From positions 358,328-422,327 of the forward strand of contig NW_003131853.1 of NCBI RefSeq assembly GCF_000003605.2: a stretch of 64,000 nt of DNA, in the 5' to 3' direction. Each line of letters opens with the position of its first letter. Position 1 is the first letter of the stretch. The stretch is from Saccoglossus kowalevskii. Its lineage: Eukaryota; Hemichordata; Enteropneusta; Harrimaniidae. The position numbers and the translations under genes are program-made. Below, piece by piece: positions 1-64,000 of this stretch. Under the pieces are notes generated by a model. It saw only the letters and a program-made list of their open reading frames with translations, was not told the DNA's origin and did not search any database.

Positions 1-3000
1 TGCATTTTATACACATGGTGTATATTGCATAGAATTTGTATCAAACATGTGACTGTGGCACTTTAAGGTTGAACAAAAACAAAAAAACATTCTATATATT
101 ACAACCTATTTTATTGCACATTAAACTAATTTGCCCTGGAATCATGTTTTCCATTTTATCATTTATTGTTTTTCCAACATTCAAATCATAAATTCATACA
201 TGCACCCTTTGTGTTTTTTTGGTGCCTTGTCTTTGTAAAGTGGGAAACTTTGATTCCATGGCTTGGTAGTATATTCCCCAACAATTAAATGGTTTATCCA
301 AATGTGATGTTACAATATGTATACCATGTAATGCTTTGTGTTTTTTTTTAATATTATAAATAGACCATTTCATTTTACATGGAAAGTCTGGTGTTACAGG
401 TCAGGGTTAGGAAGCTTAAGAAACATTTACTCTAATAACTCATTATAGACTGAATATATTATCTGGTATAAATCCAATTACCAGTCCAAAATGACTTGGC
501 CTGAAAGAGATTCTGCTACCTCCGATTCTAATTTTATTTCATCCTACCTGTTTTTAATTGTCATGCTGTGCATGCCACACAATTTTATTGTTGGAATGTT
601 TGCAAAAATTCCTGGAATAAAAAGGTAATATAGTGTCTCTATATAATTGCAATAAATGTCTGTTTTATTTAAAGCCATTGCCTCTCAATATTGCACTTGT
701 ATCATGTTAGACATGTGTATCTAACCATATTTATAGTATGGAACAAGAAATTGTGCTAATTTTATATACACATACTATATTGGATATGTCATCCATATGC
801 ATGTACATGTGAAAGTTGTACATCTGATCTTGGTATGTGTAACCACTTTCCAAAACATTGAAATTTCAAGATGTGCAAAATTAGACTCCAATGTGAAACT
901 AGTTCACAAGATGCAATATTTAACTGCATTCAACTGTACATCTTTTTTTTTCCTAGATGAAGATAATTGGATCTGTGTTGAGCAGTGGTTAGCGCCACCT
1001 AACATTGAGGGAGAAAATGCTTAATTTGCCCGTTGAGGGAGACATTTCTCATTGTGGTAGAATAGTCTTTTTGCGGTAAACTGATGTACATGAAGAATAA
1101 CTACTGGTATATATCTGTTTTATACTGTTCACGAATTGGGTATAAATCATGCAGTTTAATACTTAAAGAAGTGAGTTGTGCATGTGCAGTTATAGGATTA
1201 TACAAACCTAGATTCCCCCCCCCCCCTCAAGATATTGATTCATCCATTTTTAAGATGACTACGGCGAATGACCAAACCAATGGCCTGAGGGCAATTATGG
1301 GTGTATGGATATCTCTCATTTTTTACAATGCTTATATTCTGGACTGTAAGTGCATAGTTCTATCAAGTATTAAAACTTGTTTATACAATGGAATTCTTCC
1401 ACATTGTATCCAAATAGTACATGCCAAAATTTGAATTTTCCATGAACTTTAAGGCAAAGCTTAATTAAGTGATAATTGTTTTGTATATTTATGTATTACT
1501 TATAAAATACTACACAATTGTATATGTTTTATGGTCTTTAACATTAATGGAGACTACATTGCAAAAACGCTTGTTGACTCAGTGACTCTTGGCTCATTGG
1601 AAATATAGGCAATGAAACATGAAAAAACATTATCTCTGAGCAAGATCCATCACATTCCACAAAGACATCGAGGATTTGAGACTTAATTTTTGCAGAAGGT
1701 CCTGTTAACAATTTAGTGAATAGTCAGATGAAGATGTGGTCACTTATACCTGTGTTTAGCATTTCTATTTTCTTTTTGCTGATTTCCTCGTAGCAGCTTC
1801 CAGGATGGTGGCATCAACCCCAAGACGTGACTCTTTCAATCAAAAGCCCATTGATGCTCTCTCCAATCAATACACAAACTACAAGGAGAGAGGCAGCAAC
1901 ACTTGCGGCCTAAAAGAATCACGTTCAATAAACTCATTCACTAGTAAGCGAAACAAACTGACAAACAGAACACTATTTAAAAAGGTTATTTCGCTTTCAA
2001 GACCAATTTGAAAGTTGATGTAGAAGTGGAGGTACAATCTTATCCCGCCGTATCCGTATCAGATTTAAAGAGACAACAATTTAGAATTTGACTTAGTTCA
2101 ACAGTATACACATTTGTAGAACTTTGCAACAATGTTAATAGATACAGGCACACTTGACTGAAAAGCGTTCAGTGATTCTTGAAGTACTCTTCCAAGCGTC
2201 TTTGTCTCAGGTCTTGGTCTCCTAGACCCTTGGTTAAAATTGAACTAATTCTTATTTTAAAGTACCCAGTGTCCCCATCCTGTCAGCGGAGGGCACTGTA
2301 TCATATAAAACATCATATGACCGAAGGATTTATAATCTGATGAATAAAACCTTAATTTGTCTACAAGATAAATCTTGTACGAATATATGGTATTATCATG
2401 CATACAAGTGTGTTATCCACTTATTTCTATTGTTATAGAAGTGAAAATATCAGTACTACTTGTACAATTGAAAAGTGGACAGTGTAAATTAACCTTATTC
2501 ATTCAGGATGAAACATATTAAAACATTGTTCCCCAATTATATGTAGGTATTTCAGATGTGTTTCCATAAAAACTATGTACTTCCATAATATTTATGCGAG
2601 TGTGCTGAAGAGATTTGTGATTTAGCCAATGGATATGTCCCAAACTCACTCGCGTACGAGTAGCATTGCATTTCGTCCGAGGCTTCCAGTGAAAGTCTCT
2701 ACTTTTCCTCCGTCAAATTCCATCACTATTTCCAACAGAACTGTATCATATGATACAAAATCATTGCACTCTGAATCGATAAGTAATGGCAAGACATTTG
2801 TCAATAGTTTTAATGCCACAATAATGAATATTTTGACAATTTAACTACTCATTCAATTATGAACAACATTTAATATTTTTAATATCTGATTGCCACATAC
2901 AAATTTATAATGTCATTAAATTCCAAAACAAATTTTCAATTTGAAATATACTTTGGGTATAAATTATTGTCTTCACTATTATAAATCCCGTCATTTATAT

Positions 3001-5735
3001 TAGATTTCTGCATAAGGTGCATGCTGAACTAACCTAGAAAATATGTAGTTCGAAGTTAACAAGTAGAATTAATATAGTAATCCAATAAATTCGAAAGGAA
3101 GGGACATAATTGCTCTACATAAAACAAAGTCTAGTGTGCATTTCATACTAAGCATATTGCAAATATTGATTTTGTAATATATACCATCATCGAACAGTCC
3201 ATTGTCAAACCTGGTACCTAACACAATGAATAGCGTGTCTGCCTAGCATAAGGTAGATTGTGGTTCAGACTCTTAGCAGTTCTCAGACAGATATTATGGG
3301 TCTCAACAGGTGACTGACTTATCTCCTAATGAGTGAGCAGATCTATTATTCTATAGTTCACCCTTCAACTGCCTCACCTATCTTGCTGGACTGGTCATTG
3401 CCTTGAATGGTGTTCTCAGAGGCACAACACATATTATTAGGGACACACTACTTAAATATCTTTCTTCCATGGAGAAGGTGAATATGACACTGAAAACCAG
3501 CTTTGCATGTTGTCTACTAATTTAAGCAATGCACACAACTAAGATGCACGATTGGAGTTCCCGTGTTTTCTGTGCTGACGTCACTATTGATCATGTGTTG
3601 GTAGAGGGTCATTTGTTCTCTATGACTTCGAGAAACTCCCCCAGGCAGTAACATGTCATGACTGGTAAATGCATTTCAGTCTCCTCACACACTTTGATTT
3701 GCGAGCTGTTCATATTTCATATTGAGTTCAAAGTTACAGGCACACATACACACATATAAACATGAAACATTGGATACGTACTCGCAACTATGGCCCTGTA
3801 AGTCTAGCCTTGTTCGTTTGGGTACTTCATATGTCATGGGTGTATTGAATATCTTGTACAGAGTACATCTGCAATATCTCGTTTATATCAAGTTTTATCA
3901 CTTTAGGTACTAGTCTTATTCCAGTATTTAGAAATATTCACTGGGACTGATGTGTTAGAACAATTATCACGACCAGAAACATAAATATCGTAGAGGAACG
4001 ACTTATGACGTCATGTACCAATTCTACCCCAGAAGAAATAACATGGGCAGATAAAATGAACGAAGTCACAGGTTCGAGAAAGTTCAGCATTAAAATCTTT
4101 TCTTTCCCCACAGGATAACCTATTTCAATGTTCTTGCAATTTATAATTATTATTTTTATAATATGCATAATACAAGGAGCATACATGGCACTTCCAACGC
4201 CATTGGTGATATTGCTATGGTGACGTCTCACTATGGCATTTATTTACACATTATGTAAAGTGGAAATAACATATCCAAAAGTCCTATAGGGAAAATGTAA
4301 ACTCAACTACAGCCGTAAAAGCTGTGCGAAGTTTGGAGTAATAACAGGGAAAAATCATTAATACAAATTGTAGATTTTTTTTACATAAAAAACTACAGAA
4401 GTATTTTCTAACACCATTATTATTGGCGAATAATATATTCAATTATTGTATCTTTAACTTTAATTATTCAACCAGCTGAAACATATGCCAGTACGGAAGG
4501 AAATTGTATTAAACAGAGAATTGTAGTGTGTATTGCTCGTAGAGATATGTTGGGACTCGTTTGTGGATTATTATATAAGCACACCCTTAGGGATCACACG
4601 TACGCTTACACATTGAATATATAGAAAACTATTTTACTGCATTAGTATATGTTGTTAATATGTGTTCCGCACTGCTCCAGGGAAGATTACCCACAATTCA
4701 CTATATTGATATTTGTCATACAGTGCACTTTAATTGAAGGAACACAAGCTTCAAAACCCCATTCCGACTATATACTGTAAAATAGTTTATTTAAGCTAGC
4801 ATTAATTTTGGCTGAAAGGACATTTTGGCTGTTTTTTATGAATGCCATTTATATATGATGATGATCGGCGGTAATTAGTGCCATTGTCAAACCTCATAAT
4901 TGTGATTCCCACTAGAAAATTGGGTTGTGGGAAAATCAATGTTTATCAACAACATGTCGCACATTCGCAGCGCGACGACCACTGACCTTTAAGGTCCTTT
5001 CAAACGTTCGCTAGATTTTGAGAGGCTGCTTTATGTAACATGACAATACACAGCTGTATCAGTTACTATCATGGTCTAATTGATTGTGTCTCAGTGGTGA
5101 AATGACATATCGTAGTTAAAAAACAAAAGTGTAGCAAATGAACTAGTTTCAACTAACAACGATACTTCGTCAGATTTCGTATCGTAATGAATAACAACTA
5201 CGTGAATGACGTCACTGACCACTATGTTATATTATTTATGATGACATTCATTTCAGATAAGCTGAAAGTAAGGCTATTAAATTAAGGGATGGAGTGACAG
5301 GTTGAAGCTGGTGTTTGTAAGACTCAATGACGTAAAATTGATGTTAGAGTCACGACACAACACAAAATAATGCAGTTGTCCATCATTATTTTCTGTGCAT
5401 GTTATTTGTGTTTCAGTTTGCTTGTTTTGTACTTATTGACTGTCATTCAGCCATTTATTTTGTGTTGTTCGATTTTCCATTTTTTATGTATTTTTAATCT
5501 TATGAGTTTTGTGATCAATCGGGCATAGTGTTCTCCTAAAGCTTTTTACACCACAATTATGGTCAAAATGTTTATTTAACTATTTGCAATAACAGAACAT
5601 AACAATTAGCAATAACAGTTCATCATATGCCATACCAAAAACGTTTTGGTCATTATGTCGCTGATAATGCTATTATTTTTAACAACTCAAAGTGTACATG
5701 ATTTCTAGCAATGGTATATTTATCTATACCAATTA
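1..5735. other. Intergenic region without supportable gene
   Basis: AT-rich sequence with only short ORFs (75-116 codons at most) that show no domain I recognise. AATAAA hexamers occur near 617 and 650, so the first ~0.7 kb could be the 3' untranslated end of a plus-strand gene lying to the left; no coding sequence supports this. A poly-C run sits near 1214-1226. A tRNA-like SINE remnant near 3.2 kb is listed separately. Confidence 0.5.
3208..3480 (+). repeat. Probable tRNA-derived SINE remnant
   Basis: The stretch around 3231-3272 reads like a decayed tRNA: a TAGCGTGTCTGCCTAGCA block, typical of the D-arm/anticodon part of tRNA-derived SINEs, followed after ~12 bases by GTGGTTCAGACTC, which resembles a pol III B box (GGTTCRANNCC). 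The following ~200 bases carry no coding potential and could be the SINE body. I see no clear poly-A tail or target-site duplication, so the ends are approximate and the call is tentative. Confidence 0.3.
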
Positions 5736-5739
5736 TTTG

Positions 5740-6290
5740 ACATGTCACATACCACCTCGTTATACTGGAACTCTTTTAGATGCAACCTCGTTATATATTA
5801 ACCTATTTTGCACATCCCCTTGTTATACTGAACCGCCTACAAATACCAACTCATGATCATACGGAAACCATTTTACATGCCACGTTGTATTAATCCCGGG
5901 CACATGCCACCTCTTCATAATGACATACCACTTCATTACACAGGACCCCTTCACACACAACATTTTTATATTGAGCCCCTCTCATATGACACCTTGTTAT
6001 ACTCAACACCTTTCACACACCAACTCGTAACAATGAAAATGGTTCTTCACATACCACCTTCTTATATTGAACCCCTTTCACAAGCCACCTTGCTATACTG
6101 AATACATTTCACATACCACCTTGTTATACCGAACTTTTTCATATACCACCTCGTTATAACACCTTAATATGCAACCTCTTTATACTGAACCCACCTCGTT
6201 ATAATACACTTCTTTTCATGCCACTTCTTTCTATTGAACCCCTTGCAATTACCAGCTCGTCACACTGAACCCCTTAGTAAACCATCTCAT
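5740..6290. repeat. Degenerate ~30-bp tandem repeat
   Basis: Roughly 15-18 diverged copies of a unit resembling CACATACCACCTYGTTATAC followed by TGAACCCCTT. Units vary from about 25 to 36 bases, and many keep the CCACCT/CGTTATACTGAAC core. An 82-codon ORF at 5853-6101 is only a readthrough of the repeat. Confidence 0.75.
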
Positions 6291-9200
6291 ACGAAATTAG
6301 CTGTAATTTGTTATCAGTTTTTATAAAAACATAAATTAGTCCATTCTTCAGACAATATTTTTTTACTCTCGTTTTTATTTCATTTGTAATATTGAAATAC
6401 GTATATATTTCATTAAAAAATATGAACAGATGCCGTACATTATTCTGTAGTTACAGTGTGCATCATCACATAAGCCAACTCTGTTGCGTTAGTGGCATTA
6501 TTGAACCAATCAGAAAGTTCCTTGCAGGACGTCCTTAGACGACTGGGATGGAACGATAGAAATGATGACATTACATCAGACATTGTAATATACACCAACA
6601 GTTAATGAATGTGTGGTGATAATTATCCGTAAGCAATCCAACAAGTCGATGCATCAGAGCAATCGTTTATTTTAATTAATTTTATTTTTAGAATGTATTG
6701 TTGCCTCCTAGCTCGTCCACCTACGGACTCATTGGAACAGTCCGCTCTCGACTCCATTCCTCCCCATCTATTTGATTTCTAACACTGTGGCCTGCCGTAA
6801 ACTCGTCGTACATTGCCTCGGTGGCAACAGGGAGCTAACACAGGATAAGTATTTGCAGATATTAAATTTCCTTGTGGGGTCGGACCTTGAGTAATAATTT
6901 AGAAACACACGGTGGTCAGAACTGGGCGTTTTCATTTACATCCCGTATCATACTGTGAATGTGTGCCGTAATCTCGTGCTGTCATCTCAACTGTAAAGGT
7001 AGGCAAAGAATGGCAATACGCGTTGACGATAAAACGAATAATATATTCTAGCGTATAAATTTATATTTGAACATGAATGTCGCTTACGCCAATCAGTAAT
7101 TCTTCTTTAATATTGTTGAGGTGTGCTCGTTAACATTTTGAGATCGTTATTTCTATAGCTTTGTTGAAGGATTGTGACTATTGATATTGTGTGAACTATT
7201 TGATGGCATCGGGAAATATTTAAAAATTTGTTCCGGACTCATCCTCCTTTCAAATAACTGCTGTTTGTACTAATTTGAAACAGAGGTATATCGTTGCAAA
7301 TCTTGTTTCATTATAACACTACTCAAAAGCGTTAGAAAATGATATTAGAACAACCCAAATAGGAAGCCGAAATGAACATAATTCCTCAAGTTCAGTTCAA
7401 AACATATTTTATATAGCAGTGGAAAGACCCCAATAACACTTTATTAAATATAACATTAAAATGGCGTGCTCCCTTGACAATAGTTGCTTCATTGACTACA
7501 TTGAAGAAAATTGTAAAAGGTAAAAGACAATGAATACATTTTGTTATCAACAAATAGTGTATTTGAACCCATCTGATAAGTTCTTTTATTTTTTGAAAAA
7601 TGAAAATATATAATTGGTTTCTATCTTTGGCTGTACTTTCGTAAATATGCACAGAAACAATTTAATCTATGCTATTGTATTATTGTCAATTCAATATATT
7701 TTTTTGCTCAAATTTAATTTTCCAATTTCAATATTTAATGCGTCGAAGCATAATTATCTTGACGTTCAACAGCCTCGATGATGAATGGACACATGTCCTT
7801 GGTTGAATGTCTTCAAACAATCATCGAGTATCGCTGTTATCGGGCAAAGTTTATCGCAAACTAAAGTTAACTTTGAATAGCGTTAACCTTGAAATTTCGG
7901 TTAACAATAGACAATTAATAGAAATTGAAGGTGACAACAGGACAAACAAAGGTGTTGTAGTGGCGTCAAAACATAGTACGATATTTCCACATTCGATGAT
8001 AGCCAATTATGTCGAAGTCTCAATTATGTCTCAAGGCAATATTTTCCTCTGAAAGATCGCCATTTCGACATTGAACTATAGGACGAATGCAGGTTCATGA
8101 TAAAATTATTCGATTTTTGCAACAGACGTTCGGTCCGCAACTTTAGTTTTATGCAATACGCGATTTCACGCAGTGAACGGCAGATCACCAATTAATTAAA
8201 TGATTGCATAATTGTATAATTAAAAAAAACATAAATTCATTATACTTTCGGGAAAACCCACAAAACATCTATTTAAACAATGTAAACCTAGTGAATAATA
8301 TTAGCTTTCCAGGCAAAATTCACAAAGACAATTGCATAGTTACAATGCACCAATACATATTTATTGTTATCGGTAAGACATTGAATAAATTGATAAATCT
8401 AACAAACACATTGTATTCTAGTGGCACGTTTTTTGTGATATCTCAATTTTCTCGAATTTCGTAGACCGATATTTCTGTCCATTTTGTACCAGGAATAACC
8501 TACCCCAATAATTATTGTAATGAAGTACATGTAAAATAAATTAAAATATCCATCGTGTACTCATTATATATGTGAATAGGAATCAATGTAGAAGTCAGAT
8601 TTGAATGACAGGTGACAGATTTAAATTGTCCCTGCTGTCGTTGACTTGTTTAATAGTTGCAATGTTTTCTACTACTATTATGGAGTATTTATTCCTTGAA
8701 TGTAATATTTAAAACTATGTCAATTGCGTATAAGTCAGCTGCTTATTTTGCGTGAATATTTTATTAATCCAATTGGAAGAACAGCTTTCAGATTCAGTGT
8801 TTACAATAAATTGTTTGTTGACCAAATACCAAACTGTAGCTTGTTTTAATAACACAAATAAGTCAATATTTTATTACATAATGACAAAAGTAATGTAATA
8901 TGTACCAAATCAAAATGTAACTTGTTTTTTTAACATTGTATACAATTTAATTAGTTTTACACGAGTAGCCGCTGTTGTGTTTATTGTCGGGCCATTGGCG
9001 ATTTATCATGCACGTTTTCACTGAACAATATATCATTGTTGACGAGAGGTGCCTTGATATTGTACAAAGTATACAATTAGTTTGTTCACGCCCGATTATA
9101 TTTTTTAGAGATTTTTTAAATTCAATGAAATTTGTAAGTGTTTATATGTTCGTGAATTAACTACCACTGTCTGCGCGCTCGTCTTTCGTCATGTATACGT

Positions 9201-12200
9201 ATATTTACATTTATGTGTGTGATCAGTGAATTGCATAAGTTGGATGTTTACACTAAGTTATAAACTGTATGTTCCACAGTGAGTTGGAATATCATATGTG
9301 AATTAAAAATACGATTATACTCGTCTTTTTCTCTCTACCCTTCTACGTTTTACAATTTTTAATCCTGAATGACCTCTGTAACAGCAAAAATGTTTTAGTT
9401 ACATAGATCATTATGATGTTCACTCAAGAATTATAATTTGCTGTATACCGATAGCGTAAATAGTGGAATACAGATGAATATTGTCCGTCTGTTTACACGC
9501 ACTGGATAAGGGCTCATACCAAAACTGTTACCGCTACTGTTTTTTTGTTTATTTTAAATCTGAATCGAGTATATCCGAGGGCATTAATGTTTAAAAAATA
9601 TAAAATATGTTTATTCGTAAATTTTTATACTACGATGCTTTCACGTTTTATGGGTGATACATGTTTTAGCAGGTTATGTATGTTTTCTATAAGAGAAAAA
9701 ATAATAACCAATAATTATATACATGTGTTTATCCATTGTAACTAAAAGCATTGGTCAACAAACAGTTCGGTGAAACAGCACACATTTGCTGCTGTCAATT
9801 TGCATGATTGCAAATATTATCTAAGTCAAATAAAATGTCACCTTTGTCTGACATTTCAAATCATTATTCACCAGTCACTATTCACTGTATTTACTAGTTC
9901 TTGTTGTCAGTGTCACTACTTGTCAAATGCCTCAGACAGACTGGTCATTATAATTAAAATATTTAATAATGTCAGACAATACTCACCACTGGTTTGTTCT
10001 GTAGAAACTTAATATATCACGAACACGGATTTCAAGTCAAAGTTAATTGCTTTCCATGGTAACTAGCGGCAAATGGTTCGGATTAACACATATATTTATT
10101 ATTTAAACTAATTCGAATGGCGACAGGAACATACAAAGAACGAGCAAGGCTGTCTTCGTGATCACTCGAAGTCATCTGACAATTAATTTTGCAATTTCAG
10201 CTCCCTCCTTGGTTACAGCCATTGCTGCTTATGATAATATTCATGTTGTTACCTTCTCGCGTGGATAAAATGACCTGGTAACACTGAATTATATATTAAT
10301 ACATTTGTAATTTAATGCTTTACATACTTGAATGGATGCTCAAATGTTTACACAAAGGAATTGAGTATTTCTTCCAAGGTTATGTTTGTAAGGACTGAAT
10401 ATTTTGCTAACATTTTACTATGAATTGTCTTTGCTCACATAACATGATAAAAAAAAACTGCATTCATGTAATGTTCATTAAACATTGGTATGAGTATCGT
10501 ATTTGACTGGGACATTATAAGCCATTATTTGTTATCCTGTGAAATTGTTTAGAATCGATTTATATATATATAGCTTGTTTGAAATCGAATCTGTGACAAC
10601 AAAATTAAATGAATTTATTGTATTAAATTTGACTGAATAATCAATACTGTAACATTGAATGCATATTTTAATACGATAGATATGACGCTTTGGGGAGAGC
10701 ACTCTTATTACCATGTAATAAAGTGCTCTTAAATATTGTGTTTCAATTCCTATATGTAAAATAGATATGACGTAAATTCAGTTTGCGTGTAACAATGTTA
10801 CAAATATAATATATTACGATGTATTAATGTATAAAACAGCTTAATACATGGAAATGTTGACTCCTACTGTTGTTATGTTGTAGTTGAAATGTATGAAACT
10901 GTAATATAACGCGTTTTAAGAAATTGTCGAGCATGGATCAACAGTGATGAAACATGAAAAGACACGGAAAGAAACAATACAGTAAATAGCAAATCGGGAT
11001 ATTTTTTATTCGCATATTTTATAACCGGACAAATAGAACAATTAGTTGATTACAATGGCAATGTTCCAATGTTGAATACATTGCTTTATCTTAAAGATTC
11101 TGATTCAAAATAGCACATCCAGCTTGGTATTCATTTTCTCATATGTATCAACTATAACTACTTGAATCTCTGTGCGAAATCATAGAATATAAGGAAACGA
11201 GTTCGAATATACTGGTGTATGGTCGTTTCCACGTTGTTAACTCGAAGTTAACGCGGATGCGTTTCACGCGAGAAAAGGTGAAACCTTGCGCTACACATGT
11301 ATCGCAAGGTTTTAGGACGTGAATACCATCGTGAAACGTTCGGATGACTTTATTTAAATTTGTGAAAGATGCTGTTTTTTCTGCAACCACACCATTATAC
11401 CGAGTTTCAACAAATTACAATGTTTCACAATTTACTTTTTCTTGTTAAAACCTTTATGTTAACTGTGTAATTTAAACATATCATACAATTTTCTCAAAAA
11501 AGACGTTTATATTAAACTAGTCTCCCAGTTTACAAACAATGACGACATTCTCATTTTTGTTGTGAAACTGTATCGACCATCATCATGTGATGAAGTGGAT
11601 AACTATAATGAATTCATAATGTGCAAGAAAGTCCTTCATATGGTTTTTACTTAAGAGGAGATAGTAGTGTATATATATTATTGCCTGGATTACGTAGTAC
11701 TGAACAAATATTCAATTGTAATCGAGATATGCGAATACATATGTATGCATGCACCATGAGTGAAGGTTTGCATTGTTAGGTTACTGCGTGTTTTGCATTT
11801 ATATGGGTTGCCATGGTTTGTCATATTACATGTCGCCATCAATATAAGAAGTTCTTTGTGTTAAAATGGCAATAAGCCGTTCTTTTTGTTTTGTCTACAA
11901 CTTTTTTTTCCACCATGACATTTGTAGTACACACATGGGATACGATGTACTGATAGACAGCTTGCAAATTGAACTTAAGTCGAATAATAACAATCATTTT
12001 CTAACTATTTGCATGCTGTTAACATACAAAATGGTACATGACAAATCACCATGTGTTTACTCATTTATTGGAAACAAATATATTTGTTGGATTAAATATT
12101 ATGAAAACAATTGACGAACAATCGGAATTCACTAATCATGACGCTATAATTAATTCACATTTTTTTTCTACAGATCTGAAGTAAAATTGTATTACGATTG

Positions 12201-14979
12201 TGTGGTATAAGATGCGATAATGACTGACAATAAAGGTTTACAATGGCGCACCCTCGACGCAGCAGATTTACAGTAAGAAAACATACGATTTATATTTCCC
12301 GAAATGTGCATTTTCTTACGGGAATTCCTAATTTTGTCAGAACAGTCATTTCAGGTTTTCTTCGTACAAAACGTGCCGTGATAATTATTGATAATATTCG
12401 AGTATATACAACAATTATAGTGTCACTATTTAGTCATTTTTGAACTTAAGCAATAAATATACAATGCACATTGTATGTACCATTTCAAATAGTGTGATGT
12501 CATGATAACGTTATGTAATGTGTAATGTAACATACTCGTAAAAAGCCAGTTTGACATTTGCTTCGTTGTTTTCCAACCACACAATTTCACTTTGCATAAT
12601 ATATGACGTTTTGTCGAATGCTCCTTTCAACAGGCACTTATATATTTCGTTAATTTGTTTTACCAACCGCGTATTGTGTATGTGGCTGGCGGCTAAATAG
12701 TTATTATGCAAATATGTTCACATTCTCTCCTGTCGGCGATGGACTCAGTTAAAAACGATTCCAGTTTAATTGATTTCCTCGAGACTGCTTTTTTTTTTTT
12801 CATAAATCACTTTTTATTATATCCAACCCAAACACGTTACAATTAAACACAATTCATTAATAGTTTCCGTTGGGTGATGACGTTTTCTACGCAGTATCGA
12901 TTAATTTTGCACTTTAAATTTACATTCAGTGACAAATTAATACTGCACTCAACAATGATTCGCCACATTTTAATGTTATTAGGAACTTCCTTGTCAAAGA
13001 TAATATGTTGTTGTTGGGTTTTTCACAATTCTATATTATTTTTTTTTCAAGAGCGGGCAGTTGACCCGAACTGAATATATGTAATTATGTTTATTTCAAC
13101 TTTCAACATGTGCCGGAAAGGTAAACCAACGATTCGATTCTAGGGTGAATATATGACGTAATCGTCGCATACAAATGTGTGCTATAATGAAATGTCAGAT
13201 TGGTTTCCCATTTCAATATTAAATGCGGATAATAGATTACATGAGATTATCACAAGAGCAAGAGTGGACTCTGTATTATACTATTACATCGCAAGAAGCC
13301 ACGAGTCAGGTATTACATGACCAATTCCGGTGTCAGAGAGAAAAATCGCAATTTCACAGAACTAGCTTAAAATATTCAAAAGCTAATTTATGCTGATCAG
13401 GCGTGACGTCTAAGCGCTTCCGTCAAAATATTACCTTTCTTTCCTACATTTATTCAAAATAAACTTTCAATCGGCATTATTTTAATGTCATTGCACTATT
13501 CGAGTAACTTTTGTTACACTGAAATTCTCACATTGCAGTGATAAAAACTGTCTCACAATTTGTTTTTCACGGCGTAATGTTCAAACGATCATGCCAATAA
13601 TGTCGTGTAATGTGAATATCGTGACGTTTACAACAATGATAGTTCACTCTATAGCGTTGTTACTCTAAATAATATTCACAATGTGTATGTCACCTTAGTA
13701 ACAATGAAGTCCGAGAATGCATCAAAAACATCAACGGATACAATATGTCGTTTAGGATAAAGCAATATGTTGTATACCAATAATATTCAACGCACAATGC
13801 CTACTGTTACAAGTTATATTTAACACAACCAAGAATTTGCATGAATAACTCATCATAAATAACTCATTAATCATGTTGTGATTAATATTAAAATAAAATA
13901 AAGTTGTACCATAAACACAAATACTTTAACATTTAATTACATTATTAATGAACTTCCTGTTAACAGTTTGTAATTTCAGACGTTGTATGTTTATTTTACA
14001 TAAAAACAAGATGGTCTTCAGGTCCCCATAAGCGGAGTATATGGTAAAATGCATTTGCAAGTTACTGCTAAAACTAAAACAACCATTTACAAACTAGTGA
14101 GTTTTTGTTTGATTATTCTAATGCGGCAACCTGAACCGACGAATTGCCTCTTTAACAGCATGTTCATAATTGATTGATAGTAAAACACAAAACACTCGAT
14201 ATATGACACCACTGTATATATATATATGCCTATTAAATTTTAGCAAGAACAAACGAATCATTGTGCACAGCCCATTTGTCTTGTTTGACTAATAAACATT
14301 TCCAAATATAGACTGCTTCAATCTTCTGAAGTCTATTCACTTTATTACTATACCGTATTTTGCTGTTATAATAACTATATTCACGCAAGTTGAACCTTTA
14401 ACCTAGATTTCGATAAGATGACAAACTTTTTATTTCCGACCGTTTTGCGATTGTATTTTCTAGATTCTTTGATTGAACGCAGGATTTACAGTTCATTCAA
14501 AGTCTAAAGTTGCGTTCGGACATTGATACCGTGTAACAACGTCGGTGCCGGTGATCCTCTCGTCGGTGTGCAAATTAGCCAAAATAAAAAGCATGGTCAT
14601 TTGAACTCTGATATTACAAGACTGATTTTAAGGACAATCCTAGCGGAGCGGATCGCCAATAAAGAATCTGATCGTTTCGAAGTATAAATGAGTATTTTTA
14701 ACAGTTTAGCAAATTTGTTAATTAAATCAAGTTATTATGGGTTCTTGATAACACATCATTATATGGAATTGAATTGAAATGCTGCTTTGTGCCAATTAAA
14801 AAGTATATATATTGTTATTGCGCAAATGTATTCTCCCTTCATTGATTGAAATTACTTAGGGTCGCCAACATTATCAAAAAAAATGATTGTTTCTCTATTG
14901 TTTCTTTATTCTACTGTTAGAATAGAATGAGATGAATGTATGTAAGTAATTATATATCGTTACATGTGTTCTTCTGTAG
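6291..14979. other. Intergenic region or unseen 5' part of the channel gene
   Basis: No ORF here has a recognisable domain, none exceeds about 82 codons, and none shows the splice-flanked pattern of the genes downstream. The first visible channel exon starts at 14980 with an acceptor and no obvious in-frame ATG at its 5' end, so one or more 5' exons and the promoter probably lie here. I could not pick them out. Confidence 0.5.
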
Positions 14980-15681
14980 GGCATTTAATTCTTATGGAAG
15001 TCGTGAAACACACACGCAAGATCGTACTGAATTTGCATTGCCTAATTATGATAGGGATGACACACATCTCGCAAACAACAAGAAGAGGGACATCAAGTTT
15101 AAATCTAGTGATGGTATGAAAGATTTGAAAGAGAAATCGTTCATTGAGATAACGCGTAACTTTGGGAAGAGTACTACAACCCACGGAATACCAAGAATAT
15201 TCCAGTCATCGAGCTATCTCGGTAGTTGCGTATGGGCTCTGATATTCTTCACTTCGTGTGGCTGTTTTATTTGGCAAGCAACTACACTCATTTTACAGTA
15301 TATGGAATATGGCGTCACTGTTAAGGTTCGGAAAACATGCATTTAATTGTTCACACCTGTAATTGCATTATATGAAACACATTGGTGATTTCTAAGCTCT
15401 AAGAAACAATCGAATTTACTGTTGTCTCGTCTTCAAGTTAGCCCATTTATATCGGTATGACGCGTGTAATATATAGATTGCCAATATGAACGACTCATCT
15501 CAAATGTGTGCTAACAGTAATTGTAACATTTTATTGCAGATTGACGTTGTTACAGAGAAGAGTTTACTGTTTCCAAGTGTAACAGTTTGCAATACTAACA
15601 AATTGCGGCGATCAGCAATCATGGAATCTACCTACAAAGACATCTTGATTGTGGATGATGACATAGTCAACCCGTATTATG
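14980..15681 (+). other. Channel N-terminus, HG motif, TM1 and first palm strand
   Basis: Two exons. The first encodes a polar cytosolic tail, then a segment around [11 protein letters not shown] that is the conserved His-Gly gating motif of DEG/ENaC channels, then a hydrophobic stretch ([16 protein letters not shown]) that is TM1. The second encodes [15 protein letters not shown], matching the FPAVTICN signature that opens the extracellular palm in ENaC and ASIC. Exon 1 starts after a CTTCTGTAG acceptor. The only in-frame ATG in the exon is at 15116, just before KDLKEKS; initiation there would still leave a plausible short N-terminus. Confidence 0.85.
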
Positions 15682-18600
15682 GTCAGTATATACGTATCAT
15701 TGCTAACGAAACCAGCCATCAAACCACTATTATGCTTTCTCTTTCTCCGTCATGATCAGAAAACCCATTTTATTGTAATAACTATGAAACCTAGTATAAT
15801 ATTAATGTGGAAGGGATATACTACTTTATATTATTCTTACAGTTCCCTGTTTGCAGAGTGATTTTGAATGTGACAACAGTGTTTTATGCGTAAAACTGTA
15901 TCTGGTGTGTGATGGTGTGAACAATTGCCAGGACATGAGCGATGAAGCTAATTGTACCTATGGTATGTACCTAAATTATGTAAATATATTCCTCATTTCA
16001 ACTATCGCTATGTAGCATGTGGATATTTCAAAGCCATAATTGTACAACGTTATGATAAAATCTCATACAACCATCCAGTAACACGTTACTGGATCGTTGT
16101 ATGATATTTTATTGAAAAATATTGTCTTCAGTAATTATCGTAGCTATGATTTACTCCAGTTTTCTCTGTTTTAGTGTACCTTACATTCTCATCGCGTACT
16201 TTTATAACTGTCACTTTTTACAGGTGACTGTGGCGATAATCAGTTTAAATGCACTGCTGGTGGTGATAAGGGCATTTGTATCGATGAAGACTTTGTATGT
16301 GACAGGAATAAAGATTGCTATGATGGATCAGACGAGGATGACTGCGGTAAGTATACCTAAATTTGTTAATACTTTATTTGGAGGTTGGCCATGGTAGTAT
16401 AAAAGAATATACATGTTCTATTCAACAGAATGTAAATCCAGGGAATTCAAATGTAAAAGTAAAGGTGGATGTATCGGGAAAGATAAATTCTGTGATGGTA
16501 ATTTAGACTGCACGGATGGCACTGACGAAGACGAGTGCGGTAAGTTATACCAACCCATGTCAGTCACAGTATTACTATATACTATATTGAATTTGCTTCA
16601 TATCACATTTAGAAAACATGGTTTCTGCGTGGTACGTTGGTTTAGGATTAAAGTTAATTTGGAATCCCGTATCCAAATAGTAGATACATGGAATTATATG
16701 AATAAAATAAAATTGTATGCTCATATATTTTACAATATCATTATCTTATACATATGGCTAAATATCGATAATACTTTTATGTATACTATATTATAATTAT
16801 ACATCTGGCACCAAAAACAATAAAATTTACCCGTCCGTAAAACACCATATGGAAGCGTTAGAAAGTTCAAATGCTTTCCCTATTTGGAATGTTTAAAAAA
16901 ATAGATAGCCAAGAACTGAAGAATATTTACTATCTGCATGATAATGCATAAATTATCTTCAGTTATATAATTATACAACAACGCCACCAAATACACTTGA
17001 TATTCATTACATTCATTTTAATCAGTAAATATTTAGTCCTTGTAATTGCTTACAAATATTAGTTGAATGAGTGTAAGTTGCGGACATTTATAAAGTTTTT
17101 CTTACTCCCCCACAATAGTTTACATTTTCACTTAGAATTGGCATAATCAGGTATGCCGGTTCCAGTTCTAAGATTCAATTGATAAGAACTATCGCTGATT
17201 TCCAGAGCTGGACAAAGTCTCTTCTCCTTTGAAATTTGATCACACGAATAAAGCAGTATCTTACGATTGCAGTCATAAAATCTTAGCTTATGGTGGGTGA
17301 AATCTACTAGAATTCCAACGTGTAGGCCAGCAGGAAACTGGGAGCGTGGGCAGCTATCAATTGCTGACGCAGCGCTGATAACGTGTTGTTTATTCTTGTG
17401 GGCTACATACCAGTTTCCACCATTTGACGGAAGTCTCAGCGCCCATGATGAGCCGTCGCTACCTAGACAAAGATCTCTGTTGCAATTCTGTTTAGCAAGT
17501 CCTATTGCAATATCTCCACGATAGACTGATGCATCACGATCCGTATAGTGTGAAAGGCTTTCCCCATGCTGCTTTTCTGCAACCTGAGTGGTGACCTCCC
17601 AGTAATGGACACCTGTTGCTAGGACTACATCTGCCAGAACGGATAACGCCCGTCCATGAAACCGACCCGTACTGGCTTTCCCTTCTTCTTGCATAACCCA
17701 AAATCCACGTGGCCTGGGCTGATATATGACAGATCGTCCTGCACTTATGATAACCAGATCTTCATGAGCTGTCTCCGGATCAAGTCGAAATGTCATAGCT
17801 GTGGGACAAAATACAGTATTTAAAGCGGGAGGGTTGTCACCTGCGCACGCGCGGGAATTGAGTCCCATGCGACGATAACAACACACGCTAAAAATGCAAA
17901 GGCTCATGGGTAGACGCTTGTTTGTAAACAATGACACGCTATGGCCAGCTGGCGCATGCGCAGGTGACGACTCTCCCGCTTTAAATTTAAATTTAAATCC
18001 AACGCGTATATTGTGTTACTGGGTGTGAGATCAACCAAGAAAATAAATTCACGATCTTTATTGTGTGTTGAAACTGTTGTCAAGTGATACTAGTTATATT
18101 TTTGTATGACTATGCGGATTTAGGGGGAGGCGCGCCAGGCCCAAACAATCTCTTCGGCCATGTGATGAGGAGATTCAATAGTAGTAGCACGCTTTACCCC
18201 GCCCATAGTTACCAAATTTCTTTATCCGCCAGTGATGACAATATATAAATAAATGCACCTATCTGTTTACATCATGGCAGTAAGAATATAATTGAAACAC
18301 AGTGATGATTGCACCGAATATATATACCAAAATAGGATTGGGTGGAGGAAGGTGAGAATCGAGTAAGACTTGACTTATGGTACCTTGTGGTCCTGTCCTT
18401 GCAGGAAATACATTACTCCATCCAGAGGCACCAGCTTTATTCCGAACACGTGCTTTAAAGAAATACTCCGAATCAAATGCCAAGTCTTCTTTGACTAAGC
18501 GGTATTCGTCCGTTTCCCTTTCATCGCCTTTACCACATTCTATCTTGAAGTAATCCCACAATCCACCACTCTTACAGACACCCATATCATAAGAGTCGAC

Positions 18601-21600
18601 GATACATGGTGCGTGTTTTATTGATAGATGTACGGTGTTCCGTACTTCAATGTGTCCTCCCATCCGTGGCTTTTCAGGAGCTAATAGCAGCCCGTGACAG
18701 AAAACATATTTCATTAATCATATTTCGACTTAAAGGTATTAAAAACGTATAATTTTGTTTAAATAAATAATAGATCGCCTACTCATACGTGATTTCAGTA
18801 TTAAAAGTCCGTGCATATTTTAAAGTGGAATATTTATTTATTATTATTTGTCATTAATTTCGAATTCTGGTAAATTTACTAATATACAAATATTACCTTT
18901 TATGGTTAGTAAGTCCATTTTTTGTATAATTTGTTTCTCATACTCTAAATTGAGGATCACGTGACTAAAATCATCCGCTGTGTTCGGCTGAAGCTGGGGA
19001 CACGAATCTATCGCACAATTCAACCTAGCAGAACAAAATAAATACTTAAAAGTTAAACATATCAGTAAGTTGATGTGTGATGTTATTGTAGTATATTATA
19101 TTTACATGTGAGTAAATAAACATGTTCTATTCCGACAGTCGTAGTACGATTTAATTTTAATAGAAATAACTTAAAGAAATTTAATTAACATGTTTAATTA
19201 TAAAACTTTTTTTAACACAATTGCATTATGCATTACCTGTCGTCCAATGATGCTCCCGTCTGTTGAAATGAACAAAAAAAAAACAATTTTAATTTCTGGA
19301 ACAAAATCAGTAAAGATGGGTGTACGTGCCTTGGTTAAACTAACGTCGGCTTAACTGCTTTGTCAGTAACCAAAATTAAATCAAAACTAAAGAATTCTTT
19401 AGTTCCCTCATGTACGCCATGTGTATACATAATTCATGCAACACAGCCTTATTGGTTATGATCAAAAAACGTACAATAAGAAAAAAGGAAAATGACCACT
19501 GCTAGAACACGCCCCTCAAAATAAATCAGTCAGTATGGTCCATAATGAACATTAATTCAGCAAAACATCGGTAATCACAATGATTGGTAATTACAACAAG
19601 AGGTTGCGGTCAATGACCCTTCATTGTTTGTCATTTGTATAATCATAGCAAGGATACTAAATTTACCAATAGCAGCGCAGCGGGTACCTCCTCTTTCAAC
19701 ACTTCTCTGGTGTATTGTATCAATCCCGCCGTGTTATGCAGTTTATCTTGACAGGCCATATTCTGTTGCTTTAATAATAATAGTTTCCTCGCCGTTTCTT
19801 CAGATATCTTTGTGTGCATAACTCTCTCCCTCTGTTCCAGCATGGCTTTAATCACTGCAAATTCTTCTGATATTCTTTGATGCATTACAGCTGCATTGGT
19901 CTGTGGTAAAACACAGAAATCCATTTTGAATTAAACAAAGTATACCCCATCTTAATCTTTGAGGGGGTACTGCATAGACAATTTCTATATGTTTGTGCGA
20001 CGCTGCCTGAATTATTATTTGTTTTCTTCTGATATATATCCGTAATACTGTTATATGACATTGATATATTCATGTTGTGCTATATACCTGTATAGATTCA
20101 CCTTTTCTTTCTAGCGTTATTATAAATTCGTTAACATTCGCCATCTTAGATACAAGCTGAGCCAAGTTACTACTAAGTGTCTCCTATAAAATGAACATTG
20201 ACAATTACATGTTAATCAATATATTGTATGTATAGTTGTATGATCATTCGCCATGCTAGCATTGGCCTATTGCATTTGCATGCAAATTATATTGACTTTT
20301 TCTCAGCCCTGACGCCATACCCGGCTCGCGATATGATTGTTGTTATATGCACCTGTGCCCAAATACAGAAAACAGCATTGTATATTGGTGTTGTTGCTAC
20401 ACACTCACAGAATTGAATGAAATAAATAGATATTTTATGATTGGACATTTTACATAAATTACAATGCGGCATTTACTATCATATTAGTACTCCCTAGTAT
20501 GTGTTTATCTTCCGGGGATTTATTTGCAAAGTTTAAAAAGCACTCTAAATCATATACTAGTACCTTCATGAGTTTGTATGACGTCTTTAATTCCGCTACC
20601 TGGTGACCTTTATGACCCCCAAATCTATCACACAGATAGCAGACCGGTGTCTTGCACTGCACGCAGTACATCTTAATGAGCTCGTCGTCATGTTCGGGAC
20701 AGTACACGTCCTTGCGCTTTGGGTTACGGGTAGCTTTCACCAGTTTGTGTTTGGAAAACACACCTTTACTCGGGTGATACGTGCGTAAACACCGGTCACA
20801 GTAGGATACGCCGCACTGTATACATGTTTTACTGGCCTTAGCACCCCCACTGTCAGCACAGACGTCACACGCGACACCTTTAACCTTGACTGGCCTCCCG
20901 TCTGTCGACTTTTCTTCCTTGTACCTTTCAATTATATTGTCTAGTAAAAAGTTCCTGGGTAGACCGTCTATCCCTCTTTTATCCAGTTCCACTGTAAAGC
21001 GACATGACGGGCAGACGAGACGTGAGTGTCCAGATTTCTGATTGGAGTTGCGCTTCAGAACATCGGGCAAACAGCTTCGACAAAAACTGTGCGCACAAGG
21101 CAACAAGAGTGGGTCTGTATAAAGCTCCATGCACACTGCACACGATAGTTCTCGTTCCAGTGAGTCGCCCATTTTTTGTTGAATATGTACGTGACAACTG
21201 AAAAAAGGCTCAGTTCACTAACAGAGCAGTAAATATGTAGCTGGAGTGGAAATGAACTCTAAAATCAGCGCCAAGTTATAGAGTGTATTTAACCACCGTG
21301 TACGAACCGGGGAAACATCATATAACGGAATACAAAGGGCTATTATGGCCTAGATCCATGCTATTCACGAAATGCAGACAATACCAATTCCAGTGTTTCC
21401 TATTATTGGTTTCAAACCACTTGCTATTGTCATGTCGATGGGGTCAAACCATCGCTATTGTTACCTGTGGAAATAAGGAGAAGTTCTGGAGGTTGTCCCG
21501 TACAACTGCCAATCATCGTTGGGTGAAGCGTTTTGTACTTTTTATATAAGAGACTGTGTGATTCGATGGCGACGTCAAAACAACGTGCGTGTTGACAATA

Positions 21601-24600
21601 CATTCTGTTCAGCTAATTAGATTTGTTCTGACGTCACTGTTGTAACAATAAGTATATCAATTACTTTAATGTTATGCTTGCAAGTTTCTAAATTACAACT
21701 GTGTTATATGTGTGTGTATGTTGACAACATGGTAACCAAGTAATTATATACTACTATATCACTGAACGCGGCACGACACTTATTTTAGTTATTTTAACGG
21801 TACATGTGGGATGGGTGGTTGCACTCAAATTATGGATACCGACCTGAGACACGTGAATTAATTGCCCCTACCACTCGTCATAATACAATCTGAAACCGTG
21901 ACCTCTCTTTAATATATGCCAGTATGTCGCCACCTGCTAAGAATCTATTTAGTAAGTGCAATGGTACGCAAGGCTGGGTCTGTATAGCATTAGAAACTAC
22001 CAGGCGTACATGACAAACACAACCACACACACCGTATGTACTCACATTACACAATTATTTGTTATTATGTTTTATTCTCCCTATAGCCCACGAATAATAA
22101 CAATTGGCATTTACGGGCAGTTTTATTATTTTTTACTGTAGGCATACAACTACGTGTTTAAGAATTCTGGGATTTTCAGTCCCGTAATAATGCTCAGCTT
22201 AGCGCTGGAGTTAGTAAGGTCAAAGGCTGGGCACAAGTCAGTAACTTTGGCATTTACTGCATAAGAAAGCAGTAGTTTTTCTTTATAGAAAAATTCCAGT
22301 GCTCTCCGCTGATAGTCCAACAAAATGCCAAATCGACGCGTTGAATTGCACTCTAAGTTGTGTTTAATCCTTGTACACCTGTCATTGTGATAGCCACGGG
22401 CAGTGATGCCCATTATTTCAAGGCACCATGACGACTTATTTGTTCCAAGTTGTTGGTTTCTGTGACAGTCTGCCGTAGCAACGCCAATGGCGTATGACGT
22501 TGCACCCGATTGGCTGGCCTCCACTTCCCAGTAATGCGCGTCGTCAGATAATATCACATCACCCAGAATGCAATGCACGTTTCGTACGAACCTCATTCCT
22601 AGTTGTATTTTCTCGCTTACTTTCATTTTTTTGTGGATGTAATCTTCCCTTCTTTTGACAGTTTTACCATCCTCCGATAAGAGCAACGCCGGATGTGCTG
22701 TCTCTTCGTTTAAAATGAATTCAGTTGCTAAAAACGAAAAAAAATAATGCTAATCAGCAATGACCAAATTGGAGTTTCAAATGTAGAAGTCAACAGAATC
22801 TCATATATGTTCAAGTAACTTTTTCTTACCTACTGTTTTAGTTTTCACTGCAACAGTTTGTGACCATGGTGAGGTGCCAGCTACATTGGTCATACACACA
22901 CAGAAATAGTATTCACAGTCGTAATCAAGATTGCCAAGATGGATATGATCTTCTAAACTCGCCCCTGATTGGTCTGCCATAACCTCCCATCTCATTGTCA
23001 TCCATTGACCGTTAATTGGTTGATAAGCCACGTCATACCATTTGACGTCACAGGGTTCATGGTTGACAGATAACATAACACCATTTCGGTTCATAATTTC
23101 TGTCTTCGTGATGATGGGAACTTTGGGTTCTAAAGCAAACGAATGTTATTATTCAACATATTAAATTTAATTATAATTGTCTATTCAAATTGAATTATTT
23201 TCTTATATTGAATATAATTTCTATGCATTCCGATCATTCTTCAGAAAGTCGAGGCTTTCACTAACCACGATACAGTTTTCAATGTCAAACAACTGCTAGA
23301 CTGTTTTTAACTTTGTTACCTGTAATTTTTCTTGCTTGCATTTTTTTAATCCCTCGTATTGCTGATTTGACATCGATTATGATGTGGTCAAAGGTCAAGA
23401 AGGCCTCGTTAAGTTGGAGATTTGGACTGTTTGACAACTCCGATGTTAGTCTAGTATGCAAACATATGCGAGGAAATTTAAATACGAATACGATTGGTCA
23501 GTTATATATATGGTGATTATACGTGAAAAATAGCTTAAATTAAACGTGACAGTTACACTATGTATTATCAGTAATTAACCGGAAATGACGTGACAAGTGA
23601 CATCATAGTCACCCTATAGCACCAGTGTACAGTCGAAGGTAATATATCTGTATCTCTTCAGTTGTAACTACGAAATTACGGGATATTAATTCGTGGGTTT
23701 CCCAAGAGATTTCATTAAAAAATCCAATTTGTTTCATGCTATATATGAAATAAAATTGCTGCGAACCTTACCTGTCATCCAGAGACGCAGCCGACTGTAA
23801 TAAAACATAATTGTTAATGTCTGTTATAACTTTAGTATAATTGTTTAACATAATGGCATGTGCATATTTCGAGGGAGTTCCAATTTAGCAACTATTCTAT
23901 ATGTTTACGTTGCAACGACAAGGAACATGGAATAGTCGTTAAATGAACAAGATGCCAGTGTTCACCGTATACATTATTCATTGTGGTTGTGTTATTAACA
24001 TTAGTATTTTACCGTAAGAAATATTGACGTTTCATTGTTGTTTTCGAGAACTACTTGGGCGAACTGTACCAACCCCGATAGGCGGCGCTGTTTATCTTGA
24101 CACATCGTCATCTTTTGTTGGATTTCATACAGTTTATTAGTCATGTCCTTTGCGATGACCTCATGCATCTCCTGCTCTTTTTGGTTTATCGTCGCGTGGA
24201 GGCGCTGACAAGAATTCGACACTTGTTCTTTCAGACTGGCTGCATCTTCCTACAAAAACACACAGGTGGTAATTTCTTAAATAAGTTCTTTCTGTAGACT
24301 GTAAAATGGAAATTTAAATTTACGTTACGTTAGAAGAGCAACTCACCTGAATCGAATCTCGTCCATTTGACAGAGCTATGAGAAAATCGTCAATATCGCT
24401 CTGCAGTCCAATCATTGTAGCCACGTTATCGCTCATCTGTTCCTGTGGATATAATGACATTTTTTGATGACTCGATTGCATAACGTTTTGCATACGTGAT
24501 CTAACAGTTAGTATAAACACTGGAATGATATGGCGAAGGTGATTTAAAATAAATAGCACTTTTTACATAAATAGACGATATAATTCATGCCACTTATCCA

Positions 24601-27600
24601 TCATTGATATTATCAATTATCGTCACGATCATTGTGTAATGAAATGAACCACTTGTCAGGTTGTAATGATCGGAGCCGTCATTTCCATGACGTGTTTATT
24701 CATTTATACAATCTCTGTATACCTTGATAGTCTTAAAAGCGCTATGTGCCTCACGGACATGGTGTCCTTTATGCTCCCCAAATCGCTCACATATGAAACA
24801 TATCGGTATTCGACAGTCATCGCAGTACAGTTTTAACCCTTCGCCATTGTGTACAAAACACTGTAATGGCTGGATGCCATACGTGCGTTGTACAGGACCA
24901 TCATGAGATAGCGGTACCAGCTGATGGGTGTTAAATACACCTTTGTTTGGGTGACACATATTTCTACAGAGGTCACAGTATGTGACTTGACACTGGACAC
25001 ACTTTGTTATAGCAGGCTTATCATCACATATTTCACATGTCTGCCGTACTATGGACGTTTCTTGTTGTTTGTATCGGCTAACGATACTATCAAGAAGGAA
25101 GTTACGGACCAGTCCATTTAGTCCCGTCTCACTGCGCAGTATAACTTCCCGTCTACAAGTCGGACAGTTTATAACAATTCCATCTGAATCTTTAGAATCT
25201 GTTGGTACATCGCACGGTTCGTCGGCCTCTGGTCTACAATCACCACCATCGTCGCCGTGGCATGTGCTTGTAGCTGTGGCGGCAAATCCATTGGATTTCG
25301 CTATCAAATCTTCCAAACATTTTCGACAGAACGTGTGAGCACATGGCAAAAGAAGAGGTTCGTTGTACAACTCCATGCATATTGTACATGAAAGCTCTCT
25401 CTCCATAGGATTTTCCATCGCAATCCCCCAAACAAATTTAAAAGTTATAAGTCTAACCGTTTTATGTTAGATGTCACAAAAAGCGTCGCTCAATAACAAT
25501 CTCGTTAATCCAGACGGTTAACAGGTGGTTTAATATTTAACGTTGAGTTCGAATTGCTCCCTCTGGCGACAATATGCTATATTGATATTTTGTGTTGTCT
25601 GTCCATAGATAAGTACAACCCTACTGATTGTCAGGGTCTGTCATGTGACGAAGACAAATGTATACCCTCAAGCTGGAAATGTGATTCATTCGCTGATTGC
25701 GCTGATCGAAGTGACGAAAAAGATTGTGATACGGACGCAACAGGTATATACCACACTTACGCCCCTATTTCTTGTTCGTGAGTTAACGCTATTTTGCCAC
25801 GGATACGTTTTACACCTGAATTTAAATACCATCAATCTTCCAAGAATTTCATTAACCCCGTATACTGTTTTCCGGAATCCAAATCTTCGAGAGAGACCAT
25901 TTAGTCATAAATATATGTACAGCATATATTTTCAATTCTTCTTCATTTTTTGTCACCGGGACTCACTACAGAAAAATGGTAACGCGAATATATATTTCTT
26001 GTGATTTATTATCATTTGTTCACAGCGCTTGTTATTTGCACGTCATTTGAATTTCTATGCGATGCAACAAATTGCATACCAGAGTACTGGGTGTGTGATG
26101 GTTTCAGTGACTGTGGAGATTCCACCGACGAGGCGAATTGTGGCACTGGAACTGGCGATGGAACAGATGGTAACGTATTGAATGTAAAATTGTATACTTG
26201 TAATCATGTGACTCGTTTTAAATTGTCCAGCGCCGATGTCATTTTCGGTCACTATTTTGCTGGTTCGGTCGCCTTCATCATGGTGCTGATGTGCGTATTG
26301 AATTGTGGGATACAATGGTTTGTAAAACAATGTACTTCCTTCGTATGATTGCTCGTTATAACCTGATTAAAGCGCAGTGGTCGCCGCGCAGCGCGTGTTC
26401 GAATTTCATGTAAATAGACAATGCATTTTACATGCGTTGTATACGTCGCTATGAGTCCCATATCGAACAGGACGCGACACGACGACTGCCGCCCTTTAAT
26501 TTGAACTGAGACTTCACTGTTTAGTTGCGTATTTACGATTGGTAGATAGTTTTGCATTCAAGCTATTTTTTTTTCAGATTCGGGAAACGATTCTGTTTAT
26601 ATCAATGCACACACAGTCATGGTTACTAGAGGAACTTCTAGCAACCGTGACACAATTCACAGTTCCTCGACAATTATGTGCAATATACACATATATAATG
26701 AAATTATGTTATGATACATACTTACTGTTTTATTTGTTTTTACTGTTTTGTATTAATATACCAGAGATATTTTTGATGATTTATATTCTCTGCCGTACTA
26801 TGCAGCGTTTATATTTGCAATTTCAGGAACTTGTGGTCAAAGTGAATTTCTGTGTGATACCAACAATTGTATTCCTGATTTTTGGGTATGTGATAATTGG
26901 GATGACTGTATAGACGGCACGGACGAAGCAAACTGCAGTAAGTATCAATGAGTATTATTTCTATATTCACCATATCTCCAGTACCATTTGTACCATAATT
27001 CACATTTTAGATATTAAACTTGAATACTCTCGTTCATTGCGAATCAAATGTATTATGAACATTATAATTTCAATCAAATAAATTGTTTGTAAATCCTATT
27101 GCCCTCTTGACTTGCATAATTAATATATTAATACACGTGTAACACGTTTTATGGTACCACATTTACAAGTAATTGCATATTCTAAACTAAATTCGTATCA
27201 TTGATACAGTTATACTAGGTTTGTACTAGTGTAGACCTTCCAAGTACATGAGTGTGTAGTTCAGTGCACTGTCTGTGTATAGGAATTGTGCTTGTAAGTG
27301 CATTTGTATTTGGAATATTTTGCGCCGACAGCAATTTAGAGTAGAAATTGTCTCACCCCTTATCGTCACCACATTCCTCTCAATTATTCTCCACTCCATG
27401 GTCATGGAAGACAGTGTTTTATTGAAATTACTATAGCATATGCTAATGCATACATTGACTTAACAGCTGGATGCGGCTCTGGATTTGAGTGTGGTGACGG
27501 TTATTGTATTGTCAGTGGATGGATATGTGATGACTTCATAGACTGTGTAGATGGTACTGATGAACTGGCAGAAAACTGTCATTTACGAGGTAATGCAATG

Positions 27601-30600
27601 TCTTCTAAATCCAGGTACATGCCAACAATGTCTTCTTTGACCGAGGTTCGAATTACCCACAATCCCACGTTTTCATATTGTTCATTGTGTTATTCCGTAC
27701 ATTCATATGCATGTTTCATTTCACGGGCAGTCAGTACGAAAGAAACCAAATGGCGGCTTACAAAAATAAATCTGCATAGTGAGATCAAGTAAAACTAAAT
27801 GCACCGTCAACACAATGGCTTACATTGGCTTACTCCCGGCAGTCATTTGAGCCATTTGTTTATTCCTGTAAATATAGTTCCACCAACATTGTAAAGCATA
27901 GCCTAGTAGTAGGATGTGGAATGGGAAAAAAGTTAGAGGTTTTCTGATGAAAATGATGACCCAAAATGTGTCAGTCACAATCACGGTAGTGTGTATTGAA
28001 AGCGAGGCAGTTTAATTTGTGAAATACGCGAAGACTTTAAGTAAACGCACACTTCCGGGGTTCACTAGTCACCTAGCAACCATGGGGTCCATAAATTATG
28101 TTTTAAAATGGGTAACAGGTCCTTGTTTGACAATTTTAGAATCCAAAGTTGTGTGGATATACTAGTAATGTGGGTAATGCCACATCGATTTAACCAGATT
28201 TTCTGATGCTGCAAAACCTGTATAATCAATTTAGAGTGGGTTTTCCTTGAAAATTTGCTTCAATGAGTGGGTTTTTCGATGAATTTAAGCTCCCGATTCG
28301 TGATTTTCACCAAAATTTGGTGCCTCACATTCTCGTATATAAATAATACAACGATTCTCCCTGGATCCCTTTCAGACAACACGTTTTTACTAATAGTACA
28401 CTTGCATATATGTATGTTATTGATAAGTAGAATAATATTGGATTAAACACATTGATCCACATTTTTAGATTCTTCGTCAACGTCAGTATCATCAGCATCG
28501 GAATTGGAATCGGATATTGATTTGTTTTGCTGTGCGGATTCTCTAGAATGCCTCCCGATATCAGCCGTATGTGACACATTTGATGACTGTTCAGATGGGA
28601 GCGATGAAATTAACTGTGATTCAAATGAAGCAACGACGAAATCAACCCCATCAACTGCTGCTCCAGATCCACCAGGTTATTCACTTCATTCCTTCACTTT
28701 AGTTTTTCAATAACGCCATTCAACTCAAATAAACTTATGATTCGCCTGGACGCGAAACTACTGAAGTGAATTATGTGAATCCATGCACTTCGGAATACTA
28801 TTGTAGAGCGCTGGCGAATGTAATTTAAACACAGACAAATAGGAAGCCGAAACGATCGCCAACGTGCGGTTGCGCTGGAAATCTGAAAAATTGAAAGTTT
28901 ATTATATTGAACGAATCAGATATATCATGTCATAGTCCCTATGACACCAATACTGCTATATGATTAAACTCGGAGTGTAACTTTAATTTATATATTTATA
29001 TATCATTGTAATTAGCTCCACCTAATTGCACGGAGAGTGAGTTTGCCTGTGCATCTGGTCAATGCATACATCTATATGGCGAATGCAATGGTGTTGTTGA
29101 CTGTGATGATTCTACTGACGAGGTGCCAGAACAATGCATGTACAGATACCAAGGTAACCTTCTCGATTTACAGATAAATGTTCATGTTAGTTTTTGTGTG
29201 ATGCTAAACAAAGAAAACTCACTGTCTCTATTGTTTACTTACTTACACAATCTCTGCCGAGAGCAAAATATAAACTGCGACTGATACTTTGTTCGATAAC
29301 ATATTTTGCAGTGATGAGAACTTATTATGTGTCAATGCACATATTGAATAACGTTTGCAACACCTTTAATACTCGCAATAAATTCAGCTAACGCCCATTC
29401 TTCCAAGCCCCGACCGCTTACTGCTGTCGGTGGCGTGGTTGAGGGTGCTTAGAGAATGTCATACATCCATCATGACATCGAAATTAATGTAGCACAACGA
29501 AGATAAAGAGAATGAGATATTCAGTCGACTAACTGTGCATGTTATTTGTAACTAAACATGTACAAATATGTTTTTTCAGAGGGAAGCGTGAATTTGTTTC
29601 CCCAGGGATGGAATATTCCCTATTTGATATTAACAGACGACGAAAACATTTATGAAGATTTCAAAAATAACTTTTTTTCGGATCATGGATTCGATCGCGT
29701 GAAAGGTGAAAATCCACCGGATTGGTCTGGATTTCAGACTTTCAGCTCCAGCCCTGACTACAGCGACATGGAAGACGTCCTGAAGTTGTCTACTGAAGAA
29801 ATTGCACACTTGGGTCATCAATTCGATGATTTCATCTTGCAGTGTACATTTGATCAGAAAAGCTGTGATATGAAGTATGTGTTTTATTTGTATCCGCCAC
29901 TCCTATATGGTTCAAGTTCACCCATCACCAAGAGAGTCTGGTTTCCCATTTTTTTTATTTTTCAATTGCACAGCGGGAATTTGTTAACAACATACTAAGA
30001 TTCATATTTTTTATTTTTAAATACATGTTCACATTTTTGAACGCCAGAGCTTCAATTATGGGTTCAAACATGTCAAGCGTGCCACAATGTTACGTTTCAA
30101 ATAATCTCAAAATGCAAAACGTGCGAGTAAAAAAATTAAGTCCCACGTAACTTGGTATTTAAAGAAATGGCAAACGTCAAAAATGAAACATATTTCAAAC
30201 ATATGAAGTATAACAATGCCAAACATGCAAGTCACAAATGTAAACGTTTTAAAAATACCATATGTGCGAGTATAAGAAGCTCAAAGTTGGTTTTCAACAA
30301 TAATAAATATAAAAGCCATTAACGTAACTGTTTCAACAAACGGGCTATTTCGAAAGTAGGAGTCAAAATTATATAATACTACATTATAGTGGCATATTTG
30401 ATTCTCGTTTTTTTGTTTTCAAACTGGCACTCTATGTATTGACAATATTTTTTTTTCAATTCTTTAGTGACTTCATTACAATCCAGGACGACAAATATGG
30501 CAATTGCTTTCAATTTAATCATGGTAGAAACTCAACAGGCCGGTATGCTAGCAGAACAGGTGCAAAATATGGTAGGTATAGCTGAGATTAACGTACAGCA

Positions 30601-33600
30601 TGAGCTGAAAACATAAAACATTCCTGTAATGTACACCCACCACTTACTGCGGAAGTCAAGCAAGTGTTCAAAACGTGATAAAAAAGACGCCGCCATCGGT
30701 GCGCGTGGCCCAATCAATTGACTAGCTGTCAGCCTAACTTGTCAAACAAAACATCGACGCGCCAAACTGAAAAGGTTGACGCGCCAAAATAAAAATGTTA
30801 AACCACGCCCACTGCTTCTGAGCACATCAAACTCGTCAGCTGACTACTAAACATGGCCGGTAACGTGAGTAACACGGGCAGAAAATTTAAACGAGGTGCT
30901 GAAACATCGGGGCATTCGTAAAATATGGCAGCGATCCGTTCATTGTAGATCAAGCAAGGGCAACAGAGGTTTTTACCATAAGCTAGGTGATGGTGACTTG
31001 GAGCTGATCGAAACTTTGAAAAGATTACAACCATCTATAACGTATCGTGCTATTGCAGACCATATCAATGAGCATGGTGAAGTTGTAGAAAATGTTTCAA
31101 TCACTACTATTTCGCGGACAGTTCGAACCCGATTGTCAGGCGGCCGATGGACTTACAAAACACTAACACCGGTAGCCTTGGAGAAATTCACGGACGCTAA
31201 CATAGCATATTGCGATGAATATGTAAATTTTCTGCACACCCAAGCCCCAAATACACCCGTATTACCCCCCCCCCCCCGAGCTAAACCCGGTCGAATTTGT
31301 ATCTGGGAAACTTAAGAAAACACTGAATATAACGCGCTAGCCAGAATTGATCTTCCCTTGCGATACTGGAAGCATTACGAGAAATCAAACCATCCGATGT
31401 GCTGGGATATTACCGAGCTGTTGGGTTCTTAAATATCAATGCTGACGCTTATGAACTAAAAAAATGTTCCTGGTCACAATGTATAGATGACAAAAATAAT
31501 TAATGTCAGCAATGTATTTTTCACAAAACGACTGCAATCCAAACTGCCACATATGGGGACTAAATAACGATATATTGAAATATTTTGAACTAATAACTTT
31601 ATTGATCTTGGTGTAAAAATGCACTGTTGTACAACACTTTACAATGTATTTTGTTTATGCTTTGTCATATTTGTAAGTTTATTGTGTTATTGCTCTGCCA
31701 GCAAACAATTCTCTTTGGGTTTCAAATTGACAATTTTAGTTTCAACTGAAAACATACTTATTCATTTTTTTCAAAACGCTCTTATCATAACTATTTGCCA
31801 TCAGCACAAATATGTTACCCCTAAAGTTACAAAATAATAGCAAATAACACGAACTCTCAATTATGTTAACTTTATGCAAACAAAATGTCCATTCCCTGCC
31901 AACAATTTTAGTAACAAACTCACCAATTACTGTAACTATGAGATACAACTACGTATACGTAAAGTTGTGTCCAAAATTTAGAAAAAATATATTTTCTTGT
32001 GTCAGCTCAATTTATTTGGGTTTTTTTTCATCAATTTAGATGAATCAACGAGAAAAACTCAAAAATAATAAACATAATGATACTATATTTTACCATGAAA
32101 ACAAAATATAGTCAGTATTCACAAGTCACCTAACATCCGAGCGGATTCATATAATTTTAATAAATTATTAGTTTCATCTCCTGGATCATCTTGTATCCCA
32201 GTGTGCTGGTTATTGTCAACTCAATGCCAGTAGTGGTACTGTTTTCCGACGCTTGTTTAGTTTCCTTATTTACAGTATTTGAACTGCCAAATTTCCTATG
32301 GTTGTCAATATTTGTAGGCTGAAAGGGGACGATAAGTCATTCTCGNNNNNNNNNNNNNNNNNNNNNNNNNNNNNNNNNNNNNNNNNNNNNNNNNNNNNNN
32401 NNNNNNNNNNNNNNNNNNNNNNNNNNNNNNNNNNNNNNNNNNNNNNNNNNNNNNNNNNNNNNNNNNNNNNNNNNNNNNNNNNNNNNNNNNNNNNNNNNNN
32501 NNNNNNNNNNNNNNNNNNNNNNNNNNNNNNNNNNNNNNNNNNNNNNNNNNNNNNNNNNNNNNNNNNNNNNNNNNNNNNNNNNNNNNNNNNNNNNNNNNNN
32601 NNNNNNNNNNNNNNNNNNNNNNNNNNNNNNNNNNNNNNNNNNNNNNNNNNNNNNNNNNNNNNNNNNNNNNNNNNNNNNNNNNNNNNNNNNNNNNNNNNNN
32701 NNNNNNNNNNNNNNNNNNNNNNNNNNNNNNNNNNNNNNNNNNNNNNNNNNNNNNNNNNNNNNNNNNNNNNNNNNNNNNNNNNNNNNNNNNNNNNNNNNNN
32801 NNNNNNNNNNNNNNNNNNNNNNNNNNNNNNNNNNNNNNNNNNNNNNNNNNNNNNNNNNNNNNNNNNNNNNNNNNNNNNNNNNNNNNNNNNNNNNNNNNNN
32901 NNNNNNNNNNNNNNNNNNNNNNNNNNNNNNNNNNNNNNNNNNNNNNNNNNNNNNNNNNNNNNNNNNNNNNNNNNNNNNNNNNNNNNNNNNNNNNNNNNNN
33001 NNNNNNNNNNNNNNNNNNNNNNNNNNNNNNNNNNNNNNNNNNNNNNNNNNNNNNNNNNNNNNNNNNNNNNNNNNNNNNNNNNNNNNNNNNNNNNNNNNNN
33101 NNNNNNNNNNNNNNNNNNNNNNNNNNNNNNNNNNNNNNNNNNNNNNNNNNNNNNNNNNNNNNNNNNNNNNNNNNNNNNNNNNNNNNNNNNNNNNNNNNNN
33201 NNNNNNNNNNNNNNNNNNNNNNNNNNNNNNNNNNNNNNNNNNNNNNNNNNNNNNNNNNNNNNNNNNNNNNNNNNNNNNNNNNNNNNNNNNNNNNNNNNNN
33301 NNNNNTTTTCGGTTCTATCGAAGTTATTAATTAAGATAAATTTTTCGAATAATGAAATCCCTGTATATTGTATTTATAATTTGTTTCAGTTAAATTTAAA
33401 CTTTGAGGGTTGCAAGTATTACTTTTAATTAATGTATGTATATGCATGTATGTATTAACTGTCTACGTGCAGCTTTCCATGAGGGTTGTTCAGAACCTGG
33501 TCATTTCATTGAATAAACCCTTTAATGTCGAATTCTCAATTTTGTGAGGTATGTTGATATTGTGGATGAGTAATGAGAACTGCCGAATATACATGTTTTA

Positions 33601-36600
33601 CATATTTACAAAATTAAAATGCAATCTAAATGGTAATGATTTGCGCACCATTTAACTGAATATCATTCACAAACGCTTTCTATCTTTAATGATAGGTTTG
33701 AAATTGACTCTATTCACCGAGCAATACGAATACATTAGCATTTATGGTCGTGATTCTGGGGTACGTGTGGCTATTCAACCTCTCTTCGTCCCGGCATTCC
33801 CCGAGGATGAAGGAGTCACGATAAGACCTGGATCTATATCATCTATCGGCATAAGAGAGGTAAATTATGTTGATATTAATCATACACTCAGATCAACATT
33901 CAACTTCGTATTGATTAAATGTTTGGTATATTTACATACAGCTTAGTATAGAATGTAAGATCTTAAGACATTGAAATCAAGACATTATTTAAATCAAAGG
34001 TATGAACCCGAAATAAAATGGTACTTATTTTCTGTATATGACTCCAAATTGCACGTCAACTGAAATGATATAATTGGAGTTTTGATATACTTGCGTGATT
34101 CAGAGCCTATTATAGCAATATCATTGTGGTACTCACTTCGCATGTACCTTGCCGCATTTCGTTGACACCTCCATATACTTATCTTCGTTTTGGCATTACC
34201 AGTACTGTTCTCATTCCCATATGTGTATCGATGTATTCGATATTACCAGCAGCGTTCATTATATTCCAGAACGTTATTCATCGTAAACCACATCCCTATG
34301 GAAACTGCACACAGAATGCCGAGTTTGATTCCATGTATGGAAACGATTTCAAGTATACGAAATTGGTAAGATTTAAAAAGTTTGAAAAATGCTATTTATG
34401 GAAATTAGAGTATATGGTCTCTGTGTAACAAAATTGCCTGGGTTAGCATGGTTTGCATTATCATCACCATCATACATTATATGCAACCTGGTTGAGCTGT
34501 GGGTTGGAAAGATGTTTTCATCTGTGTCCCCCCATAATCCAGGAAATTGTTGTCAAGGCTGGTTTCTTGTTTCTGATTCTAGCATACTAGTAGTCACCGG
34601 CCCAGACCTGTGTATAACAAATTGTAAGGGCAACATAAACATGTTTTTTGGTCTTGCAATGACACACTACACTTGCCCGTCGCATGCGTACTATTTATAA
34701 ATGTATGTTTTATGGCCCGTAACAGAACAAGTTTATATTACAACACTATTCTAGTCAAAAGAATTGTGTCCCCAACGCATTATGTTCAATAATAATGACG
34801 GTTCTTTATGTCTTCAAATGCGATTTAAGAAAATTGTTTAATTATGTATATGTGTATGTATGAATATAATCTGATAATTGAAAAAAAAAATCCCACAAAT
34901 ACTCAGTAGAACACCAAGTGAATTGCGAGAATCCCATAATGCATCTCATTTTTTACGTACACAATGATTGGCAATAAAATTATGACGTAAACATAAAACT
35001 TTTAACTTATACCCAGTCTCACTTGGTGTGACATAGTTTAATTGAAGAGCCAATGAGGGCGAATATTTTTGAATATATTTAGATAATTCTGTTTCATAAA
35101 TTATTCGGTAGGAACATATGTATTGCAGAAAATGTCGCAGTATTTGTTCGATAAATTGAAGTACAATTCTCACGCATCATTGACGTATCTATACGAACTG
35201 GTATTCGATGCGCATGAGTGAAAATGTTTCCATTATTGCCTAACACTTGCTCTTTTTATGATAAATCATGACATTATATTGTTTTTAATCAGAATGCATT
35301 TTCAAACAATTTCAAATTATTTAAACCTACTGAAAGTTATCCTCATTGCTTTTTATTTTGATATAGGCGTGTGAGTCAACCTGCTTGCAGCATCAGATAT
35401 TAAAACACTGTCACTGTGTTGATACTCATCTCATTCAGGCACCAAGATGTCATCTGCTTAATCGGACGCAAGGTAAGGTATATATCACGTAAGTTGTTAG
35501 CGCAATGCATTGTGGTCATTGTGGTTTCCTGTCGACGCAAATCTCGCAGCCTGATTGCACACAGATGACAATAACCAACAACTTTCAACACGCTCGACAT
35601 TTTAATGTACCAAAACGCACCCCGTTTAATAAAATTAATTTCATTTCATATTTTAATTATCGTCATATAAATAAATACGAGTCTAAATGTGTCCTAAACA
35701 GACTCTTTATGAACAAGTCATGACTTGTTATTTGTTTGTTATTATTTATTTCCAGATGTGTGTAAGCAATTGATGTACTTTTTTTACAAAGCTGATCTCC
35801 TGCCATGTGATTGCAAGCAGTCATGCGAGTGAGTACATGCTTACTAGGCGTGCATGAATACAACACCCGAACCCATCCCAAGATACGGTCGCTTGGACTG
35901 TATAGGTACTTTTTTCGAGTCCTGAAATCATGTAATCGAAAACACTCCACGTCTACTTTCCACTTGATATACAAAGCATGCCATTATGATTCGTGACTGG
36001 TCGCAGGTGGCTTTCAATGTGACATAATTTGAATACAAACACACAAATCGGGTAACCTCAACTATTATGTGTGTTATCACTCTTTGGATTGTAGCACACA
36101 AGTCCCCGCGTGTATGCTGATGTATGCGAGTTTTACAAACTATGATGGCAGCGGTGTTAGACGCCGTCGAAAGGAAGCATAGCCAACAACCCGGTACCAT
36201 GATCCGCACTGCATCGCAGGGGCTGATCCAGCAAAATGTATTGGCTTAAATTTTACGGAGCGTAAATCGCAGAGAAGCTATGCGTTATCCAGATGCATTT
36301 TCATGCGTTGGGGGGGGGGGGGCATGGCCCCCTGGCCCCCCTCTGGATCCGCCACTGTTGCATCGTGATTCTGGTGTACTACAAATACGGCATTTGAAGC
36401 AACCATGAATCAACAAAGCTAAAAGTGAAACTACGCAGCTTCGCTGACGTCATAAACATCGACTATAATCAATTGAGCATATAATTTAACGCAATGCTAC
36501 GTTTTCTTTTCAGTGAAAAGTGGTACGAAATAACGCTGTCGCAATCACTGTGGCCATCAGACAGATATTTAGTAAGTATATGTTGACATTTTATGAGTGA

Positions 36601-37884
36601 GACGCGGGATGAATAGTTAAAGGAACACGTGATATAAATAAGTTCTGTATAAGGTGCTGCTCTTTTTTTATACGGTTTAAAACAATAACACGAAACTCTT
36701 GTGTAAATTGGATTGTAAAAGGTCATGTGAGTATAAAATGTTCATATATCATTATTACGCATTTCTTTCTCGCGGAGACCAAAAATATCCAAACGTTAAA
36801 TTAAATTACAAAAAAATGAAATAAAAGAAGACGTGGCCGATATGGGGATCGAACCCACGACCTCAGCGTTATTAGCACCGCGCTCTAACCAACTGAGCTA
36901 ACCGGCCGTCTTGACATAGCTTGTATTTTTAACGCTCAAATCATCTGGGCATCAATCACTACTGATCTGTTTATATTATTTTAATATTTCTGTTTTCATT
37001 AGAAACACCTTCTCAAAAACATCCATGGTATTAACGACAAAACGAGGAATATCAACGACGAAAAAGCTGTCAGGTGAGTGCGCCCTCTGTGGCTAGTATG
37101 CTTAAATTACAGGCTAGACTTGTACTTTGTTTCATGAACCTTTGTGTTAAACGGCCTGGGACAAAGTACGAGTCTAACCACAGACAGCGGATCGAATGCG
37201 CAATTATTCAAATCACAATCCCTCTAGAGGGACTGTGTTCAAAACAAGACTAAGGACGAACACGGTCTCTTATGAGAAAATAGTAACTGGTAATGTTCGT
37301 CAAACTACTGTTACGTATCATTTTGATTGACTGAGAATTTTAATCAATTTCAGCTCTAACTTGGTTCGCTTAGAGGTCTACTTTGAAGAGCTGAACTACC
37401 AAGACGTGTCCGAGATTCCTGCATATGGTGTAAGTATACAATACTCGATATATTTGGCGACTACCTGGGATACACCGTAACACTGGCAATTAATCATACC
37501 CCACAATAGCATTGTCTATTGCCAATCAGACAGTACATCGCAAGATACACCTCGGCAATCATATTCCTCGGCCAACCAGTAAGCGGGGTGCACTGGGTGA
37601 TATCACACTTATGTTCAAATCACAATTTAGAAAGTCGTTAATTGTTTTATAACTCTGTAATATTCTTAATACATTACACGGGTGGTATAGTTCAAATTAT
37701 TAAAACAAGGGCGACTGCGATCTCTGTATATCTTTGATAATTTTATCTTATTTTACAGCGTTCGGATTTATTAAGTGACGTCGGAGGCAGTCTAGGGTTG
37801 TATATCGGTCTGTCTATCATCACAGTCTGCGAGTTCCTGCATTATATCTCACAAATTATTAAGTTATTTTTTCGAAGATTATGA
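14980..37884 (+). CDS. DEG/ENaC-family sodium channel with nine LDLa modules
   Basis: Spliced gene; coding exons are 14980-15325, 15540-15681, 15843-15962, 16224-16346, 16429-16539, 25609-25743, 26026-26169, 26827-26937, 27467-27589, 28469-28675, 29016-29153, 29580-29874, 30468-30571, 33696-33859, 34270-34365, 35367-35472, 35756-35828, 36514-36571, 37003-37073, 37354-37429 and 37759-37884. Phases agree throughout and give about 955 residues. Seen: cytosolic HG motif (THGIPRIF), TM1, FPSVTVCN after TM1, nine LDLa modules, [26 protein letters not shown], the cysteine-rich thumb, and TM2 with [11 protein letters not shown]. The family forms trimeric amiloride-sensitive Na+ channels in the plasma membrane. 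The true start is uncertain: an upstream exon, or the ATG at 15116. The donors after 15325 (GTTCGG) and 28675 (GTTATT) are weak. The gap at 32346-33305 lies in an intron; reading resumes without missing sequence. A nested TRIM pair occupies the 16540-25608 intron. Confidence 0.9.
15843..16539 (+). other. LDLa modules 1-3 of the channel
   Basis: Three exons (15843-15962, 16224-16346, 16429-16539) each encode one LDL-receptor class A module, each starting and ending in phase 1, so each is a symmetric, shuffle-ready unit. Each has six cysteines and the acidic calcium cage: [24 protein letters not shown]. In LDL receptors these modules bind Ca2+ and basic ligands; that role here is inference. Confidence 0.88.
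17128..21172 (-). CDS. MID1-like TRIM E3 ligase, copy A
   Basis: Exons on the minus strand: 21172-20564, 20183-20088, 19900-19688, 19259-19237, 19024-18897, 18680-18384 and 17798-17128; all phases agree and give 678 residues, close to vertebrate MID1. RING ligands are C11, C14, C26, H28, C31, C34, C54 and C57; two B-boxes follow (first from CDVCADSG, second from CPEHDDE), then coiled coil, a COS-like segment, one FN3 domain and a PRY-SPRY domain ending in [13 protein letters not shown]-type TRIMs are microtubule-associated ubiquitin ligases; that role here is inferred. Start: first ATG, directly before the RING ([11 protein letters not shown]). It lies in an intron of the channel gene, antisense, about 1 kb downstream of copy B in its own direction. 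An ATTAAA at 17032-17027 may be its poly-A signal. Confidence 0.9.
17819..17985. mobile_element. MITE with ~34-bp terminal inverted repeats
   Basis: The arm at 17819-17852 (TTTAAAGCGGGAG, then a block containing GTCACCTGCGCACGCGC) is matched by the reverse complement of 17952-17985 with about three differences, all transitions. The element is about 167 bp and has no coding capacity. Ends reading TTAA-AGCGGG / CCCGCT-TTAA would fit a TTAA target duplication as in piggyBac-like elements, but TTTAAA could also be part of the repeat. It lies in the last intron of TRIM copy A, 20 bases before the SPRY exon. Confidence 0.75.
22150..25418 (-). CDS. MID1-like TRIM E3 ligase, copy B
   Basis: Minus-strand exons: 25418-24723, 24442-24347, 24249-24013, 23794-23772, 23450-23320, 23129-22830 and 22727-22150, 686 residues, phases consistent. 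Same order as copy A: RING, two B-boxes, coiled coil, COS-like segment, FN3, SPRY. Exon lengths pair with copy A as 696/609, 96/96, 237/213, 23/23, 131/128, 300/297 and 578/671, so the two genes are tandem duplicates, diverged mainly in RING loop and SPRY. The RING carries a ~35-residue Asp/Cys-rich insert between its sixth and seventh metal ligands that copy A lacks. The SPRY is shorter, ending in [12 protein letters not shown]. The start ATG precedes [13 protein letters not shown]. An AATAAA on this strand at 22076-22071 is a likely poly-A signal. Confidence 0.9.
25609..29153 (+). other. LDLa modules 4-9 of the channel
   Basis: Six phase-1 exons (25609-25743, 26026-26169, 26827-26937, 27467-27589, 28469-28675, 29016-29153) continue the LDLa array with cages such as [32 protein letters not shown]. 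Modules 5 and 6 are close to each other ([18 protein letters not shown] against [18 protein letters not shown]), suggesting recent exon duplication. Exon 28469-28675 adds Ser/Thr/Pro-rich linkers on both sides of its module, likely O-glycosylated spacers. The array ends directly before the channel core resumes at 29580. Confidence 0.87.
30640..31440 (+). mobile_element. Internally deleted Tc1/mariner-type transposon
   Basis: A broken ORF (30896-31315) encodes a helix-turn-helix N-terminal half ([14 protein letters not shown], then [15 protein letters not shown]) typical of Tc1/IS630-type transposases. It is joined through a poly-C run at 31265-31277 to a different frame encoding [17 protein letters not shown], the conserved end of the DDE domain. 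The middle, with two catalytic acidic residues, is missing, so no active transposase is made. I could not identify terminal inverted repeats, so the ends are approximate. It lies in a channel intron just left of the assembly gap. Confidence 0.65.
32346..33305. other. Assembly gap (960 N)
   Basis: Run of N within the channel intron between exons 30468-30571 and 33696-33859. The flanking exons join in phase and match adjacent parts of the ASC domain, so no coding exon need be missing. Confidence 0.99.
36217..36357. mobile_element. hAT-like MITE with 8-bp target duplication
   Basis: The left end CAGGGGCTGATCCAG and right end CTGGATCCGCCACTG are inverted repeats, 13 of 15 matching. The flanks CTGCATCG (36209-36216) and TTGCATCG (36358-36365) match at 7 of 8 positions, an 8-bp target duplication typical of the hAT superfamily. 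The 141-bp interior is non-coding and holds a G run followed by C-rich sequence that can fold back. It lies in the channel intron before exon 36514-36571. Confidence 0.72.
36834..36907 (-). tRNA. tRNA-Ile (anticodon AAT)
   Basis: The 74-base minus-strand sequence folds as a complete cloverleaf. The acceptor stem GGCCGGT pairs with ATCGGCC (one G-T pair), followed by discriminator A with no encoded CCA. The D arm contains TAGCTCAGTTGGTTAGA, the anticodon loop is CTAATAA (anticodon AAT), and the T arm contains GGTTCGATCC. There is no intron. It closely resembles animal tRNA-Ile-AAT. It lies antisense in a channel intron and is presumably transcribed by pol III from its internal A and B boxes. 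Confidence 0.95.
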
Positions 37885-40748
37885 ACAAGAAAAATCCATA
37901 TATTAAATGTTTTTATATTTTAATTTAGATTTCGTTTTACAATTATACATCATTTTTGTAGAAAGTTTCTATGTCATTAGAACAATTTATTTGAAAGCTG
38001 GTCTAAAATTCATAGAGACTACCTTTTCAGCAAGACAAAGTGGAATTTTGAGCACACATTCTGTAGACTATCCACATGTGAGATCTACAGAAAATGTTTC
38101 TCTATGTTTCTCACCGCGTCTTCGTCGTTGCCTCTTCTTCTACTTCTCATTAAAATAATTTAAATGCCCCTTTGCAGGTATATCATTGGTTTAGAATTAC
38201 TTTGTATTATAATTTACATACCATCAAAAAACATAACGAAATCGTGCCTTCAATTAATCCCACTTATAGAATTGATTATAAATCAATTTATATAATTTAC
38301 GTAGAACGCAAGAAAAAAACGAAAAACAATAACGAGTTTGTTATTGTTAACACTTCCCTTTCTTTTCAAAGCTAAATCGCAGAACCTCAATGTTCATTGG
38401 CATTATTTGTTTTAACGTTTTGTTGGTAATTCTCTTAAATTTCAAACTGTATCTCGAAACCAAATCTGGATGAGGGCATTCAATAGTATACATGACACAA
38501 ACATAGTTAACAGTTCATGTAAATAGTGGCATGCACTTAAACAGCCCGTTTTGGTATAATTATGGGCACCCAAAAAAAGAATTGTAATTTTGTCAATTTA
38601 GAAATGGTAACTTTGATAGTGTAAATCGCTAGATAAAATGTAGAAACCATGAAACTGCTTTGTTCCATGCTTGGAAAGAAAGTTTACCATGCTACCAACC
38701 TGCGAAAACCCTGATTTTTCCTGGGAGACGTTTTGTTTTTCACTTTTCTGGAGAGTTTAGGTCAACTTAGAACATAGTGGGATAACATGCAATGAATACT
38801 TGTGAAAATATCCTCTTTATGGAATCTGTGAAGTCTGAATGGCTAAACGAAGTAGCGGAACAGTTTTAGATATCATGGAACACTGGGATAAATAATCACG
38901 CGATATTCACGCGACGACAGCAGTTAACCCTGAAAGAATATTATTATTAAATAGGTCGTAACTAAATGGTTGGTTTTCAATTTGAACAATGAATTCAAAT
39001 GTAAATTGTCACGACCAGCGTTATAAATGTTTACATACCACGATGGTACTGATGATACCACGGGCCGAGTATTGTTATCAATGCCAAGGGGGTATCGTGT
39101 AATAAGATTACGTGTAGATCTGACGATATATTTTTGCTAATACAATACATATTTTAATGTATTTACATATTATTAGCATATTATTAAAATATTTACATAC
39201 TGGTATATTGTTTACTTGGTGAATGGATTTTACATACATTATGTTTTGAACTTTACATAGTTAAGTTATAAGAAGTAGATCGTCATAAAGGTTATATATT
39301 AAAATGAAGTGATTTTATGAATTTATATTATTTATAATATTATAGCTTATTTGGTGTGTCACCCCTACGTCGCAGGTTATATTATTAAATTAATCTTGTC
39401 TAGATGAACTATTTATTTGAAAACAATGATGTAGGGAAACTTTAATTGTTGTACACGTATTGAGTTCCATCTATATACATGTACACAATAAACGCTTGCT
39501 TATATATTTGTATGTATGCATACTGTCAGCTAAACAGACACGTGGTGGTGGTGGTGCTAGTGCTAGTGGCGGTGGTGATAGTATTAAGATTATGGCAGAA
39601 TCGGTTTTGCTTCGAAGTCTGTCGAAAAGTTTACAAGATTAAAGCCAGACGTTTTAGGAATTTAAAGATGCAATGTAGACGATTAATTTGTATATAATTG
39701 TTGTTTGATACTGTATGTTGATGAATACATCATGATTTTGTCTATAATTTATCATGATCTGCAAATGCTCTTCTTGTTTTTTTGGTACGTACAATTATTT
39801 GTCATCTGACGAATACTGCAATGGGTGTGTCCTGCAAACGCAACAATTTTAGTTTAGGATAAAAATCGTATTCCGATTTGTTCTACAGTATCAAACAATA
39901 TTTAAGAAATATATGTGTTAGTCTTTATCACATCTTTAAAATACTGCAGAGTGAACTGAATGATATTGAAGAAGTTCTACTTCTAGTTTGGAAGGTGGAA
40001 TGTATGCAATAAAGTTAGAATTAAGAACTGCCATGTGTCTTGGAATTAATTGTATAATTGTATTGTGTATTTGTGCAGTTGTTTGTTGAACGTATGGTGC
40101 CATTGAGATTCAATTTATTAATACAAGGGATGATAACGTACTAATCTGAACAGTAGTCGCTATGGAAACATTTGAGGCAGAAATGAACGTTCTGCTTATG
40201 ACGACAATGATTTGGCGAGCAAATCCGGGCATCGGCTATTGTATTATATCTGGATTATAAGATATGGTAGTAGACATCTGATACTATAGTCTGTTATCGG
40301 ATTTTGAGACATTTTCGGAGACTACGTATTCCAAGCAACTTGAATACACCAGAGCTACGCATGCAATCAATATGATGTTCAATGAGTTTCGGGTGTGTAT
40401 GTGAATAAGCGTAAAGGACACGTCTTTGTTTGTGCCTATTTATCCGAAACACATGCGTGATCCACGGAGAGTGGTGTCATGTGGTTTGTACTACTACGTC
40501 CGCTCACAGTCCCTCAACACCCGGTTGGGAAACGTTAATACTTCTTTTGTCTCAATGCGCGTTTCGCCTTCGTAAAATTGTTTATTCGTTAATCCGACGA
40601 CCAAGCCTACTTAGCTTATTAACATAAAATTAGCATAGGGTATGACATCATTTTTACCTAGAAGCCTTTTCGATTCACTGCTACGCATGCGTATGCACTT
40701 TGTTTTGATTTTTACTTCAACGTGAGAGACGATGCTTATTTTAACGAG

Positions 40749-40883
40749 ATGTGGGAGGATTTTTTAAATTTCGACGACAGTGACATCGACTGGAATGATA
40801 TATTGGAAGAAGAACCAGATTATGTTGCTGCCGAGTACATGAAAGGAGACGTAGACAAATCTGAGTCGGAGGCATCGTGTTGA
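40749..40883 (+). CDS. Possible small acidic ORF, unrecognised
   Basis: A 44-codon ORF begins MWEDFLNFDDSDIDWNDILE and continues acidic to a TGA; the frame stays open upstream to about 40661. Composition (many Asp/Glu, few Ser/Lys) is unlike random AT-rich translation. I see no splice signals, homologue or context that supports expression. It lies between the arms of a short inverted repeat, so it could be transposon debris. Confidence 0.2.
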   Translation: MWEDFLNFDDSDIDWNDILEEEPDYVAAEYMKGDVDKSESEASC

Positions 40884-41396
40884 GGGACTGTGGTCCGCTG
40901 TAGGTAACTTGGTGTCCAATGTGGGTAAGACAGGCATCGTATTTAATATAAAACTACCTCTTTCTTCCATAGTAAGTTTATTGTGGATGAATTCTGGGTA
41001 TTTCCTAATGTATAGATGTAACACATACCATGATACCATATATTATTTTTATGAATGATTCTAAATCCGCCCAGTGTAACCACTCCTATTCAAAACTGCC
41101 CATTCCAATCCCATCTGTCCGTTTAGTCAGACACCCACGTGACACGCCGTGCCCACAGCTGGCGTTGTTCATTGGTCCGTATTATTATGATAATGCTATG
41201 ATAATTAGCTTGGAGTAATAACAAGATCACAAAGCCATACTATCTGCTGCTACGCACGCCGGTATAGAAGAACAGTAAATTTACAGAACTGATCAGCTCT
41301 CAGTGTGGAAACGGAGAAACCTTGAAGGTATGTCAACATTATACAAGCTTTTTTACAAGATAAAATGTGTGTAAATTTATATTTTGTTTTATCAGG

Positions 41397-41492
41397 ATGG
41401 ATTATGTTGTCCTTTGGAGCAGCCATGCCTATCTTCAGGCTTCATCGTCCTTGTGATACTTGCCTCGATAACATACTGTATCGTTAAATTGG
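41397..41492 (+). CDS. Candidate N-terminal membrane-anchor exon of ACSL
   Basis: After a TTTGTTTTATCAG acceptor, one frame encodes a hydrophobic stretch, SGFIVLVILASITYCIVKL, that could end at a GTGAAA donor and splice in phase to AATATAATG at 43281. This would give the anchor that ACSL1/5/6 proteins have before their conserved DLNNQS segment and bring the length to about 686 residues, like human ACSL5 (683). However, the frame has no ATG in this exon nor in the preceding candidate exon ending at 41327, and the donor is weak. It may be an exon with an unseen upstream start, or a chance frame. Confidence 0.3.
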
Positions 41493-43286
41493 TGAAAAGA
41501 TGAGATGACGTTGAGAGAGAGAGAGATGAAAATCGATTGTCGTTCAGAGTGTATCAATAAAATAGCCTGACCTGTTTTCAGCCTCCGCAATGATTGTACA
41601 TCATTGTTCTCGTGATATACAGTTTAGTGAATCAAACCACGCATGCTCAGAGCATCATGCTCAGAGTTAATACACCATGTCTGTGTTCCACACCACCATT
41701 TCTACGTAATGGAGGAAATATTTTGTATAAATAATTAGATAATCACATTATTTATATACTGTAGCAGACGCAAACCGGAGTTGCCGGTATTGTGACTGTG
41801 TATGTTTTTGTGTAGATGTAACAACCAGCAAAATGTATTTCTGAAAATATAGATTTTACGGAATATCAAACTTTTATTGCTGATTCACCACATGATTAAT
41901 GACATATACTAGTATGAATTTCTTAATAATTAGTAAATGGGGGACACGATGTCAACATATCTTGTACTGCACACATAAATTGGGCGGCAAATATCGCGTG
42001 TAAAAACAGAGTTGCAAATAACTTGAAACTTGAAATTACTTCCCCCTTCCCCAGAATAACGTGACATGCGGGAGTGTACCTCAGGATATCCTGAGTACAC
42101 AGCTGCATTGTCATGACTTATACGGAGTTCAATGAACTGTTCTTTACCTTACTCGCATGACATCCACTGAGGCACGCCGTTTTGGAGACGCAAATATAGC
42201 AGTGTTTACGTATATGTAATTAATTACTGAAACGAAACTGCTCGTGTCATTAAGTGTGTATGATGGGATCCATGACTATAGGATATTCGTATTTGTATGT
42301 GCAATTAACATAATGGGGCCCAGCGTTCTGTAAAACAACGGATATGCCACAGAGAATAGTGTTCACGCGTGATGAACGCACAGACATAAATAGCGGGAGA
42401 TTCTTTAATTAAATTGCTAGCATATTGAAGACTGGGCAATTGCTGATAATATGACACCAAGCATCACGACACTTAATGTAGGTCGCTGTAATTATGGTAT
42501 ATTCATTAAAACATGACACACGAAACCAAACTAAAACTCTATCTCAGTTCCATTTTGTTTATTTTGTAGATGTACACTTTATAAATTATTTGTTTCATAT
42601 GATGAATTTCTAGTTATCGAGTTCCTTCAACGCCACTATGGAGATGCGACAATGTCTCACCTCCAAAATATTTCCAGCTATATATAGCACATACACATAT
42701 AGCTTGAGACGTTTTACTCACATATACTGATAATACTGAATCGCACAAAATATTATATTTTGTTTTGACACGTTCATTGTATTGTTTTAGTATTTTTCAC
42801 TTTTCACCCTCGATTAATGGCGATTCACATAAAGGGTAGACATGTCTATCTGTCAATGTTCTCTAAAACATCGAACACACTGATTTGTCAAATATATGCT
42901 GTGAACGATCAAATATGATCATTATAATATTACAATTTCAATTGTAAGATATTATAAACACGTGTAACTAAACATTGCGTAACTCCCGTTGGCAAAAATG
43001 TATGTATTATTATTTGCTTTCGATATGTTCCAATCCATTACATTGAAATCATTTTTAGTCTCTGGATTTTAAGTTTTGGAATCGTAACATGAACCAAAAC
43101 TGATTTAATTTTTAAAAAAATACTGATTTGACAACGGCCCGTATTGTTGATTTGGTATATGTGTAACGCAGTAGCAGTTAAACACAGCTTTGATGTTTTG
43201 TATGTCTTTATACTAGTAGATTTAAATGCATTAATTCCTCATTGTATCTTCATGCAGTATTCGCTACTTTCAGGTTACAGAATATA

Positions 43287-46200
43287 ATGACGGCAACAAA
43301 TGATCTAAACAATCAATCCACTCAACTTCCGGTAAGATAGGTCACGTTTAAATATAGTTACAACTCATTTTTGTATTGCTAACATGGTTGACAGATTTGT
43401 TAAATGCCAGCCTCTCGTCACCGTGCCACGCGCTACACGTAATATGAATGGTTATTATCGAGTAGGTTCGTGATAATGAATCATGAATGATTATTGCGCA
43501 ATGTCCCATGATTATACGCAGCTGTACGCATTGGTTTAATCATAGACCCTCAACAAATTTGTTGAGGGTCTATGGTTTAATGGGAGAAAGGAATCACGGT
43601 TGGCATAATTACTTGTAACACTTAAGACCCCGGGAAGTGGAACGTCCTGTGATCTAACTATGGTGATATAATTATTTAATTGATCGTTTATCTCCAGGGA
43701 GACGAATATATCAGGGTGTCTTCACTATGCAAAGACGGTAATTTACTGGAATATATGTACGAAGACGCTCGAACGTTACCAGAAGCATTTAGACGAGGGG
43801 CGAGGGTTTCGAGTGAGTATTAGTTTGATTGCAGCAACCTTTGCTCAAAATATATTGCATTCATATTCCGTGTGGCAAAGTATTCAACTTGAGATTCGGT
43901 CCTCATCCAACTAATCATATGTCACGTGACACATTCGTTTAGGAATAGTCTGCTTTGAAATGAACAAACTCACATCAGAATTATAGTTATAAGTATAACG
44001 TTAATTCAGATCGTGTTTGTGGAGTCTTGTTAATTAATTAATTAATAATTTATGTTCGTATTTACATGTTTTTTGCTACTCAAACTGCAGTATGAATAAT
44101 AATACTGTGTATCTCGTATGTAGGTCACGTAGCGTGAATATGACATTATGTCTTGCACACGATTATATTCAACATCTGATTGGTTGATTCAAGTTAAACT
44201 GCCATTGAAATTTATAAATATGTATATAAAGATGAACGCAATGGCTTTGTTGCGCCTAGAGTACTGTTGTTAATGAATTTAAACCATTTTTTGCAGATAA
44301 TGGACAATGTTTGGGTTGGAGGTCTGGTGCCGACCAGCCGTACCAGTGGTTGACGTACGATCAGGTACATTACTGTGATGTACAAGCGATTTTATTTATA
44401 CTCCGGGTTTTCCAATAGTTACCAGTATTTACCAGTACTTGTGTGTCACGTTGAGTTTTTCTCAGAGTAGTTTTAAATTTCGTTTTATAGGTTTTGGAAC
44501 GGGCAAAGAATTTTGGTTCTGGTTTGGCAAAGCTTGGATACCAACCCGGACAATCTACACTTGTTGGTATATATGCTCAGAACAGGGTTGAGGTGAGTTA
44601 ATATAAATAATCAGACAGTTTGAGGTCAATATTAGATACCGATGAATATGATTCAAACAAAATTATAGCACTTTTAATATTATGTATGTATTTTGCTCAC
44701 ACAATAAAAAATGCAAGTTTAGTATTTATATGACTGGCTTCTAGCCTTTCCTCCACCAAACTTGCCTTTTATCGCTCTCTCTAAATTCTTTTTGCAGTGG
44801 GTGGTGACGGATCAGGCATGTGGAATGTACTCCATGATAACGGTACCATTGTACGATACACTGGGTCCAGAAGCAGTCACCTTTATAATAAACCAGGGTA
44901 GGTGAATTATTACTGCATATCAACGAGGATTCGGGCGATATTGTACGAATAAATATTAATTGATTCTGATTATGACTAACATGTAGCAGAATTGACCAAA
45001 CAGTATTTGTTCAAATCAAAACACGTGTAGATGTGTGAAACATATCACTAAACATCGTGGTATTTATATTGCAGCTGGTCTCAATATAGTCGTTTGTGAT
45101 GGAGAGGCCAAGGCAAAATTGATTCTAAACAAAGCAGAGAGGACACCAATATTACAACAAATTGTTGTCATGGAGCCGGTTTCCGACGAGGTGAAAGACA
45201 TTGCTCGCCGAATGACCGTGGAAATACTCTCATTCTCAGACGTGGAAGTAAGTTATTGTTTAAAACCATAGTTTCTATGGCGATTAAGTTTGCCGCGATC
45301 TTCAGGCGTATAGTTATTGCGTTGCAATGCATGTATGTTATGTATTTATAAGAAGCTTGTATGTTGACGACACGTCGATTTAAATCTCAAATTTATTTCC
45401 CAATATTTACACGCAATATATACGGATGTGAATTAAAATTGTGTTATCGTTAATAATACATGTTGTTATAATGACAGGAAATGGGACGGATGGAACCGTA
45501 TGAGCCAGTGGTAAGTACATACCATCATCTGTTATTGAAAATAGTGTTGTCATTGATGATAATATCTTGTAGAATAATATAAATTGGAGTAAAATAATGA
45601 AAAAACACACACACACATTCCAGTATAGTATAAGATATGATAGTAACGTTAGTTAATACAACACATATTTATATTCTCAGATGCCTAATCCTAACGACAT
45701 GGCAACAATCTGCTATACAAGTGGCACAACAGGTAAATTACATTTGTTTGACACAGTGACATTCACGAACCATGTGACCGCCTCGTCATATACACATCAC
45801 CTGACCTATATGATTCAATCATCACTCAGGATTTCATCACACGTATGTTGGTGTATGAAATAAACAATGCTACATAATATATGTCTTCTATAATTAATAG
45901 GTGACCCTAAAGGAGCTATGGTAACGCATGGTAATATAATAGCTGGAATGTCTGGATGTTGTCAGCATTTAAAGGTATGTAGGAGGTTAGTTGTACAATG
46001 TATTATCATTTGTAAAAATAATACAATGATCCACACAACAAGTAATTCTCAACACATGGCTACAACATGTACTTTTTTTTGCAACCTGTGGAATCAGTTT
46101 CCGGCTCTTAGTACTGTGTGATTCTGATTAGAGTATTATATCCGACACAGGGTTATGGTGATTTGACGCCCGATGACATTACGATATCATATCTACCACT

Positions 46201-49200
46201 GGCTCACATGTATGAACGAAGCGGACAGGTGAGTTGACACGTACAGTGAAGCGGTTTCACACGATACAGCAACTTATTCTAAAATCATAATTGCATCCAC
46301 CGCATCAGCACACTTTGAACCATCTTCAGTAGAAAAAGGTATTTATTGTTGGAATTTGTTTCAACTTTTGCCTTGCACCATAATAGCAATTGAGGCTTGA
46401 ATAATACTTGCGTCAAATTCTAAAAAAATAATCCGTAAGCATGCACAAATATGTGCATTGATCAACTGAGTGTTGGTTGTGTCAAAATCTCATATCTTGA
46501 ATGAAGCTGGCTCTGCATCTTATTGAAGCCGCGAATCATGGTACTTTTTGAAAGTTGACACGTACAGTGCTGTCCATGATCGCGAGAAATGAAATGTTTG
46601 TTTGTTGGTTGGTTGCTTGTAAATTAACATATTATGAATTGAAGCGATTTTATGGAAATATCTTATAATCGATAATATATATTGTCATATTTGGAAAATA
46701 TTTTTTTAAATTAATGTAATTCTGAAAATCAATTACAATACAATTGTCATACAATTACAGCATATCCTATTACCGTCACACTGTGTACGTTCGAATTTGG
46801 ACGCGGCTGACAGGAATTTCCTGAAAGTTTTCAAATTTTCATTTATTTGTTTGAACTTTTCGCTCAGCAAAATATCAAGAATTAGTTACGCTTTTGAATT
46901 TCCGAATTTTGACTAGTTACATGTAAGTTGCATGGAACTCACATTGAACACAGCGAGGCGCGAAGATCGTTAGAATTTGCAATGTGATACTGAATACCAG
47001 AATTAGAAACGTTCTCCAATGTGTACTATCTTATCGTTTTCGCTGACAGCTATGGGTTTACATGCAAGGGGCAAGGATTGGATTTTTCCGTGGAAATGTA
47101 CGTGAATTAATGGACGACATCAAGGAACTGAAACCGACATTAGTCCCTGTTGTCCCCGGAGTGTTGAACAGAATTTATGATAAGGTGAGTGAGACTGCTA
47201 AGTAGAGTACATACGTGATTTACATTCGAAATAAACGTATTGCTGATGTGCTGCTAGTCATTTGATTTGTATTGTGTTTTGTTAATATAGGTGATATCGC
47301 AAGTTACGTCTAGCTGTTTTAAACTTATTATTTTCAACATGGCCATGAGGAAAAAGGCAGCACTTTTACGAAGGTATGTAACACGTCATACAAAGCAAAG
47401 TAACACAAAGGACAATGATTTACAGTAAATCCTAGCCGGCAATGCGTGGTTTGGTGCATTCATGGAGCGAGCTAGCTCCAAGGTGCATTCAAGCTCAGAC
47501 TAGTAATACGAGTTTCAAGGCAATGTGCCAGGATAATGTGTATAGAAAGATATCTTGGTACACGTGCGCCAAAAGAAAATTCCAACAAAATCTCATTAAT
47601 ATGATTACAGACTTGGGTGCCTCCTTAATGTATTTGGTCTGGTTATTTTGTCATTTTGTCACGATTTTGGTAACGATTTTCTTAATATAATTATCTCCCA
47701 TTTTGACTTTTAGGGGAATAATCTGCAACAATACAATATGGGACAGACTGGTCTTTAGAAAAATACAGGTACGTTGATCATCACTTCGATCGCGAGGATC
47801 TTTTGTCAGTGTGCTTTGGGCACACCTATACCCAGACCATTCGTTAGATGTATTATTAATACGATTTAACGATTAATTAATACGATTTAACAACTGAATT
47901 CATGTATCTGTTTTACAGGAAACGTTAGGCGGTAATGTTAAACAATTTTGTAGTTGTGGTGCGCCGATGTCGGAGACTGTTCTGCAGTTCGCTCGTTGTG
48001 CTTTGGGATGTCACGTAAGTTGCTTCGATAAGCGCTGCATTGTAAATTGGCTGTTTTTATTGGAGGAATACTAGTATATAACGTTCTATAAAACGCCAAT
48101 AACCAGCGAATAGCCGGACTAATGTAACCCATATAACATTATGATATATGATTTTTAGGTATACGACTGTTACGGTCAAACAGAGAGTGCATCTCCCGCC
48201 ACTATGACGTCACCACTAGAGCATCAAACGGGTCGAGTCGGACCGCCTATCCCATCATGCTCCATTAAGCTCGTCGATGTCCCGGATATGGAATATTTTG
48301 CTGAGAACCATGAAGGAGAGGTAAGGAAGTCGACTATTTGTGGTAGACTTTGAGTGAAGCAATTGGATTTCTGTCAATGTGATTATATATGTCGTGTACA
48401 TTGCTCGAATTCGCCAGACTCGGCTTTAGGGAATAAATAGTGAAATGCAGTCTTTACAATATCAACTGGTATTACAGGTTTGTCTAAAAGGACCAAGTGT
48501 GTTCAAAGGTTACTATAACGACCAGAAGAAGACTGACGAAACAATTGACAAAGATGGATGGCTGCATACTGGTGACATTGGTAAATGGTTACAGGTAAGT
48601 AGTCGTTCTCGTGGTATATTGCGTATAATCCAGACGATACAGTAAATAATGATGATCACAAATTTTGTAGGCAGTGTGTGGGTGGGAAACCACATTAACC
48701 TATATTCTCTGACCATGTCAATCAATGTATTAACTCGCGCCATCTGAACGCCTCAGGCCAAGCAGTAAGCACATTACATACACAATGGCCTACATTATTT
48801 AGAATTGTATACTAAACTGCCTAATTATTTTAATACCAAAGAATGGAGAACGTGACATTCTATTCTTGATGTGGTACGTGTATATGTTATACACCCTATG
48901 GTCACTGATAGATAGTATGTTGTTTTATCATGCAGGACGGAACGTTGAAGATTATTGATAGAAAGAAGCATATTTTCAAGCTCGATCAAGTAAGTTTACA
49001 CTCACACCAGTGTTTCTCTCGGATTAATCATTGATACCGAAATACAAAAAAGAAACTACGACACATTCTTTGGTGAGTGCATCGTTATTTGGTACCCGCA
49101 TACAGAGTATGCTCAGTTGCTAGGGCAACACAAAACTATAACTGTGACCCGCTGGCGGATCCAGAAATTCGGTAAGGGGGCGGCGCGCTCCTATTGACGT

Positions 49201-52191
49201 GGTCCGCGCACCTCAGGTGAACTGGGTTTGTCAACTAAATTGTCAATTGTTTTTGCTGGCTGAAGGGCGGTGCATGCTTGGTGCGTGCTGTCAATCCTCA
49301 AGCGAATTTGACTTTGGGTAGTATTAACGTGAGAACTATTAACATTTTTTCCACAGGGGGAATACATTGCACCTGAAAAGATCGAAAATGTGTATACAAG
49401 AAGCCAATTTATTGCTCAAATATTTGTACATGGTGACAGCTTGCAGGTTGGTATATTCAGTTATTTTATTTAATTTCAAATGTTAGTTTCGCGTTCCTTG
49501 ATTTCAAAACAACAGACACTCAGTACGGTTTGGCTTAACCAGTCGTTAGTTTTGCATTCCTATCGCACATTTACTAGTATTAATGTCACGTATTCATCGC
49601 ATTGGTGTTGCGTACTCATCGCATTGCATGGTGTTACGTATTCATCACATTGGGTCGCGTATTCATTATTTTGGTGTCCCGTATTTATTGTATTGGTATC
49701 GCGTATTCATCGCATTGGTGTCACATATTCATCGCATTGGTATCACGTACTCATCGTATAGGTATCGCGTACTCATCGTATTGGTGTCGCGTACTCATCG
49801 TATTTGTGTCGCGTATTCACCGCATTGGTGTCACGTATTCATCACATTGGTGTTGCGTATTCATCGCATTGCATGGTGTTACGTATTCATCACATTGGGT
49901 CGCGTATTCATCGTATTGGTGTCGCGTACTCATCGTATTGGTGTCACGTATTCATCACATTGGTGTTGCGTATTCATCGTATTGGTGTCGCGTACTCATC
50001 GTATTGGTATCGCGTTTTCATCGCATTGGTGTCGCGTACTCATCGTATTGGTATCGCGTATTCATCGCATTGGTATCGCATATTCATCGTATTGGTGTCA
50101 CGTATTCATCGTATTGGTATCGCGTATTCATCGCATTGGTGTCGCGTACTCATCGTATTGGTATCGCGTTTTCATCGCATTGGTGTCGCGTACTCATCGT
50201 ATTGGTATCGCGTATTCATCGCATTGGTGTCACGTATTCATCGCATTGGTGTCACGTATTCATCGCATTGGTGTCGCGTACTCATCGCATTGCATGGTGT
50301 TACTTATTCATCACATTGGGTCGCGTATTCATTATTTTGGTGTCGCGTACTCATCGTATTGGTATCGCGTTTTCATCGCATTTGTATCGCGTATTCATCG
50401 CATTGGTGTCACGTATTCATCGCATTGGTGTCACGTATTCATCGCATTGGTGTCGCGTACTCATCGTATTGGTATCGCGTATTCACCGCATTGGTATCGC
50501 GTATTCATCGCATTGGTGTCACGTATTCATCGCATTGGTGTTGCGTATTCATCGCATTGCATGGTGTTACGTATTCATCACATTGGGTCGCGTATTCATT
50601 GTATTGGTGTCGCGTACTCATCGTATTGGTGTCACGTATTCATCACATTGGTGTTGCGTATTCATCGTATTGGTGTCGCGTACTCATCGTATTGGTATCG
50701 CGTATTCATTATTTTGGTGTCGCGTACTCATCGTATTGGTATCGCGTTTTCATCGCATTTGTATCGCGTATTCATCGCATTGGTGTCACGTATTCATCGC
50801 ATTGGTGTCACGTATTCATCGCATTGGTGTCGCGTACTCATCGTATTGGTATCGCGTATTCACCGCATTGGTATCGCGTATTCATCGCATTGGTGTCACG
50901 TATTCATCGCATTCAGTGGTGTCACGTATTCATCGCATTGGTGTCGCGTACTCATCGCATTGCATGGTGTTACTTATTCATCACATTGGGTCGCGTATTC
51001 ATGATTTTGGTGTCGCGTACTCATCGTATTGGTATCGCGTTTTCATCGCATTGGTGTCACGTATTCATCGTATTGGTGTCGCGTACTCATCGTATTGGTG
51101 TCGCGTACTCATCGCATTGGTGTCACGTATTCATCGCATTGGTGTCACGTATTCATCGCATTGGTGTCGCGTACTCATCGTATTGGTATCGCGTATTCAC
51201 CGCATTGGTATCGCATATCCATCGAATTGGTATCGTGTATCCATCACACAGGTGTCGCGCGTATTCATGTAATCGTCGCTTTGGTACCGCGTATTCTTCA
51301 CATTGGTGTCACGTATTCGTCGCATTGGTGTCGCGAACGCACGTAACATATATTTTAGATATATACGTACATTTCGTGTCAATGAAGGTAATGTTCAAGG
51401 CAGTAATAGTGTGCAATTTGTTTTTACTACAGAGATATCTAGTTGCTGTGGTTACTCCAGATCCCGAAAACATATCGTCTTGGGCTCGGTCAAAGGGATT
51501 GACGGGAACACTCGACGACTTCTGCGATAACAAGGTAGTCATACAAGCTAAATTAGTGTTGACGTAAATAATGACTCGAATATATACTAAAACACGTGTT
51601 CATTAATTCATTAATATTTTATTTCATTTTATTTCAGGTAATTAAAGACGCCATTTTGAAGGATATTGTACAACTGGGCAAGTCGTCAGGACTAAAGGGT
51701 TTTGAGCAGGTAATATAAATATTTATTGCGTATGTATAATGTACAATGCACTTGTATTTCAATTATCATTTCAAATGTAAGTATTTTTTATCATATGATT
51801 TAGCGTAAAATAAAAACAAACAAATCAGTATTAAATATTGAAAACGACAAAGTGCGCGTGCGCTTTGAGTTAGCTGTACGTATAAGAAAAACCGGGCGCA
51901 TGCGCACTTTTTTGCCTCATTTCATCGATTTCCTACCACGTAGGTTGTGGCATTAACTTCAGAGTTGATCATACTATTGTGAATTTATAATGTCTTATTT
52001 TACGTGAATGTCCTTTCTTTCTAACACAGGTGAAAGACATATACCTGTCATCGGAACCATTCAGCATTGAAAATGGACTAATGACACCCACATTCAAGAT
52101 GAAGCGACCAGAACTACGCAAACGGTTTGCGCAAAAGATAGAGGAAATGTACGACAACTTGAACTGCTTGCGAGAATCGCACAAATCATAA
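43287..52191 (+). CDS. ACSL: Long-chain acyl-CoA synthetase, ACSL1/5/6 group
   Basis: Exons: 43287-43331, 43698-43812, 44297-44364, 44491-44592, 44798-44897, 45075-45247, 45478-45510, 45681-45732, 45901-45974, 46151-46228, 47050-47184, 47291-47373, 47714-47768, 47919-48014, 48159-48320, 48478-48594, 48936-48989, 49357-49446, 51433-51534, 51638-51709, 52030-52191. All phases agree: 655 residues from the first visible ATG. It activates long-chain fatty acids to acyl-CoA with ATP at ER, mitochondrial or other membranes. Seen: DLNNQS near the start, [28 protein letters not shown]-binding loop [16 protein letters not shown] (split by an intron), [61 protein letters not shown] and [15 protein letters not shown]. 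The usual N-terminal anchor is missing unless the 41.4-kb exon is used. [12 protein letters not shown] has Gly where human ACSL1/5 has Arg. Confidence 0.93.
43541..43574. repeat. Perfect 34-bp palindrome
   Basis: CATAGACCCTCAACAAA is followed immediately by its exact reverse complement, with no spacer. The same short sequence (GGTTTAAT) lies on both sides as a direct repeat. It lies in the first visible ACSL intron. Confidence 0.9.
49148..49170. mobile_element. Solo end of the hAT-like element family
   Basis: CGCTGGCGGATCCAG closely matches the terminal repeat of the element at 36217-36357 (CAGTGGCGGATCCAG in element orientation). It is followed by a G-rich stretch. I found no partner end or target duplication, so this is a remnant at most. 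Confidence 0.4.
49570..51340 (+). repeat. 22-bp minisatellite in an ACSL intron
   Basis: About 80 copies of a unit close to CGCGTATTCATCGCATTGGT plus two bases (GT or AT). Variation is mostly at a few positions (TAC/TAT, GCA/GTA, CGC/CAC). Copies blur after about 51200. A longer composite block containing CATTGCATGGTGTTAC recurs near 49617, 49867, 50287, 50547 and 50957. Three overlapping long forward ORFs (49583-51004, 49602-51272, 49804-51567) are artefacts of the repeat, which has no stop in any forward frame. It lies between ACSL exons 49357-49446 and 51433-51534. Confidence 0.95.
51849..51910. repeat. Short hairpin with GCGCAYGCGC arms
   Basis: AAAGTGCGCGTGCGC (51849-51863) and GCGCATGCGCACTTT (51896-51910) are inverted with one mismatch, across a 32-base loop. 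Each arm contains a palindrome-like GCGCRYGCGC. It lies in the last ACSL intron. Confidence 0.7.
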
Positions 52192-53440
52192 ATTAAACAA
52201 GAAATCGACACCGCGCTTTCGCCGTGCGCGATCTGATTTCACGTTGTGTGATTTGTACATTTCAGCATTCATCTATTTATTCACTAACAAGGCTTTATGA
52301 ACTACTAACAAGTATTTATTAATTTTATTGAAATGCAGTTAAATCATTGTCAAGTAGTCTAACATTCAAAATGACCGTAGAAATTATTGTTCCTTCACTC
52401 TGATGGGGTAACGCAGAGTGTACAACAATTCTCAATTTAGAAGACACATACATACGGAGTGGTCAATAACTCCACTCAAAAACTTATTGTGGTTTTATAT
52501 TTTACAATTGTTTTAAGGATTTATAAGCACACACTCTAAAAGAGATATTAGTATGTGTGATAACTATGCAAATACTGCCTACTTACGATGAAACCGCCAA
52601 TGCGCAATATCGTGAACTGTATTCTATACTAGTAGCTCACTTTGTTGTACATGCGACAGCGAAGGTGAACAATTACATGTAGTACCGCTAGATTTGTTGT
52701 ATTTCACCATTTATAAATTTAAATACAGAATCATAATTCGACATTAATTTGGTATCAACATCTACGTACATGTCAAAGTCTTAGGGTAAAGTAAAGTAAA
52801 GTCAGTACCTGTGTTCTCATTTGCGCATGCATTGACCGTCAAAATAAAACGATGAGGACGTGATTAAAGATATACATTATATGAAATATTTAAATTATTG
52901 CTCCAAAGAAATTATTTTAATATAAAATGTATCACCATGAAGTGGATATACGCATATCTTGTATTTATTTATTTATTTATCAAATCCAATGAACGATATG
53001 GTGGATGTAACCTAGCAACATACAAGCTAGTCTCTGTAATCTTTATACATTCATGTGAATTAGAAACAATCTGAAAGATTGAAATATCGTATATTTTGCA
53101 ATTCTTCGTGTATCACATGCAGCAGACTGCTTACAATTCGACGTAGGTCCCGTTTTCGCCGCATATAAATGCAGAAGCCAGCGAGAAGCGACACACCCAT
53201 ACTGCACCTAGACAACTTAAAATGACTTATGTATTTCTGTATCAGACATGTGTGCTATAGGAAACGGCAATTAAAACAGACTTACTAGCTTGTATTGTCT
53301 ACTTTATTTATAAACTTTTAAACTCATCAAACATATTTTGAATGAAATGAAGTTTGAAATGTTATGAACTGCAATTGTCGCGTATTATCAATTTGATTAT
53401 CAACACAATTGTAACCCTCAGTCAACACACATTGATGACA
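52192..53440. other. Intergenic region between convergent genes
   Basis: This holds the 3' untranslated regions of the ACSL gene (plus) and the EGF/EMI gene (minus). An AATAAA at 52843-52848 is the first on the plus strand after the ACSL stop that I noticed. A small GTAAA run is near 52790. No further ORF is convincing. Confidence 0.6.
53303..53308 (-). terminator. Poly-A signal AATAAA of the EGF/EMI gene
   Basis: AATAAA on the minus strand, about 133 bases after the inferred TGA stop at 53441, a normal distance for a 3' end. Confidence 0.45.
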
Positions 53441-62223
<8,783 letters not shown>

Positions 62224-62269
62224 CTGAAAATAATCGAAAAATGTAATTCATTATAGCATATATTTCGTT

Positions 62270-64000
62270 GTGTGAGAAAGAATTATTTGTATTGATTAAA
62301 AAGTCTTATTTCATTTTTAATGTAGGGATGAAGTATTTACATTAAATGAAGTTTATTTCATTCCTAATGTGATAATGAAGTAGTTAGATTGACCGAAGGC
62401 TTATTTCATTCATAATGTGGTAATGAAGCATTTACATTAAATGAAGCCTTATTTCATTCCTAATATGATAATGAAGTAGTTAGATTGGCCGAAGGCTTAT
62501 TTCATTCGTAATGTGGTAATGAAGTATTTAATTAAATGAAGCCTTATTTCATTCCTAATGTGATAATGAAGTAGTTAGATTGATCGAAGGCTTATTTCAT
62601 TCGTAATGTGGTAATGAAGTATTTACATTAAATGAAGCCTTATTTCATTCCTAATGTGATAATGAAGTAGTTGGATTGACCGAAGGCTTATTTCATTCGT
62701 AATGTGGTAATGAAGTATTTACATTAAATGAAGCCTTATTTCATTCCTAATGTGATAATGAAGTAGTTAGATTGACCGAAGGCTTATTTCATTCGTAATG
62801 TGGTAATGGAGTACATGTATTTACATTAAATGAAGCCTTATTTCATTCCTAATGTGATAATGAAGTAGTTAGATTGGCCAAAGGCTTATTTCATTCATAA
62901 TGTGGTAATGATAAAGTATTTACATTAAATGAAGTCTTATTTCATTCATAATGTGGTAATAAATTATTTTCATTGAATGAAGTCTTATTTCATTCATAAT
63001 GTGGTAATGATAAAGTATTTACATTAAATGAAGTCTTATTTCATTCATAATGTGGCAATAAAGTAGTTACATTAAATAAAGTTTTATTTCATTCATAATG
63101 TGGTAATAAAGTATGTATATTGAATGAAGTCTTATTTCATTCATAATGTGGTAATAAAGTATTTACATTGAATGAAGTCTTATTTCATTCATAATGTGGT
63201 AATGATAAAGTATTTACATTGAATGAAGTCTTATTTCATTCATAATATGGTAATAAAGTATTTACATTAAATGAAGTCTTATTTCATTCATAATGTGGTA
63301 ATATAGTATTTACATTGAATGAAGTCTAATTTCATTCATAATGTGGTAATGATAAAGTATTTACATTAAATGAAGTCTTATTTCATTCATAATGTGGTGA
63401 TATGTATATTGAATGAAATCTTATTTCATTCATAATGTGGTAATAAAGTATTTACATTGAATGAAGTCTTATTTCATTCATAATGTAGTAATGATAAAGT
63501 ATTTACATTGAATGAAGTCTTATTTCATTCATAATGTGGTAATGATAAAGTATTTACATTGAATGAAGTCTTATTTCATTCATAATATGGTAATAAAGTA
63601 TTTACATTAAATGAAGTCTTATTTCATTCATAATGTGGTAATATAGTATTTACATTGAATGAAGTCTAATTTCATTCATAATGTGGTAATGATAAAGTAT
63701 TTACATTAAATGAAGTCTTATTTCATTCATAATGTGGTGATATGTATATTGAATGAAATCTTATTTCATTCATAATGTGGTAATAAAGTATTTACATTGA
63801 ATGAAGTCTTATTTCATTCATAATGTAGTAATGATAAAGTATTTACATTGAATGAAGTCTTATTTCATTCATAATGTGGTAATAAAGTATTTACATTAAA
63901 TGAAGTTTTATTTCATTCATAATGTGGTAATAAAGTATTTACATTAAAATGAAGTTTTATTTCATTCATAATGTGGTAATGAAGTATTTACATTGAATGA
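62270..64000. repeat. 48-51-bp satellite array with hairpin arms
   Basis: About 35 tandem copies of a unit containing TAATGTGGTAATAAAGTATT, TACATTGAATGAAGTC and TTATTTCATTCA; units are 48 bp, or 51 bp with an extra GAT. Each unit contains TGAATGAA and TTCATTCA, which can pair as an 8-bp stem with a seven-base loop. The left part (about 62.33-62.88 kb) alternates two 48-bp variants as a 96-bp higher-order unit; the right part repeats a ~340-bp block. The array runs past the window end and lies in the 5'-most visible intron of the EGF gene. Confidence 0.95.

Follow-up and report, generated by a model that had tools for sequence, protein, structure and literature searches.

A predicted DEG/ENaC channel subunit of Saccoglossus kowalevskii with nine LDLa modules in its finger, and a family of related genes in the same genome

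The 64,000-nucleotide stretch of Saccoglossus kowalevskii DNA analysed here (the window) codes for one predicted DEG/ENaC channel subunit with an array of nine LDLa modules in its finger, past the alpha1 region, and at the level of sequence this gene belongs to a large family of LDLa-bearing DEG/ENaC genes in the genome. We propose, with a probability of about 0.4, that the array is a Ca2+-stabilised extracellular arm in the finger whose variable modules would hold a basic protein or peptide ligand and shift the helices of the finger, with the family forming a receptor repertoire.

The gene model, with exons picked by hand, has 21 exons on the plus strand between positions 14980 and 37884 (Table 1), all 20 introns being GT-AG, and translates into a 970-aa predicted protein with a single terminal stop. 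Pfam finds an ASC core (7e-81, 273 bits against a cut-off of 23.6) split into two stretches (profile 1-87, then 128-455), together with nine Ldl_recept_a stretches (together 5e-64). The sequence-only reading had described a complete channel core interrupted by nine in-phase LDLa exons, and both parts are borne out: the HG motif (THGIPRIF), TM1, FPSVTVCN, the thumb cysteines, and TM2 with a GLS filter are all in place (the HG motif, TM1, TM2, and filter judged by eye and alignment), and the nine modules join in frame through phase-1 introns. Fourteen ectodomain Cys lie outside the array, the count for the seven disulphides of DEG/ENaC channels, for which conserved bridges 1-7 are described in the part of PMC6197857 available to us. 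The core aligns with ASIC2, ENaC, and FaNaC chains, the best solved relatives being ASIC2 6l6p, ENaC 6wth, and FaNaC 7yvb. Translation may start at an in-frame ATG, either 14936 or 15115, or in an exon further upstream that splices to 14980. We note that two TRIM-type genes lie on the opposite strand within the 9-kb intron (16540-25608).

Table 1. Exons of the predicted LDLa-bearing channel gene, in window positions
Feature	Coordinates	Strand	Evidence
Cytosolic N-terminus, HG motif, TM1	14980..15325	+	Pfam ASC 2.4e-20 jointly with next exon; splice sites
First palm strand FPSVTVCN and finger alpha1 region	15540..15681	+	Pfam, splice sites, alignment
LDLa module 1, phase 1-1, first-module type common to paralogs	15843..15962	+	Pfam 6.8e-12
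LDLa module 2, phase 1-1	16224..16346	+	Splice model, LDLa profile
LDLa module 3, phase 1-1	16429..16539	+	Splice model, LDLa profile
LDLa module 4, Trp two residues ahead of fourth Cys	25609..25743	+	Splice model, LDLa profile
LDLa module 5, Trp-bearing; model resembles CD320, LDLR LA5, LRP CR7	26026..26169	+	Profile, Foldseek
LDLa module 6, Trp-bearing, closest to module 5	26827..26937	+	Splice model, LDLa profile
LDLa module 7, Trp-bearing	27467..27589	+	Pfam 1e-8
LDLa module 8, least typical; Ser/Thr-rich linkers either side	28469..28675	+	Pfam 4.6e-6
LDLa module 9	29016..29153	+	Pfam 1.4e-10
Channel core resumes; putative alpha2/alpha3 side of finger, conserved in paralogs	29580..29874	+	Splice model, alignment
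Exon with core strands	30468..30571	+	Splice model, alignment
Palm/beta-ball exon	33696..33859	+	Splice model, alignment
Palm to thumb exon	34270..34365	+	Splice model, alignment
Thumb cysteine exon 1	35367..35472	+	Splice model, alignment
Thumb cysteine exon 2	35756..35828	+	Splice model, alignment
Thumb/palm return exon	36514..36571	+	Splice model, alignment
Post-thumb exon (KHLLKNIHG...)	37003..37073	+	Splice model, alignment
Last palm strand	37354..37429	+	Splice model, alignment
TM2, GLS filter, stop	37759..37884	+	Splice model, alignment

The 404-aa array most likely sits after finger helix alpha1 and before alpha2, the slot that GRIP occupies in ENaC (PMC6197857, in part). The earlier assignment to the finger/GRIP position agrees with the alignment, but the array does not follow the first palm strand directly; it starts 29 residues past FPSVTVCN, beyond the alpha1 region. 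The core restarts at 29580, an exon start, with a finger stretch conserved in paralogs, 69 residues upstream of the motif at which it had been taken to resume. Even within FaNaCs the residues of the finger are difficult to align, according to the accessible part of PMC11026163, and the finger exon predicted by itself gives an unusable model (pLDDT 39.7). All ten consecutive introns from the beta1 exon to the finger exon are in phase 1, versus two of ten elsewhere in the gene (Fisher one-sided p = 3.6e-4), and the phase 1-1 modules are compatible with exon shuffling, the origin suggested from the sequence at the outset.

Across the 572-Mb genome, 31 intervals, counting that of the window, run from a beta1 exon to a finger exon, and 30 of them contain coding-strand LDLa modules; the same order thus recurs in 29/30 paralogous intervals. 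Of the 16 unpaired beta1 exons, 7 are also followed by LDLa. Among 150 scored LDLa matches in the genome, 31 fall inside beta1-finger intervals on the coding strand and none on the opposite strand, with 0.05 expected by area. The eleven intervals that were read through carry 2 to 10 modules each, none on the opposite strand; an LDLa profile made from the modules other than LA8 and run across the window's interval likewise gives nine modules on the plus strand and none on the minus strand. Six DEG/ENaC loci without the insert have no LDLa within 1.5 kb. The first module has LA1 as its best match in nine of ten paralogs read through, so an insert probably predates the family; the exception is C4225 (two modules), whose start differs from the common first module. 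Most of these paralogs have positional counterparts of modules 1 and 2, so an array of several modules is probably ancestral, with expansion mainly in the variable middle block. Growth by duplication, as first supposed, is seen locally, LA5 and LA6 being the most similar pair in the array, but those counterparts lead us to reject growth purely by duplication. The finger exon is alike among paralogs, while module number and kind vary widely. Elsewhere in the genome, the cox1 locus has TGA at positions expected to be Trp and carries genes on both strands.

The array is about the same size as the remaining ectodomain (406 aa) and is rich in Cys (54, or 9 x 6) and acidic residues (96, versus 20 basic). 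All nine modules have six Cys and calcium-site acidic residues, with Asn at one calcium site each in LA1 and LA9. In LA8 the first two Cys are adjacent, and this module scores weakest of the nine with a profile made from the other eight (Pfam 27.2 bits against a cut-off of 24.1). Calcium-site residues are similarly kept across the eleven arrays, with D/N after the fourth Cys in 61/61 modules and DE in 60/61. A predicted model of LA5 has CD320 as its best Foldseek match (8.4e-4), with LDLR LA5 and LRP CR7 at E 4-5e-3. In LA4 to LA7 (4/9 modules) the second residue ahead of the fourth Cys is a Trp, which we take to be the lysine-holding Trp of LDL receptors. The same position is Trp in five of eight modules of the paralog C1573 and in 10/61 modules over the eleven arrays (any aromatic, 15/61), so lysine-type binding would not be general across the family. 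For LRP1 to bind RAP, the conserved Trp and the doublets next to it are important, as reported in the portion of PMC8239462 available.

The window channel shares the whole core of ASIC, ENaC, and FaNaC (PF00858), including the HG motif, TM1, FPSVTVCN, finger, palm, thumb cysteines, and a GxS filter in TM2, but these channels are without the 404-aa array. Conversely, no channel is present among the solved chains that the array matches (25 distinct sequences, E up to 1e-10). The His of proton-gated ASIC1, presumably His73, aligns with Val here. The same numbering appears in the available part of PMC10507113. The ENaC GRIP is likewise inserted between alpha1 and alpha2, the position here being by alignment, but it is a small beta-strand domain with protease sites in alpha and gamma, and furin-type sites in this insert would be expected of an ENaC with proteolytic gating, whereas the nine disulphide-rich modules, and indeed all 970 residues of the predicted protein, have no RXXR furin-type site; the ENaC-like proteolytic gating raised by the sequence-only reading is thus unsupported. 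Tandem LDLa modules, calcium residues, and the Trp (here in LA4-LA7) are shared with LDLR, VLDLR, LRP1/2, and CD320, although in those the array is part of an endocytic receptor ectodomain rather than an insert in a channel, and Pfam, at E up to 1, gives ASC and Ldl_recept_a only over the whole predicted protein, with no EGF or YWTD propeller. RXFP1/2 (a GPCR) and Neto1/2 (a kainate-receptor auxiliary subunit) also place LDLa on a signalling membrane protein, but as one module, terminal or in the auxiliary subunit, in contrast to an internal array of a pore-forming subunit. Polycystin-1 and GRL101, a snail receptor rich in LDLa modules, may be relatives in kind. Literature searches, judged from their listings, gave no paper on an LDLa-array DEG/ENaC architecture, and a search for EGF-bearing or tethered DEG/ENaCs gave nothing. 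Both kinds of words occur in PMC8199346 and PMC6371548, which in the parts available concern other proteins, and 'LDL' has zero occurrences in the main text of six DEG/ENaC papers (PMC9822975, PMC10507113, PMC11750451, PMC9234716, PMC10148893, and PMC9949801).

There is precedent for LDLa modules acting on signalling proteins, in RXFP1 (PMC4837482) and in the action of Neto2 on kainate receptors (PMC12580572), and the FMRFamide pocket is formed by finger alpha1-alpha3, which move in gating (PMC11026163), each according to the sections of these papers available to us. As had been suggested, gating may depend on a ligand, Ca2+, or matrix. In the mechanism that we propose, the array, presumably between alpha1 and alpha2, would be a Ca2+-stabilised docking arm fastened to the finger by its conserved first modules, and the variable middle modules (here the Trp-bearing LA4-LA7) would take up a basic protein or peptide as ligand. 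The finger helices of FMRFamide-gated channels close around the agonist; since the arm is attached to the finger at both ends, binding could pull or reorient these helices and shift the thumb, wrist, and pore, and the differing module sets of paralogs would confer differing ligand preferences. A bolder and doubtful extension is that these dozens of genes (counting the window's, 37 beta1 exons have evidence of LDLa) form an 'ionotropic LDL-receptor-like' repertoire of trimeric sodium channels, in which shuffled arrays in the GRIP slot recognise different extracellular ligands and the turnover of modules diversifies the receptors, much as happens in olfactory or recognition gene families.

LDLa modules elsewhere also serve as spacers or adhesion elements. 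The array could hook the channel to matrix or a neighbouring cell and convey force to the finger helices, making a mechanoreceptor with array length as slack; tension would reach the finger since both array ends are anchored there, and the variable length (2 to 10 modules) and the linkers flanking LA8 are in keeping with this. Yet the classical LDLa ligands are soluble lipoproteins and proteins, and we regard a tether as rather unlikely, even though tethering is a standing model for DEG/ENaC mechanosensors (PMC10148893, in part) and this corner is among the matrix tether sites proposed in the accessible text of PMC11026163. It is improbable that the arrays chiefly help subunits to pair, fold, or keep apart with little effect on gating: the free variation of modules beside a similar finger exon would fit, as would the contact of the Neto2 module with channel subunits (PMC12580572, in part), but the calcium-site residues, which hardly any module has lost, and the first module shared by nine of ten paralogs point to more than bulk. 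A GRIP-like auto-inhibitory lid, keeping the finger-thumb cleft shut until displaced or cleaved, is slightly less probable again, as the array has no furin-type site and Ca2+-bound LDLa modules resist proteolysis, against which stand its strongly acidic character beside a less acidic core and its alignment to the GRIP slot (PMC6197857, in part). That the LDLa exons are a separate gene within a channel intron is highly improbable and is rejected, despite the nested TRIM-type genes, since phase is continuous at all ten junctions and the arrangement recurs on the coding strand in paralogs. The single gene originally read here, with one frame over 21 exons, is strengthened by that recurrence, and a motif scan of the plus strand of 16540-25608 for a second channel/LDLa set found chance HG triplets only.

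The presence of LDLa modules at one place in many sister genes points to a class of channels, so far little studied, in which a modular arm outside the cell could control opening. The DEG/ENaC finger is strongly divergent, and how protons, peptides, proteases, and force gain entry through it is a standing question; binding arrays of known chemistry in the finger, in a natural series of 2 to 10 modules, are suited to asking whether finger inserts set the stimulus. Such channels would add pore-forming subunits to endocytosis and GPCRs as settings in which LDLa modules act, and could serve as a route to ligand-controlled sodium channels.

Channels carrying an LDLa array are a family in S. kowalevskii, and the window gene is not a singleton. 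The window (G000:C2340:358328-422327) belongs to a 572-Mb animal genome, and searches of this genome with the C-terminal and N-terminal parts of the channel gave at least 107 and at least 66 exon matches, respectively, among the best candidates scored. From these we typed 40 finger exons (where the channel core resumes after the array) and 47 beta1 exons (the first palm strand, FPSVTVCN, plus the alpha1 region), setting aside other exons, 16 TM1-only matches, an unclassified match on contig C1426, and loci where one match spans both beta1 and finger (contigs C2355 and C3473). Joining beta1 and finger exons that share a contig and strand and are no more than 60 kb apart yields 31 beta1-finger intervals including that of the window, ranging from 3.5 to 32 kb (median, 10.1 kb), with nine finger and 16 beta1 exons unpaired. 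Among the best 150 of 1,658 candidates in a genome-wide Pfam LDLa search, 31 fall within these intervals on the coding strand versus 0.05 expected by area, and none on the opposite strand; 17 of the 31 intervals carry at least one of these 150. Fetched DNA was also read with a profile built from eight window modules, which favors modules resembling those of the window; the window interval and ten others have coding-strand module counts of 9, 6, 6, 10, 4, 2, 3, 5, 8, 4, and 4 and opposite-strand counts of zero. Additional modules come from short reads downstream of other beta1 exons.

In total, 30 of the 31 intervals, 29 of them among the 30 paralogs, carry LDLa evidence; the exception, on C309, has no LDLa in the 2.2 of 11 kb read. 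Seven of the 16 unpaired beta1 exons also have a downstream module, six others have none in the 1.5 kb read, and the remaining three are unread. Uncollapsed haplotypes or very recent duplicates might account for some family members; two cross-contig pairs among the fetched loci L001 to L060 (C2730/C1313 and C1341/C3821) share >600 bases at ≥90% identity, and the count of 37 beta1 exons with LDLa evidence takes one member of each. The six loci with beta1 and finger in a single match (L001 to L006) have no LDLa within 1.5 kb, and one of these, L003, has two internal stops. A query with the first module alone finds 33 places in the genome, 24 of them downstream of a typed beta1 exon on the same strand within 12 kb, nine elsewhere, and none near a beta1 exon in the wrong position, so this module type occurs mostly, though not exclusively, in these channels.

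The window gene was assembled by hand from raw sequence as 21 plus-strand exons, with GT-AG sites at all 20 introns, a frame open throughout, and a single stop at its end. Counted from the in-frame ATG at 14936, the predicted protein has 970 residues; the true start may alternatively be at 15115 or in an exon further upstream. Pfam ASC matches it in two stretches (profile positions 1 to 87 and 128 to 455; 7e-81) and Ldl_recept_a in nine (5.1e-64). Among solved chains, the C-terminal core aligns with ASIC2 (6l6p; 1.4e-37), FaNaC (7yvb; 3.2e-36), and ENaC alpha and beta (6wth), and the N-terminal part with FaNaC1 and ASIC1. The array alone matches LRP2, VLDLR, LDLR, and their relatives, with no channel among 25 sequences matched at E ≤1e-10. 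It has 404 residues, with 54 cysteines and 96 acidic versus 20 basic residues, and the ectodomain without it has 406 residues and 14 cysteines. A 960-N assembly gap (32346-33305) lies in the intron between the exons at 30468 and 33696, and the ASIC2 and ENaC alignments call for no exon there.

The ASIC1 and ASIC2 alignments run from the HG motif through FPSVTVCN and the alpha1 region, stopping ~18 residues short of the array; 3' of the array, solved relatives align from STEEI onward and FaNaC from somewhat earlier. The core does resume after the array, as the sequence-only reading had it, but the finger exon (29580-29874) begins 69 residues ahead of the 12-residue stretch named there. Excerpts of one source place the ENaC GRIP domain between alpha1 and alpha2 (PMC6197857), and by alignment the array appears to share this slot, with helix boundaries that we infer. 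In ENaC this region controls gating through proteolysis; here, the lack of any RXXR site in the predicted protein is evidence against furin activation of the ENaC type. A valine aligns with the residue that we take to be His73 of ASIC1. The role of that histidine is treated in excerpts of PMC10507113.

All ten introns bounding or separating the LDLa exons are phase 1, in agreement with the phase 1-1 exons described earlier, compared with 2 of the 10 remaining introns (Fisher one-sided p = 3.6e-4). In seven paralogous loci, 26 of 32 LDLa exons are phase 1-1 by automatic best-scoring splice-site choice, a rough figure because in the window the same procedure detects eight of nine modules (LA8 is missed), picks a different donor for LA4, and calls seven as 1-1. 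With window modules numbered LA1 to LA9 from the 5' end, the best match of paralog module 1 is LA1 in 9 of 10 cases and that of module 2 is LA2 in 7 of 10; in reverse, modules 1 and 2 are best for LA1 and LA2, respectively, in 8 of 10 paralogs each. Positional counterparts of LA3 and LA9 are less frequent, and the closest pair inside the window array is LA5 and LA6. The proposed growth by duplication is thus supported by the LA5/LA6 likeness, but the LA1 and LA2 counterparts indicate that a multi-module insert is probably older than the family radiation, individual genes having probably expanded or replaced the array middle on their own. In a tree of 30 finger-exon sequences, deep support is low and the window gene is not firmly placed; its nearest finger exons among the listed matches, in a C2340 gene ~690 kb away and on C1573, are each 56% identical to it.

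All 61 modules of the eleven arrays have D or N directly after their fourth Cys (D in 48), 43 have D just ahead of their fifth, and 60 carry DE, as expected for calcium cages. Ten of the 61 have a Trp two positions N-terminal of the fourth Cys, presumably the lysine-holding position of LDL-receptor modules: LA4 to LA7, modules 4 to 8 of the C1573 array, and one module of the C2340 paralog. LDL-receptor modules are described, in excerpts of PMC8239462, as holding a ligand lysine by a conserved aromatic, best Trp, together with acidic residues, and RAP binding as needing the aromatic in adjacent module pairs. A predicted structure of LA5 built from the nine window modules (pLDDT 79.9) is most like CD320 (E, 8.4e-4), with LDLR LA5 and LRP CR7 also resembling it (E, 4-5e-3).

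Other features of the window
Feature	Position	Strand	Remarks
Two tandem TRIM-type genes	17131-25466	-	Inside LA3-LA4 intron; RING, B-box; SPRY
148-codon frame	30869-31312	+	Channel intron; weak, sub-cut-off match to HTH_32; may be transposase-like
tRNA-Ile (aat)	36833-36907	-	Within channel intron
Acyl-CoA synthetase-like frames	45600-51570	+	One weak AMP-binding match, below cut-off; no match in another frame scanned
Tandem repeat	49584-51268		22-bp unit, 75.6 copies
EGF-like frames in a row	54553-61255	-	Calcium-binding EGF in 2 of 3 frames scanned; probably one large gene
Tandem repeat	62301-64000		48-bp unit, 35 copies

In the TRIM-type pair, fn3 is matched in the first gene only and PRY is below cut-off in the second, and the 22-bp repeat precedes a late frame of the acyl-CoA synthetase-like stretch. 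Elsewhere in the genome, G000:C4670 (~35786-41390) has 26 of the best 150 of 1,658 LDLa matches, 25 of them within a single 1,735-codon open frame. The fetched locus L072 is a mitochondrial piece with tRNA-Leu, -Gln, and -Ala, in which cox1, with no AGR codon, is on the opposite strand to what we take to be nad1 and cox2.

Beyond the gene-model architecture, family, and residue conservation demonstrated here, the array could be read as a tether, a lid, or a spacer. We propose instead, by analogy with known systems, that it would be a docking arm through which a bound ligand would move the finger; its exact helix position is likewise only suggested by alignment. This is because the finger takes part in FaNaC1 gating (PMC11026163) and LDLa modules have precedents in RXFP1 (PMC4837482) and Neto2 (PMC12580572), as far as excerpts of these sources go; the absence of the Trp from most paralogous modules counts against a docking arm. 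We found no description of LDLa modules in a DEG/ENaC channel in the open-licence literature, including DEG/ENaC papers searched for 'LDL', and since the search covered that literature, predicted genes of the same kind may well be present in animal protein databases. The main new fact is an expanded family of LDLa-bearing DEG/ENaC channels.
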